A DNA stretch of 37,907 nucleotides from IMG/VR virus record IMGVR_UViG_3300027800_000014, positions 1 to 37,907 of that record. The stretch is one strand, 5' to 3'. Below, one piece after another: positions 1 to 37,907 of the stretch (positions are counted from its first letter, which is position 1; each line of letters opens with the position of its first letter). Made by a program: the position numbers and the translations under genes. Source of the stretch: a virus. The notes beneath the pieces are model-generated. The model saw only the letters and a program-made list of their open reading frames with translations. It ran no database searches and was not told where the DNA came from.

Positions 1-127
1 ATTAGAGTTATTACCTGAATCCGAATACAATCGTTATGTGCTAGGTAATTGGGATTTTGCTGATGACCCAAACCAATTGATTAAATACGAATGGATTAAA
101 CAGAACATATGGAATCCTACAGAAGAG
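1..127. repeat. Terminal direct repeat, left copy
   Basis: These 127 bases are identical to 37781-37907. The repeat lies inside the large terminase reading frame and joins its two parts in frame, so the molecule is circular or circularly permuted in the assembly. A length of exactly 127 is a common assembler k-mer, so this is more likely an assembly overlap than a biological terminal repeat. Confidence 0.97.
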
Positions 128-679
128 AAGCCAGAAGCACTTGGTATTGACGTGGCAAGAGAGGGAAACGATAGAACAGTGTTTGCTTACACCAATACAA
201 GTGGATATATAGGGAAAGAGATGTTTAGAAACCAAGATACAATGACTACGGCACAGTTAGCAATTGAAAGATTGAAAGAGAAGTCTATCGGGTACGATAA
301 GACAGCAGCAGATGTTATAGGGGTAGGAGGTGGCGTTGTAGATGCCATGAGGAGTGCAGGGTATGCAATCATTGCTTACAATTCGGGGGAGTCTCCAAAG
401 GGTAAGGCAGGGCATTTGTTTTTTAAGAATTGTAGGGCTGAGAGTTATTGGAAACTTAGAGAGGATTTGCAGAATGGAGTATATAAGTTAATTGATGACC
501 AAGATTTGATTAAAGAGTTGCTTAATACTAGGTATAAGGTAACGGATAAAACCATACAGATTGAAAGTAAAGCAGAACTTAAAAAGAGGATAGGATATTC
601 ACCAGACATTGCTGATGCTTTAGTGATTGCTAGGTATGCTCTAAAAGGTAAGATGGTGTTACCTATAGGAATGTTCTAA
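1..679 (+). CDS. terL: Terminase large subunit, C-terminal part (gene continues from 37146)
   Basis: This is the second half of the packaging motor gene that starts at 37146. The first full codon is at base 2. Joining the ends gives 437 residues with no frame break. This part holds the RuvC/RNase H-like nuclease domain that cuts concatemeric DNA: an acidic strand GIDVAREGND (Asp at about 262 of the full protein) and the late acidic motif SPDIADAL (Asp414 and Asp417). The ATPase domain is in the right-hand part. The gene is followed by a 52-base gap with a promoter-like site and then the portal gene, the usual terminase-portal order. The join is seen in sequence; the activity is inferred from the family. 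Confidence 0.95.
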   Translation, partial: LELLPESEYNRYVLGNWDFADDPNQLIKYEWIKQNIWNPTEEKPEALGIDVAREGNDRTVFAYTNTSGYIGKEMFRNQDTMTTAQLAIERLKEKSIGYDKTAADVIGVGGGVVDAMRSAGYAIIAYNSGESPKGKAGHLFFKNCRAESYWKLREDLQNGVYKLIDDQDLIKELLNTRYKVTDKTIQIESKAELKKRIGYSPDIADALVIARYALKGKMVLPIGMF

Positions 680-682
680 ATG

Positions 683-691
683 TGATATTAT
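683..691 (+). promoter_or_regulatory. Candidate extended -10 promoter ahead of portal
   Basis: TG-A-TATTAT is an extended -10 element (TGnTATAAT type) in the gap between terL and the portal. It would start RNA near 698, about 34 bases before the portal ATG. No clear -35 is seen. The same TGTGATAT core recurs at 8453 ahead of the scaffold gene, which supports a shared late-promoter motif. Confidence 0.45.
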
Positions 692-731
692 ATATAAAAG
701 AGCGAAGGGATTTAATTGATTAACATACCAC

Positions 732-2291
732 ATGAGATATTATGATGTTAAAGGTTTATTAAGCGAGGGGAAAATAGAAGATATTCGCAAGAATGCTCTA
801 AACGGAAGAAAAGAAGTTCTCATAGAAACATATCGTGATTATTACAATGGAAACCAATGGATTTCTAATGGTGCTTTCACTGATACTACAAGAAGTGGGA
901 GAAAAGTATGGAAGATTAATAGCCCTGATCCAAGAGACTTAGGCATTAGTGATGGAGATTTAGCAACTTTCAATGTATGTAGTTCAACAATAGATATATA
1001 CTCCAGTTACGGTAGAGGTTCAATTGATGACCAAAACAGTATCTCAATAGAAGATAACCAAGAGATAGCGGACAAGATTAATGAGAAGATAAACCTTGAT
1101 ACACTAATACAGCGTTCTATTACAAGAATGTCAGTTGATTCAGTTGTTTGCTGGAAGTATACCCAAGACCAATCATTAGAGTTTGTTGATTCTACGCAAG
1201 TAACACCAATATATCTTGAGGATAACATAGTGGGTACAGTAAGAATATACGAGATATCCTCCACCGATCCAATCATTGAAAAGAATAATGTACAGTTAGG
1301 CAAACTACAGAAGGCTGTTTATATGGAAATATGGATGCCTGTTGATAATAAGATGATGTTATACAAGTATGTAAATGAAACAGTAGTAGAAGAGGGAGAA
1401 GCCCCTTACGAGTTTAATCCATTTATATTTGTAGCTAACAAGGACAGTGAATTTGTAAAGTTTGATGAAAACAATCTTGAAGTGTCCGACATAGCCAAGA
1501 TTATCCCCATACAGGATGCTATCAATAAAACAATGACTGAAACGGGAATAATCATATCTAAAGTGGCATTCCCTATGGTTAAAGTCATTAAAGAGATATT
1601 TGAAAAGGTAATGAGTAAAGAGATTGATGGAGAAGACTTAAAGAAACAGTTGTCTCAATTATCATTAGTAGCAGGAAAGATTATATCTGCTCCTATTGAA
1701 GTTGTACCTGGAGCTGGATTACCAAATGGAATAGACAGTTATGTCAATTCATTGTTTGATCAACTATATCGTATTACAGGAATACCAAAGAGCATCTATG
1801 TTACAGAGGGACTAGGAAACATAGCTACTGATACTCTGAGTATGTTCATGGAGTCTATGAAGAGAAAGATTGATGAAAAGAGAACTAACATTGAGAATGG
1901 AATTAAAAAGTATGTTGTAATGTACACAGGCGACCCAAGTATCAAAGATGATGTAAGTATTCAATGGGCTGGTATGTTAAGCATGAGTAAGAAAGAGAAA
2001 GCAGATATGTTAGTACAAGAGAAGAACGCTGGATTCCCATTGTCTTACATAGTACAAGGATTCCTAGATATTGCTGGAGATGCAGACAAGTATGATGAAA
2101 TCATGGAAGCCTTAGGGGAAGCTGACCCAACACTTAAAGTAGAGATTGAGAGACAAAAGACTGCTAATGCAATTAAAGAAGAGAAACAAGCAGAACTAGA
2201 CACTGTTAGAAAGCAGAAAGAGGAAACAGACAAGAAACTAAAGGAAGTAGAAATAGATAATGCTTTGTTGATGAACGCATTAAATTCGTAA
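732..2291 (+). CDS. Portal protein (SPP1 gp6-like)
   Basis: The portal is the dodecameric ring at the capsid vertex through which DNA enters and to which the neck attaches. The 519-residue length is normal. The N-terminal part has the usual YYNGNQW-type segment (about 37-43). The middle holds the long stem and crown region with an IPIQDAINKT helix, and residues around 350-380 (ITGIPKSIYVTEGLGNIATD) are typical of gp6-like portals. The C-terminus (about 470-515) is a charged coiled coil. The ATG at 732 follows a terL-portal gap, with no Shine-Dalgarno. The neighbours (terL before, MuF-like, scaffold and capsid genes after) agree. Confidence 0.9.
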   Translation: MRYYDVKGLLSEGKIEDIRKNALNGRKEVLIETYRDYYNGNQWISNGAFTDTTRSGRKVWKINSPDPRDLGISDGDLATFNVCSSTIDIYSSYGRGSIDDQNSISIEDNQEIADKINEKINLDTLIQRSITRMSVDSVVCWKYTQDQSLEFVDSTQVTPIYLEDNIVGTVRIYEISSTDPIIEKNNVQLGKLQKAVYMEIWMPVDNKMMLYKYVNETVVEEGEAPYEFNPFIFVANKDSEFVKFDENNLEVSDIAKIIPIQDAINKTMTETGIIISKVAFPMVKVIKEIFEKVMSKEIDGEDLKKQLSQLSLVAGKIISAPIEVVPGAGLPNGIDSYVNSLFDQLYRITGIPKSIYVTEGLGNIATDTLSMFMESMKRKIDEKRTNIENGIKKYVVMYTGDPSIKDDVSIQWAGMLSMSKKEKADMLVQEKNAGFPLSYIVQGFLDIAGDADKYDEIMEALGEADPTLKVEIERQKTANAIKEEKQAELDTVRKQKEETDKKLKEVEIDNALLMNALNS

Positions 2292-2300
2292 TAAACAAGA

Positions 2301-3209
2301 ATGCGAGAAACAGAAATAGCTATACTAAAAGCAAGAAAGAGAGCTAATATTAAAAAGGAATTAGTTCTTAAAGAAGAGATAAACTCCAAGATTGAATCTG
2401 TTGATGTTAAAGCTACTACAGCCATTGAACTGTCTAACAAAGTTATAGATAGCCTAAAAGAAACCAATCATGCGTTAGAAGTCATTAAGGAGCTTCCAAT
2501 TAAGACTATAGAAGGGAAGCCAGGGGAAGATGGATACACTCCTGTAAAGGATGTAGATTATTTTGATGGTAATGATGGTTATACTCCTGTAAAGGGAAAA
2601 GATTATTTTGACGGTAAGAATGGAAAGACTCCAAAGAAAGGAGAGGATTACTTCACACCAGAAGAAGTAAAACAATTCAAAAAAGAGGTTACACCTAAGA
2701 AGGGGAAGGATTATGATGATGGTAAAGATGGCTCTCCTGATACTCCTCACGAGATAAGAAATAAACTTTCTACACTTAGGGGTAGAGAAAGACTTGATGC
2801 TAAACATATACAGAATATAGATAAATACGTATCATTAAGTGTTACGCAAACAATGGGTGGTGGACAGGGCGGTGGGAGTTCTTATACATTACCTACGGCA
2901 AGTCCTACAGTTCTTGGTGGTATTAAAATTGGTGATAGAATAACAATAGACGCTAATGGAGTATTAAGTGCTGATGTTCAAACAGGTGCTACAGGAGTAC
3001 AGAGCGTAGTATCAGGAAATGACATAGCAATTGATAATACTGATCCAGTTAATCCAGTTGTATCTTTTATAGGAACAATACCAACAGATACTAATCAATT
3101 GACTAATGGAGCAGGATTTATAACAGCTGAAACTGATCCAGTATGGGAGAGCGAGAAGGTAAACTATGCTACTAAGAGTTTTGCTATAGCAATGTCCGTA
3201 GCCTTATAA
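2301..3209 (+). CDS. Fibre-like protein with collagen-like DGYTPVKG repeats
   Basis: This 302-residue protein starts with a coiled coil (about 1-70). It then has four tandem units of about 15 residues around 77-145, of the form DGYTPVKGKDYFDG, degrading to TPKKGEDYF and TPKKGKDYDDG. The C-terminal half has LPTASPTVLGGIKIG and TNGAGFITAETDPVWESEK, segments common in trimeric phage fibres. No S74 chaperone domain follows. It lies 9 bases after the portal and 16 bases before a giant fibre-like gene, a head-module place rather than a tail-tip place. I infer a trimeric fibre or capsid decoration; which virion part carries it is not shown. Confidence 0.65.
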   Translation: MRETEIAILKARKRANIKKELVLKEEINSKIESVDVKATTAIELSNKVIDSLKETNHALEVIKELPIKTIEGKPGEDGYTPVKDVDYFDGNDGYTPVKGKDYFDGKNGKTPKKGEDYFTPEEVKQFKKEVTPKKGKDYDDGKDGSPDTPHEIRNKLSTLRGRERLDAKHIQNIDKYVSLSVTQTMGGGQGGGSSYTLPTASPTVLGGIKIGDRITIDANGVLSADVQTGATGVQSVVSGNDIAIDNTDPVNPVVSFIGTIPTDTNQLTNGAGFITAETDPVWESEKVNYATKSFAIAMSVAL

Positions 3210-3225
3210 ATTATTAAATACAACA

Positions 3226-6200
3226 ATGAAAAAGAGAATAACAACATATACATTTGATGCAAGTGCAGGTACAATCACCTTTGGGTTTTCACCAGAGATT
3301 GAGGGATTCTCTTTAATAACAAACGTTGTTGATAATGTAGTTATATATCAATTCAATGACAATAACTTGGGTGGTACAGTATTAACAAATGTATTAACGC
3401 TTACATACGATACATCTTCAATGAGTGATACTGATGAATTAATGATTCTTTATGACGATGGGGTTGATACAGCAACTGTAACAGCCAATGCGGGGACTAA
3501 TCTTAATACTTCAGCTTTGGCAGTAGAGACAGGTGGTAATTTAGCAGCAATAAAGGCTAATACAGATGACATTGAAACATTACTTGGAACAATAGAAGGG
3601 AATCAGTTACCAGATGGACACAATGTAACTATAGACAACGTATCAATAGACGTAGATACAGGACTCACAGGCTTGGCTACAGAAACGACATTGTCCAGTA
3701 TAGATGGAAATGTAAACACTATAGCGGGTGGGATTGGTGCTTTAGCTACTACTGATTCAGTACAGGCGTTAGGCACTGCAATGACTGATAATACACAGGT
3801 AACACAGATAGTTAATGCAACGGGAGATGTTGTTACAGTTACAGGAAACAAATTAGATGTAAATGCGAGTATAGACACAACAGGACTTGCTCTGGCTGCT
3901 AATCAACAGACTGATGCTCTTACTGATGCAGAATTGAGAGCCACAGCAGTACCAATATCGGGTACGGTAACAGCAAACACAGGATTAGATTTATCGGGTT
4001 TGGCTACGAGTGCAAAACAATTACCCGATGGGCATGAAGTAGAAGTTAATAATTTCCCAACAGAATATCCATTACCCGCTGCACAAATAACTACGCTAAC
4101 ACCACCAGCTGCAATCACAGGGTTTGCAACCTCTGCTAAACAGTTAGCTGATAACCATCAAGTAACAGTGAGTAATATAGCTAATACGCCTGTAATAACA
4201 GGGTTCGCTACTGAAACAACTCTTGATTCTATTAAAGATACGGATGGTATTAAAAAGATTACCGACGCTCTACCTACAGGAACAAACTCCATAGGGAAAA
4301 TAAGTGATATAACAACATCTATTATACCTGGTACAGGTGCTACTAATCTAGGGAAAGCCAAGGGTAGTCAAGTTGGTGCTACTGATACGGGAGTTGCAAT
4401 ACTTGGCAAATTAAGAGCTGCTGACTCACATACGGATGAAGATGAAGGAGCTTATGATACCTTCTCCATGACTGATTTTCATGAGTTGAGAACTAAAGAC
4501 CAGAGGGCGATTGACTTGGCAAACTGTAACGTATACACGGATTACACGGCTATTTCAAACGACACTACAGGAATTGCTAACTCTACAAACCACGTCTTTG
4601 GAGCAGGGGCTGTAACCTTTAATAAAGTGAATGGTGCTGATAATACCGTCTATGGTGGAGTTTACAAGACAATGACAGCTTTTGATGTTTCTGAAATCTT
4701 TGAGGCTGGAGGATTTGTAGGGATTGGTGCATATCTACCATCATTGACGAATGTGATAAATGTATTTTTGAGAATAGGTACAGATACAACAAACTATAAC
4801 TGTTGGACTTGGCCAGTTGCCAACCTAACCGCAAGCACATGGATGAACCTACGAACACCTGCCGCCACTCCTGACTATGCACGAAACGCAGGGAACGGAT
4901 GGAATACAGCGGCTATCTCTTATGTTGCTTTTGGTGTTGAGTTTAACTCTGAAGCAAATACATTGTCAGGGATTATTATAGATCATGTCCACATGGTGGG
5001 AGGGCGTATAACTTCTACAGATACATCAACTGCTATTACCACGAACGTTAATACTGCAAATATGAATATATTAAAAGTGGGTGGAACTCCTACTGACACG
5101 GGGAATGGGACAACTTCTGCTGGTACATTACGGGTAACAGTATCTTCAGATACAACGGGAGTGTTGAGTGTCGATGACAACGGTGGAGCTTTAACAGTTG
5201 ATAATGGAGGCACGTTTGCAGTTCAATCCACAAACCAAGCAAATAGTGGTGTAGACATAGGAGACGTAACAATCAATAACGCAGCGGGTGCAGCAGCGGT
5301 AAACATACAGGACGGTGGTAATACTATAACAGTAGATGGTTCTGTAACAGCGAATGCAGGAACGAACTTGAATACCTCTACTCTAGCAGTAGAATCAGGA
5401 GGGAATCTAGCTTCTATTAAAACAAACACAGATAAAATACCAGCTCTTGGACAAGCGTTAGCGGGAGCTTCAGTACCAGTTATATTACCCGCAGCAACTA
5501 TAACAACCTTGACACCTCCAGCAGCTATAACGGGATTTGCAACTTCAGCTAAACAGGATACTATAGCAGGATATGTAGACGGTATTGAAGGTTATGTTGA
5601 TGGTATAGAGGGTTTATTGACAACAATAGATGCTGATACAAGCAATGTATCTACAAAGATTGATACTTTAGCTGGAGCGGTAGCAGGAACAGAGGTTCAA
5701 GTTGATGTGCTTACAATGCCAATGACTACAGTACAAGGAACTATAACAGCAAACTTGAGTGCTACGGATAATGCAGTACTAGATGATATTGCAGCTAACC
5801 AAACAGATGGAACACAAAAGACGCAGATTATAGATTCAGGAGGCGAGGCGGTAACAGTAACAGGCGGGAAGCTAGATGTTAATGCTTCTATAGATACTAC
5901 TGGATTAGCTACTTCTGCAAAACAAGATACGATAATAGGACATATAGACGGCATAGAAGGCTATGTAGATGGGATAGAAACAACACTAACGGCAATAAAT
6001 AATAAATTGGTTACGGGAACAGATATAGGGGACGTAACAATTAACAATAGTACAGGTGCGAATGCAGTTAATATACAAGACGGTGGTAATACTATAACAG
6101 TAGACGGAACGGTAACCGCTAACACGGGATTATCCCAACCTCTCACTGATACTCAATTGAGAGCGACTGCTGTACCAATATCAGTAGCCACAATACCTTC

Positions 6201-6990
6201 TCATAATGTAACTAATGCAGGTACTTTTGCAACACAAGCTACACTAGCAGCGGAAACAACAAAGGTAATAGGAACAGTTAATGTAGCAGCAGCACAATCA
6301 ATAGCAGTAACACAATCAGGAACTTGGGACGAGGTAGGGATAAACGATTCAGGAAACTCTATAACTGTTGATGGAACTGTACTTTTAGGAGCAAACTCTG
6401 GAGTCGATATAGGGAAACTAACAGCAAACCAATCAGTTAACGTTGCTCAAATGAATGGGGCAACAGTTACAATGGGCAATGGTGCGGCAGGAACAGGCGT
6501 TCAAAGAGTTACGATAGCTTCTGATTCTACAGGACAGATTAAACTAGCAGCAGGAACGGCAGGTATAGGTAAACTTACAGCTAATAGTGGAGTTGATATT
6601 GGGGATGTAGATATTTTAAGTATTGCAGCAGGAAACAACAATATTGGTGATGTAGATGTAGCCTCTATAGCAGCAGGTACAAATATCATTGGTAAGGTTG
6701 GACACGACATAACAGGGATAGGGCATGGAGTTAAAACAGTAACAACAGCGGGAACAGATGTAGCTTTAGCAGCCTCTACAGTATGTAAAAAGGTTGATAT
6801 TCAAGCTCAAACAGATAACACATCGCTGATAGCAGTTGGTGGTAGCGGAGTTGACGCAACAATAGCGACTGGAACAGGGATTGTATTAAATCCAGGAGAT
6901 ACATATTCATTGGAGATTGATAACCTAGCAGACGTATATATAGATTCTTTAGTTAATGGTGAGGGTGTGAGGTTCACATATTACACATAA
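3226..6990 (+). CDS. Giant repetitive beta-rich fibre or decoration protein
   Basis: At 1254 residues this is the largest gene. It is rich in Thr, Ala, Gly, Asn and Val and poor in Cys, and is made of shuffled repeats: VTANAGTNLNTS (3478 and 5345), TPPAAITGFATSAKQ (4099 and 5512), NIQDGGNTITVDG (about 5290 and 6060), KLDVNASIDTTGLA (about 3850 and 5870) and DGIEGYVDGIE (5578 and 5947). Residues about 404-600 are a non-repetitive insert with aromatic residues, like a jelly-roll or carbohydrate-binding domain. The last 85 residues (CKKVDIQAQTDN to GVRFTYYT) look like a beta-sandwich cap. No signal peptide or membrane segment is seen. Attachment to head or tail is unknown; its place beside the portal favours a head fibre. 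Confidence 0.7.
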   Translation: MKKRITTYTFDASAGTITFGFSPEIEGFSLITNVVDNVVIYQFNDNNLGGTVLTNVLTLTYDTSSMSDTDELMILYDDGVDTATVTANAGTNLNTSALAVETGGNLAAIKANTDDIETLLGTIEGNQLPDGHNVTIDNVSIDVDTGLTGLATETTLSSIDGNVNTIAGGIGALATTDSVQALGTAMTDNTQVTQIVNATGDVVTVTGNKLDVNASIDTTGLALAANQQTDALTDAELRATAVPISGTVTANTGLDLSGLATSAKQLPDGHEVEVNNFPTEYPLPAAQITTLTPPAAITGFATSAKQLADNHQVTVSNIANTPVITGFATETTLDSIKDTDGIKKITDALPTGTNSIGKISDITTSIIPGTGATNLGKAKGSQVGATDTGVAILGKLRAADSHTDEDEGAYDTFSMTDFHELRTKDQRAIDLANCNVYTDYTAISNDTTGIANSTNHVFGAGAVTFNKVNGADNTVYGGVYKTMTAFDVSEIFEAGGFVGIGAYLPSLTNVINVFLRIGTDTTNYNCWTWPVANLTASTWMNLRTPAATPDYARNAGNGWNTAAISYVAFGVEFNSEANTLSGIIIDHVHMVGGRITSTDTSTAITTNVNTANMNILKVGGTPTDTGNGTTSAGTLRVTVSSDTTGVLSVDDNGGALTVDNGGTFAVQSTNQANSGVDIGDVTINNAAGAAAVNIQDGGNTITVDGSVTANAGTNLNTSTLAVESGGNLASIKTNTDKIPALGQALAGASVPVILPAATITTLTPPAAITGFATSAKQDTIAGYVDGIEGYVDGIEGLLTTIDADTSNVSTKIDTLAGAVAGTEVQVDVLTMPMTTVQGTITANLSATDNAVLDDIAANQTDGTQKTQIIDSGGEAVTVTGGKLDVNASIDTTGLATSAKQDTIIGHIDGIEGYVDGIETTLTAINNKLVTGTDIGDVTINNSTGANAVNIQDGGNTITVDGTVTANTGLSQPLTDTQLRATAVPISVATIPSHNVTNAGTFATQATLAAETTKVIGTVNVAAAQSIAVTQSGTWDEVGINDSGNSITVDGTVLLGANSGVDIGKLTANQSVNVAQMNGATVTMGNGAAGTGVQRVTIASDSTGQIKLAAGTAGIGKLTANSGVDIGDVDILSIAAGNNNIGDVDVASIAAGTNIIGKVGHDITGIGHGVKTVTTAGTDVALAASTVCKKVDIQAQTDNTSLIAVGGSGVDATIATGTGIVLNPGDTYSLEIDNLADVYIDSLVNGEGVRFTYYT

Positions 6991-7008
6991 GATTAACAAT
7001 AAACAATT

Positions 7009-7536
7009 ATGGGAGTAAACAATATATTCAAGAGTTTATACAACTATGTTACCAAGACTGGCACTGAAACCCTAACCAACAAGACAATAGACGGGGATTT
7101 AAACACGGTACAAGACTTGGCGTATTCTTCTATTAAGAGTGATAGTAGAACTGGTGCTGATGCAAAATTGGTAACAGGGACGGCTGGAACATCCACAAAC
7201 ATTTTATACTGGAATGGGGACGGGGACGCCGTATCTTCAACTGGTCTTTCTTGGACTAGGGATGCAACCAACTGTAATACTGCTTCGGCAACGCCTGTAT
7301 TTGCACTTGCTGCCCCTGGAGTATATATCTTTACAACATATTACGCAGCGAATGAAGCAAGTAACCCATACTGTGAGACGGCTTTGATATCTGCCGATGG
7401 GACTACTAGAAGCAATGTAACTATTCTGCAGAATGGTTCAGCAGTAACAATTGGGATGTCTAATTTGAATGTGACAATAACTCAAACCTCTGGTGTTACA
7501 CTAACTATGCAGTGGAGTTGTATTAGATTAATATAA
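7009..7536 (+). CDS. Small fibre protein with C1q/TNF-like C-terminal half
   Basis: The protein has 175 residues. The N-terminal segment TGTETLTNKTIDGD (about 17-30) is a widespread phage fibre motif. The C-terminal half (about 85-175) alternates hydrophobic strands (GVYIFTTYYAANEAS, VTITQTSGVTLTMQWSCIRLI) as in a C1q/TNF-like trimeric jelly roll. It is third in a row of fibre-like genes between the portal and MuF-like genes, 18 bases after the giant protein. It may be the tip or cap of the same fibre; this is inference from order. Confidence 0.6.
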   Translation: MGVNNIFKSLYNYVTKTGTETLTNKTIDGDLNTVQDLAYSSIKSDSRTGADAKLVTGTAGTSTNILYWNGDGDAVSSTGLSWTRDATNCNTASATPVFALAAPGVYIFTTYYAANEASNPYCETALISADGTTRSNVTILQNGSAVTIGMSNLNVTITQTSGVTLTMQWSCIRLI

Positions 7537-7547
7537 CCGTTAACAGA

Positions 7548-7679
7548 ATGATTAAAAAAGAACATACATTGTTAAAGTTGATAATCACATTCACACTAGC
7601 ATCGGCTTTGCTATTGTTCATCAAGCCAATATCTCTATTACTAGGTAGTTTCTTTATTTGGGTATTCTTCCATCTATGA
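7548..7679 (+). CDS. 43-residue membrane peptide
   Basis: An ATG at 7548 opens a 43-codon frame that starts MIKKEH and then is almost wholly hydrophobic (about 8-25 and 28-43), which makes one or two membrane spans. Its stop overlaps the next ATG as ATGA (7676-7679), a typical coupled junction, so it is probably translated. A membrane peptide within the head module is unexpected. It could be a displaced lysis or superinfection function; no homology is recognised. Confidence 0.5.
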   Translation: MIKKEHTLLKLIITFTLASALLLFIKPISLLLGSFFIWVFFHL

Positions 7680-8434
7680 GTAACATATCAACACAAAATA
7701 GACTAGAACAATTGAATATGATGAAGAGTAACTTGACTAGAGTATCTGCTATGAGTGAGTTGCAGGCTACTCAATTAGTTAGGGTTATCTTTGGAAATAA
7801 GTACGATCTAACTAACAGAAAAGACATAGCTGATTTATTAGATGCTATTGATGCAGAGATAGAGAACAATCTAAGACCAGCTGCACTTGTAACAGTAGAG
7901 AGTGCTATAGAAGCCTCTGTATTGCTTGGTGTAGGGCAAGTTGTATCTTCTTCACTATCTAAGACGGGTATAGATGCTACTAAGTATTTAGACTTGGGAA
8001 CTAGACTAGCTAATAATTATGCTAATCGTGTAGCAGAAGATGGATTAAGACTATCTCAGAGAATATGGAATGATGCAGATATTAAATCAGTGTACAAGGA
8101 AATATATACATCTATTCAGAAGGGGGATAGTTTATTTACCTTAGGAGCGAACATTGAGAAACAAGTTGCAGCAGGTACACCAGCATATAATATTAAAAGA
8201 GCAGCACACAATGAAATGGTTTATGCTTATACAAATTCTAAGTATGATATAGCTAAGGCTGAAGCTGATGAATATGGGTTAGATACTTGGGCAAGGATAA
8301 CAGTATCAAAGAGTCATGTAGTTGAGGATATATGTGATGACTTAGCAGGTGAATATCCTATAGATGAAGCACAACGCCCCCCCTTTCATGTAGGTTGTCA
8401 ATGTGAGTACGAAACCTTTGTTAAAAGGAAGTAA
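7676..8434 (+). CDS. MuF-like minor head (head morphogenesis) protein
   Basis: This 252-residue protein belongs to the Mu gpF / SPP1 gp7 group, minor capsid proteins that associate with the portal and enter the prohead. The C-terminal region carries the family pattern: an RAAHNEMVYAYTNSKYDIAK helix, TWARITVSKSHVVEDICDD, then PPFHVGCQCEYETF with paired Cys. The start is placed at the ATG at 7676, which overlaps the previous stop (ATGA). A TTG 18 bases upstream is also in frame but less likely. No toxin domain follows the MuF core. Confidence 0.85.
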   Translation: MSNISTQNRLEQLNMMKSNLTRVSAMSELQATQLVRVIFGNKYDLTNRKDIADLLDAIDAEIENNLRPAALVTVESAIEASVLLGVGQVVSSSLSKTGIDATKYLDLGTRLANNYANRVAEDGLRLSQRIWNDADIKSVYKEIYTSIQKGDSLFTLGANIEKQVAAGTPAYNIKRAAHNEMVYAYTNSKYDIAKAEADEYGLDTWARITVSKSHVVEDICDDLAGEYPIDEAQRPPFHVGCQCEYETFVKRK

Positions 8435-8446
8435 TTGCGTAACATT

Positions 8447-8462
8447 TATAATGTGATATATT
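8447..8462 (+). promoter_or_regulatory. Candidate promoter ahead of the scaffold gene
   Basis: The 65-base gap before the scaffold has TATAAT at 8447-8452 and, overlapping it, TGTGA-TATATT (extended -10, 8454-8462). The TGTGATAT core also occurs ahead of the portal at 681. Capsid and scaffold need high expression, so an internal late promoter here is reasonable. No convincing -35 is present. Confidence 0.4.
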
Positions 8463-8499
8463 TATAGTGTAGCTCTATATAATTTAAGACTTTAGGTAA

Positions 8500-9072
8500 A
8501 TGGAAACTAAAGAAAATGTTGAGGTAAAGAACCAACCTGTCATTGAGGAAGCCGCTAAGGAATCCGAGAAGACAAATGATTCTACAACCGAGCATACATC
8601 TGAGAAGCCAGATAAAAGCACGGACATAATTAAAAGTCAGACAGGGCAAATACAAGCACTTCAGAAACAAATTGAAGAACTCAAAGCCAAGCCTGATGTT
8701 AAGTCTGCTCTTAAAGAACTGTTGGGAGATGTAAATGTGGAATCAGATGTAGATCCACTAGAAGCTCTAAAAAGTGAGTTTTCTTCTCTTAAATCTGAAT
8801 TAAATCAGACAAAGGCAGAACAGAAAAGAGATGCGTATATTGATAATTTACAGGGGGTAACAGAAGCAACTAAGAAATATCTGAAGAAGAGGGTAAACCC
8901 TTCTGATGATTTAGAAGCGGTTGTTAATACTGAGTTAGAAATGATAAATGAGGTTATTACTTCAAATACACCAACAACCAGTGATAGCAGACCAAACTCA
9001 ATTGGTTCAGTAAAAGGCAACGTAACAGATGCTGATTACATTCTAAATAACCCTGAGAAATTCAAATCCTAG
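8500..9072 (+). CDS. Capsid scaffold protein
   Basis: This 190-residue, acidic, highly helical protein sits directly before the major capsid gene, the standard place for a scaffold. It begins with a Glu/Lys/Thr-rich disordered stretch (1-45), then a coiled coil (about 46-70, QTGQIQALQKQIEELKAK), a second helix (about 90-110) and a helical C-terminus ending in the YILNNPEKFKS segment often seen in scaffold tails. Scaffolds guide prohead assembly and then leave or are cleaved. No protease is found in the head module. Confidence 0.85.
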   Translation: METKENVEVKNQPVIEEAAKESEKTNDSTTEHTSEKPDKSTDIIKSQTGQIQALQKQIEELKAKPDVKSALKELLGDVNVESDVDPLEALKSEFSSLKSELNQTKAEQKRDAYIDNLQGVTEATKKYLKKRVNPSDDLEAVVNTELEMINEVITSNTPTTSDSRPNSIGSVKGNVTDADYILNNPEKFKS

Positions 9073-9107
9073 AGTAGAGCAATTTTTATTTTTTAGGATT
9101 TACTAAA

Positions 9108-10073
9108 ATGGGTGCAGTAACAAGTAACTATAACAATCAATCTTCCGCTGGTGCAGCAGGATCAGTCGCTTATGCGATAACTCCATTTGCAATGGCAAAA
9201 GGTATTCAAACCTTAAAAAGCAACTTGGTTGTTACAAGCAAAATTAGAAACGTATCTGAAATAGCCAAAGTACAAGGTGGTGGTTATGCAGACAGCATTA
9301 GATTCCCTAAGTGGGGTTCTCTAACGGCTCAGAATAAAGCAGTCGGAACAGAAGCAACACGACAACAGGTAACAATGACCAAAGTCGACTTACAGTTAGA
9401 TACTTTCAAGACTGTTGACTTCTTAATCGAAGATTTCGGTGGATTATTCACACCAGCAGCAAAAGAAGCATTTGCAATCGAAGCAGGTGCAGCAATCGCA
9501 CAAGCAATTGAAACTGATGTTATCTCTAAGTACGCAAGTGCTGGAGTAGATACAGGAGATGTTGATACAGCAGCTTCAGTAGCTATGATTTCAACCTTGA
9601 AGAAACTTGCAAGAATAAACAAATGGAGAAATACAAGTCCATTCATTGCAGTTTGGGGTTCACAAGGTGAGTACGATCTATTGAACGACTCAACATTCAA
9701 GCAACATATGGTAACTGGTGGAGACCAGAGTGCAATCAGAGATGGATTCATAGGGAACATCTACGGATTCCAGAACTATGTCTCTAACATGATGCCAGCA
9801 GTAGCAGGTTCTCCAAGTGCAGAGCATGCAATTGCATTCCAACCAGAAGCAATCGCAATCGCATTTGTTGATATGACTACTCAGAGTCTTCCAGGCGTTG
9901 AAGTAACTCCAATGAATATCTCAGATGATGAGGGTAACCTTGTCTACTCAATGAGAAGTATCGTTGGTTACAATCAATTAGCTAGAGGATTAGAAGTATC
10001 ATTTGATACAATCTATGGAATAGCAGTTGTAGAGCCAACACTCTTAATTGATGTTACATACGGAGCATACTAA
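9108..10073 (+). CDS. Major capsid protein (HK97 fold)
   Basis: This 321-residue protein has a likely N-arm (1-35), an E-loop region (about 50-90, GGGYADSIRFPKWGS) and a P-domain helix (about 105-145, FGGLFTPAAKEAFAIEAGAA). The A-domain ends in a SMRSIVGYNQLARGLE stretch. Its codon use differs from most of the genome: GCA dominates for Ala and there are many C-ending codons (ATC, TTC, AAC), as expected for the most expressed gene. It follows the scaffold gene by 35 bases and a TAGGATTT leader. The next feature is a UUCG hairpin 12 bases after the stop. Confidence 0.9.
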   Translation: MGAVTSNYNNQSSAGAAGSVAYAITPFAMAKGIQTLKSNLVVTSKIRNVSEIAKVQGGGYADSIRFPKWGSLTAQNKAVGTEATRQQVTMTKVDLQLDTFKTVDFLIEDFGGLFTPAAKEAFAIEAGAAIAQAIETDVISKYASAGVDTGDVDTAASVAMISTLKKLARINKWRNTSPFIAVWGSQGEYDLLNDSTFKQHMVTGGDQSAIRDGFIGNIYGFQNYVSNMMPAVAGSPSAEHAIAFQPEAIAIAFVDMTTQSLPGVEVTPMNISDDEGNLVYSMRSIVGYNQLARGLEVSFDTIYGIAVVEPTLLIDVTYGAY

Positions 10074-10084
10074 TCGTTGCTATA

Positions 10085-10106
10085 CTTAGTCCCTTCGGGG
10101 ACTGAG
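10085..10106 (+). other. UUCG-capped hairpin after the capsid gene
   Basis: CTTAGTCCC and GGGACTGAG form a 9-pair stem (one G-U) around a UUCG tetraloop, an exceptionally stable cap. There is no T-run after it and the next ATG is 2 bases downstream, so a simple terminator is unlikely. It could protect the capsid mRNA 3' end from exonucleases, lower downstream expression, or slow ribosomes entering 10109. Confidence 0.7.
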
Positions 10107-10108
10107 AT

Positions 10109-10366
10109 ATGGAAATGAAAGACTTTATATGGGTTACGCCTAACCCTGAAATTGTTACACGCTTCATTGCCTTACCGCCTCGGCTTAATCTCGGTTGCGA
10201 TATATGGACTGAGGTATATATTGGTGAAAAACTTCTCATACATAAATCGTATCTACAAGTAATGCTTAACCGCGGATTCATGATCGGGGATAAAGGATTC
10301 ATATTCGATACCTGGGAGGAAGCAGAGAACTCTCCTAGTAAATATAAGATTAAGGTAACAGAATAA
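10109..10366 (+). CDS. Unknown 85-residue protein ahead of the first glycosyltransferase
   Basis: I do not recognise this protein. It is mixed alpha/beta with no membrane span. The ATG at 10109 (or 10115) lies directly behind the UUCG hairpin, and the stop shares one base with the GT start (TAATG at 10364-10368), so the two are translationally coupled. Pairs such as KLLIHKSYLQVMLNRGFMIG suggest a small folded domain. By position it may assist the GT or be a head protein. Confidence 0.7.
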   Translation: MEMKDFIWVTPNPEIVTRFIALPPRLNLGCDIWTEVYIGEKLLIHKSYLQVMLNRGFMIGDKGFIFDTWEEAENSPSKYKIKVTE

Positions 10367-11331
10367 TGAAAATATACTACAAGTTTACGAATGCTATTAA
10401 TGGGGGACTTGGTGTGCTTGGGAAAGGGATACAACAAGGATTAGTTAATGCAGGGCATGAGATTGTAGGAAGTAACCCTGATATATGTTTTTGTTATGGT
10501 ATGCCTAACACTCTAATAGAAACCAGAGAAAAGTTTCCTGATAAAAAGATTGTTTACTATACTGTATTTGAATCAAGTAAATATCCTGTAGGTTGGATAG
10601 ATACTATCAAGAAGAGCAAACCAGACTTGGTATTAACAGCCTCTAAGTTTAATCAATGGGTATTGAAACGACAAGGTATAGAATCAAAGGTGTGGCATCA
10701 TGGTATAGATGATAGATGGCAGTATAAAGCTAGAAGAGATGATGGAGTATTTACATTCATCCACTGGAACGCCTACGAATGGCGAAAAGGATGGGAGATA
10801 GTACTTGGTGCTTTCCTAGAGGAATTCGATGTTAGTGAGCCAGTACAGCTCGTTATGAAGGCAAGGGATAGAGGGAATGGCAATTGGTTAATACCTCAAG
10901 TAGGAGATGGATTAGTTGCTCCTAATGTGAAAGAGATAATTGGACATATATCAGATTTAGAAATGACTGAAATGCTAGAGACTGCTGATTGTGGAGTATT
11001 CCCTGTTAAAGGTGAAGGTTGGTTCATGCCTTCGTTTGAATGCGTAGCTCAAGGTATTCCTGTTATACTCCCTAAGCAAATGGCAATGAAAGAACAATGG
11101 GGAACAGGGTATTTAGATTGTGGTATTGAGGGGTATGTAAATGCTTCACCACGATATCCAGGATTTATGATAATGCCAAGTAAAGACGGTGTTAAAAAAC
11201 AAATGAGATGGGCATACGAACATGAGGAGGAGTGTAGAGAACTAGGAGAAAAAGGTAGCAAAGAAGTGTATAATAAATATAACTGGAGAAGAATTATTAA
11301 TGAGCTTGAGAGCTATTTAAGTTTAGTTTAG
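10366..11331 (+). CDS. GT4-like glycosyltransferase in the head module
   Basis: This 321-residue GT-B type enzyme would transfer sugar from a nucleotide-sugar donor. The acceptor half (about 1-120) is short. The donor half holds the GT4 E-x7-E motif (Glu217 to Glu225 in EGWFMPSFE) followed by CVAQGIPVILP, and an earlier segment (IHWNAYEWRKGWEIVLGAF, about 132-150) fits the R/K-G region that contacts the diphosphate. It lies between capsid and connector genes, so the likely acceptor is a virion protein rather than DNA or host envelope, but this is inference. It shares its start with the stop of 10109. A second GT4 gene lies at 34538. Confidence 0.85.
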   Translation: MKIYYKFTNAINGGLGVLGKGIQQGLVNAGHEIVGSNPDICFCYGMPNTLIETREKFPDKKIVYYTVFESSKYPVGWIDTIKKSKPDLVLTASKFNQWVLKRQGIESKVWHHGIDDRWQYKARRDDGVFTFIHWNAYEWRKGWEIVLGAFLEEFDVSEPVQLVMKARDRGNGNWLIPQVGDGLVAPNVKEIIGHISDLEMTEMLETADCGVFPVKGEGWFMPSFECVAQGIPVILPKQMAMKEQWGTGYLDCGIEGYVNASPRYPGFMIMPSKDGVKKQMRWAYEHEEECRELGEKGSKEVYNKYNWRRIINELESYLSLV

Positions 11332-11337
11332 ATTGCT

Positions 11338-11676
11338 ATGTTTATTGTAAATCAATGCGGAAGGATAGTTGATTTGCCAGAAGAAATGGAAGAGTCTGGA
11401 TTTAAGCAGGCAAAAGTTGTTCTTTCTATATCGGATTCTTTAATGGAGAATGGTAACTATGTAGCTCCTTCGGGAGGACAGGGTGGGGTGTTAGTATCTA
11501 AGAGTGGTAGAAACCTTAGAAATGATATTCTTGCTAAGTTCCCTGATGTCATAAGAGACTCGGAGTATATAGAAAGACATGTCAATGCAGAAGAAACTAA
11601 ATTAATTGTTCCTAAAAATGATAGATCCAAGGTACGCAGAAATGCTAAAACAACCAAAGTATCTAGTAAAAGATAG
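11338..11676 (+). CDS. Stand-alone GRIVD-domain protein, paralogous to the N-terminus of the second GT
   Basis: The protein has 112 residues. The first 20 (M-F-I-x-N-x2-GRIVDLPEEMEES) match the N-terminus of the GT at 34538 (M-Y-I-x-N-x2-GRIVDVSEAFEES) almost position for position. After a Gly-rich turn (SGGQGG, about 46-51) the rest is basic and ends in a Lys/Arg-rich tail. It begins 6 bases after the first GT. The shared domain in a stand-alone form beside one GT and fused to another suggests a GT partner, docking or acceptor domain. The family function is unknown to me. Confidence 0.75.
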   Translation: MFIVNQCGRIVDLPEEMEESGFKQAKVVLSISDSLMENGNYVAPSGGQGGVLVSKSGRNLRNDILAKFPDVIRDSEYIERHVNAEETKLIVPKNDRSKVRRNAKTTKVSSKR

Positions 11677-11821
11677 GGAGTCAGGCAAGACTTATATAGC
11701 ATTTGAAAGTTACGCTAAGAAACTAGATGGCAATGGATTTGATATTATAGCTAAAGAGGGGGAGAAGGATTTTGTGATGGTTAAAAAAGACAAGGGAAAC
11801 AAAAAGGGGAAAGGGAAATAA
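11618..11821 (+). CDS. Small basic protein of unknown function
   Basis: This is a 67-residue reading frame from the ATG at 11618 that overlaps the 3' end of the GRIVD-domain gene by 59 bases in another frame. The text MIDPRYAEMLKQPKYLVKDRESGKTY reads as a folded N-terminal part, and the tail (KKDKGNKKGKGK) is strongly basic, as in many small head or neck proteins. An upstream TTG would add 4 residues but ATG is preferred. I do not recognise it. Confidence 0.65.
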   Translation: MIDPRYAEMLKQPKYLVKDRESGKTYIAFESYAKKLDGNGFDIIAKEGEKDFVMVKKDKGNKKGKGK

Positions 11822-11838
11822 GTTAATACAGTAGAACA

Positions 11839-12468
11839 ATGTCAGATATATATTCAATGTTTAGAAAGTTCATCAATGATGATGTAACGGATTATTCCAT
11901 GCCCGATTTAGAAACACTCAAGTTCTTAGACAGCGGGATTCTAAAGCTATCCGAATTCGCAGATAAAAGGATTTATGAGGACATAACTATCACAAGTACA
12001 GACATCGCAAATGGTTATAAAGATTTAACACATGATTGTCTTTCTCTTATCTATACCGATATGCCATACGAGGGTGTTTACTGGCAATTAGACGGACTCA
12101 GAAGGATTGTATTTTGGGATACTGATTATATTACAGAGGGTACTTTTGATTTCAAGTACAAGACTACATACAAGATGTTTGATGGTGCATTAAGAGATAA
12201 TGCTTACTTTGATTATCCAGATAGCTCTAGTCTTGATCTAGGCATTGTATTTTGGGCATTGGCACAATATCAGTCAGTTAATGGAATCATTGCTCCTGAT
12301 GGCTCTAGGAACGCTACAATAAGTAAATCAGAAGAGGGGCTAAGCGTATCTTATTCCTCAGCAGAAACATTAGACATGAGTTCCCCTTCGGCACTTAAAG
12401 AAAGGGCAATAGAGTTGTTCCAAGGATTGAATAATAAATCTAAATATATCTTTTCAATAACAGTATGA
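11839..12468 (+). CDS. Head-tail connector (adaptor) protein
   Basis: This 209-residue protein has an N-terminal helical region (about 8-45, SMFRKFINDDVTDYSMPDLETLKFLDSG). It is followed by a beta-rich middle and a helical C-terminal part (about 130-200), a layout like the adaptor proteins that dock below the portal. It is first in the order adaptor, stopper, gp10-like, terminator that ends at 13712, and overlaps the next start by 4 bases. The assignment rests on gene order and fold pattern, not on a diagnostic motif. Confidence 0.65.
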   Translation: MSDIYSMFRKFINDDVTDYSMPDLETLKFLDSGILKLSEFADKRIYEDITITSTDIANGYKDLTHDCLSLIYTDMPYEGVYWQLDGLRRIVFWDTDYITEGTFDFKYKTTYKMFDGALRDNAYFDYPDSSSLDLGIVFWALAQYQSVNGIIAPDGSRNATISKSEEGLSVSYSSAETLDMSSPSALKERAIELFQGLNNKSKYIFSITV

Positions 12469-12797
12469 GTTTATATCCAGAAGATGAAACATTATATAGC
12501 GTATACCATGTAGCAGATAGTAACTCTACCAAGATAGGTAACTATTCATCTACAGCGGCGTTTACTATTCTCATAAATATCATTAGAAGGAATGAAGATA
12601 CCATTGCAGTAGTTGGTGAAGACATGGGAGAGTATGTGGCTAATGTAAATGGTAAGTATACTAACGCAAGTAATATCAGAGAAGGCGACAAGCTAGTCTA
12701 TGGAACTTTTGAATACATAGTTGTCAATAAACCAAAGTATATAAGATTGTTTAATAGTTACAAGTTAATACTCAATACCAACAATGGTAGACATTAG
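12465..12797 (+). CDS. Head closure / stopper-like protein
   Basis: This 110-residue, beta-rich protein overlaps the previous stop (ATGA) and the next start by 14 bases. The sequence after residue 60 (GKYTNASNIREGDKLVYGTFEYIVVNKP) has the REGDKL-Y-G-x-EYIV pattern seen in SPP1 gp16-type head closure proteins, which plug the capsid after packaging. The call rests on this segment and the neck-gene order. Confidence 0.65.
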   Translation: MSLYPEDETLYSVYHVADSNSTKIGNYSSTAAFTILINIIRRNEDTIAVVGEDMGEYVANVNGKYTNASNIREGDKLVYGTFEYIVVNKPKYIRLFNSYKLILNTNNGRH

Positions 12798-13251
12798 TAT
12801 AGATACAAAAGAAGTTGATGCTTGGGTAAACAATCAATCGAATAGGGATAGGGCAAGAGGGTATGCAATGGTTATGATGAAGAACAAGCTCGTTGAAATG
12901 GTTAAGAAGGCTATAGAAGGACATAGTTCTACAGGAGAGTTGTCCAGTAGCGTTATTGGAGAGTCTAGCCCTGAAGAGATAGCTATATACTCTAAGGTTT
13001 ATGGCGACATTATACTTGAGTACGGAAGGAAACCAGGTAAGATGCCACCAGTAGAAGCGTTAAGACAGTGGGCAAGTGATAAGTTGGGAGACCCAAGTCT
13101 AGCGTATCTAGTAGCAAGAAGCATAGCTAGAAAGGGTACACAAAAGTATAGGGACAAAGCCCCAAAGGAATTGACTATGCTTATAGAAGAGTTCGAGAAG
13201 GATTTTATGGATAAGGAGTTAGATAAGTTATTAAATGAATATACAGAATGA
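12784..13251 (+). CDS. HK97 gp10-like tail completion protein
   Basis: This 155-residue protein starts with a long helix (about 10-50), then has STGELSSSV (about 49-57) and a VYGDIILEYGRKPGKMPPVEAL segment followed by ARSIARKGTQ (about 120-129), the pattern of HK97 gp10-like proteins that join head and tail. The C-terminal helix is acidic. It overlaps both neighbours, so the neck genes form one coupled unit. Confidence 0.8.
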   Translation: MVDISIDTKEVDAWVNNQSNRDRARGYAMVMMKNKLVEMVKKAIEGHSSTGELSSSVIGESSPEEIAIYSKVYGDIILEYGRKPGKMPPVEALRQWASDKLGDPSLAYLVARSIARKGTQKYRDKAPKELTMLIEEFEKDFMDKELDKLLNEYTE

Positions 13252-13712
13252 AAATTGCAACAGTTATTAGTAATCTTAAAACACTGTTTACTAATATGTC
13301 TTGGACTTCAGACAGTGGTACGGGTACAACAAAGTTCCAAGGAGTATTCACTTATCCCAATTGGGCAAACGATGCAGGATATCCTTTTGTAGTTATACTT
13401 GATCCAACTGGAAGTGGTGCGAGTATTGATAACATGAGTATAGATTTTAACACTACTATACAGGTATCTATGTGTGTTAATTATGGTACAATAGATAAAC
13501 AAACAGAGGATGAGAAGATAGAGGAGTCTATGCTAAGGCTAAGAGAAGCTTGGGATTATGTTAAAACAACGCTCTTTGACAAGACTACTATGAGTACAAT
13601 CGGAGTAGATTGGGATATGAATCCTAGCTACAATGATGACTTTGATTCAGGTAGAAATCTTTATAAGAGAACAATTAGCTTAGTTGTTAAAGAGTATATA
13701 AGTCGTGCCTAA
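13248..13712 (+). CDS. Tail terminator-like protein
   Basis: The 154-residue protein opens with a helix (KIATVISNLKTLFTNM) and continues with beta strands (YPFVVILDPTGS, TTIQVSMCVNYG), then ends in the strand RTISLVVKEYI. This resembles tail terminator proteins that cap the tail tube. It is the last neck gene before the tail tube gene, as expected for this role, and overlaps the previous stop by 4 bases. Confidence 0.65.
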   Translation: MKIATVISNLKTLFTNMSWTSDSGTGTTKFQGVFTYPNWANDAGYPFVVILDPTGSGASIDNMSIDFNTTIQVSMCVNYGTIDKQTEDEKIEESMLRLREAWDYVKTTLFDKTTMSTIGVDWDMNPSYNDDFDSGRNLYKRTISLVVKEYISRA

Positions 13713-13818
13713 GAAGATTATTAAAAAGGAGAAAGGGGAAGAGTTAGTGTATGTACCGAGCCTAGGGACTACAGTAACAAGAAATAAATTATTAGAGTTA
13801 CAAAAAAATGGCAAATGA
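13705..13818 (+). CDS. 37-residue basic peptide, GTG start, bridging two tail genes
   Basis: A GTG at 13705 overlaps the end of the tail terminator gene by 8 bases and runs 37 codons to a TGA at 13816, overlapping the tail tube ATG by 11 bases. It fills a gap that would otherwise be untranslated and would couple the two genes. The N-terminus is Lys-rich (PKKIIKKEKGEE), the rest is TTVTRNKLLELQKNGK. The fit of both junctions supports translation; function is unknown. Confidence 0.5.
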   Translation: MPKKIIKKEKGEELVYVPSLGTTVTRNKLLELQKNGK

Positions 13819-14743
13819 ACATGTAGGAAGAAGAAGGGAAATAGGGTGGATTGTGGAAGCGACTAGAGGAACAGTCCCAACATTAACTGGTTCTTTAATG
13901 TATCCTCATGATGGGTTTGATTTCAAACCTGTTATTGAAAAGGTTGCAGATGAATCAGCTATGGGTTCTATTCCTGGAAGACAGGGAGCAGATATAGTTA
14001 AAGAGTATTCTCAAGGTTCAGTTCCATTTATACTCCAGGACTCTATGCTTACGGATTTAAGTAGAATGGTTTGTGGACAGGCAGGTTCAGTAGTATCTAC
14101 AGTAACAACTTATGATGTACTTAATAGCAATATTCACAACTCATACGCAATAGTTACAATTGATCCAGTATCAGGCAAAAAGCAATACCCATTCGGAATG
14201 CTTAACAACCTTACACTCAATGCAAATAGAGATGAATATGTAACAGGAACAGCAGAGTTTATTGCAGGAAAAGAAGCGGCTGCAACTTACACAACACCAG
14301 CATACGCAGCAGCAACAAGATTTAATTGTGCAGATGTTACGATTAAATTAGCAGCAAACTATGCGGGATTAGCAGCAGCAAGTGCAACACCTCTAAAGAA
14401 CGTTCAACTTAATGTAGAGAAGAACGTAGATATTGATTTTAGTCTAGGTTCAACAACTGCTACAAATATCTATAACCAACAAATGGGGTTAACAGGTTCT
14501 TTAACTGGAACATTTAATACTACAACTTTGAAGGCTTTAGGATTAGCTGAAACTACTCAGGCAGTACAGATTGATATAAGTAATGGTGCTTGGAAGTGGA
14601 GTTGGATAATGCCTAATGTAGACTTCTCAGATTGGACACCAAGTAATGACAAAGATGCTTATGTAACAGAAACATTGACGTTTAATACTAATTACGGAGA
14701 TAAGACAAATGGATTCTTGATTCTAAAGGTAGAAGATTTATAA
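13808..14743 (+). CDS. Major tail (tube) protein
   Basis: This 311-residue protein has the tail tube pattern: an N-terminal segment GWIVEATRGTVPTL (about 13-26), which matches siphovirus tube proteins, and a beta-sandwich rich in Thr, Ala and Asn. Paired strands include PFGMLNNLTLNANRDEYVTG and a C-terminal WIMPNVDFSDWTPSNDKD. Hexameric rings stack to form the tube. Its place before the G/GT chaperones and tape measure is standard. Confidence 0.85.
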   Translation: MANEHVGRRREIGWIVEATRGTVPTLTGSLMYPHDGFDFKPVIEKVADESAMGSIPGRQGADIVKEYSQGSVPFILQDSMLTDLSRMVCGQAGSVVSTVTTYDVLNSNIHNSYAIVTIDPVSGKKQYPFGMLNNLTLNANRDEYVTGTAEFIAGKEAAATYTTPAYAAATRFNCADVTIKLAANYAGLAAASATPLKNVQLNVEKNVDIDFSLGSTTATNIYNQQMGLTGSLTGTFNTTTLKALGLAETTQAVQIDISNGAWKWSWIMPNVDFSDWTPSNDKDAYVTETLTFNTNYGDKTNGFLILKVEDL

Positions 14744-14761
14744 TTTTAGCTCTTAAAGAAA

Positions 14762-15070
14762 ATGGAGATACAAGGGAGAGAGTGTAAAGAAATAAAGATA
14801 GGAGAACATTCCTATTGGTTCATTGAAAAATATAAAGGTGGTGATGTAAGAAAAATGTATAACATAATGGTTGTCAAAGGGAAGCTATCATTGAAAGAAG
14901 GAACGATATTGCTTAGATTACCTAAGATATTCTCAATATTATGTTTGAGGGTTGATGATGATGTAGAACCAACACTAGAATTGATCGATAATCTTTCAGT
15001 TAGTGATTATACGAAGATACAGAACCAGGTTATCGAGGAGGTTACAAACCTTTTTACAGAAATACAATAG
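14762..15070 (+). CDS. Tail assembly chaperone G
   Basis: The 102-residue product starts 18 bases after the tube gene and ends with TAG at 15068. It is mostly alpha/beta and acidic at the C-terminus (DYTKIQNQVIEEVTNLFTEIQ). Position between tube and tape measure is that of lambda gpG. Just before the stop is a T-rich shift site; the -1 frame is open across it and on to 15297, so a minor longer G-T form is predicted. G coats the tape measure during tail assembly. Confidence 0.8.
   Translation: MEIQGRECKEIKIGEHSYWFIEKYKGGDVRKMYNIMVVKGKLSLKEGTILLRLPKIFSILCLRVDDDVEPTLELIDNLSVSDYTKIQNQVIEEVTNLFTEIQ
15049..15055 (+). promoter_or_regulatory. Candidate -1 ribosomal frameshift site
   Basis: C-CTT-TTT in the G frame is read as CCT-TTT-T after a -1 slip, followed by ACAG. 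A-site pairing is fully kept (TTT to TTT); P-site pairing (CTT to CCT) keeps the first base and a wobble third pair but mismatches in the middle. It is 13 bases before the G stop, which is the right place for a G/GT shift. No strong hairpin just downstream is obvious. Confidence 0.55.
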
Positions 15071-15297
15071 AAGAAGTTGAGAATAAGATAAGAGCGAGTG
15101 TTCTTTATAATTCTATGGAGATACCTTTTGAACTTGTTATTAGTAGGTTATGTGAGAAATTTCATAAACTACCGTCAGAGATATTAAACGAGGATTGGGA
15201 ATGGACTCAAATACTTATGGTTACAGACAAGATAGACAAAGAGAAAACAAAAATTGGAGGGAATATAAACCAATTGAAAAAAAAGAATGGCAGATAA
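15049..15297 (+). CDS. T extension of the G-T frameshift fusion
   Basis: The -1 frame relative to G is open from 15007 without a stop, passes the end of G, and continues to 15297. An ATG at 15115 would give only a 60-residue protein with no leader signal. A -1 shift at about 15049-15055 would give a 178-residue G-T product. Its T part (LVISRLCEKFHKLPSEIL and WEWTQILMVTDKI) is typical of the part that binds the tape measure. The stop overlaps the tape measure ATG by 11 bases. Independent translation from 15115 remains possible. Confidence 0.75.
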   Translation, partial: PFYRNTIEEVENKIRASVLYNSMEIPFELVISRLCEKFHKLPSEILNEDWEWTQILMVTDKIDKEKTKIGGNINQLKKKNGR

Positions 15298-16792
15298 AGA
15301 AAAGAGTTTACTACTTAAAGCGAATTTTCAAGATAATGCTAGTAGTGAAATATCAAAGCTAGGTAAAAATACAGATGCAGTTTCAGTATCCATGAGTAAA
15401 GGGTTCAAGGCTGCTGCAATAGCCGCTGCTGCCGTTACTGCTGCCGTTACTGCTGCTTCAATAGCCATTGCTAAAATGGGAGAGAGAGCAGGAGCATTGC
15501 AGGAGGTTACAGCAGGGTTTGAACGTAACTTTGGTAAACAAGCAGATGCCCTAAAGAAACTACAAGATGCTTCTGGTGGTATGATTGATAACTATAACCT
15601 CATGAGGGTTGCTTCTAAGGCTGCCAATACTGGTGTTACTAAAGACGTAACAAAATTAGCAGGAGTGATGACTACAGTACAATTCAAAGCTGATGAAATG
15701 GGTATAGGGTTTGAAGAGATGTTTGAGAGTATGGTACAAGCTATTGCGAGAGGATCAGACATGATGCTTACTAAGCTTGGTGTCGTTATCCCCGAGTCGT
15801 TGACTAAATCAATGGAGAAAATGACTGAAACCCAGAAGACAGCAGCTCTTATGAATTACGTTATTAAAGAGGGAGCTAAGGTTGCTGGTGAATATGGGAC
15901 TGCAACAGTGTCAATATCAGACAAACTTGATGCACTTAAAGCGAGTTTTGTGAATCTCAAAGATGGAGCGTTGGTACAGATGACTCCTATGTTAGATACT
16001 ATTATTACAGGATTCACAAACTGGTTGGGAATGATTGAGACTGCTTTCGCTCCAGGAATAAAAGTGCTGTCCGATACACTTGGTGCTAAAGGTGGTTTGC
16101 TTGAAGCAATTACCAAGTTGTTTAACCCAACTGATGAAGCTAAAAGAAAAACTCAGGATCTCACACAACAAGGATTCAGTGCAGTAGTTACAACGCTTAC
16201 GGAGAAAGGCGGACTCATAGAATCATTAACGAATTTGTTAACAATGTTTAATAATATGAGTACTACGAATGCACAGGGACAGATTAGCCCATTGGTTACA
16301 GTGTTCCAGACTCTTGCAGGTGCAATTAATCTTGTTGTACAAGGTTTGCAAGTACTTACAGCATGGGGGATTATGGTTAAGGGTGCTACAGCAGGTGGAG
16401 TAGAACAATTGGCTATTACTTCTAGTACTAAAACAAACTTAATGACTCCAGTGGCAGCTCCATCTCTCAAAGCCCCTGTTATTGGATCAAATTCAACACC
16501 AGCCGCAGGAGGATTTACTACAGCTACTCAAAAGTATTTTGGTTCAAATGCTACTGGTGGTATGGCTTCTGGGTGGACTCAAGTTGGAGAGAATGGTGCA
16601 GAGATGGTTAAACTCCCAAGTGGTTCACATGTATACAATAATCAAGATTCTCAGAAGATGGGGAATGGTGGTATCACAATAAACATTAACGCCCCTACCT
16701 ATGGAATAAATGACTTAAAGAGTTCAATATTAGAAGCTGTCAACGAGGCTACAGCAAGACAAAATAGATTAGCTAATTACAATTTACTATGA
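15287..16792 (+). CDS. Tape measure protein
   Basis: This 501-residue protein sets tail length. An Ala/Val-rich hydrophobic stretch at about 38-63 resembles the membrane-active segment common in tape measures. Residues 70-240 are helical with GVTKDVTKLAGVMTTVQFKA. The C-terminal part has the recurrent tape-measure segment GWTQVGENGAEMVKLPSG followed by SHVYN (about 424-446) and an Asn-rich end. No lysozyme or peptidase domain is visible. Its length points to a short siphovirus tail. It starts inside the end of the T frame and overlaps the next gene by 4 bases. Confidence 0.9.
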   Translation: MADKEKSLLLKANFQDNASSEISKLGKNTDAVSVSMSKGFKAAAIAAAAVTAAVTAASIAIAKMGERAGALQEVTAGFERNFGKQADALKKLQDASGGMIDNYNLMRVASKAANTGVTKDVTKLAGVMTTVQFKADEMGIGFEEMFESMVQAIARGSDMMLTKLGVVIPESLTKSMEKMTETQKTAALMNYVIKEGAKVAGEYGTATVSISDKLDALKASFVNLKDGALVQMTPMLDTIITGFTNWLGMIETAFAPGIKVLSDTLGAKGGLLEAITKLFNPTDEAKRKTQDLTQQGFSAVVTTLTEKGGLIESLTNLLTMFNNMSTTNAQGQISPLVTVFQTLAGAINLVVQGLQVLTAWGIMVKGATAGGVEQLAITSSTKTNLMTPVAAPSLKAPVIGSNSTPAAGGFTTATQKYFGSNATGGMASGWTQVGENGAEMVKLPSGSHVYNNQDSQKMGNGGITININAPTYGINDLKSSILEAVNEATARQNRLANYNLL

Positions 16793-18060
16793 CAAACCTA
16801 GTCCTATACGGATATCAAAACTTAAACAATTCTAAAATGATACTTACAAGTACTCCAAGTTTAAGGGGAAACGCAAGTGTTATACAGAAGATATCTAATG
16901 CTAGATTCTCTGGTAGTACTGTAGTTGATAAGAAAGTAAATGATAAACAAATAGCATTCAGTGGTGTTGTTAAAGCTACAGATACCCTCTCGTTAGAAGA
17001 TGTGATTAAAGAATATTCACTTGCACTTTCTAAAGAGGATAGATATCTAAGAGTAAGTCCTAACTGGTACGACTTCACACCTTTAGCAGATGCTTCAGGC
17101 TTTCAGATACTAGGAGATACAACTGGACTCACCTTTGATACAACTTCGTTCCAGAGTGGTAGTGGTAGTATTAAATTTGATAGTGATGTAAGCGTAGCAG
17201 CGGGATACAGTGGTTTATATACTCTATCAGGAACAACAAGTAATATATCAGATTATATAACCGATGGTGCGTTAGAGGCTTGGGTATACTTGCCACAAAC
17301 AGCAGGTGTTACAGGTATTACAATAAGAGCGGGAAATGATGTATCTAATTACTACACAGCAATAGCTACAACACAATATGATGAGACAGCATTTGAGGCA
17401 GGTTGGAATTTTATAAGTCTATCTATAAGTGATTGTACAATGACTGGCGTAGTTGATCCATATTCCTTTGGTGCTTATGTATATCTAACAGTAAACTATG
17501 GAGCATTAATGACTGATAGAAGCGACTTTAGATTCGGAGGTATGTTATTCCAACAGGAAAGTAGAACTAGAAATTATAAATCGTATACAGCAGAATTAAC
17601 GGTAAGCGATAACCATTATGATATCAGTAGAGCCAATTGTTCTCTATCAATACTAGCTTATGAAGGCGTAGCAGAATCCACAGGAGATTATAATGTGTTA
17701 GGTTTGTCTAATCAGACTGCTGCCTCAACTTCCGCAACAGTTACTTTTGATGGTAGCCACACACCACTTCCCGTAATCTCAATGAATATAGATGCGGCGA
17801 CAAATGTGAGTTCTATTGAATTAGCAAACACAACAACTGGGGATAGCGTTGATATAACAAGGACTTATGTGGCAGGAGATAAACTTGTAATTGACACAAA
17901 GAATAGAAGTATAACTGCAAACGGCTTAGCTGTTGATTATAATGATGTTCTGCCAAGGTTTGGGTTAGGGGAAAATATATTACAGGTAGCAGTATCTACA
18001 ACAACCTTAGAGACTATTGATGAACTTACATATAATTCTAATTTAACAGGAGAAGTCTAA
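16789..18060 (+). CDS. Distal tail protein with inserted carbohydrate-binding-like domain (evolved Dit)
   Basis: The 423-residue protein has a Dit N-terminal belt (about 1-95, with SGVVKATDTLSLEDVI) and a Dit-type C-terminal region (about 330-423, PVISMNIDAATNVSS to LGENILQVAV). Between them (about 105-270) is a jelly-roll stretch (GSGSIKFDSDVSVAAG, GALEAWVYLP, AGWNFISLSISDC) like galactose-binding modules. Dit hexamers form the hub between tube and tip; the insert would bind host surface glycans. It overlaps the tape measure stop (ATGA) and shares a base with the next ATG. Confidence 0.75.
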   Translation: MTNLVLYGYQNLNNSKMILTSTPSLRGNASVIQKISNARFSGSTVVDKKVNDKQIAFSGVVKATDTLSLEDVIKEYSLALSKEDRYLRVSPNWYDFTPLADASGFQILGDTTGLTFDTTSFQSGSGSIKFDSDVSVAAGYSGLYTLSGTTSNISDYITDGALEAWVYLPQTAGVTGITIRAGNDVSNYYTAIATTQYDETAFEAGWNFISLSISDCTMTGVVDPYSFGAYVYLTVNYGALMTDRSDFRFGGMLFQQESRTRNYKSYTAELTVSDNHYDISRANCSLSILAYEGVAESTGDYNVLGLSNQTAASTSATVTFDGSHTPLPVISMNIDAATNVSSIELANTTTGDSVDITRTYVAGDKLVIDTKNRSITANGLAVDYNDVLPRFGLGENILQVAVSTTTLETIDELTYNSNLTGEV

Positions 18061-19589
18061 TGAGTACACTATTAGCAGAACAAACAACAAACTCTGGAGG
18101 ATTAAACTATTACACAAATACCTCTAGGAGTTGTCAGACTTTCACAATGCCTTACGGTTACGATACTCTTGAGTACTTTAACTTGTATCTTAAAAATGGT
18201 GGTTCATACTCTGGAACTTATTATGTATATCTATATGCTACTTCTGGAGGTGTACCAACAGGGAGTGCTTTGGCAAGTGCAACTATGGCTGGTGGATCAA
18301 TTGCAACTTCATATAACTGGTATACGTTTGATATAGCCAATACAACAGTTACTCCAGGAGCAAAATATGCAATCGTAGCCTATGCAAATGGCTCTTCTTC
18401 TACGAGCAATGGTGTAGCATGGGGACACGATAACAGTTCTGGCTTTGCTGGTGGAGACTCGTTCTGGTCAAACAGTAGTGGTTCTTCATGGACTTCATTA
18501 TCAGGAGATTGGACATTCCAAGCATACGGGACAGTTGGAGTGGTAGTTCCTACGGTAACAAGTGCGGCAGCTTCGAGCATAACAGCAACAGGTGCAACTC
18601 TTGGAGGAAACGTAACTAACGCAGGTGGAGGTACGGTAAGTGCTAACGGTGTTACATATTCAAGTACATATTCACCACCAAGAAAAAACATTGAACCTAC
18701 AGTAACGATAGGTAGTGGCACAGGTGCGTTTAGTCAAGCGATAACAGGACTCACACCAAACACAACCTATTATGTTAGAGCATGGGGTACTAATCAGGCT
18801 GGAGATGGATACGGTGCTGAGATATCGTTCACAACTGCAAGTACTACACCTACTGTAACAAGTGGGAGTTCTAGCAATATAGCCTCTACTACAGCGACGG
18901 CAACAGGTACAGTTGTCAGTGATGGTGGTGCTACAGTAACAGAAAGGGGAATTGTCTATGATACTTCTACCGCCCCAACAACAAGTGATAGCAAGATAAC
19001 TGCTGGAACTGGCACAGGTGCGTTCACAGGTAATATAACGGGATTAACAGCAGCCACTTTATACTACTGGAGGGCATACGCAATCAATGCTAATGGTACT
19101 GTATACGGAACGGAGTACACTTTCACAACCAAGACAATTATTACACAATGGGCAACCTCAGTTACTTCGGTGAGTGCGGGTACTTTAACTAAGGTAAGTC
19201 TCCCATTAAAAGAGATTCTAGGGGCTTCTAGTACGGCGACAGTCAAGGTTTATAGCAATGCCTCTACTGCACCTGATGCACTACTTGCTACTGCTACAAA
19301 GACTGTAACAGGCTCAAATTATGTATGGTATGATTTTACTTTTAACCAAGCACTTTCTGCTACTACAGCATACTGGATTGTGTTAGATACTCCATACTCA
19401 ATAGGAACAAGACACCAATATTGGGCATACGATACAGGAGGAACTTATGGAGATACCAAGTACTCTGTAGACAACACAGCACATTGGAGTGCTGCCATAA
19501 CAGGTTGTGCAGCGTTCCTTGTAACTATACAGCCAAGCCTAACAGTAAGTTATGATATTACGGTAGATTATAAAAAGAGATATCTATAA
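18060..19589 (+). CDS. Tail protein with two FN3 domains between two sugar-binding-like domains
   Basis: The protein has 509 residues. Domains in order: a jelly-roll-like domain (about 1-160, with WYTFDIANTTVTPGAKYAI), FN3 domain 1 (about 165-258), FN3 domain 2 (about 262-355, with TERGIVYDTS), and a second domain (about 365-500) that echoes the first (WYDFTFNQALSATTAYWI). The FN3 style, with GATLGGNV and TERG-x-VY, is very common in Bacteroidota proteins. It is likely a tail-tip adhesin. Stop and start overlap both neighbours by 1 base, placing it in the hub operon. Confidence 0.75.
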   Translation: MSTLLAEQTTNSGGLNYYTNTSRSCQTFTMPYGYDTLEYFNLYLKNGGSYSGTYYVYLYATSGGVPTGSALASATMAGGSIATSYNWYTFDIANTTVTPGAKYAIVAYANGSSSTSNGVAWGHDNSSGFAGGDSFWSNSSGSSWTSLSGDWTFQAYGTVGVVVPTVTSAAASSITATGATLGGNVTNAGGGTVSANGVTYSSTYSPPRKNIEPTVTIGSGTGAFSQAITGLTPNTTYYVRAWGTNQAGDGYGAEISFTTASTTPTVTSGSSSNIASTTATATGTVVSDGGATVTERGIVYDTSTAPTTSDSKITAGTGTGAFTGNITGLTAATLYYWRAYAINANGTVYGTEYTFTTKTIITQWATSVTSVSAGTLTKVSLPLKEILGASSTATVKVYSNASTAPDALLATATKTVTGSNYVWYDFTFNQALSATTAYWIVLDTPYSIGTRHQYWAYDTGGTYGDTKYSVDNTAHWSAAITGCAAFLVTIQPSLTVSYDITVDYKKRYL

Positions 19590-20743
19590 TGGAGAAAAAG
19601 TATTCAGTAAAAATATACGATAGAGCAGGTACTACCTTTAGAGGTAACTACGATCCAATTGGTGGCTACTCATTCACTAAAATGATTAACAGTGGCGTTG
19701 GAGAATTGACTATAGACTTAGCTAGAAAGTTTGATACTTATAATGTGGCAAACGATATCAATCTACTCGACGAAATTCAGATATGGGTACAGGATAAAGA
19801 TTCTTCAGGAACTAAAATATACTCTGGTTATGTAGCAGAGATTACAGGATATATAAATGGCTCAAGCCAAGGAATTAAACTACGAGTGTTGGGATATGTT
19901 ACAAGGCTTGGATACACACTAGATTGGGACGGTACAAACGTATCTATAGCTAGGAATTCTTTAACACCAGGAGAACTGGTCAAGGATGTTATTGATGATT
20001 ATAGAACTACTGTAGCCGATGACAGGATTAACTATGGAACTTCTACAGTAAATGTAACAGGTACGGATATCTCATATACGAGTAATGTTAAAAGTTGTTT
20101 AGAAACTATTGAGAGGGCAAGGGAAATGGCGGGTGAGGATTGGTTCTGGTATGTAGATGCTAACAATGTGTTTTACTTTGATGCTTATTCTGCAACTCCA
20201 AACCATTACTTTGTGTTCGGTAAAGATGTCAGTAGCTTAGAAACTTCCAAGAGTGTTGATGACATTAAAAACGAGCTTATATTCTGGAATGGATTACAAC
20301 CTGATGATACTAATTTCTTATCAACTAGATATTATAATACAGACTCAATTACAAGTTATTGGCATAGATTTGAGAACATGACTGACGGGAGGGTAACTGA
20401 TTCAGCTTCTGCTAACGAGTTCGGTAGCACTTATATAAATGCTTATAAATCTCCTAACATTTCTATGAAGTTTGAGGTTAAGGATAACAATCTTGGAGAT
20501 GGTTACGACATAGAAAGTATTGAACCAGGAGACACTTGTAAGATATTAAACCTAGAAGATAGTAGCGTTGTTGGAGACAATATGGTTATAACCTCAGTAC
20601 AATACACCCCAGAAAAGGCTATAGTTTATGTATCTGATTTAAGAGAGATAACAGGTAGAAGTCTAACCAATCTAAGGAGAAAGTTAGATACTACAATATA
20701 TAGTGATAGACCAGCTAATATAACTTCATCGGCAGTAACATAA
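19589..20743 (+). CDS. Baseplate hub / tail-associated protein (gp27-like fold)
   Basis: The 384-residue protein has the layout of siphovirus hub proteins: N-terminal KYSVKIYDRAGTTFRGN, GVGELTIDLAR (about 37-47), a GYVTRLGYTLDW middle, and SIEPGDTCKILNLED and YTPEKAIVYVSD near the C-terminus (about 310-360), which are the OB-like parts. It would close the tube below Dit. No peptidase or lysin domain is attached. Confidence 0.8.
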   Translation: MEKKYSVKIYDRAGTTFRGNYDPIGGYSFTKMINSGVGELTIDLARKFDTYNVANDINLLDEIQIWVQDKDSSGTKIYSGYVAEITGYINGSSQGIKLRVLGYVTRLGYTLDWDGTNVSIARNSLTPGELVKDVIDDYRTTVADDRINYGTSTVNVTGTDISYTSNVKSCLETIERAREMAGEDWFWYVDANNVFYFDAYSATPNHYFVFGKDVSSLETSKSVDDIKNELIFWNGLQPDDTNFLSTRYYNTDSITSYWHRFENMTDGRVTDSASANEFGSTYINAYKSPNISMKFEVKDNNLGDGYDIESIEPGDTCKILNLEDSSVVGDNMVITSVQYTPEKAIVYVSDLREITGRSLTNLRRKLDTTIYSDRPANITSSAVT

Positions 20744-21405
20744 TGGTGATGCTAGAAACAGTACAAGAATATCTACGAAAGGGTTGGGTAGAAGCCAATC
20801 AGAGTTGGACATACGCAAGTGCCTACACGATTACCGTGCCAACTGGTGCTGCAAGTAAATACTCAGTCGGGGACAAAATAAGATTTTCACAGCATGGTAC
20901 TATAAAATACTTCTATATAACTGTTGTCGCAGACACACTACTAACCGTATGTGCTGGAAATGTATATACGGTAGAAAACACGGCTACATATCCAATAACG
21001 CTAAACTATCTCAGTCATGAGTCAAGTCCTGTAGGATTCCCTGATGTGTTTACCCTCACAGCCCCAACATGGACAACCTCGGGGACGGCGTTTGCCAACC
21101 AACCATCAGCTACAGCGACGTTCAAGATAGTCGGTAAAATGTGCTATATATATGTTTTTGGACGTGCAAACGCAACATCGGGCGGCACGGGGCAATTTAC
21201 ACTGACTTTCACTGCTGGACAATTTCCAACCTCGTTTAAGGGATATACAAGCGGAGTAGCATTGAATATGTCTACCGCAGTGAACGGATGGGTAATATTT
21301 GAGGAGGGTGTTAGTACTGTAAGAACGTTCAATGTTAGTGGCGTAGCGTTGTTTACAAACAATGAATATTTTGGGGTGAGTGGCTGGTATCCATATTCAA
21401 CTTAA
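20743..21405 (+). CDS. Tail-tip receptor-binding candidate
   Basis: This 220-residue protein starts one base inside the hub stop (TAATG). An N-terminal domain (about 1-95) has an SVGDKIRFSQHGTIKYFYI fold typical of fibre anchor domains. The C-terminal half (about 100-220) is beta-rich and ends in YFGVSGWYPYST, like a fibre head. As the last gene of the tail cluster it is the best receptor-binding candidate, though no specific family is recognised. Confidence 0.65.
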   Translation: MVMLETVQEYLRKGWVEANQSWTYASAYTITVPTGAASKYSVGDKIRFSQHGTIKYFYITVVADTLLTVCAGNVYTVENTATYPITLNYLSHESSPVGFPDVFTLTAPTWTTSGTAFANQPSATATFKIVGKMCYIYVFGRANATSGGTGQFTLTFTAGQFPTSFKGYTSGVALNMSTAVNGWVIFEEGVSTVRTFNVSGVALFTNNEYFGVSGWYPYST

Positions 21406-21411
21406 CAACTT

Positions 21412-21420
21412 TGATATACT
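21412..21420 (+). promoter_or_regulatory. Extended -10 promoter, leaderless start
   Basis: TG-A-TATACT ends 6 bases before the ATG at 21427, so RNA would begin at or next to the A of ATG. There is no Shine-Dalgarno. It marks the change from tail to lysis genes. A leaderless mRNA is predicted. Confidence 0.55.
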
Positions 21421-21426
21421 ATAAAC

Positions 21427-21516
21427 ATGGGAAAAGTTAAAACAATAATTAAAAAAGTACCTATAAGGAAAACACCTGTAAAGGTAACAAAGACACCAGT
21501 TAAAATAAAACGATAG
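21427..21516 (+). CDS. 29-residue basic peptide
   Basis: This is an ATG-to-TAG frame of 29 codons, with 11 Lys/Arg and repeated VK-x-PVK units (KVPIRK, KTPVKVTK, TPVKIKR). It has its own extended -10 promoter and ends 4 bases before the next ATG. The composition suggests nucleic-acid or membrane binding. It could be a leader peptide for the lysis genes. Function unknown. Confidence 0.5.
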   Translation: MGKVKTIIKKVPIRKTPVKVTKTPVKIKR

Positions 21517-21520
21517 ACGC

Positions 21521-21781
21521 ATGAACGAGAAGCCTGAATGTACTGTTGAAGAGATGAACAAAAAGATAGGCAGAATTGAAGATACTTTGTATGGGAGCAA
21601 TGGAAAAGATATCGTATCGAGGATAATATCTAAGATAGATGCCGAATCATTACAGGGCAAACTTACAACCCTTATAGTTATTGGGTTCATTCTGATAACC
21701 CTAGCAGTTGTTGGTATATTGTTACAATGTATTTTTCAAAGTCAGTTGCCTGATGTATCTGAATTAAAAGAAATATTATAA
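21521..21781 (+). CDS. Small membrane protein, lysis-region candidate (XhlA-like layout)
   Basis: The 86 residues hold an N-terminal helix (about 1-45, charged, TVEEMNKKIGRIEDTL) and one membrane span at about 48-70 (TTLIVIGFILITLAVVGILL). This layout resembles XhlA-type haemolysin/holin-associated proteins. Its stop shares one base with the next ATG (TAATG), so the pair is likely co-translated. The role is inferred from layout and place. Confidence 0.6.
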   Translation: MNEKPECTVEEMNKKIGRIEDTLYGSNGKDIVSRIISKIDAESLQGKLTTLIVIGFILITLAVVGILLQCIFQSQLPDVSELKEIL

Positions 21782-22077
21782 TGCCACTAGGAGATGATAA
21801 AAACGCAATACAGTTATCAAGAAAGGAATGGGATTGTCTAAACAGGACAATGGAAGATATGAATAGTAAGTTGGATAAAGTTCTCTTGAAATTGTACGGC
21901 GATCCAGAGATAGAAGGAGATGATGGTATGTATGGTGAACATATGAAGATGTGGAGATGGTATAATGAGAATAAAGTATGGAAGAATAAAACAAAGTCAT
22001 TTGTAGATACTATCCTAAGTGTTGTTGGATTTATAGGAGCAATAATAGCAATCGTACTTTCCTCACGACAACTATAA
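21781..22077 (+). CDS. Small membrane protein with C-terminal anchor
   Basis: The 98-residue protein has a charged coiled N-terminal part (LSRKEWDCLNRTMEDMNSKLDKV, split by Cys at about 19) and one span at about 74-93 (VDTILSVVGFIGAIIAIVLS). Its partner 21521 has the same soluble-coil-plus-span design; the two may form a complex. It precedes the M23-type gene by 38 bases. It is a possible holin or spanin-like partner, not proven. Confidence 0.6.
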   Translation: MPLGDDKNAIQLSRKEWDCLNRTMEDMNSKLDKVLLKLYGDPEIEGDDGMYGEHMKMWRWYNENKVWKNKTKSFVDTILSVVGFIGAIIAIVLSSRQL

Positions 22078-22115
22078 GACATTGAGATTAATTTCTTTAA
22101 TAGTAAAATAGGGAT

Positions 22116-22823
22116 ATGAACAAACTTGGCGACCCAACAGGTAATGGAAAGATTTTAATCACACAAACATATCACGGTGAGAAGACTGCGTTGCCAGATA
22201 CACAATGTGCAATAGATATCCGAATGTTCGCGAATGAGAAATACCATGCCGTAGCAAATGGTGTGATTGAGGGTATCTATACCGATTATCTTTCTTTGAT
22301 TCCTGACGGTTGTAACTTCAGAGTTCTTTATGTTCATACGGATAGACCAAAGGTTACAAAAGGACAAAGAGTTGTGATTGGGCAAGAACTAGGACAGATA
22401 AAATCAATTACAAGTCCTCATTTACATTTCGGATTAAAGTGGAGGGATATGCACAAACCAGCCCCTAGAGTTATGGATTACTTAGATAGAAATATTCCCA
22501 TAACTACAAGTTACCTAGATATTGCCAGTGAATGGTTTATTAATGGACAATTTGATTGGAGTAAACACCAAGATCTAGATTTTATTACTAATCAACCTGT
22601 ACCTGTTGTTGTTCCTCCTGTAATTGTACCTCCTACTCCCGAACCAGAACCTATCCCTGAGCCTCCTACACCCCCTGTAATGTCTGATGAACCTGTAACA
22701 CCCCCAAGTACACCACCTGTAGAAACGGACACGCCAGAAGAGGCTACAAAGCCTAAGACATTTTTAGAAATTTTAATCCAGTTCTTTACCGATTTACTCC
22801 AGAGAATATTCAAATCGGACTAA
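22116..22823 (+). CDS. M23-fold (LytM-like) endolysin candidate lacking one zinc ligand
   Basis: The 235-residue protein has a peptidase M23 core at about 10-110: CAIDIR (Asp34), the loop strand YVHT (His74), then VTKGQRVVIGQELG and SPHLHFGL (His102, His104). The usual HxxxD ligand His is Gln30 here, so zinc binding may be altered. After about 150 comes a Pro-rich linker (PVPVVVPP onwards, to about 205) and an amphipathic C-terminal helix LEILIQFFTDLLQRIF. M23 enzymes cut peptidoglycan peptides. Neighbouring membrane proteins suggest lysis. Without the His it could also be a wall-binding structural protein. Confidence 0.75.
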   Translation: MNKLGDPTGNGKILITQTYHGEKTALPDTQCAIDIRMFANEKYHAVANGVIEGIYTDYLSLIPDGCNFRVLYVHTDRPKVTKGQRVVIGQELGQIKSITSPHLHFGLKWRDMHKPAPRVMDYLDRNIPITTSYLDIASEWFINGQFDWSKHQDLDFITNQPVPVVVPPVIVPPTPEPEPIPEPPTPPVMSDEPVTPPSTPPVETDTPEEATKPKTFLEILIQFFTDLLQRIFKSD

Positions 22824-22841
22824 GTTATTAAGGTTTAAGTT

Positions 22842-23021
22842 ATGCGTAAATCCTTTGATGATATGTTAAAGGGATTACTTGTGAGGTGGGAAAGGAGAAA
22901 CCCACAAAGTGGTGAGTTACAGAAAAGGGAGAAAGCCGAAGATTCTATTGTGAATTACTTTGTGATGTTTTTCTCAATGGGATTTCTAGGTTTGATAGTT
23001 TTAATTAAATTGATTATGTAA
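22842..23021 (+). CDS. 59-residue single-span membrane protein
   Basis: From an ATG 18 bases after the M23-type gene, it has a basic N-terminal half (MRKSFDDMLKGLLVRWERR) and one C-terminal membrane span (about 36-59, NYFVMFFSMGFLGLIVLIKL). It ends 5 bases before the next gene. The place within the lysis block suggests a holin accessory or antiholin; no family is recognised. Confidence 0.65.
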   Translation: MRKSFDDMLKGLLVRWERRNPQSGELQKREKAEDSIVNYFVMFFSMGFLGLIVLIKLIM

Positions 23022-23026
23022 ATAAA

Positions 23027-23383
23027 ATGACTGACTTCATCACAGATAATACAATTATTTCAGGATTGATTGGTTTCATTGCTCCTGCATTGATACCTGT
23101 TATATTCGGTTGGATAGCTAAAGCAACTAAGAAAGAAATTACAAACGCCCAAAAGAAAGTAGTAATACTCGTGCTTGCCATGGGTGTAGCATTGCTAGTT
23201 ATATGTTTCAACTATACATGGACAGCATTCTCATGGGCTGCTGTTAAAGAGTTCTTAATAACACTTATGACAAACTATATTGTAGTGTTAGGAATGGTTA
23301 ATACAGTTTATACAATGATTGTTAAACTCTTCCCTGCAATAGATCAAAAATTGGAACTTGTTGAAAAGATTATAAGAAAGTAA
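23027..23383 (+). CDS. Holin candidate with three membrane spans
   Basis: This 118-residue protein has three hydrophobic spans (about 9-30, 43-62 and 74-97) and a charged C-terminus ELVEKIIRK, which fits a class I holin. Small size and place 3' of the M23-type gene support this. Holins pore the inner membrane at the lysis time. Four small membrane proteins in the block make it uncertain which is the holin. Confidence 0.65.
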   Translation: MTDFITDNTIISGLIGFIAPALIPVIFGWIAKATKKEITNAQKKVVILVLAMGVALLVICFNYTWTAFSWAAVKEFLITLMTNYIVVLGMVNTVYTMIVKLFPAIDQKLELVEKIIRK

Positions 23384-23426
23384 AGGCTGACAGTGGTGGG
23401 TAAACTTTCCGATATCCATCACCAAT

Positions 23427-23455
23427 TAGCTTTTAAGCTATAGCTCTTTAAGAGC
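23427..23455. promoter_or_regulatory. Two adjacent near-palindromes before the SD-bearing cassette
   Basis: TAGCTT-tt-AAGCTA (23427-23440) and GCTCTT-t-AAGAGC (23443-23455) lie side by side in the 87-base gap. They have loops too short for stable RNA hairpins, so dimeric protein-binding sites on DNA are more likely. They sit just ahead of a GAGGTG Shine-Dalgarno and the ATG at 23471. Confidence 0.5.
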
Positions 23456-23470
23456 AGAAAGAGGTGCTAC

Positions 23471-23662
23471 ATGGTACAAGCTATTTGTAACTTTTGCGGT
23501 AAGTTTGCCAAGACCTACAAGTGTAGGATTGTCGGTATGGATATGGAAGTCATAGCCTGTCGGAAGTGTGTGCGAACACACCCAATTCAACTTGTTCCCA
23601 TGGAGGAATATCATGAAGATGAAGCCGAAAGCGAACAAGAAGTGGAGAAACAGGGATTATAG
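23471..23662 (+). CDS. Small zinc-ribbon protein
   Basis: This 63-residue protein has two CxxC pairs (CNFC at about 6-9 and CRKC at about 30-33), enough for one structural zinc, then an acidic tail (EEYHEDEAESEQEVEKQ). It has a genuine Shine-Dalgarno (AGAGGTG) 4-5 bases before the ATG, unlike nearly all other genes here. The next gene overlaps its 3' end and starts within it. It may be an antirepressor or RNA-polymerase-binding factor; this is a guess from size and fold only. Confidence 0.7.
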   Translation: MVQAICNFCGKFAKTYKCRIVGMDMEVIACRKCVRTHPIQLVPMEEYHEDEAESEQEVEKQGL

Positions 23663-23948
23663 ATATCTAGCCGAGTTGAAAACCTACGCAGGTTTATCTA
23701 AAGAAGAATTAGACATAGCAATACACGGTATTCCATTTGAGGGGAAACGATATCCGTTATGTTATGTATTCTGGGGGGACAACCGTAAGTATCGGCAAGT
23801 AAGAATAACCCTAACTGGAGAGGTAGGAACAATAATTGGGGACAACCTCATTACACTACCTAAAGCAGAACACTGCATACACCGAGCAATAGTTCGAGTG
23901 GGGGATAGGGTTACAGATTTAGCTTTTAGCGTTTTACGCAATGTGTAG
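23613..23948 (+). CDS. Unknown basic protein with strong Shine-Dalgarno
   Basis: The start is placed at the ATG at 23613 because GGAGG lies 6 bases upstream (23602-23606). An in-frame GTG at 23568 would add 15 residues but lacks a signal. The 111-residue product begins with a very basic segment (MKMKPKANKKWRNRD) followed by a beta-rich domain (PLCYVFWGDNRKY, VRITLTGEVGTII). Arg codons are mostly CGN, unlike the AGA-rich neighbours, which points to a separate origin. The function is not recognised. It is followed at once by a terminator. Confidence 0.7.
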   Translation: MKMKPKANKKWRNRDYRYLAELKTYAGLSKEELDIAIHGIPFEGKRYPLCYVFWGDNRKYRQVRITLTGEVGTIIGDNLITLPKAEHCIHRAIVRVGDRVTDLAFSVLRNV

Positions 23949-23956
23949 TGCCTATT

Positions 23957-24020
23957 GAGGGGGTTTCATCTGTCTGGAGTCTTTCTCCGTCATATATGAT
24001 ACCCCCTCTTTAGTTTGTTT
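23957..24020 (+). terminator. Strong intrinsic terminator
   Basis: GAGGGGGT (23957-23964) pairs perfectly with ACCCCCTC (24001-24008). After one mismatch, TCAT and ATGA extend the stem, and an inner GGAG/CTCC hairpin stacks on top. A T-rich run (TTTAGTTTGTTT) follows. It closes the late and lysis transcript and, being symmetric, may also stop minus-strand RNA. Confidence 0.85.
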
Positions 24021-24027
24021 CAAGACT

Positions 24028-24108
24028 GAGGATATCCTCTATATGCAGTTAATACTGTCTGCAAATGAATGACTATATTACAGAATAGGACTCCTTGGTC
24101 GTAATATA
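24028..24108. promoter_or_regulatory. Palindromes in the leader of the phosphoesterase gene
   Basis: The gap holds a perfect 12-base palindrome GAGGATATCCTC (24028-24039), a small CAGT-taat-ACTG repeat (about 24045), and an 8-base inverted repeat TATATTAC (24074-24081) / GTAATATA (24101-24108). The last ends 17 bases before the ATG at 24126. A clear promoter is not visible. Operator or leader RNA roles are both possible. Confidence 0.5.
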
Positions 24109-24125
24109 AAATTAGTTAGAATAAA

Positions 24126-25148
24126 ATGCCCCAAAAACGGAAGGAATTGGAACGGAAGGAAACTCCTAAAATTACTATAATAAATCACATGAACGATAAA
24201 GATCCAGGATTGTACACGAGTGAGAGAGAAGAGAGTTTCAAGTCCGTGCGTGAGATAGAGAAAGATACGTTAGAGAAAGCCAGAATACAGATAGAAGAGG
24301 GTTCAATGCCAGCAAATGTTTCCTTTGATGATTTTCACGAAGAGGCTTTAAGAAGAGCAGAGTTTAGGGAAAAGGTAGAAGGAGAAAAACGCCATGTAGA
24401 AATTAAAATTGATACTGACAAACCAGTAGCTATAGCTTTCCTTTCGGATTTACATATAGGAAATGCTGGAATAGATTATGATTTATTAAAGAAGACTGGT
24501 GAAGTCATTAGAGAACACCCCCTTGCGTATTGCATAACTGGCGGTGATATAACAGATTCTTTATTCTTTGACTACGGGGAGGAAATTCTAAACATGCAAG
24601 AGCAATATGTTTACATGAACAAATTACTCTCCTGGATTGGTTCAGATAATATCCTAGCAGGTATACAAGGCAACCACGAGAGCTGGACTAGAAAGAGTGG
24701 AGTAACTAATTACATAGAGTTTAGTAACCATACACAACGCCCATTACTTAGAGGTGTTTCATTTGTTGATTTAACCGTTGGAAATATCCCTTACAGATTG
24801 TTGATGGCACATCGGTTTAGAGGCGAAAGTATGTATAATCCGACCCACCAAGAATCAAGAGCGAACAGAGAGCTGCAGGGAGCCGACATAATCATGGCGG
24901 CACATACTCATAAACCAGGAGAAAGTATTATATATCAACCTGAATATGGTGGTGGTGCTAGAAAGGTTGCATTAGTAAATGGAAAGACTTTTAAGAGTTT
25001 AGATGCCTATGGAAAGGATCAAGGATTCACTCCTGTAACTGGTGAACAGCTTGGGTGCAATTGGATAATCCTTAACCACGATAAAAAGATGATAAGAATT
25101 GCAAGTAATACAGATGAAATGATAGAAACCATGTCAGCGTATCTGTAG
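24126..25148 (+). CDS. Calcineurin-like metallophosphoesterase
   Basis: The 340-residue protein has a charged helical N-terminal part (1-95) and then a full metallophosphoesterase set: SDLHIGN (Asp108, His110), GGD (Asp141), GNHES (Asn183, His184), MAHR (His229) and AAHTHKP (His260, His262). All metal ligands are present, so it should be an active two-metal phosphatase or nuclease. Phage members are often linked to DNA or nucleotide processing, but the substrate is unknown. It is the first gene after the terminator, with no Shine-Dalgarno. Confidence 0.9.
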   Translation: MPQKRKELERKETPKITIINHMNDKDPGLYTSEREESFKSVREIEKDTLEKARIQIEEGSMPANVSFDDFHEEALRRAEFREKVEGEKRHVEIKIDTDKPVAIAFLSDLHIGNAGIDYDLLKKTGEVIREHPLAYCITGGDITDSLFFDYGEEILNMQEQYVYMNKLLSWIGSDNILAGIQGNHESWTRKSGVTNYIEFSNHTQRPLLRGVSFVDLTVGNIPYRLLMAHRFRGESMYNPTHQESRANRELQGADIIMAAHTHKPGESIIYQPEYGGGARKVALVNGKTFKSLDAYGKDQGFTPVTGEQLGCNWIILNHDKKMIRIASNTDEMIETMSAYL

Positions 25149-25177
25149 TATAATTAAATAACGATTAGTGATTTTAT

Positions 25178-25214
25178 GGGCTAGACAAGGATTCCCTTCC
25201 ACCTCCTCTAGCCC
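25178..25214 (+). promoter_or_regulatory. Nested hairpin between phosphoesterase and triple-HTH gene
   Basis: GGGCTAGA (25178-25185) and TCTAGCCC (25207-25214) pair perfectly. Inside is AAGG-attc-CCTT. There is a TATAAT at about 25149 upstream, so it could lie in a short leader, or it may be the end of the phosphoesterase mRNA. No T-run follows, which makes a classic terminator less likely. Confidence 0.6.
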
Positions 25215-25237
25215 GTTGAATTTAATACTATAAGTGT

Positions 25238-25268
25238 TTGACAAATCCCCTATAAAGTTTGATATTAG
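25238..25268 (+). promoter_or_regulatory. Sigma70-type promoter with leaderless start
   Basis: TTGACA (25238-25243) is followed after 17 bases by GATATT (25261-25266), overlapping TG-A-TATTAG. The ATG at 25272 lies 5 bases past GATATT, so RNA would start at or beside the start codon. This is the best -35/-10 pair in the window and supports leaderless translation of the HTH gene. Confidence 0.7.
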
Positions 25269-25271
25269 ACT

Positions 25272-25736
25272 ATGCTGTCCCACATCATAATGAAACAAAT
25301 CCTAGAGTTAAGAGAACGAGGATATAGCTACAAAGAAATTAGAGAGGAAACTGGAGTGTCATGCGTTACCATCTCTTCATACTGTTCACGATATAGACCA
25401 AACCTCAAGAACATTGCAATCAGATACAAATTCACTAGCCATTTAGATCAAATCACTTTACTTAGAAGAAAGGGTAGAACGATTGAGTATATTGCTAAGA
25501 CTGTAGGACTCTCAGAAACCACTATTAGAAAGGTATGTAAAATATATTGTCCTGGATTAAGAAATATAGCCCAAAGAAAGATTACTCCTAAACAAGAGAT
25601 AGAAATAATACAGTACTACAGATATCGTTATCCTATAAAGCAAATAGCTAAAATGGTTGGAGTTAGCAAGAATACGGTAAACAGAATACTCAAGTGTCAG
25701 GGATTCAATCCTAAACTTATGTATGCAGATAGATAG
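25272..25736 (+). CDS. Triple helix-turn-helix DNA-binding protein
   Basis: The 154 residues form three tandem HTH units of about 50 residues each (about 6-42, 57-93 and 107-143). Each contains a recognisable turn: YKEIREETGVSCVTIS, IEYIAKTVGLSETTIR and IKQIAKMVGVSKNTVN. The units resemble resolvase or transposase OrfA type HTHs, but no catalytic domain is attached. The product is strongly basic and made almost entirely of DNA-binding modules. It has its own promoter and a leaderless start, and the next promoter starts one base after its stop. A regulator that reads tandem half-sites is likely. Confidence 0.85.
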   Translation: MLSHIIMKQILELRERGYSYKEIREETGVSCVTISSYCSRYRPNLKNIAIRYKFTSHLDQITLLRRKGRTIEYIAKTVGLSETTIRKVCKIYCPGLRNIAQRKITPKQEIEIIQYYRYRYPIKQIAKMVGVSKNTVNRILKCQGFNPKLMYADR

Positions 25737-25745
25737 TGGTATAAT
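25737..25745 (+). promoter_or_regulatory. Consensus extended -10 promoter
   Basis: TGG-TATAAT matches the extended -10 consensus fully and begins right after the TAG of the triple-HTH gene. RNA would start at about 25751-25752, so the first bases of the transcript would be GUCGGGUCAA, the sequence complementary to the hairpin loop at 26123-26132. Confidence 0.65.
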
Positions 25746-25758
25746 AAATAGTCGGGTC

Positions 25759-25785
25759 AAGTTTAGTTTATTTTAAGTTTAGTTT
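25759..25785 (+). repeat. Two tandem AAGTTTAGTTT repeats in a leader
   Basis: AAGTTTAGTTT occurs at 25759-25769 and 25775-25785, a 16-base spacing, between the start of transcription and the ATG at 25795. It may bind a protein or stand in for a ribosome-binding site. TTTAGTT-like strings also occur ahead of other genes. Confidence 0.55.
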
Positions 25786-25794
25786 TGTAAAGTT

Positions 25795-26115
25795 ATGTCA
25801 AAAGAAAAAAATAGCAGTGGTGCTTCACAACCTATTGCAGTGAGCGAATCGGAGCTAAAAATGCACAAGGTTCGGGTGTTATCAGATAATTTCCATGCGA
25901 ATATGTGGCAAGAAAGGGGAATCTCCTTTGGAGAGTTCATGACTATCATTGAATCTTTGGGGCTTCCAGAAAGGCAGTATGGTGCAGTTAGACAGCTTAT
26001 TGCTAGGAAGTTAGACGACAGAGTTGGCTGTATTATGAGTATGTTCGACCAACAGTTAGAACAGTATTTTGACTATAAAAGAGAGAATTGTGAGAATGTC
26101 GCAGTTCTAAAGTAG
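25795..26115 (+). CDS. Unknown helical protein flanked by complementary 10-mers
   Basis: This 106-residue protein is not recognised. It has a polar N-terminus (about 1-20), then helices (SELKMHKVRVLSDNFHANMW; FGEFMTIIESLGLPERQYGA; MSMFDQQLEQYFDYKRE). No membrane span or nuclease motif is seen. A 10-base sequence at the predicted mRNA start (25751-25760) is the perfect complement of one just past the stop (26123-26132). It may be a small regulator of the following transcript. Confidence 0.7.
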   Translation: MSKEKNSSGASQPIAVSESELKMHKVRVLSDNFHANMWQERGISFGEFMTIIESLGLPERQYGAVRQLIARKLDDRVGCIMSMFDQQLEQYFDYKRENCENVAVLK

Positions 26116-26268
26116 CCGTTCATTGACCCGACACGGCTCTTGTAGGCAACAGACAATGGTATGTTGCAACCAATCTACAAGGTGCAGGACTTAATCGTCT
26201 TGTGCCTACAGGAGCTAATAACTATAGGTAGTTGAACAATGCTTGTATTAATATGATAATCAAGCATT
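26114..26268 (+). ncRNA. Four-hairpin structured RNA tract
   Basis: Consecutive perfect inverted repeats: AGCCGT/ACGGCT (26114-26138); CTTGTAG-GCAACA with TGTTGC then CTACAAG (26139-26181); AACTA/TAGTT (26220-26233); AATGCTTG/CAAGCATT (26238-26268). TGTAGGCA (26141-26148) can also pair with TGCCTACA (26203-26210), so two folds compete. The loop of the first hairpin holds TTGACCCGAC, complementary to 25751-25760. There is no T-run, and the ATG at 26287 follows 18 bases later. It may be a 3' UTR, a leader switch or a processed RNA. Confidence 0.65.
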
Positions 26269-26286
26269 AACATTAGCAGTAATATT

Positions 26287-26493
26287 ATGAACTTTTTCCA
26301 AGTTAGAAAGTATACAAAGTTCCCATTTAGGAATGTAAAATGTGATGAATTAATTCAATCATTTGAAACTCTCGATCAAGCCAATGCCTTTTCAATTGCA
26401 TTCAATACTAAGAGGAATGAAAGAGGAAAGTATATAGTCAAAAGTAATGATGGATACTATGTTTGTGAGATAAAAAAACCAAGTTTCAGATAA
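26287..26493 (+). CDS. Small unknown protein
   Basis: A 68-residue, basic protein (MNFFQVRKYTKFPFRNVKCD). It has a helix (SFETLDQANAFSIAFNTKRN, about 25-44) and a beta end (YIVKSNDGYYVCEIKKPS). The family is not recognised. It follows the structured RNA by 18 bases and lacks a Shine-Dalgarno. Confidence 0.65.
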   Translation: MNFFQVRKYTKFPFRNVKCDELIQSFETLDQANAFSIAFNTKRNERGKYIVKSNDGYYVCEIKKPSFR

Positions 26494-26542
26494 CTATTAT
26501 AAGCTTATTGACTTCCATTTTTAGTTATTGTATGTTTGAAGT

Positions 26543-26638
26543 ATGAAAAGAAATCGAACACATTTCACAAAGTTAGATAGTTTTATAGAGGGGGCAGTTT
26601 ACTGTTCGGTTTCCTGTCCTCTCTGTAAAGATATTTAA
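26543..26638 (+). CDS. 31-residue Cys-containing leader peptide candidate
   Basis: An ATG-to-TAA frame lies over the hairpin ahead of the replication initiator. The product starts MKRNRTHFTKLD and ends with three Cys (CSVSCPLCKD), a CxxxC-x2-C pattern. If translated, ribosomes would open the 26587-26624 stem and free the element at 26604-26612. It is short and may be chance; the overlap with RNA structure makes it of interest. Confidence 0.35.
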   Translation: MKRNRTHFTKLDSFIEGAVYCSVSCPLCKDI

Positions 26639-26650
26639 TTTAAACCGAAC
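26587..26650 (+). promoter_or_regulatory. Predicted H-type pseudoknot in the initiator mRNA leader
   Basis: Stem 1: 26587-26597 pairs with 26614-26624 (11 pairs, two G-U). Its 16-base loop has GTTCGGTTT (26604-26612), which is a perfect 9-base complement of AAACCGAAC (26642-26650), 5 bases before the ATG at 26656. Closing stem 2 would block ribosome access to the start. The pairing is seen; regulation is inferred. Confidence 0.65.
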
Positions 26651-26655
26651 AAACA

Positions 26656-27369
26656 ATGGAGAATACAACTTGGGTAAAACTCTATAGAAAATTCACCGAA
26701 TGGGAATGGTATTCTGATATCAATACGAAGGTGTTATTTTTGCACCTTCTTTTGAGAGTGAATTATAAAGACAAAAATTGGAGAGGTGTTTTGGTTAGGC
26801 GTGGATCAATTATAACTAGCCTCGGAAACCTCGCGGAAGAAACAGGTTTGACAGTCATGCAGGTGAGGACATCAGTAAAGAAGCTAATTTCAACACACGA
26901 GATAACACACCTCGGGACACGAGAATATAGCGTTATAACGATAGAAAAGTATAATGAGTACCAAACCGATAACAAGCCAAGTAACACACAAGTAACAAAC
27001 GAGCAACAAACCTCTAACACACCTGTAACAACTACTAAAGAATGTAAAGAAAGAAAGAATATATCTAAAGATACGGCTACGCCCGTCTATGGAAACAAAG
27101 ATTTAATTTCTTTGAAGAAGTTTCTAATGAGTAACTACCCAAAACCTTTGGATGGTGTAGTCGATACTAGAAAGCTACAGAACTTAAAACAAGTATCAAC
27201 AAAAAGAAAGAATCAAGATGAATGGATGGATGAAGATTGGAAACAGAATATAAAGAAGTTCTTAATCTTGTATCTACAGGAAACGCAAGAAGAGTATCTA
27301 GTGAATAGCATTGATAAACTCCGAGAGAAAGCCAAACTCTGGAGAGAGTACCGTGGCAAAATAAATTAA
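26656..27369 (+). CDS. DnaD-like replisome organiser / replication initiator
   Basis: The N-terminal 100 residues are a winged-helix domain of the phage replisome organiser type: WVKLYRKFTEWEWYSD, VRRGSIITSLGNLAEETG, then LTVMQVRTSVKKLISTHEIT and YSVITIEKYNEYQ. Next is a low-complexity Thr/Asn/Gln linker (about 105-128), and then a helical C-terminal region (about 145-237). Such proteins bind the origin, which often lies in their own gene, and load the host helicase. Tandem AAGTAACA strings lie in the linker DNA (26979 and 26990). The leader can form a pseudoknot. Confidence 0.8.
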   Translation: MENTTWVKLYRKFTEWEWYSDINTKVLFLHLLLRVNYKDKNWRGVLVRRGSIITSLGNLAEETGLTVMQVRTSVKKLISTHEITHLGTREYSVITIEKYNEYQTDNKPSNTQVTNEQQTSNTPVTTTKECKERKNISKDTATPVYGNKDLISLKKFLMSNYPKPLDGVVDTRKLQNLKQVSTKRKNQDEWMDEDWKQNIKKFLILYLQETQEEYLVNSIDKLREKAKLWREYRGKIN

Positions 27370-27382
27370 GTAACTATTTAAT

Positions 27383-27790
27383 ATGGAGAACCTAGTAAAA
27401 ACAGATATCGGATTGATTACAACTATCAACGCTAATTGGTTATTCAAACAGGGTATTATCACCAGAGAGGGATATATCAGCAATAATCTTTTAGATGGAA
27501 TGGTAGATAAAAAGGTTCAAGCGTACTCATATTTTAGATGGTTAATTGATGATGTAAAGAATAAAATTCCAACAACACCTAAACAAGTTTATCTTGAGAT
27601 AGATGACTTAATAGATGTTATGAGAGTGGGGAGTATTGATAAACCATATAAGGTTGATGAAAAAGAATTCCGTTATATAGCAAGATATCCAAAGGTAGAC
27701 AATGTATATAACTCTGGAAGGAAAGCATTTACAGAACACCAGCCAATAAACAAGGGAAAGAAAAAACAGTTTGTAGATTTTGAGGATTAG
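27383..27790 (+). CDS. Unknown protein after the replication initiator
   Basis: A 135-residue protein that follows the initiator by 13 bases. It has INANWLFKQGIITREGY (about 15-31), helices around 45-60 (VQAYSYFRWLIDDVKN) and a basic C-terminal tail (NKGKKKQFVDFED). It could be a helicase-loading or DNA-binding partner by position, but no family is recognised. Confidence 0.7.
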   Translation: MENLVKTDIGLITTINANWLFKQGIITREGYISNNLLDGMVDKKVQAYSYFRWLIDDVKNKIPTTPKQVYLEIDDLIDVMRVGSIDKPYKVDEKEFRYIARYPKVDNVYNSGRKAFTEHQPINKGKKKQFVDFED

Positions 27791-27814
27791 TTAAATTTAT
27801 TTATTAAATAATAT

Positions 27815-28312
27815 ATGAAAATCCTAAACTTAAAAGACCCAGTTTATGACTTTAAGCTAAACCTTGTTGTTGAGTGTGATTACGATGAGTTTAGAAAATT
27901 AGTTCTTGACAATGACCAATATGACTGTGGTGATTTTGCAGATGAGACAGTTGGGATGTATGTGCCAATAGAGGATAAGAATGTTTATTACATGTACATA
28001 AGAGATATGGATATCCCAATAATCGCCCATGAGATATTGCATATGGTATTTGACATGCTGACTAGCAAGGGTTTGTCGTTGTCGGATAGTAGCGAGGAAG
28101 CATACACATATTCTTTTGAATATTGGATGCGTTTGATATTAACAAAGATTATGCCAAATATCGTAAGTCAGAAAATGAGTAGACCAGTGAAACCTATTTT
28201 ATATGGCGATATTTCTGATTTATCATGCACAAATAATTCTGCCTATAAGCACAGCTCTACTTATTGCCCTGATAGTCTGATATACAGTGGCTCGGCTCAT
28301 TGTTTGTACTAA
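27815..28312 (+). CDS. HExxH zincin-like metallopeptidase
   Basis: The 165-residue protein has an HEILH zinc-binding helix (His72, Glu73, His76) after a beta strand (NVYYMYIRDMDIPIIA). About 18 residues later comes SSEEAYTYSFEYW, whose Glu94/95 is the expected third ligand (gluzincin-like spacing). A C-terminal tail has three Cys (SCTNNSAYKHSSTYC and HC). Small phage proteins of this HExxH-plus-EEAYxY type are known but uncharacterised. A cytosolic protease acting on host or phage proteins is inferred. It has an AT-only leader. Confidence 0.7.
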   Translation: MKILNLKDPVYDFKLNLVVECDYDEFRKLVLDNDQYDCGDFADETVGMYVPIEDKNVYYMYIRDMDIPIIAHEILHMVFDMLTSKGLSLSDSSEEAYTYSFEYWMRLILTKIMPNIVSQKMSRPVKPILYGDISDLSCTNNSAYKHSSTYCPDSLIYSGSAHCLY

Positions 28313-28336
28313 ATCTAATTTAATATCTAAATAGAA

Positions 28337-28582
28337 ATGACAAAAGAACAAAGAGAAGAACTAAAAAAGAAAATAACAATGGTTGAAATCTGTGGCACAA
28401 AAGTATTCTATATTAGCTTTATACCAGTACATTCGGTAGATATGCTATTAGATTTTATAGAGAGTGAAGTAGAGAAAGCAAAGAAAGAAGAACTTAAATA
28501 CTTACAAAAGAAATATGGAGATGAATGGTTTATAGACATGAATAATGACGATATTGAGGAAGAAAAAAAACGACTCGGTTAG
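28337..28582 (+). CDS. Small unknown charged protein
   Basis: The 81-residue protein has a Lys/Glu-rich N-terminus, a beta hairpin (VEICGTKVFYISFIPV) and a long charged helix (about 35-60). It has no membrane span and no recognised family. It sits between the HExxH gene and the PD-(D/E)XK gene in the early block, behind an AT-only leader. Confidence 0.7.
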   Translation: MTKEQREELKKKITMVEICGTKVFYISFIPVHSVDMLLDFIESEVEKAKKEELKYLQKKYGDEWFIDMNNDDIEEEKKRLG

Positions 28583-28607
28583 TTAATTAAATTTTAGTTA
28601 TACAGAG

Positions 28608-29078
28608 ATGGGAAAAACATTCTTTGAAGACTTAGAGAAGGGAAAGGGAGCTGAATTATATATTCTGGATCAACTCAAGAATGAATTTCCTACCATGGTA
28701 AAAGTAGAAGAGAAGTGTATCAACTACGATTTAATTGATGACAATGGATATACAGTTGAGGTTAAGCTAGATACTAGAAGTAAAGATACAGGGAACGTAG
28801 CCATTGAGATAAGGCATAGAGGAATACCAGCGGGGATATCGATATCAAAAGCTATGGAGTGGGCTGTTGTTTATTACCTGAAGTATTATGGTTGGGTTTA
28901 CTCAAGAACTAAGCCAGATAATATCCGAAGATTTATTAAAAGAAACATAGAATTTTTAAGGGTGTATGAGAACCCAGATGACTTAGATAAGTCTCAAATT
29001 GTGCTTATTGATACTATAGATTTTGCTAATGAATTTAATTACTACAAAATACTTGACACCTATGCACCCATGGTGTAA
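28608..29078 (+). CDS. PD-(D/E)XK nuclease-like protein
   Basis: The 156 residues hold the PD-(D/E)XK core near the N-terminus: an early Glu16 in the first helix, INYDLI (Asp41), then TVEVKLD (Glu51, Lys53) and TGNVAIEIRHRG, followed by PAGISISKAMEW. This fits a Holliday-junction-resolvase or restriction-like fold. In a recombination block next to the Rad52-like gene, a role in branch or end processing is reasonable. A promoter for the next genes lies in its last codons. Confidence 0.8.
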   Translation: MGKTFFEDLEKGKGAELYILDQLKNEFPTMVKVEEKCINYDLIDDNGYTVEVKLDTRSKDTGNVAIEIRHRGIPAGISISKAMEWAVVYYLKYYGWVYSRTKPDNIRRFIKRNIEFLRVYENPDDLDKSQIVLIDTIDFANEFNYYKILDTYAPMV

Positions 29079-29081
29079 TAT
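29053..29081 (+). promoter_or_regulatory. Sigma70-type promoter inside the 3' end of the nuclease gene
   Basis: TTGACA (29053-29058), 17 bases, then TAATAT (29076-29081). It overlaps the nuclease stop and would start RNA near 29088, 26 bases before the ATG at 29114. The GGTGTAAT string is shared with the candidate at 30540. Confidence 0.6.
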
Positions 29082-29113
29082 GTAATTATAATAAATTATT
29101 AATCATTATATTT

Positions 29114-29305
29114 ATGGAAGGAAATATAAAGAAAGCGGTTATGGAATTTGAGAAGAATTTCAAACCCAAAAAGAAGATAGTTTTACCACAAAGCTATTTC
29201 GATGAATTCAAGGCTACGAAGACATACCAAAACGGACAAAACTTTTATAACACTATTAAGATGTCTAATAGTTATGCTGAAGCAAAACAACATAATTTAG
29301 TTTAA
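29114..29305 (+). CDS. Small basic protein of unknown function
   Basis: The 63-residue protein is basic (EKNFKPKKKIVLPQS), with a helical end (YFDEFKATKTYQNGQNFYNT). The family is not recognised. It is first in the transcript predicted from the 29053 promoter and ends 8 bases before the next ATG, in the recombination block. Confidence 0.65.
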   Translation: MEGNIKKAVMEFEKNFKPKKKIVLPQSYFDEFKATKTYQNGQNFYNTIKMSNSYAEAKQHNLV

Positions 29306-29313
29306 TTACTACT

Positions 29314-29583
29314 ATGAACAAAAAGATAGAAGAAGCATTAAATAAATACAGAGAGGATAGCAAGGGCATAATCAATAACATGATCGCTGGTGTAGAAACA
29401 AAGATTGTATATGTGAATGGTAAGGAATATTTCTTAAATGATAAAGAGATAGAAGTTGTTAACACATTCTTTGGTACACACGAGTACGCAAGTAATTGTT
29501 GCATAGCAGATATTGATGAAAGTGGCATTTGCTCAGATTGTAAGGAGCATGCAAGTAAAGTTTTAATTTTTAGGAATTTATAA
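29314..29583 (+). CDS. Small protein with C-terminal zinc-binding motif
   Basis: The 89-residue protein has a helical N-terminal part and a C-terminal metal-site pattern: NCCIADIDESGICSDCKEHA (about 62-81), with CC and CxxC pairs spaced as in one zinc ribbon. Similar CC...GICSDCKEH tails are seen in small phage proteins of unknown function. It precedes the Rad52-like gene by 2 bases and may act with it. Confidence 0.7.
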   Translation: MNKKIEEALNKYREDSKGIINNMIAGVETKIVYVNGKEYFLNDKEIEVVNTFFGTHEYASNCCIADIDESGICSDCKEHASKVLIFRNL

Positions 29584-29585
29584 TC

Positions 29586-30065
29586 ATGATAAAACTGGAA
29601 GACATAAAATTTAGGATAGGAAATACTGGAGAGAAAGGCGGGAAGCATTGGGCAATGGCTTTGATCTACATTGACGCAAGAGTAGCCCATGAGGAACTAG
29701 ACTCGAAATATAAGAACTGGAATTTTACATGGAGTACCGTTGAGGGACACCCATACGCAATTAAGGGAAAACTCGAAGTACAGGTGGATGACAAACAAGT
29801 CGTTAGAGAGGATGTAGGGTATCCACAAGACACGAAAATGTCAAAAGGGGTTAATGATACCGAGGCACTCAAGGACGCTGTCTCAGACGCTCTCAAGAGG
29901 TGTGCTGTAACTTTAGGAATCGGGAGAGAATTATATCAAGCTCCAAAGCTATTCAGTTACAATGTAAAAATGAATACTAATACAGGTAAAGTAGTTGGTT
30001 TTACTGATGACGGCGAGAAAGAAATTGAAGCCAAGATAGAAGTCTGGTACAAGAAATTAAGTTAA
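29586..30065 (+). CDS. Rad52/Sak-like single-strand annealing protein
   Basis: The 159-residue protein has the Rad52-like signature: VREDVGYP (about 73-80), followed by a KDAVSDALKRCAVTLGIGRE helix (about 96-115) ending in LY. Beta strands before it (NFTWSTVEGHPYAIKGKLEV) complete the fold. These proteins form rings that anneal complementary strands. With the PD-(D/E)XK nuclease it forms a plausible recombination pair. I see no Exo/RecT or phage helicase. Confidence 0.8.
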   Translation: MIKLEDIKFRIGNTGEKGGKHWAMALIYIDARVAHEELDSKYKNWNFTWSTVEGHPYAIKGKLEVQVDDKQVVREDVGYPQDTKMSKGVNDTEALKDAVSDALKRCAVTLGIGRELYQAPKLFSYNVKMNTNTGKVVGFTDDGEKEIEAKIEVWYKKLS

Positions 30066-30076
30066 ACTAGATAAAC

Positions 30077-30322
30077 ATGGAACAATTAGGAATAACAAAA
30101 ATACAAAGATACGGAATATTAAAGATTGAGAACGGACATATTGAGGAATATGCACAGATAGCAGAGTTCTTTGATAAGAGAATAATTATAGATTGGATCA
30201 AGCTGTTGCCAGACGTAAAAGATAATGGTGATAAGAACTTCCAAGCCTTTGAATCTTTAGAGAAGTATCTAATAATCTTTAATGATTGTAGACCAGATAA
30301 TATTAATATTTATAAGTACTAA
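30077..30322 (+). CDS. Small unknown protein
   Basis: An 81-residue acidic protein (KIQRYGILKIENGHIEEYAQ; FFDKRIIIDWIKLLPDVKDN). No motif is recognised. It starts 11 bases after the Rad52-like gene and ends one base before the next ATG, so the two are coupled. Confidence 0.65.
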   Translation: MEQLGITKIQRYGILKIENGHIEEYAQIAEFFDKRIIIDWIKLLPDVKDNGDKNFQAFESLEKYLIIFNDCRPDNINIYKY

Positions 30323-30323
30323 C

Positions 30324-30527
30324 ATGGAACAACCAAAATTCTACACATTTGCAGAGTTACTTAAAATGGGAATAAAGAAATATGATTTGAAGTACAGGAT
30401 GTACAGAGATGATAATTATCTAAGATTCGGAGTAACTGTTAGACAAAAGATAGTTGATGAAAAAGTTGTGAGTGAGGAATCATTCAAAAAGTACTTTAAG
30501 AAGCTTATTAAGAAAGGAAAGAAATAA
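30324..30527 (+). CDS. Small basic protein, possible DNA-binding
   Basis: The start is placed at the ATG at 30324, right behind the previous stop, rather than at an in-frame codon 42 bases upstream inside the neighbour. The 67-residue product, MEQPKFYTFAELLKMGIKKY, continues with a turn and ends in a strongly basic helix (SFKKYFKKLIKKGKK). The TFAELLKMGIK segment resembles an excisionase-like helix, but too weakly to name it. Confidence 0.6.
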   Translation: MEQPKFYTFAELLKMGIKKYDLKYRMYRDDNYLRFGVTVRQKIVDEKVVSEESFKKYFKKLIKKGKK

Positions 30528-30539
30528 TACTATAAGCAC

Positions 30540-30568
30540 TTGCACAGTATGAACCGAGGGTGTAATGT
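30540..30568 (+). promoter_or_regulatory. Candidate promoter before the structured RNA tract
   Basis: TTGCAC (30540-30545), 17 bases, then TAATGT (30563-30568). The -35 is weak (3 of 6) but the spacing and the GGTGTAAT context match the 29053 promoter. RNA would start near 30575. This excludes the ATG at 30565 and selects the one at 30598. Confidence 0.45.
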
Positions 30569-30597
30569 ATAGATATAATAAATTAAGCAAACCAATT

Positions 30598-30768
30598 ATG
30601 AAAATCAAACAAGAAAAGCAATTCAATTGGTGGGTAATCTTGATCGTGATTGGAATAGCAATGGTTGTATTCGGGCTTATATGGCAAGGAATTAATTGTG
30701 ATGAGAGGTTTAATGATTGCGTAGATAACGGGTATAGCGAAGTTTACTGTAACGCTATGCTTAATTAG
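30598..30768 (+). CDS. Small membrane protein with Cys-rich outer tail
   Basis: From the ATG at 30598 the 56-residue product has a short basic start (MKIKQEKQFN), one membrane span (about 11-31, WWVILIVIGIAMVVFGLIW) and a C-terminal tail with three Cys (INCDERFNDCVDNGYSEVYC). The upstream ATG at 30565 lies within the predicted -10. The orientation (Lys inside) puts the Cys tail outside. It may alter the host envelope, for example superinfection exclusion; this is inference. Confidence 0.65.
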   Translation: MKIKQEKQFNWWVILIVIGIAMVVFGLIWQGINCDERFNDCVDNGYSEVYCNAMLN

Positions 30769-30910
30769 TTCTTTAGATTGGCTCATGATTGTTGGTTTCA
30801 GGCAGTTTCTAACATATCGTGAGCCTATCCCTGCTAGTGGATTCAGTTGATTCTGCTGGTAAGGATAGGAATAGTCTTTTAGAGTTCTTTGAAAAGTTGA
30901 ATATTATATT

Positions 30911-31193
30911 GGAGAGAGTGGCAGAGTTATTGCACGAATAATGATATAAGAATGAAATATGTGATAGCCAATAGCGTAATGCCAATTATGTGAGCTTCCG
31001 AATGGTTGCTCCATATAGCATAGTTGGTTGCAATCAATAAATTGGGGACACTGGCTGACGCCCCCGCTTATATACATATTTGGTGGCGTGAGATGACAGT
31101 AGCACTTTGGTAGTAAGTCGGGTATATATCGGCAGGTGTATATCTGCAAGCAGATTTGCTAATCGCCAGTAGGTTAAAACCTTACCTCTCTCC
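30911..31193 (+). ncRNA. 283-base RNA domain closed by tRNA-like ends
   Basis: The 5' end reads GAGAGAG-TG-GCA-gagttat-TGC (7-base acceptor-like strand, T8, G9, 3-pair D-like stem). The 3' end reads GTAGG-ttaaaac-CTTAC directly followed by CTCTCTC (5-pair stem with a 7-base loop starting TT, then the acceptor partner). CGAAT (30935) can pair with ATTTG (31154). This resembles the end domain of tmRNA. Against it: the loop is not TTCRA, there is no CCA, and no tag frame is clear. Confidence 0.4.
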
Positions 31194-31249
31194 TATTTAG
31201 TATTTAATAAGAGTTCTTTTAATGATTGAGTTTAGGGGAGGTTTTTTTT
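31188..31249 (+). terminator. Intrinsic terminator competing with the 30911 closing helix
   Basis: CTCTCCTA (31188-31195) pairs with TAGGGGAG (31233-31240) through 8 pairs (one G-U) around a 37-base loop, and eight T residues follow at 31242-31249. The first strand is shared with CTCTCTCC (31186-31193), which closes the domain with 30911-30918. The two pairings cannot coexist. Long loop length lowers terminator strength. Confidence 0.6.
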
Positions 31250-31313
31250 CACAACTCTGATAATCTTTTGTCAGACTTTGACGAATATAATAATAAGTCA
31301 ATAACTCCCCTAA
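31232..31313 (+). repeat. 9-base inverted repeat after the terminator
   Basis: TTAGGGGAG (31232-31240) and CTCCCCTAA (31305-31313) are perfect complements. The first arm is the terminator 3' arm. In RNA that has passed the T-run, this longer perfect pairing could replace the terminator fold. Small inner repeats (GTCA/TGAC, GACTT/AAGTC) lie between the arms. Confidence 0.65.
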
Positions 31314-31369
31314 TTTAGTTATTAAGAGTAGTTTAGAGTGGTGTATATAAATTATTATTTTTAATTAAG

Positions 31370-31846
31370 ATGATTTTATTCATAGCGTTAGTGGTGTGGT
31401 TACTGGTTACAGTACTGGCATTTATGAAAGACGAATACGGGGATGCCAACCCTCTATTAGGTGGTGCTTCTGGATTAGGATTCGTAGTATTGGGGATATG
31501 GTTCATAATTGTTATGGTTGGGTATATTGGGGCAAAATCAGAACTCAAAGTCATTGAACAAAAGATTGCTACTATACAAGAAATGAATGAAGAAAGGATT
31601 AAGTCTGTATTGCCTATATTAGAGAAATATCCAGAGTTAGAGAAGGAGATTGTGTCTGGTATTGACCCAAATAATTTCGCAGTAATAGGTTCTGTATACC
31701 CTACATTACAATCTAATGCAGTATATCAGGAACAGGCTAATGTTGTTAAAGAGAATATTAAGAAAGTAGAAGACTTGAAGATTTTGAAACTTGACCAAGA
31801 CAAAACAATGTACCAAGTACAAATGCAAATATGGTTTTTGAAGTAG
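31370..31846 (+). CDS. Membrane protein with two spans and a coiled C-terminal domain
   Basis: The 158-residue protein has spans at about 2-19 and 34-53 (GLGFVVLGIWFIIVMVGYIG). A long helical cytosolic part follows (KVIEQKIATIQEMNEERIKS), then SVYPTLQSNAVYQEQANVVK and a coiled end. The YP-x-L-x-SN segment and coil look a little like LemA-type proteins, but the match is weak. It lies behind the terminator-bearing leader, so its expression may depend on read-through. Confidence 0.65.
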   Translation: MILFIALVVWLLVTVLAFMKDEYGDANPLLGGASGLGFVVLGIWFIIVMVGYIGAKSELKVIEQKIATIQEMNEERIKSVLPILEKYPELEKEIVSGIDPNNFAVIGSVYPTLQSNAVYQEQANVVKENIKKVEDLKILKLDQDKTMYQVQMQIWFLK

Positions 31847-31873
31847 TTATATAAATTAAGAACAACAACTAAA

Positions 31874-32134
31874 ATGAGACTGTATCATGTTACAACTGAA
31901 AAGAAAGCGAAGTTGTATCAACAAACAGGGTACATAATCAAACCGGTTAGAGGTTTCAATACACTTATGGGAGCAATGGCTTGGGCTATAAAAGTGGGAA
32001 GAAAAGTAATATACGAGATAGATGGCGAGAAGGCATACAAACTACCAGACCATCATAACGAATATGGTGAGGCGTGGTGGATAGATAATGATGTAAAGAA
32101 ATTTAAGTGTGTCTTTTCTGGACACCAAGATTAG
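31874..32134 (+). CDS. Small conserved phage protein, possible ADP-ribosyltransferase-like fold
   Basis: The 86 residues start MRLYHVTTEKKAKLYQQTGY, with PVRGFNTLMGAMAWAIKVGR, KVIYEIDGEKAYKLPDHHNE and AWWIDNDVKKFKCVF after it. The YHVTT start followed by a G-x-I and a later YEI is like the first elements of small ART or KptA-type folds (His-Thr, then a later acidic strand). The whole NAD site cannot be seen, so this is a weak hypothesis. It lies among small early genes. Confidence 0.6.
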   Translation: MRLYHVTTEKKAKLYQQTGYIIKPVRGFNTLMGAMAWAIKVGRKVIYEIDGEKAYKLPDHHNEYGEAWWIDNDVKKFKCVFSGHQD

Positions 32135-32165
32135 TTAAATTAAGTTAAGCAAACAATAATCTATT

Positions 32166-32633
32166 ATGAAAGAAATAAAGTTTAGAGGAATAGCATTAGA
32201 AGGAAATAACAAGGGGAAGTTCGTATATGGTTTCTATGCTGAAAAAGAACACGAATATGATGACGATATGTGGGAGACAACTTATGGAATTTATACCAAC
32301 GAGGGAATGATGTTTGAGGAAATAGAAAAGGATTCTGCATGTCAATTTACAGGACTTCTTGATAAGAATGAAAAGGAGATATGGGAGGGGGACCTATTCA
32401 TCGTAACCTATTCTGATTTGCCTAATGGGTTTGAATATTTTAGTAGTACAAGGAGAAAGAAGTTTATTGATGTATATGCAGAAGTTGTTTTCTATAATGG
32501 GAAATGGACATTAAAGCATAAAGAACCTGTTGATAACGATGTTGTGTATGGTGATTTGTATAAAACATTGAGAGATAATCCGAAAGAGATACAAGGCAAT
32601 ATATTTGAAAATAGTGAATTGATTAGTAAATAA
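32166..32633 (+). CDS. YopX-family protein
   Basis: The 155-residue protein starts KEIKFRGIALEGNNKGKFVYG and has the YopX core ACQFTGLLDKNEKEIWEGDL (about 58-77), then strands and an IFEN ending (about 146-151). YopX proteins are small cytosolic phage proteins common in accessory regions, with no settled function. No Shine-Dalgarno is present. Confidence 0.85.
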   Translation: MKEIKFRGIALEGNNKGKFVYGFYAEKEHEYDDDMWETTYGIYTNEGMMFEEIEKDSACQFTGLLDKNEKEIWEGDLFIVTYSDLPNGFEYFSSTRRKKFIDVYAEVVFYNGKWTLKHKEPVDNDVVYGDLYKTLRDNPKEIQGNIFENSELISK

Positions 32634-32651
32634 TTTTTAGTATTAGAATAT

Positions 32652-32966
32652 ATGAAAAAGAACTGGTTAAAGAGATTTATTTCTTTTTTCTTCCGAACTT
32701 TCAGTAGACCAATTCGCCTTGTTATATATGATGCGTGTTTAGCTGGAACTAGCGATTCAATAGTGGGCGTGGCAGTTTTACTCTTTGATAGATTTCTGAT
32801 AACAGAAGACGGAACACACAGGCTATATAGAGAAGAAGATGGTTACAGTTCTTCAATATTCTATATGATATTCTTTGTAGATTTTGAAAGCCAATTAGGG
32901 AGTGCTGTAAAAGACTTCCCACTCTTTGAGAAGTTCGGCAAGAAAGAAAAGAAAGAAGTTAAGTAG
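32652..32966 (+). CDS. Unknown small protein with hydrophobic N-terminus
   Basis: The 104-residue protein starts with a basic amphipathic stretch (MKKNWLKRFISFFFRTFSRP), then a mixed domain with GTSDSIVGVAVLLFDRFLI and SSIFYMIFFVDFE. The tail is Lys-rich. The start could be a membrane-associated helix. It is not recognised, and lies in the string of small early genes. Confidence 0.65.
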   Translation: MKKNWLKRFISFFFRTFSRPIRLVIYDACLAGTSDSIVGVAVLLFDRFLITEDGTHRLYREEDGYSSSIFYMIFFVDFESQLGSAVKDFPLFEKFGKKEKKEVK

Positions 32967-32989
32967 TTTAATTTTAAGTAATTATATAT

Positions 32990-33208
32990 ATGGAAAAGAA
33001 AAATCAGATAAAAGAATTCAATGAGAACATTGCCATATTGGTGAACAAGAAAGTGATTAGTTCACTACAGGAGATACGAGATAGCTACCATTGTAATTAT
33101 CTGGACAAAAGGACAGGCTTTCCAGATGACTTTAGAAATATGATACAAGCAGAGTTGTATCAAAGCATTGATAGGAAGATTAAAGATTTATCTAAAATTA
33201 GTAAGTAG
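32990..33208 (+). CDS. Small unknown protein
   Basis: A 72-residue, charged, helical protein (NQIKEFNENIAILVNKKVIS; FRNMIQAELYQSIDRKIKDL). No motif is seen. It has an AT-only leader ending TATATATATGG and is followed by the next gene after 9 bases. Confidence 0.65.
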   Translation: MEKKNQIKEFNENIAILVNKKVISSLQEIRDSYHCNYLDKRTGFPDDFRNMIQAELYQSIDRKIKDLSKISK

Positions 33209-33217
33209 GGATTATAT

Positions 33218-33712
33218 ATGGAGAACATAAAACAATATTTACAAAAGTTAATAGCCAAATGGGATAAGTATGAAGTGTATGGAGGAGCAGAAGCATTGAG
33301 TTTCCAGAATGATATTGAGATGTTGTTAGAACATTGGAATGAGAGAATTGAACCATTAGAGAGTATACCAGAGGGGTTGACAGATGAAATTAAGACTATT
33401 GACAATGGGGTTGACACAAAGGAGTGGAGGGAAGAATTAGAAAAGACTATGCTCACCTATCTTAAAAATTCCGACAAGATTGGAATTAGGGAGATAACCA
33501 ACGATTTAACCAGACTTATAGAGCAATTATTATCCGAGAGGAGCTTTAGTAAGGAAGAGTTGGAACTTATAAAGATGCTCATGGTGGTATTCAAGGTTGT
33601 AGATGGGGGAGAAGTAAAAGTCTATAAAAGCATAGTTAAGAAAGTTAATAGATTATTAAGTTTAGAAAATCAGAAGGAACTTCAAGAAGAAGCTGTTGAG
33701 TGTTTGAGTTAG
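33218..33712 (+). CDS. Unknown helical protein
   Basis: The 164-residue, mostly helical, acidic protein (KQYLQKLIAKWDKYEVYGGA; NDIEMLLEHWNERIEPLESI; REITNDLTRLIEQLLSERSF) may form coiled-coil bundles. No known domain is recognised. It is in the early accessory cluster with no sign of separate regulation. Confidence 0.65.
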   Translation: MENIKQYLQKLIAKWDKYEVYGGAEALSFQNDIEMLLEHWNERIEPLESIPEGLTDEIKTIDNGVDTKEWREELEKTMLTYLKNSDKIGIREITNDLTRLIEQLLSERSFSKEELELIKMLMVVFKVVDGGEVKVYKSIVKKVNRLLSLENQKELQEEAVECLS

Positions 33713-33742
33713 ATCGTAATTAAATTTTTATTTATATTTAAT

Positions 33743-33994
33743 ATGCCAAGAGCAAAAAAACAGGTTCAAGAATACCAAGAACCAAAAACAAATGGTATGG
33801 CGATTGCAGGATTTATTCTCACTATGTTGGGAATATTCACCTTTGGTTATACAACCATTGCTGGATTTGTCGTAGGGATTATAGCCTTGTTCCAGATTAA
33901 CAAGAGAGGTGAGAAGGGTGAGTGGATGGCAATCGTATCAATAATCTTTGGCACATTGCTTTTACTCTTCCTTATTTTAGGGGCTTCCATGTAA
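33743..33994 (+). CDS. DUF4190-like membrane protein
   Basis: The 83-residue protein has a polar start (RAKKQVQEYQEPKTN) and two spans (about 18-48 and 61-81). The pattern NGMAIAGFILTMLGIF, then GFVVGIIALFQINKRGEKGE and WMAIVSIIFG is that of DUF4190. The function is unknown; DUF4190 proteins are common in bacterial membranes. Its stop shares one base with the HNH gene ATG. Confidence 0.75.
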   Translation: MPRAKKQVQEYQEPKTNGMAIAGFILTMLGIFTFGYTTIAGFVVGIIALFQINKRGEKGEWMAIVSIIFGTLLLLFLILGASM

Positions 33995-34356
33995 TGCCAC
34001 AAACTGCCTCTAAGAAAACAATTGAAAGGAAATTAGATAAGGCATGGAGCAGAGCAATCCTTTCTAAAGGGAGATGCGAGGTATGTTCTACAAAGGAATA
34101 TCTTAATGCTCACCATGTAGAAGGGAGAAGAAACCTACAACTAAGATGGGACTTGAGAAATGGAGTATGTCTATGCTCAGGTTGTCATGTATTCAGGAAG
34201 GAATCTGCTCACCAGAGTCCAGAGTGGTTTCATACATGGCTAGAGAGTAACCGCAAGGAAGACTTAGAATATATTATGGCTATTAGAAATAATATAGTAA
34301 AATGGACTATAGAAGATTTATTAAATAAATTAAGTGAATTAGAACAATGCAAGTAG
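33994..34356 (+). CDS. HNH endonuclease-like protein
   Basis: From the ATG at 33994 (TAATG with the previous stop) the product has 120 residues. The nuclease core has CEVC (Cys28, Cys31), the beta strand with NAHHVEG (His40, His41), RNGVCLC (Asn56, Cys61) and SGCHVF (Cys64, His65): a zinc-stabilised HNH. HNH proteins beside terminase genes can aid DNA packaging (as HK97 gp74). Here TerS and TerL lie further on, separated by the sugar-transferase genes. Confidence 0.75.
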   Translation: MPQTASKKTIERKLDKAWSRAILSKGRCEVCSTKEYLNAHHVEGRRNLQLRWDLRNGVCLCSGCHVFRKESAHQSPEWFHTWLESNRKEDLEYIMAIRNNIVKWTIEDLLNKLSELEQCK

Positions 34357-34520
34357 TAGTTAATGGGATATTTTGTGAGTTAGAGAAGCCAATAACCAAG
34401 GAACAGGAGAAGTTGGTTAAAGAAATGCTAGATAATTGTTTTGTGTTTACTTATTACGCTCCAGAAGACCCAAAGAAAGTCCCAATTGAAACTGTATCGG
34501 TAAAGTTAAAGAAGAAATAA
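34347..34520 (+). CDS. 57-residue small protein
   Basis: An ATG at 34347 overlaps the HNH stop by 10 bases and runs 57 codons. The product (MQVVVNGIFCELEKPITKEQ onward) is mixed beta/alpha, with FVFTYYAPEDPKK in the middle and a basic end (VKLKKK). It ends 17 bases before the second GT gene. Family not recognised; the fit to both neighbours supports translation. Confidence 0.6.
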   Translation: MQVVVNGIFCELEKPITKEQEKLVKEMLDNCFVFTYYAPEDPKKVPIETVSVKLKKK

Positions 34521-34537
34521 GATAATCTATTTATCGA

Positions 34538-35785
34538 ATGTATATTAAAAACGCAACTGGTAGAATAGTTGATGTGAGCGAGGCTTTTGAAGAGTCTATG
34601 TGTCATGGATCAGGGATAGAGATTATATCGGTATCTCAACACTTCATAGATACTCACCCAGAGCAGTACGCAAGACTCAAAAGGGACAATCCTTTGTTAA
34701 TGACGGATGAATTCTATTTGGGTACTCCTAAGACTCCACAAGCGAGTAAGAAGGAACGAATTACGATAACAAAGAAACTCCAGGTTAAAGTCCCAAAGAA
34801 TAAGATACATTTCGTTATATATCCTAACTATCTACCTAAGGTTGGGGGTATAGAAACAGCGGTATATCAACTAGCTAAACTCCTAGATAGAAAGAAATAC
34901 TTTGTAACGATAGCGTATAACTGTTGCGAGTCTGAAGAGGCTATGAAAAAGTATGCAGAGGTATCTAATTTAGTGAAATTAGAAGATAAAGTTTTAGATT
35001 GTGATGTATGTCTACTAGCTTCTAACCATTTAGAACCACCCCAGATTAAAGCGAAACTATGGATGCAGTGGGTTCATAGCGATTACGAGAAATACAACAG
35101 TATGCCATTAGCAGACAACCCTCATGTCAAACAGTACATATCAGTAAGCAAGCATGTAGCTAAGATATTCAAGAAGCTATATAAAAAAGATTGTGCAGTT
35201 ATATATAACCTTTTAGATCCAGACTTCGGCAAGAAAGCTAAAAAACCAGTACGATTTGTAACCAATGCAAGACTATCCCCTGAGAAAGGATTTGATATGA
35301 GATTCGGGGACTCTAAGATGTTCAAGTTTGCTAAGTTACTCAAGGCTAGTGGCATACCTTTCTTGTGGACTATATGTGGGGATAATACGCACATGCCTAA
35401 TGAAGATAAAGCAATTAGGGAAAATTTTAAAGATATTGAAGAGGTGCAATTCGTAGGATATAAAAGTGATGTTACTTTAAGACTAACGGAAGCTGATTAC
35501 CTAGTACAGTTATCAGACTTTGAAGGTTGTCCATATACAGTACTAGAAGCATTACAAATGGGTATCCCTTGTATAGTGTCAGAATGGAAAGGTGTTGAGG
35601 AGTTAGTTAAAGACGGCGTTAATGGTTATATTATAAATCAGGACATAGACAATGTGAATATAAAGAAGATACTAACTAAAATCCCCAAAGGATTCGATAC
35701 TACACCTAAGTCTTCTATTGGAGATTGGGAGAAATTAATTGATAAAGTAAATCATGTTCAAACCCGTAGAACAAAGACACGATAA
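34538..35785 (+). CDS. GT4-like glycosyltransferase with N-terminal GRIVD domain
   Basis: The 415-residue protein has an N-terminal GRIVD domain (about 1-60), which matches 11338, then a basic linker, and then a GT-B enzyme (about 88-410). GT4 landmarks are GGIETAVYQLAKLLD (about 103-117), LSPEKGFD (about 247-253), a GDN segment, and the E-x7-E motif EGCPYTVLE (Glu329 to Glu337) followed by ALQMGIPCIVSEW. All expected donor-site motifs are present, so it should be active. It overlaps the DUF115-like gene by 32 bases. A virion acceptor is inferred from place and from the domain shared with a head-module protein. Confidence 0.85.
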   Translation: MYIKNATGRIVDVSEAFEESMCHGSGIEIISVSQHFIDTHPEQYARLKRDNPLLMTDEFYLGTPKTPQASKKERITITKKLQVKVPKNKIHFVIYPNYLPKVGGIETAVYQLAKLLDRKKYFVTIAYNCCESEEAMKKYAEVSNLVKLEDKVLDCDVCLLASNHLEPPQIKAKLWMQWVHSDYEKYNSMPLADNPHVKQYISVSKHVAKIFKKLYKKDCAVIYNLLDPDFGKKAKKPVRFVTNARLSPEKGFDMRFGDSKMFKFAKLLKASGIPFLWTICGDNTHMPNEDKAIRENFKDIEEVQFVGYKSDVTLRLTEADYLVQLSDFEGCPYTVLEALQMGIPCIVSEWKGVEELVKDGVNGYIINQDIDNVNIKKILTKIPKGFDTTPKSSIGDWEKLIDKVNHVQTRRTKTR

Positions 35786-36428
35786 GGTATTAATAATCGG
35801 AGGAGGGGAAAGCCTCAGAGATTTTGATTTCAGTTTGTTAGACTCCTTTGATGGGGTTATTATTACTGTCAATCATGTTATTAAGCATCTAAAGAAAGCT
35901 GATTATTGGATTACTGTTGACCCATGTCTTGAAGGTAAAGCACAAGACAATATGACCAACCGTAGAGATGACTGTTATTATTTTGCCTGTTACCCACAGA
36001 TAGATGATAAAAATAGGGAATGGTACGAGATTGTTGATGGGGTACATTACTTAGAAAGGATAGTCCCGAAGGGTGAAGAAGGCGTGGAGTTGGGTTTTTC
36101 TGGACTACAAGAAGATAAAGATAAAATAACGACAGGGGATTCAGTGTACTCGGCTCTAGGATTGGCATATCATTTCGAGGCTACTAAGGTTATATTATTA
36201 GGCGTTGATTGCTACGGGTATGGGCATTGGTACGATACTACAGATCCATACAATAAATCGTGGGGAGACAAGTTTACAGAATATGTAACTAATCTACCAA
36301 AGATATATAGCCATAGCGTTAATCAGTTCAATCTTAGAGGAGCTAAAATAGTAAACGGATCGCCAGAGAGTAGGATAGATTGTTTTGAAAGAATGACTCC
36401 AGAACAGGCTATAAAGTACTTTAATTAA
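35754..36428 (+). CDS. DUF115/GT42-like transferase (Maf or sialyltransferase type fold)
   Basis: The 224-residue protein begins with a Rossmann-like site VLIIGGGESLRDFDFSLL (about 12-29), then VIITVNHVIKHLKKADYWIT and a second motif TGDSVYSALGLAYHFEATKV, followed by ILLGVDCYGYG. This pattern is shared by DUF115/Maf proteins, which put nonulosonic acids on flagellin, and GT42 sialyltransferases. A pterin-kinase-like (MptE) member is an alternative. The gene overlaps the GT by 32 bases, so the two probably act in sequence. Confidence 0.7.
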   Translation: MFKPVEQRHDKVLIIGGGESLRDFDFSLLDSFDGVIITVNHVIKHLKKADYWITVDPCLEGKAQDNMTNRRDDCYYFACYPQIDDKNREWYEIVDGVHYLERIVPKGEEGVELGFSGLQEDKDKITTGDSVYSALGLAYHFEATKVILLGVDCYGYGHWYDTTDPYNKSWGDKFTEYVTNLPKIYSHSVNQFNLRGAKIVNGSPESRIDCFERMTPEQAIKYFN

Positions 36429-36437
36429 TGGTATAAT
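36429..36437 (+). promoter_or_regulatory. Consensus extended -10 promoter, leaderless start
   Basis: TGG-TATAAT (full match) ends 5 bases before the ATG at 36443, so the transcript should begin at the start codon. It would drive 36443, the TerS candidate and TerL, and possibly head genes through the circular junction. Confidence 0.65.
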
Positions 36438-36442
36438 CAAGT

Positions 36443-36829
36443 ATGAAGGTAATCAATGGGGAACTCAAGAATTATAACAGGCGTGTTGATAGAAGCGTAA
36501 CATTTAAGATAGACTCGCTACTTGAAATGAGTAGCTCAGACATAAAAGAGATTGATGAACATATAGGAGATATAGGGTTGTTAGTTCTTACAGATACCCC
36601 AACAGGTAATGAGGTTAATATTGATATTGATGAAATACTGAAGAACTTACCAGAGAATGATACACTAGCCTATAAGTCTCCAAGCAAAAGATTGAGGAAT
36701 GTATTATACTGTTATTGTAGGCAAATATTAAAGAAACAGCCTACTAAAGAAGAGTTTACAGAGTTCTATAAAAACGAGTATGAAAAGATTATAGAACACT
36801 TTAAGAGTAAGTTAGATGATAATTTATAA
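36443..36829 (+). CDS. Conserved phage protein of unknown function upstream of terminase
   Basis: The 128-residue protein has a beta-rich N-terminal part (INGELKNYNRRVDRSVTFKI), an acidic middle and a YKSPSKRLRNVLYC segment, then a helical tail FTEFYKNEYEKIIEHFKSKLD. The KSPS-x-RLR...FYK...II...K-x-KLD layout is a pattern I know from phage proteins near terminase or recombination genes, without a known function. The leaderless promoter and place make it part of the packaging transcript. Confidence 0.75.
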   Translation: MKVINGELKNYNRRVDRSVTFKIDSLLEMSSSDIKEIDEHIGDIGLLVLTDTPTGNEVNIDIDEILKNLPENDTLAYKSPSKRLRNVLYCYCRQILKKQPTKEEFTEFYKNEYEKIIEHFKSKLDDNL

Positions 36830-36859
36830 ACCGATAGAGGTTAAGAATTTTTAATAATC

Positions 36860-37168
36860 ATGGGTAAATCAACTACAGAACAAGCACAGGAAAGTAAAAA
36901 TACTCAAGCCTTGAAGAAAATAGGTATGGAGCAGTTGTTTGAATTTCTTAACGAAGATGATGGGGATTATACTAGGGAGAGGAAATTACTTAATGCTGTA
37001 TACAAAGATGCTTTGAGTGATTCTAAAACAGCCATGTATTCTGCTAACAGTTTATTAGATAGAGACTTAGGTAAGGCAAAAGAGAGTAAAGATGTAACGA
37101 GTGGGGGAAAGCCATTGCAAACTGTTTCATTTGATATTATAGGTGATGATACAACTACAGGGGACTAA
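36860..37168 (+). CDS. terS: Terminase small subunit candidate
   Basis: The 102-residue protein is placed directly before TerL and overlaps it by 23 bases. The N-terminal part has helices (MEQLFEFLNEDDGDYTRERK; LLNAVYKDALSDSKTAM) but no clear helix-turn-helix. The C-terminal part (KDVTSGGKPLQTVSFDI) resembles tails of phage small terminases, which bind TerL. TerS sets the packaging start. Length and place fit; the DNA-binding part is not evident. Confidence 0.65.
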   Translation: MGKSTTEQAQESKNTQALKKIGMEQLFEFLNEDDGDYTRERKLLNAVYKDALSDSKTAMYSANSLLDRDLGKAKESKDVTSGGKPLQTVSFDIIGDDTTTGD

Positions 37169-37907
37169 CGCCGTTGTATATTGGACTAGGAAACAACTAG
37201 AGTTTATACGGGCTATACAAACAAAGAAATATCAATTCATGTTATTTGGTGGATCAATGGGTGGTGGCAAAAGTCAACTCATGGCTAGAACTTTCATATC
37301 GTTATTAGACTCTCACGCTGGTACAAGGTGCTTTGTGTTTAGAAAAAACTTATCAGTATTAAAGAGAACGACATATCAGACATTCAAACAAGTAGCAACC
37401 GAATTCGGCACAGTGTATACAGAGAATAAAAGTGAGATGTGTTGGAACTTTCCCAATGGAAGTCAATTATGGTTTCAAGAGTTAGATGATACCAAAGATG
37501 GGGACTGGAATAAGATTAAGGGTGTAGAGGCTACATGGATAGGTATAGATGAAGCTAATGAAATACAAGAGGGTGCTTTCAATATCTTAATGGGTAGAAT
37601 GTGGAGATGTAACCCCAACAAGGAGCATTCATTTATGATACTTACTTGTAATCCAGCACAGAATTGGGTTAAGGAAAGATTCTATACCCCGTGGGTTAAT
37701 AATACATTAGAAGAACCATTCTATTTCCAACAGGCATTAACTAGAGATAACCCTTTCTTACCATCTGAGTATATACAGACATTAGAGTTATTACCTGAAT
37801 CCGAATACAATCGTTATGTGCTAGGTAATTGGGATTTTGCTGATGACCCAAACCAATTGATTAAATACGAATGGATTAAACAGAACATATGGAATCCTAC
37901 AGAAGAG
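37146..37907 (+). CDS. terL: Terminase large subunit, N-terminal part (gene continues at 1)
   Basis: The start is the ATG at 37146, which overlaps the TerS stop by 23 bases; it is the only ATG that keeps the whole ATPase. The product has Walker A GGSMGGGKS (about 35-43), Walker B WIGIDEA (Asp135, Glu136) and the coupling segment LTCNPAQNWVKERFY. The gene runs to the window end and on through 1-679 for 437 residues in total. TerL drives ATP-fuelled packaging and cuts DNA. The packaging type (cos or pac) cannot be told. Confidence 0.95.
   Translation, partial: MIQLQGTNAVVYWTRKQLEFIRAIQTKKYQFMLFGGSMGGGKSQLMARTFISLLDSHAGTRCFVFRKNLSVLKRTTYQTFKQVATEFGTVYTENKSEMCWNFPNGSQLWFQELDDTKDGDWNKIKGVEATWIGIDEANEIQEGAFNILMGRMWRCNPNKEHSFMILTCNPAQNWVKERFYTPWVNNTLEEPFYFQQALTRDNPFLPSEYIQTLELLPESEYNRYVLGNWDFADDPNQLIKYEWIKQNIWNPTEE
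37781..37907. repeat. Terminal direct repeat, right copy
   Basis: Identical to 1-127. Removing one copy gives a circle of 37,780 bases with an intact TerL gene. Confidence 0.97.

Follow-up and report, generated by a model that had tools for sequence, protein, structure and literature searches.

The window, by which we mean the whole 37,907-nt stretch of viral DNA analysed, is the complete circular genome of an uncultured phage, with a unit of 37,780 bp. The 127 bases at its start are repeated exactly at its end, and the circular junction is bridged by a second IMG/VR contig. A megablast search with window bases 1-25,000 found no match among 50,697 phage records, and on the host there were four weak matches in genome contigs. 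The genes considered here lie in the head gene cluster and at a second site near the terminase genes:

9108-10073, + strand: major capsid protein (phrog_267/283, "major head protein"), 5' of GT1 in all relatives found
10109-10366, + strand: gp85, a small protein of 85 aa separating capsid protein and GT1 in 10/10 lineages (synteny)
10366-11331, + strand: GT1, a GT4-type glycosyltransferase of 321 aa and core head-cluster gene (ORF, PHROG, synteny, model)
11338-11676, + strand: gp112, a small protein immediately 3' of GT1 in 10/10 lineages (synteny)
11839-12468, + strand: putative head-tail connector, the next conserved gene (named by position; no family match)
33922-34356, + strand: HNH protein at the flank of the sugar cassette
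34538-35785, + strand: second transferase in the variable cassette, with a gp112-like domain and a GT4 catalytic part (residues ~90-400)
34538-34654, + strand: gp112-like N-terminal domain (residues 1-39) of the 34538 transferase
35754-36428, + strand: MptE/GT42-like protein of 224 aa in the variable cassette, overlapping the 34538 gene (weak profile similarity)
36443-36829, + strand: gp36443, a conserved protein at the terminase-side flank of the cassette
36860-37168, + strand: putative small terminase (by position)
Downstream of the small terminase, crossing the circular junction to 679: large terminase

The gp85 stop and the GT1 start share one base. The first-pass annotation had placed GT1 between capsid and connector genes; the capsid side of that placement stands, with one 85-aa gene between, while the connector owes its name to position. 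At the second site the order is HNH, 34538 transferase, 35754, gp36443 and the terminase genes. Positions 32166-32633 of the window encode a YopX-family protein (5.6e-11).

The GT1 reading frame is open from ATG to stop and contains E217 and E225 in an E217-x7-E225 arrangement. GT4 enzymes are marked by an E-x7-E pair together with a basic residue that binds the nucleotide diphosphate. GT1 matched PHROG 2170, "glycosyltransferase", at 3.6e-27. Against Pfam Glycos_transf_1 it scored 19.3 bits and the copy in its closest relative (L008) 16.9 bits, both under the 26.4-bit cut-off, which 5/5 of the scanned relatives L006, L015, L017, L018 and L019 passed with 29.1-53.5 bits. A GT1 profile searched against solved structures gave 3oy2 as its best match (6e-10). 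An AF2 model built from a 7-sequence alignment (mean pLDDT 80.7) resembled GT4/GT-B enzymes over its whole length, with the two Rossmann-like domains of the GT-B fold. Foldseek searches with this model again placed 3oy2, the chlorovirus protein B736L, at the top (E 1.3e-13). VIA-align gave Z-scores of 20-23 against GT4 enzymes over ~290 residues; the best was BaBshA (Z 23.4, rmsd 3.4, 293 aligned), and BshA, MshA and PimA fell within one Z unit of each other (Z 23.0-23.4, rmsd 3.4-4.4, 293-295 aligned). The ORF, the PHROG match and the GT4-type model thus agree with the original description of an intact GT4-like enzyme carrying this motif at 10366-11331.

Among the aligned GT1 homologues, K141 and E217 are present in 15/15 and E225 in 13/15, and all three residues are kept in 12/12 lineages of the GT1 group. 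Both E225 exceptions, with Q, are Streptomyces phage proteins: glutamine replaces the second catalytic glutamate in the PHROG 2170 glycosyltransferases of two such phages (L003 9953-10918 and L026 6047-7042). By what is established for GT4 enzymes, this catalytic set would make GT1 active and retaining. No membrane segment was detected in GT1 (maximum 19-residue hydropathy 1.04). A 14-row GT1 tree, in which 6/11 inner branches stayed open, served for grouping alone.

Scans of IMG/VR recovered GT1 relatives at 88% (L008), 63% (L015, identical to L016 in GT1 and gp112 and counted with it as one; L044), 62% (L045), 57% (L019), 55% (L017), 54% (L006), 53% (L047) and 40% (L018) identity. Some records were redundant: a single contig, matching the window exactly over the parts compared, accounts for L004, L007, L013 and L061; a second accounts for L005, L008, L014, L042 and L062; and L046 and L048 duplicate the L019 and L018 contigs, respectively. 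A further ten GT1-like proteins, distant from the window (19-26%, L049-L058) and lying within open frames of 700-1300 aa, were excluded from all counts, and the L021 contig, which stops 250 bp past the capsid gene, is uninformative on GT1. The order capsid protein, gp85, GT1, gp112 was found in 10/10 distinct lineages, window included, at GT1 identities down to 40%, and the same putative connector followed gp112 in every GT1 contig that reached that far.

Between the window and L008 the dN/dS of GT1 was 0.072, compared with 0.065 for the capsid protein, and we conclude that strong purifying constraint acts on GT1. When L008 was omitted, GT1 was better conserved than the capsid protein in 12/15 pairs from seven lineages (mean 0.51 vs 0.46), and capsid and GT1 identities were weakly correlated (Spearman 0.44, p 0.10). 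The capsids of L017 and L018 are closer to each other (55%) than their GT1s are (41%). This disparity and the weak correlation indicate that some recombination between capsid and GT1 genes has occurred. Separately, dS between the window and L008 was low in the scaffold and capsid genes (0.27 and 0.21; window 8500-10073), against 0.52-0.78 in the measured neighbours, as if this capsid segment had been exchanged recently.

We then considered the association between GT1 and its capsid. GT1 and capsid profiles run on 15 records found both genes in the same four and neither in 11. G002 and G009 (both genes) and G008 (no GT1) had been known beforehand, leaving 12 new records, two with both genes and 10 with neither; short contigs among the 15 may conceal a GT1 or capsid gene. 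G018 and G023 carry a GT1 homologue (31-33%) 80-85 bp after the same capsid family, without gp85. In G018 the homologue is part of a 731-aa protein that bears a second GT4-like part. It is followed by a 300-aa protein (24.5% identical to the 34538 transferase; no PDB match by itself), a 282-aa GT4-like protein with a weak mannosyltransferase match (0.0056), a methyltransferase-like protein of 179 aa, and a GDP-mannose 4,6-dehydratase (4.6e-102). In every record found, comprising 12 lineages, GT1 therefore goes together with a single capsid type. It was absent from the distant capsid relatives L020 and L022 (about 30%), so the link is a property of this branch and not of the whole capsid family.

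At the second site the 34538-35785 protein is a clear Glycos_transf_1 member (3.8e-18). Between the same flanks, L008 carries Glycos_transf_2 and Methyltransf_24 proteins and an unknown protein of 292 aa. Upstream of the terminase, G009 (GT1 53%) encodes a GT4 part, a GT2/MGAT2-like protein and a protein of 646 aa that combines Glycos_transf_2, Methyltransf_24 and TOD1/MUCI70 parts; a phage-coded sulfotransferase in the same cassette (L059 8315-8923) matches Sulfotransfer_3 at 9.3e-20. No cassette was found between HNH and terminase in L018 (GT1 40%). The readable sites in GT1 phages of the ten-lineage group (n=4) thus hold three differing cassettes and one none. Sugar-type genes at the gp36443-terminase site, recognised by Pfam or BLAST, also occur in other gp36443 phages (L063, L071, L073, L074), and in further gp36443 phages the genes were judged by eye to be epimerase-like. 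G008, which lacks GT1, carries relatives of the 34538 transferase (48%) and of 35754 (57%), accompanied by epimerase, kinase-like and methyltransferase genes, ~9 kb before the terminase. We conclude that the sugar genes at the second site form an exchangeable cassette.

A comparison of sugar-transferase genes among relatives, which the first-pass annotation had proposed, therefore separates a fixed GT1 from an exchanged HNH-terminase cassette. With GT1 a constant member of the head cluster, the finding of a glycosyltransferase there is stronger than first claimed. The idea that the GT4 and DUF115/GT42 genes form a system as a pair did not survive: in the closest relative that place is taken by a GT2-family transferase and a methyltransferase, so the pair of 34538 and 35754 is not a fixed system. 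Apart from the sugar genes, the terminase regions of the window (36860-37907 plus 1-679) and of L008/L062 (L062 6566-8315) differ: the large terminase of L008/L062 gave no BLAST match (1e-4) to that of the window, and the small terminases of the two are 54% identical, though the flanking portal (94%) and gp36443 (90%) are far closer. From these identities the contrast appears to be a packaging-module swap.

The 35754 protein is harder to place. It scored 26.5 bits against Pfam MptE-like, under the 34.6-bit cut-off, and its PHROG matches were phrog_2111 and phrog_4603 ("alpha-2;3-sialyltransferase", 5e-12). The top PDB match of an 8-sequence profile was the GT42 sialyltransferase CstII (0.0027); of the other sugar or pterin enzymes, MptE (0.071) came closest behind it. 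Maf structures were not among the matches of this profile, which carries no weight, and the AF2 model (pLDDT 48.3) is too poor to decide the family. GT42 membership is thus weakly indicated, and GT42 and MptE compete. Of three sugar-transferase-type genes counted initially, GT1 and the 34538 Glycos_transf_1 protein hold up, while the third depends on this weak GT42 similarity.

The two sites share a domain. The 34538 transferase, whose GT4 part starts near residue 90, begins with a version of the N-terminal ~40 aa of gp112. When a gp112 N-terminal profile was run against 874 ORF starts, the start of this transferase (1.6e-8) was the only clear match beyond the orthologues. The 48% relative in G008 is without the gp112-like domain. 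The related start of the G018 transferase scored 0.062, a value at which a gp112-like fused domain in G018, and likewise in G023, is suggestive. No phage record matched the 34538 N-terminal domain as query. The gp112 proteins of the window, L015 and L019 had no Pfam match, and the L047 copy reached 0.016, under the cut-off.

Taken together, these observations make virion glycosylation the most likely role of GT1 and the cassette, and we consider it probable. The reading is built on the catalytic motif, the predicted GT4 fold, the capsid linkage, purifying selection, cassette exchange and domain sharing; from these we infer the activity of GT1, its sugar and acceptor, the order of action and the benefit. 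GT1, as a retaining-type GT4 enzyme, would be made from the head operon within the head-assembly programme and would move a sugar from a nucleotide-sugar donor to a head protein, likeliest the capsid protein, or else gp85 or gp112. The terminase-side cassette would then lengthen or decorate this sugar, here through the 34538 transferase and the 35754 protein, and in relatives through other transferases, methyltransferases or a sulfotransferase. The gp112-type domain, free beside GT1 or fused to the second transferase, may bring the enzymes to a common acceptor. Modification of virion proteins, as first proposed, is thereby the best-supported use of these genes, given a GT1 tied to one capsid type in 12 lineages and a Che8-like cassette; the suggested purpose, shielding the particle or mimicking the host, is speculation. 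Several observations count against virion glycosylation. The capsid C-terminus has no Ser/Thr-rich tail (capsid Ser+Thr 15.6%), PHROG 2170 homologues in Streptomyces and Rhodococcus phages do not lie beside the capsid gene, L020 and L022 do without GT1, and L018 keeps GT1 yet has no HNH-terminase cassette.

We also looked at a Thr-rich repeat protein (3226-6990). Its candidacy as a necessary acceptor is weakened because L018 keeps GT1 with the MuF gene directly after the portal and the repeat proteins of L019 differ. In the window the interval between portal and MuF gene (2301-6990) encodes proteins of 302 aa and 1254 aa, the larger repeat-rich; in relatives it holds 726 + 907 aa (L008), 629 aa (L006), other repeats (L019) or none (L018). 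By its gene content this interval appears to be a variable fibre-like cassette.

A more elaborate form of virion glycosylation may be entertained, tentatively and with more doubt than belief: a two-part system in small siphophages, in which a priming transferase in the head operon would be inherited with one capsid type and an exchangeable cassette would add the outer sugars. This cassette, located near the terminase or next to the capsid gene, would comprise transferases, methyl- or sulfotransferases and nucleotide-sugar enzymes, and the gp112 N-terminus would be a dedicated docking domain that brings transferases, whether separate or fused to it, to the head as it grows. If true, such a system would be a phage counterpart of a glycan with a conserved core and a variable outer chain.

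Alternatively, GT1 and the cassette could alter the host surface, for receptor masking or superinfection exclusion, with the place in the late operon incidental. Phage glycosyltransferases that alter serotype are well known (PMC12619734 also mentions them), and the wall and lipid glycosyltransferases TarM and PimA are among the GT4 fold matches of the GT1 model. However, GT1 has no membrane segment, unlike a membrane-bound, Gtr-type serotype-converting glycosyltransferase, and an incidental, non-systematic look noticed no partner flippase or membrane protein. GT1 also sits among head genes, tied to one capsid type, and its better conservation than the capsid in 12/15 pairs is unusual for a receptor-masking gene. 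We therefore regard action on the host surface as unlikely.

The strict position among head genes could instead mean that GT1, while retaining a glycosyltransferase fold, has a structural or assembly function in the head, a reading to which the change of E225 to Q in 2/3 aligned actinophage homologues lends something. Retention of K141, E217 and E225 in all 12 group lineages, and the further enzymatic sugar genes that follow GT1 in G018, make a non-enzymatic role very improbable. Virus-encoded glycosyltransferases that modify DNA are known, and Pyle et al. 2024 reportedly describe such enzymes. Glycosylation of hypermodified bases in the phage DNA would, however, be a poor fit here, and we set it aside as highly improbable: no base-modifying gene, whether for a dCMP hydroxymethylase or of thymidylate-synthase-like type, turned up in 22,824-34,537 (smaller ORFs partly scanned), where the two ORFs of at least 200 aa encode a metallophosphoesterase-type protein and a DnaD-like loader, and GT1 is linked to the capsid gene rather than to genes of replication. 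Finally, the PHROG category of the GT1 family, "moron, auxiliary metabolic gene", would suit a recently acquired moron with no fixed role or a random insertion, which identical placement in 10/10 lineages and a dN/dS of 0.072 rule out for practical purposes.

If virion glycosylation is correct, a capsid-linked glycosyltransferase and swapping cassettes in a further, small-siphophage lineage would mean that glycan coats are a strategy of wider occurrence among phages. It would also single out the capsid protein, gp85 and gp112 as candidate acceptors and the gp112-type domain as a candidate for docking.

Known systems resemble this one to differing degrees. The chlorella virus NY2A protein B736L (3oy2), the best solved structure for both the GT1 profile and the Foldseek model search, is a eukaryotic-virus protein, and several bacterial GT4 enzymes equal it as a model match in VIA-align. 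PHROG 2170 is common to GT1, Wofford gp42 and Comrade gp19/20 (Stanwilliamsviridae). The catalytic cores of the Wofford, Trina (gp56) and Comrade gp19 proteins can be aligned with GT1, with Q at E225 in 2/3, and the Stanwilliamsviridae and Rhodococcus phage glycosyltransferases are about 25-27% identical to the GT1 group. The genomes of Wofford, Comrade, Trina and Peregrin are 129-139 kb, with the glycosyltransferase upstream of RNR and lysin genes and not directly beside the capsid gene. Peregrin gp60 is a distant relative of the GT1 group (24.7% to L018), and glycosylated virions have been suggested for this Rhodococcus phage in the excerpted text of PMC13313380.

The 35754 protein is related (27-28%) to PmgP of P1, which in the 8.6-kb stretch read lies in a morphogenetic cluster adjoining the annotated glycosyltransferase PmgQ. 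In that cluster pmgO, annotated as a sialyltransferase, and pmgP stand beside pmgQ (L038 3411-5969); the functions of all three are annotated as putative. Given this grouping, P1 virions might merit a glycan check. The excerpts of two cryo-EM papers (PMC13033339, PMC13252515) treat glycan binding and contain nothing on glycosyltransferases.

Closer in kind is the mycobacteriophage Che8. In the last 11.5 kb of its genome, the part read, three glycosyltransferase genes adjoin HNH at the genome end, and, as in the window, phage-coded glycosyltransferases lie beside HNH, one with a Methyltransf_24 part. The Che8 proteins gp108-110 are Glycos_transf_2/Methyltransf_24, Glycos_transf_2 and Glyco_transf_25 proteins, and their PHROGs differ from those of the window. 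Since these enzymes belong to other glycosyltransferase families, the analogy is not one of common descent: the window system appears, from its gene content, to work like known virion glycosylation, yet not to be the Che8 set by descent. Papers citing Freeman et al. 2023 (PMC12363180, PMC11256854, PMC12619734) attribute virion glycosylation to only a few actinobacteriophages; they report sugar-modified capsid and tail-tube proteins in mycobacteriophages and name Che8, Corndog and Myrna.

The arrangement in the head cluster had at first been thought notably unusual. As excerpted, PMC3706429 already describes Cluster J mycobacteriophages (Omega, Thibault, Courthouse, LittleE) with 8-10 genes between capsid and connector, including several glycosyltransferases and methyltransferases, so that glycosyltransferase genes in this place are shared with the window. 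The Cluster J genes are variable, whereas the window group usually has one conserved GT4 gene between gp85 and gp112; unlike Cluster J, it also combines a 37.8-kb genome with variable sugar genes at the terminase. The likeness is one of description, and on it G018 comes closer to the Cluster J arrangement than the rest of the group. PMC3706429 raises the question of whether the Cluster J enzymes act on viral or host targets, and the GT1 phages, whose set of genes is small and strictly conserved, bring it within reach of a test.

Follow-up and report, generated by a model that had tools for sequence, protein, structure and literature searches.

A small protein from the head gene block of an uncultivated phage and a glycosyltransferase encoded at a distance, GT2, have homologous N-termini, as sequence comparison confirms, and GT2 lies within a swappable gene cassette, which is new here. 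The window, by which we mean the whole stretch of DNA that was analysed (37,907 nucleotides), encodes the small protein, 112 aa in length and hereafter called 11338, at 11338-11676 on the plus strand, with an ORF translation that starts MFIVNQCGRIVDLPEEMEES, and the 415-aa GT2 at 34538-35785 on the same strand, with an ORF translation that starts MYIKNATGRIVDVSEAFEES. We tentatively favour a scenario in which the cassette glycosyltransferase captured a domain of the head module as a targeting module, a reading to which we give somewhat less than an even chance. The genes and the shared domain, which we call the GRIVD domain, are as follows.

11338..11676 (+): GRIVD-domain protein, 112 aa, consisting of an N-terminal domain (~residues 1-80) and a basic tail
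34538..35785 (+): GT2, GT4-type glycosyltransferase (PF00534, 3.8e-18; phrog_2170, 7.2e-12)
34538..34735 (+): GRIVD domain at the N-terminus of GT2, residues 1-66 (by profile, hhalign and BLASTP)

A sequence-only reading of the same DNA had counted about 12 shared positions among the first 20 of the two proteins, and this count was borne out, as residues 1-20 align without a gap and with 12/20 identities (BLASTP, pairwise E 6e-5). The likeness is more than chance, since a profile built without GT2 still picks GT2 out. A profile of five lineages, GT2 excluded, run over the 509 six-frame ORFs of the window matched 11338 and GT2 only (GT2 at E 1.4e-4), and a six-lineage profile that likewise omitted GT2 scored its residues 1-66 at 21.3 bits, compared with a maximum of 7.6 in ~5,000 shuffles. 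The first 20 residues are the strongest stretch of likeness and reach 15.9 bits by themselves, while past residue 20 the likeness between 11338 and GT2 is weaker but significant, up to ~residue 63. When residues 21-66 were shuffled with residues 1-20 held fixed, the real GT2 score was reached in three of 2,000 shuffles (p ~0.002), and hhalign of the 11338 family (GT2 excluded) against GT2 aligned 63 columns (E 8.5e-6), taking in a PxxxTDExYL stretch near residue 60. The GT2 N-terminus also aligns with a relative from another lineage, L008, at 42% over 44 aa (E 6.5e-5).

The IMG/VR scans revealed the stand-alone GRIVD protein in six lineages, namely the window (with the identical contig G001), G002/L004, L006 (= L008), L020, L021 and L036. 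In 6/6 lineages the capsid protein gene is followed by those for the 85-aa protein, GT1, the GRIVD protein, the small basic protein and a connector-like protein, and the GRIVD gene is located directly downstream of GT1 in all six, a position that GT2 does not share. The earlier observation that the separate copy follows a glycosyltransferase holds, this being GT1 (10366), which lies immediately upstream of 11338. By its gene position, the stand-alone GRIVD protein is a candidate virion structural protein. Its neighbours in the window are listed here.

9108..10073 (+): major capsid protein (phrog_267, 4e-20)
10109..10366 (+): 85-aa protein between the capsid protein and GT1, conserved in the group (alignment of five lineages)
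10366..11331 (+): GT1, GT4-like glycosyltransferase without a GRIVD domain (phrog_2170, 3.6e-27; Pfam below cut-off)
11606..11821 (+): gene for a small basic protein, located downstream of 11338 with an overlap, conserved in the group (alignment); an ATG at 11618 is a possible start

The idea that the two neighbouring small proteins have the same fold-like pattern (hairpin, helix, G-F) was discarded, as hhalign returned no relation. In L021, the Mu F-like head morphogenesis protein (405-2066) has an intein inserted in it (PF14890, 8.1e-11), and a 239-aa ORF with an endonuclease-like look (1134-1853, minus strand) is nested opposite the intein-bearing gene.

The region common to the stand-alone proteins spans residues 1-80, and the GRIVD domain has a length of ~65-80 aa. 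Beyond it, the window and G002 proteins end in a basic tail, in contrast to L008, L020, L021 and L036, which carry a C-terminal extension that is missing from 11338 and looks HeH/SAP-like by eye (weak matches to PHROGs 2724 and 3281, nothing above a Pfam cut-off). Members of the family start with M-[FY]-hydrophobic-x-N-x2-G-R-x-V-[DG], to which GT2 conforms, and 12 positions are invariant in GT2 and five lineages, including N5, GR8-9, V11, D12, E18, S30 and S32. In the sixth lineage, L036, D12 is replaced by G; S30 and S32 do not vary in any lineage or in GT2. This pattern is more in line with a module under constraint than with drift; dN between 11338 and its L004 counterpart is 0.08 and dS 0.52. 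Scans of both N-termini against Pfam, PHROG and NCBIfam gave no family and nothing meaningful, profile searches of solved structures gave chance matches at E of at least 0.1 that fall outside the GRIVD motif, and a literature search found no paper on the domain.

Altogether seven versions of the domain were found, six of them separate proteins and the seventh GT2. The search for an association with glycosyltransferases that the sequence-only reading had called for came out in its favour, in that 7/7 copies are part of a glycosyltransferase or its direct neighbour, a count confounded by conserved synteny. Since all seven come from one syntenic phage group, the count does not distinguish a link with GT1 from a link with the head block, and no lineage examined has GT1 and the GRIVD gene separated. 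Searches with tblastn of phage and plasmid collections returned no relative of the domain, annotated phages, plasmids and prokaryote genomes contained no copy of it, and genome contigs scanned with the GRIVD domain and with GT1 gave no match to either. Contig L026, which a relaxed DNA pattern had brought up, encodes a LamG-type protein in another frame and was set aside as a chance match. Among the collections scanned, the GRIVD domain appears only in this one uncultivated phage group.

That the second copy is fused to a glycosyltransferase, as had also been proposed, holds as well, GT2 being a GT4-type enzyme with an additional N-terminal part of ~90 aa. PF00534 scores 66 bits on GT2 against a curated cut-off of 26.4, the catalytic part runs from ~residue 91, and the E-x7-E motif is kept in GT2 (329-337) as in GT1 (217-225). 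The GRIVD domain makes up residues 1-66 of the additional part (~residues 1-90). Since the match to the glycosyl transferase of the Butyrivibrio phage Arawn begins only at residue 93 of GT2, the domain is an extra part joined to an otherwise ordinary GT4 enzyme. Within the domain, GT2 lacks two features of the stand-alone proteins, the GF-x-[QE]-A motif and the LP turn, with MCHGSG in place of GF-x-QA and VS in place of LP. Its domain is 38% identical to that of L008, 32% to 11338 of its own genome and 25-26% to those of L020, L021 and L036, compared with 44-66% among the stand-alone lineages (save one pair at 87%). GT2 is best described as a diverged homologue and not as a standard member of the GRIVD family. 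It is not a recent duplicate, because its copy is only 32% identical to 11338 of the same genome; 40/60 nucleotides are identical, and the same codon is used at 7/11 shared residues when 5.0 are expected from codon usage. The fusion is known once, with GT2 identical in the window and in contig G001.

Comparison with G002, a close relative, places GT2 in its genomic setting. Capsid protein, GT1 and 11338 are 98%, 88% and 86% identical between G002 and the window, but at the position of GT2 G002 carries an unrelated gene set without a GRIVD domain, consisting of a 292-aa GT-B-like protein (recognised by eye, with no Pfam match), a GT-A protein (PF00535) and a methyltransferase (PF13578). Because this unrelated set lies between the same flanks, GT2 and the 35754 gene constitute an exchangeable glycan cassette, and GT1 and 11338 are core genes. 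Homology with G002 stops at 34516, and GT2 starts 22 bases on, at 34538. The GRIVD copy of GT2 may have come in with the cassette, whose second gene and edges in the window are as follows.

33992..34516 (+): left flank of the swapped cassette, 79% nucleotide identity with G002; end of the HNH gene and a 57-aa ORF
34347-34520: the 57-aa ORF at the left cassette edge, overlapping the end of the HNH gene and conserved in G002
35754..36428 (+): second gene of the GT2 cassette, MptE-like or sialyltransferase-like (phrog_2111, 4.4e-24; phrog_4603, 5.1e-12; PF01973 sub-threshold)
36423..36839 (+): right flank of the swapped cassette, 83% nucleotide identity with G002; a 128-aa gene upstream of the putative small terminase gene

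The G002 gene for the GT-B-like protein (L033, reverse complement of ~3970-4900) has no standard start before the first predicted strand; an ATA ahead of DKSVLIHNF may serve as start, or a frameshift may be present. The large terminases also differ in family between the two phages, phrog_2/979 in the window (37143-37907 plus 1-679) and phrog_38 in G002 (L033:11447-12910, minus strand), despite capsid proteins that are 98% identical and portal genes with ~83% DNA identity. A further region that differs strongly from G002, as the glycosyltransferase cassette does, lies between the portal and head morphogenesis genes (2301-7536) and encodes three proteins, one collagen-like (2301-3209), one repetitive and fibre-like (1254 aa) and one of 175 aa, all of them possible glycan acceptors.

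The genome probably maps as a circle of ~37,780 bp. Circularity is supported by an exact 127-bp terminal direct repeat (1-127 and 37781-37907) and by contig G001, which reads across the end junction of the window; 127 bp is the size expected of an assembler overlap. On this circle 11338 and GT2 are ~14.6 kb apart, in keeping with the more than 14 kb first estimated.

How might a domain of the head block have come to serve a glycosyltransferase of an exchangeable cassette? What is observed comprises homology, sequence-based domain boundaries, fixed synteny, cassette exchange and intact GT4 motifs. The GRIVD domain is a conserved module in a small protein whose gene accompanies that of GT1 in the head block, and GT2, from a surface-glycan cassette that is exchangeable and lies where the late genes begin, bears a diverged copy of this module ahead of an otherwise ordinary GT4 enzyme. 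In both proteins the module may bind one common partner, which would be GT1 or some component of the head under assembly. Through the fusion, GT2 would then be brought to the site of this partner, likely at the assembling virus particle, where GT2 would extend or add sugars on the virion proteins on which GT1 presumably works. Such a targeting function is favoured by the homology, the synteny in six lineages, the extra 90 aa, the cassette swap, the E-x7-E motif and the invariant positions, and it is weakened by the fact that one fusion is known and that G002 keeps the stand-alone protein without a GRIVD-bearing glycosyltransferase. Moreover, binding by GT2 could be changed, given the lost GF, QA and LP residues.

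The sequence-only reading had gone further and seen in the two copies a matching docking or acceptor tag that unites enzyme and virion component. The homologous N-termini, the 7/7 copies linked to glycosyltransferases and the conservation of the stand-alone protein in the head block speak for this idea, but G002 speaks against a matched pair specific to GT2, as it retains both 11338 and GT1 without a GRIVD-bearing glycosyltransferase. The conserved role of 11338 thus needs no GT2, and the two are not obviously a co-evolved pair, since the copy in GT2 is nearer to that of another lineage than to 11338 of its own genome.

The main rivals to a targeting module are accretion at the recombination boundary and a role as partner of GT1. 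In the former, which is unlikely, a 5' gene fragment of a diverged relative was joined to the incoming glycosyltransferase at cassette exchange and provides a start site and a tolerated extension without any docking. GT2 indeed begins exactly at the boundary of recombination with G002 and several family residues (GF, QA, LP) are gone from its copy, but at least 10 family-invariant positions are kept despite 62-75% divergence from every lineage, and a functionless extension of such age would be expected to erode. It is also possible, though again unlikely, that GT1 has the GRIVD protein as a small subunit or regulator and that GT2 borrowed the module to join the GT1 complex, in which case the virion would not be the docking site. 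The adjacency of GT1 and the GRIVD gene in 6/6 lineages and the presence of the sole other GRIVD copy on a glycosyltransferase are in accord with this view; yet GT1 is just as tightly linked to two other genes, the 85-aa gene and 11606, rendering adjacency unspecific, and no lineage was found with GT1 and the GRIVD gene apart. That the domain is itself a sugar acceptor (e.g. at Ser30 or Ser32), with the stand-alone protein glycosylated and GT2 modifying itself, was part of the earlier proposal and is in accord with the invariance of both serines in GT2 and all lineages, but is very improbable because the domain has no known acceptor motif, the serines lie within a hydrophobic VLSIS/IISVS stretch resembling a buried strand, and an enzyme with its own acceptor would be unusual.

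Returning to the targeting module, a broader but distinctly doubtful version would have the GRIVD domain act as a virion-address module, with the cognate docking site kept in the head block beside the core glycosyltransferase and swappable glycan cassettes plugging in via the same module. If true, sugars would be put on virions by a modular system with interchangeable parts. The acceptors of many phage glycosyltransferases are unknown, and a domain common to a head-block protein and a glycosyltransferase provides a testable hint of an acceptor on or near the virion and of how an exchanged glycosyltransferase could be aimed at it. Even if the targeting reading is wrong, GT2 would still exemplify a phage enzyme cassette that acquired a domain from a structural module.

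We know of no other case of an accessory domain common to a head-module protein and a glycosyltransferase. Phage-encoded glycosyltransferases of mycobacteriophages reportedly glycosylate capsid and tail, with genes located near structural genes; there virion proteins are modified, as they may be here. The nearest annotated matches to GT1, the glycosyltransferases of Rhodococcus phage Trina and Streptomyces phage Muntaha (~27% over nearly the full length), are encoded beside ribonucleotide reductase and lysin genes and not beside a capsid gene, and neither record yielded a GRIVD gene. For the catalytic part of GT2, the nearest annotated phage match is the Arawn enzyme (QHJ73590.1; 29.7% over residues 93-403), whose gene starts 11 codons before the match and hence lacks the GRIVD domain, and which lies beside an SSB gene rather than a terminase gene. 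GT1 and GT2 resemble the GT4-type phage glycosyltransferases of PHROG 2170 and PF00534 in their phrog_2170 match and their E-x7-E motif, but these profile matches are limited to the glycosyltransferase part, and GT2 has an additional N-terminal module of ~90 aa.

Follow-up and report, generated by a model that had tools for sequence, protein, structure and literature searches.

A candidate RNA switch with one loop and two competing partners in the leader of a phage helicase-loader gene

The leader of a phage mRNA encoding a DnaD-like helicase loader is very probably an RNA switch. It carries a long hairpin whose loop (site B) is complementary to two flanking sites, one near the 5′ end of the leader (copy A) and one just ahead of the start codon (copy C), and the arrangement recurs in a second phage with its pairing letters rewritten. 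We judge it fairly probable that the leader acts in cis, that loop B chooses between A and C, and that B:C pairing lowers synthesis of the initiator.

For phages that use a DnaD-type helicase loader, the common view is that transcription and protein control the start of replication. If our reading is true, these phages regulate the amount of initiator with an RNA switch, as low-copy plasmids do, and by a new arrangement in which one loop has two rival partners; we know of no duplicated competing pseudoknot partners of this kind. The basis of that significance is a leader RNA that was kept while its pairing letters, and even the initiator gene, were exchanged. The arrangement could be tested with three-way swap mutants and would lend itself to transplantation as an orthogonal regulator.

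Genome and leader layout

The window, by which we mean the whole stretch of DNA that was analyzed, is virus record IMGVR_UViG_3300027800_000014 (37,907 bases). It has a perfect direct terminal repeat of 127 bases (1-127 and 37781-37907), and a contig from another sample (IMGVR_UViG_3300004241_000041, the record of L045; 100% identical) runs unbroken across the join of its ends; thus, the window is a complete phage genome of ~37,780 bases, circular or circularly permuted. It carries a portal gene and other phage genes. The plus-strand gene at 26656-27369 matches phrog_2514 (E = 7.6e-22) as a DnaD-like helicase loader or replication initiator, and it appears to be the gene controlled by the leader element.

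This leader extends from a predicted sigma-70-like promoter on the plus strand (TTGACT-17-TATGTT, 26508-26536), located by consensus scan, to the ATG at 26656, with transcription predicted to start at ~26540-26543. A relative, L043 (see below), has TTTACA-17-TATATT at the equivalent place. Taken singly, promoter consensus matches of this kind occur at chance level in the window; the sigma-70-like reading, which is a consensus match, appears to fit both phages. The same scan also matched the region to TTG-N20-TAnnTTTG (26508-26538), but we rejected a Bacteroidetes-type promoter: that motif, although perfect in the window, matches at chance level and is absent from L043. The placement of the sigma-70-like promoter, directly upstream of the element and in the same place in both phages, disfavors a transcription start after 26612, one of the ways in which a preliminary description of this region had supposed that its proposed pseudoknot could fail.

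Shine-Dalgarno sequences are scarce in the window, where a partial one precedes 4 of 43 gene starts, and none was found ahead of 26656; the unpaired A/U-rich stretch before this ATG therefore probably matters for initiation. The promoters look sigma-70-like although the window's gene starts hardly have Shine-Dalgarno sequences. Farther upstream, the gap before a 68-aa gene at 26287 contains an inverted repeat (26136-26215; 22-nt arms, 82% complementary, 36 nt apart), possibly another structured RNA or a terminator.

A hairpin and three pairing sites in two phages

The hairpin (26570-26641) comprises 27 pairs closing a 16-nt loop (26598-26613), with an RNA fold z of −3.8; the preliminary description had recognized this first stem but implied a shorter one. 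Its upper part has 17 pairs (26581-26597 with 26614-26630), and its lower part (AAGTTAGATA, 26570-26579, with TATTTAATTT, 26632-26641) consists of A-U and G-U pairs only. Site B in the loop (TGTTCGGTTT, 26603-26612) has two partners on the same plus strand. The downstream one, copy C (AAACCGAACA, 26642-26651), forms 10 pairs and ends 4-5 nt ahead of the start codon. It includes the 9-base match on which the earlier proposal was built: loop bases 26604-26612 (GTTCGGTTT) are indeed the exact reverse complement of 26642-26650 (AAACCGAAC), which ends 5 bases before the ATG at 26656, and the match extends to 10 bases (26603-26612/26642-26651). The upstream one, copy A (GAAATCGAACA, 26550-26560), forms 11 contiguous pairs, one of them G-U. 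This copy had been missed; the two-arm pseudoknot as first proposed was right about the pairing but incomplete, in this respect and because it can form only once the intact 27-bp stem has been partly opened. No second hairpin appears between the stem and the start codon in the predicted fold.

When the flanks were shuffled, a loop match this long arose with P of ~0.002 downstream and ~0.001 upstream, and both together arose in none of 20,000 trials. Considering both phages, the chance is ~0.001-0.01 for each of the A and C pairings, and again 0 of 20,000 for the two jointly. In the 37.9-kb window, AAACCGAAC has no further exact occurrence, while 9 sites match it with at most one mismatch (5.15 expected). 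A scan of ~681 kb of other viral DNA turned up a loop word matching both flanks only in one case, an A/T run.

L043 is a 39-kb virus record from a different sample; its metallophosphatase gene is 79% identical to that of the window, which lies 2.4 kb upstream there. Positions 9578-9693 of L043 align without gaps to window positions 26543-26658, with 65 of 116 bases identical, and the 116-nt element, from predicted promoter to start codon, is thus free of indels in the two phages. The stem is fully paired (27/27) in both; eight pairs, in the upper stem, carry two-sided compensatory changes and four pairs one-sided changes. None of 500 shuffles paired as well, and slid versions were only 43-59% paired. 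The lower stem has the same letters in both phages, and the remainder of the element is about half identical. The loop word of L043 is GCTTGGTC, and GACCAAGC stands both at the position equivalent to A and at that of C; the loop pairs with A over 11 nt in the window and 8 nt in L043, and with C over 10 nt and 8 nt. It is this comparison that brings out the stem and the three-way complementarity, and it indicates that loop, A, and C were rewritten in concert. The pseudoknot pairing ahead of the initiator is thereby strongly supported: rather than one arm of stem 2 being freely lost, loop and start-codon arm changed together, alongside eight two-sided stem changes, in L043, the one relative in which the element occurs. 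Compensatory base changes such as these mark a conserved structured RNA element, here on two sequences only.

The gene downstream of the element in L043 also encodes a DnaD-like helicase loader, of another family (phrog_1701), and BLASTP found no similarity between it and the loader of the window, which indicates that the element was kept while the downstream gene and the pairing letters changed. A small protein common to the window (26287-26493), L043 (10487-10690), and L044 (9200-9439) is 31-38% identical over the matched part and has no family match. It is placed before the element in the window and after the initiator gene in L043, so the element and the initiator seem to travel as a module.

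Among viral contigs, a search with the inverted repeat itself returned 30 pieces, all unrelated; a search with the conserved lower stem returned 28 stretches, with the structure only in the L043 record; and a search with the 5′ half of the element gave no further member among the matches listed. Queries with the neighboring small proteins and with the L043 loader led to no further phage, and no DNA similar to the leader region was found in phage or plasmid records. The leaders of 10 other phage helicase-loader relatives and of one homologue in a Patescibacteria metagenome-assembled genome (MAG) proved unrelated. A covariance model built from the pair gave no convincing match in 379 Patescibacteria genomes or in 45 of one class; this phylum was chosen only since one homologous loader sits in such a MAG, and it may not be that of the host. 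The one weak match, in L078, was a short-loop, terminator-like hairpin. Rfam 15 gave no gathering-level match, only implausible sub-threshold eukaryotic matches at relaxed E. We count it against a switch that the element is present in two sequences only and is missing from those other loader leaders.

The proposed switch and its alternatives

We propose that loop B pairs alternatively with A, near the 5′ end, or with C, just ahead of the start codon. The B:C pseudoknot would lock the ribosome entry site, and less initiator would be made, while A:B pairing or the plain hairpin would leave C free and allow translation. Because both pseudoknots require the lower A/U stem to be open, these states would exclude each other; because A is transcribed first, A:B could form first, yielding later to the hairpin or to B:C. 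The balance may be shifted by folding kinetics, by a ribosome on the leader, or by the initiator protein, and the switch would set when the virus starts copying its DNA. We infer that translation of the initiator is the target, that B:C is the OFF state, and that A acts as an anti-sequestering rival because B:C would bury the ten bases directly before the start codon; the direction of B:C (OFF versus ON) is not fixed by sequence, and the pseudoknot of ColIb-P9 repZ activates. A narrower version, which we offer only tentatively, is a three-state RNA timer with A acting early (ON) and C at the start codon (OFF), limiting the time of translation without a leader peptide, antisense RNA, or protein.

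Helix geometry suggests that with the full 27-pair stem closed, neither C, at the foot of the stem, nor A, with its 9-nt linker, would reach the loop. Opening the ten lower A-U/G-U pairs, worth ~8 kcal/mol by energy estimate, gives linkers of 12 nt and ~20 nt, which by the same geometry should suffice. In both phages, the hairpin, A:B, and B:C states differ by no more than ~3-5 kcal/mol by rough estimate, with pseudoknot energies that include a generic penalty of 7 to 12 kcal/mol (9.6 in the Dirks-Pierce parameters). Three states of about equal stability would be the make-up of a switch.

The acting molecule appears to be plus-strand RNA: the non-Watson-Crick pairs of the stem are all G-U on that strand (six in the window and five in L043, three of them shared), with no A-C, and the antisense strand folds far worse (−15.9 versus −33.6 and −21.6 versus −37.2 kcal/mol in the two phages). 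Promoter and gene direction are consistent with this. Such a pattern speaks against A, B, and C being simply double-stranded DNA sites that bind the initiator or another protein, in autorepression or at an origin, and that differ in their letters since the initiators differ. We think this quite unlikely. Three copies at conserved spacing, with letters that changed alongside downstream initiators of different families, are what it would lead one to expect, and a precedent exists in T4, where the replication protein gp32 controls its own expression at a pseudoknot (PMC535899); double-stranded DNA sites, however, leave unexplained both the 27-bp stem with its compensatory changes and the G-U mismatches confined to one strand. 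A protein might instead bind these sites in their RNA form, a reading that would merge with the switch explanation. The poor antisense fold also weighs on the idea that the loop is the target of an antisense RNA transcribed from the opposite strand, of the kind that controls plasmid copy number. Both loops do contain a YUNR-type motif (UUCG and UUGG), as would, by our own estimate, about one in two random 16-nt loops, but no convincing minus-strand promoter lies close to the hairpin; the nearest candidate is a 9-of-12 match ~300 bases off, which is no better than chance. We regard this explanation as very improbable. We give equally little credence to a structural element with some other role, whether in mRNA stability or protection, as a single-strand replication signal, or as chance persistence by common descent: it would accord with a very stable 5′ hairpin and with only two sequences, but it leaves the concerted change of the loop and both flanks unexplained.

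A further alternative turns on an open frame of 31 codons (26543-26638, plus strand), which the two phages share with identical start, stop, and length and whose stop sits in the 3′ arm of the lower stem, 17 nt ahead of the initiator ATG. If it were translated, the element could be a pseudoknot activator like that of repZ/repA in IncI-alpha/IncB plasmids, in which ribosomes open the hairpin and turn the initiator ON, either because B:C then forms or because the terminating ribosome restarts 17 nt downstream. This is suggested by the features common to the two frames, by the position of the stop, and by the plasmid precedent (PMC10286972, PMC8383071), yet we find it rather unlikely. The ATG falls at or beside the predicted transcript start (+1 to +4, leaving a 5′ UTR of 0-3 nt), so the frame would be leaderless. 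Its start and stop lie within blocks conserved for other reasons, and the frame remains open in 53% of shuffles. A coding signature is absent: mismatches between the window and L043 number 14/19/12 by codon position, and peptide similarity is below the shuffled expectation. While the frame noted in the preliminary description exists and encodes four Cys, its Cys-rich character is not conserved, L043 having none; the leader peptide suggested there is possible but unsupported by this comparison.

Relation to known systems

For the cis-acting switch that we favor, the nearest known counterpart is a pseudoknot switch found in initiator genes of plasmids. In ColIb-P9 repZ and in IncB and IncL/M repA, expression of the initiator is governed by a leader peptide, an antisense RNA, and a pseudoknot (PMC10286972, PMC8383071). 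The phage element would work like the RepZ switch, by analogy and with no claim to membership. As in repY-repZ of IncI-alpha ColIb-P9 and repB-repA of IncB and IncL/M, bases of a hairpin loop complement a site immediately ahead of the start of an initiator gene (10 nt in the window and 8 nt in L043), a short frame overlaps the hairpin, and the structures are mutually exclusive. In contrast, the gene behind the phage element is a DnaD-like helicase loader, and the genome is that of a phage, with a portal gene, rather than a plasmid with a RepZ/RepA-family initiator. The element has neither a Shine-Dalgarno sequence nor the separate sequestering hairpin from which, in RepZ-type leaders, the pseudoknot frees one. 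For a RepZ-type antisense RNA, sequence scans gave, in the vicinity of the element, no minus-strand promoter match better than chance, and the minus strand folds weakly; codon comparison does not support a leader peptide; and the phage element has an extra upstream pairing partner, A.

T4 gene 32 shows that a phage replication protein can control its own synthesis through a pseudoknot in the leader of its mRNA (PMC535899). The T4 operator resembles the element described here in that a phage gene for a replication protein has a pseudoknot in its 5′ leader, a U/A-rich stretch separates structure from gene, and relatives retain the structure with diverged sequence. The T4 pseudoknot, however, is a structure of ~28 nt at the extreme 5′ end to which the protein binds, whereas the element of the window has a predicted 27-bp stem and two competing partners; gp32 and the window's helicase loader are unrelated proteins. 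Among other leader devices, erm-type translational attenuators combine a leader frame with alternative pairings that either mask the start region or leave it accessible, using shifted hairpins and a drug-sensing peptide. The leader frame and the alternative pairings at the start region are alike; here, one loop pairs with two flanks as pseudoknots instead of forming shifted hairpins, and a drug-sensing peptide is absent.

TTGACA-type promoters occur elsewhere in the window (29053-29118) and in L075 (at 13668 and 15626) and L076 (at 12945 and 14927). Downstream of each, a similar A/T-rich leader contains AAATTATTA, or a near match to it, ahead of the next gene's ATG; these phages perhaps share an early promoter whose 5′ leader is conserved.
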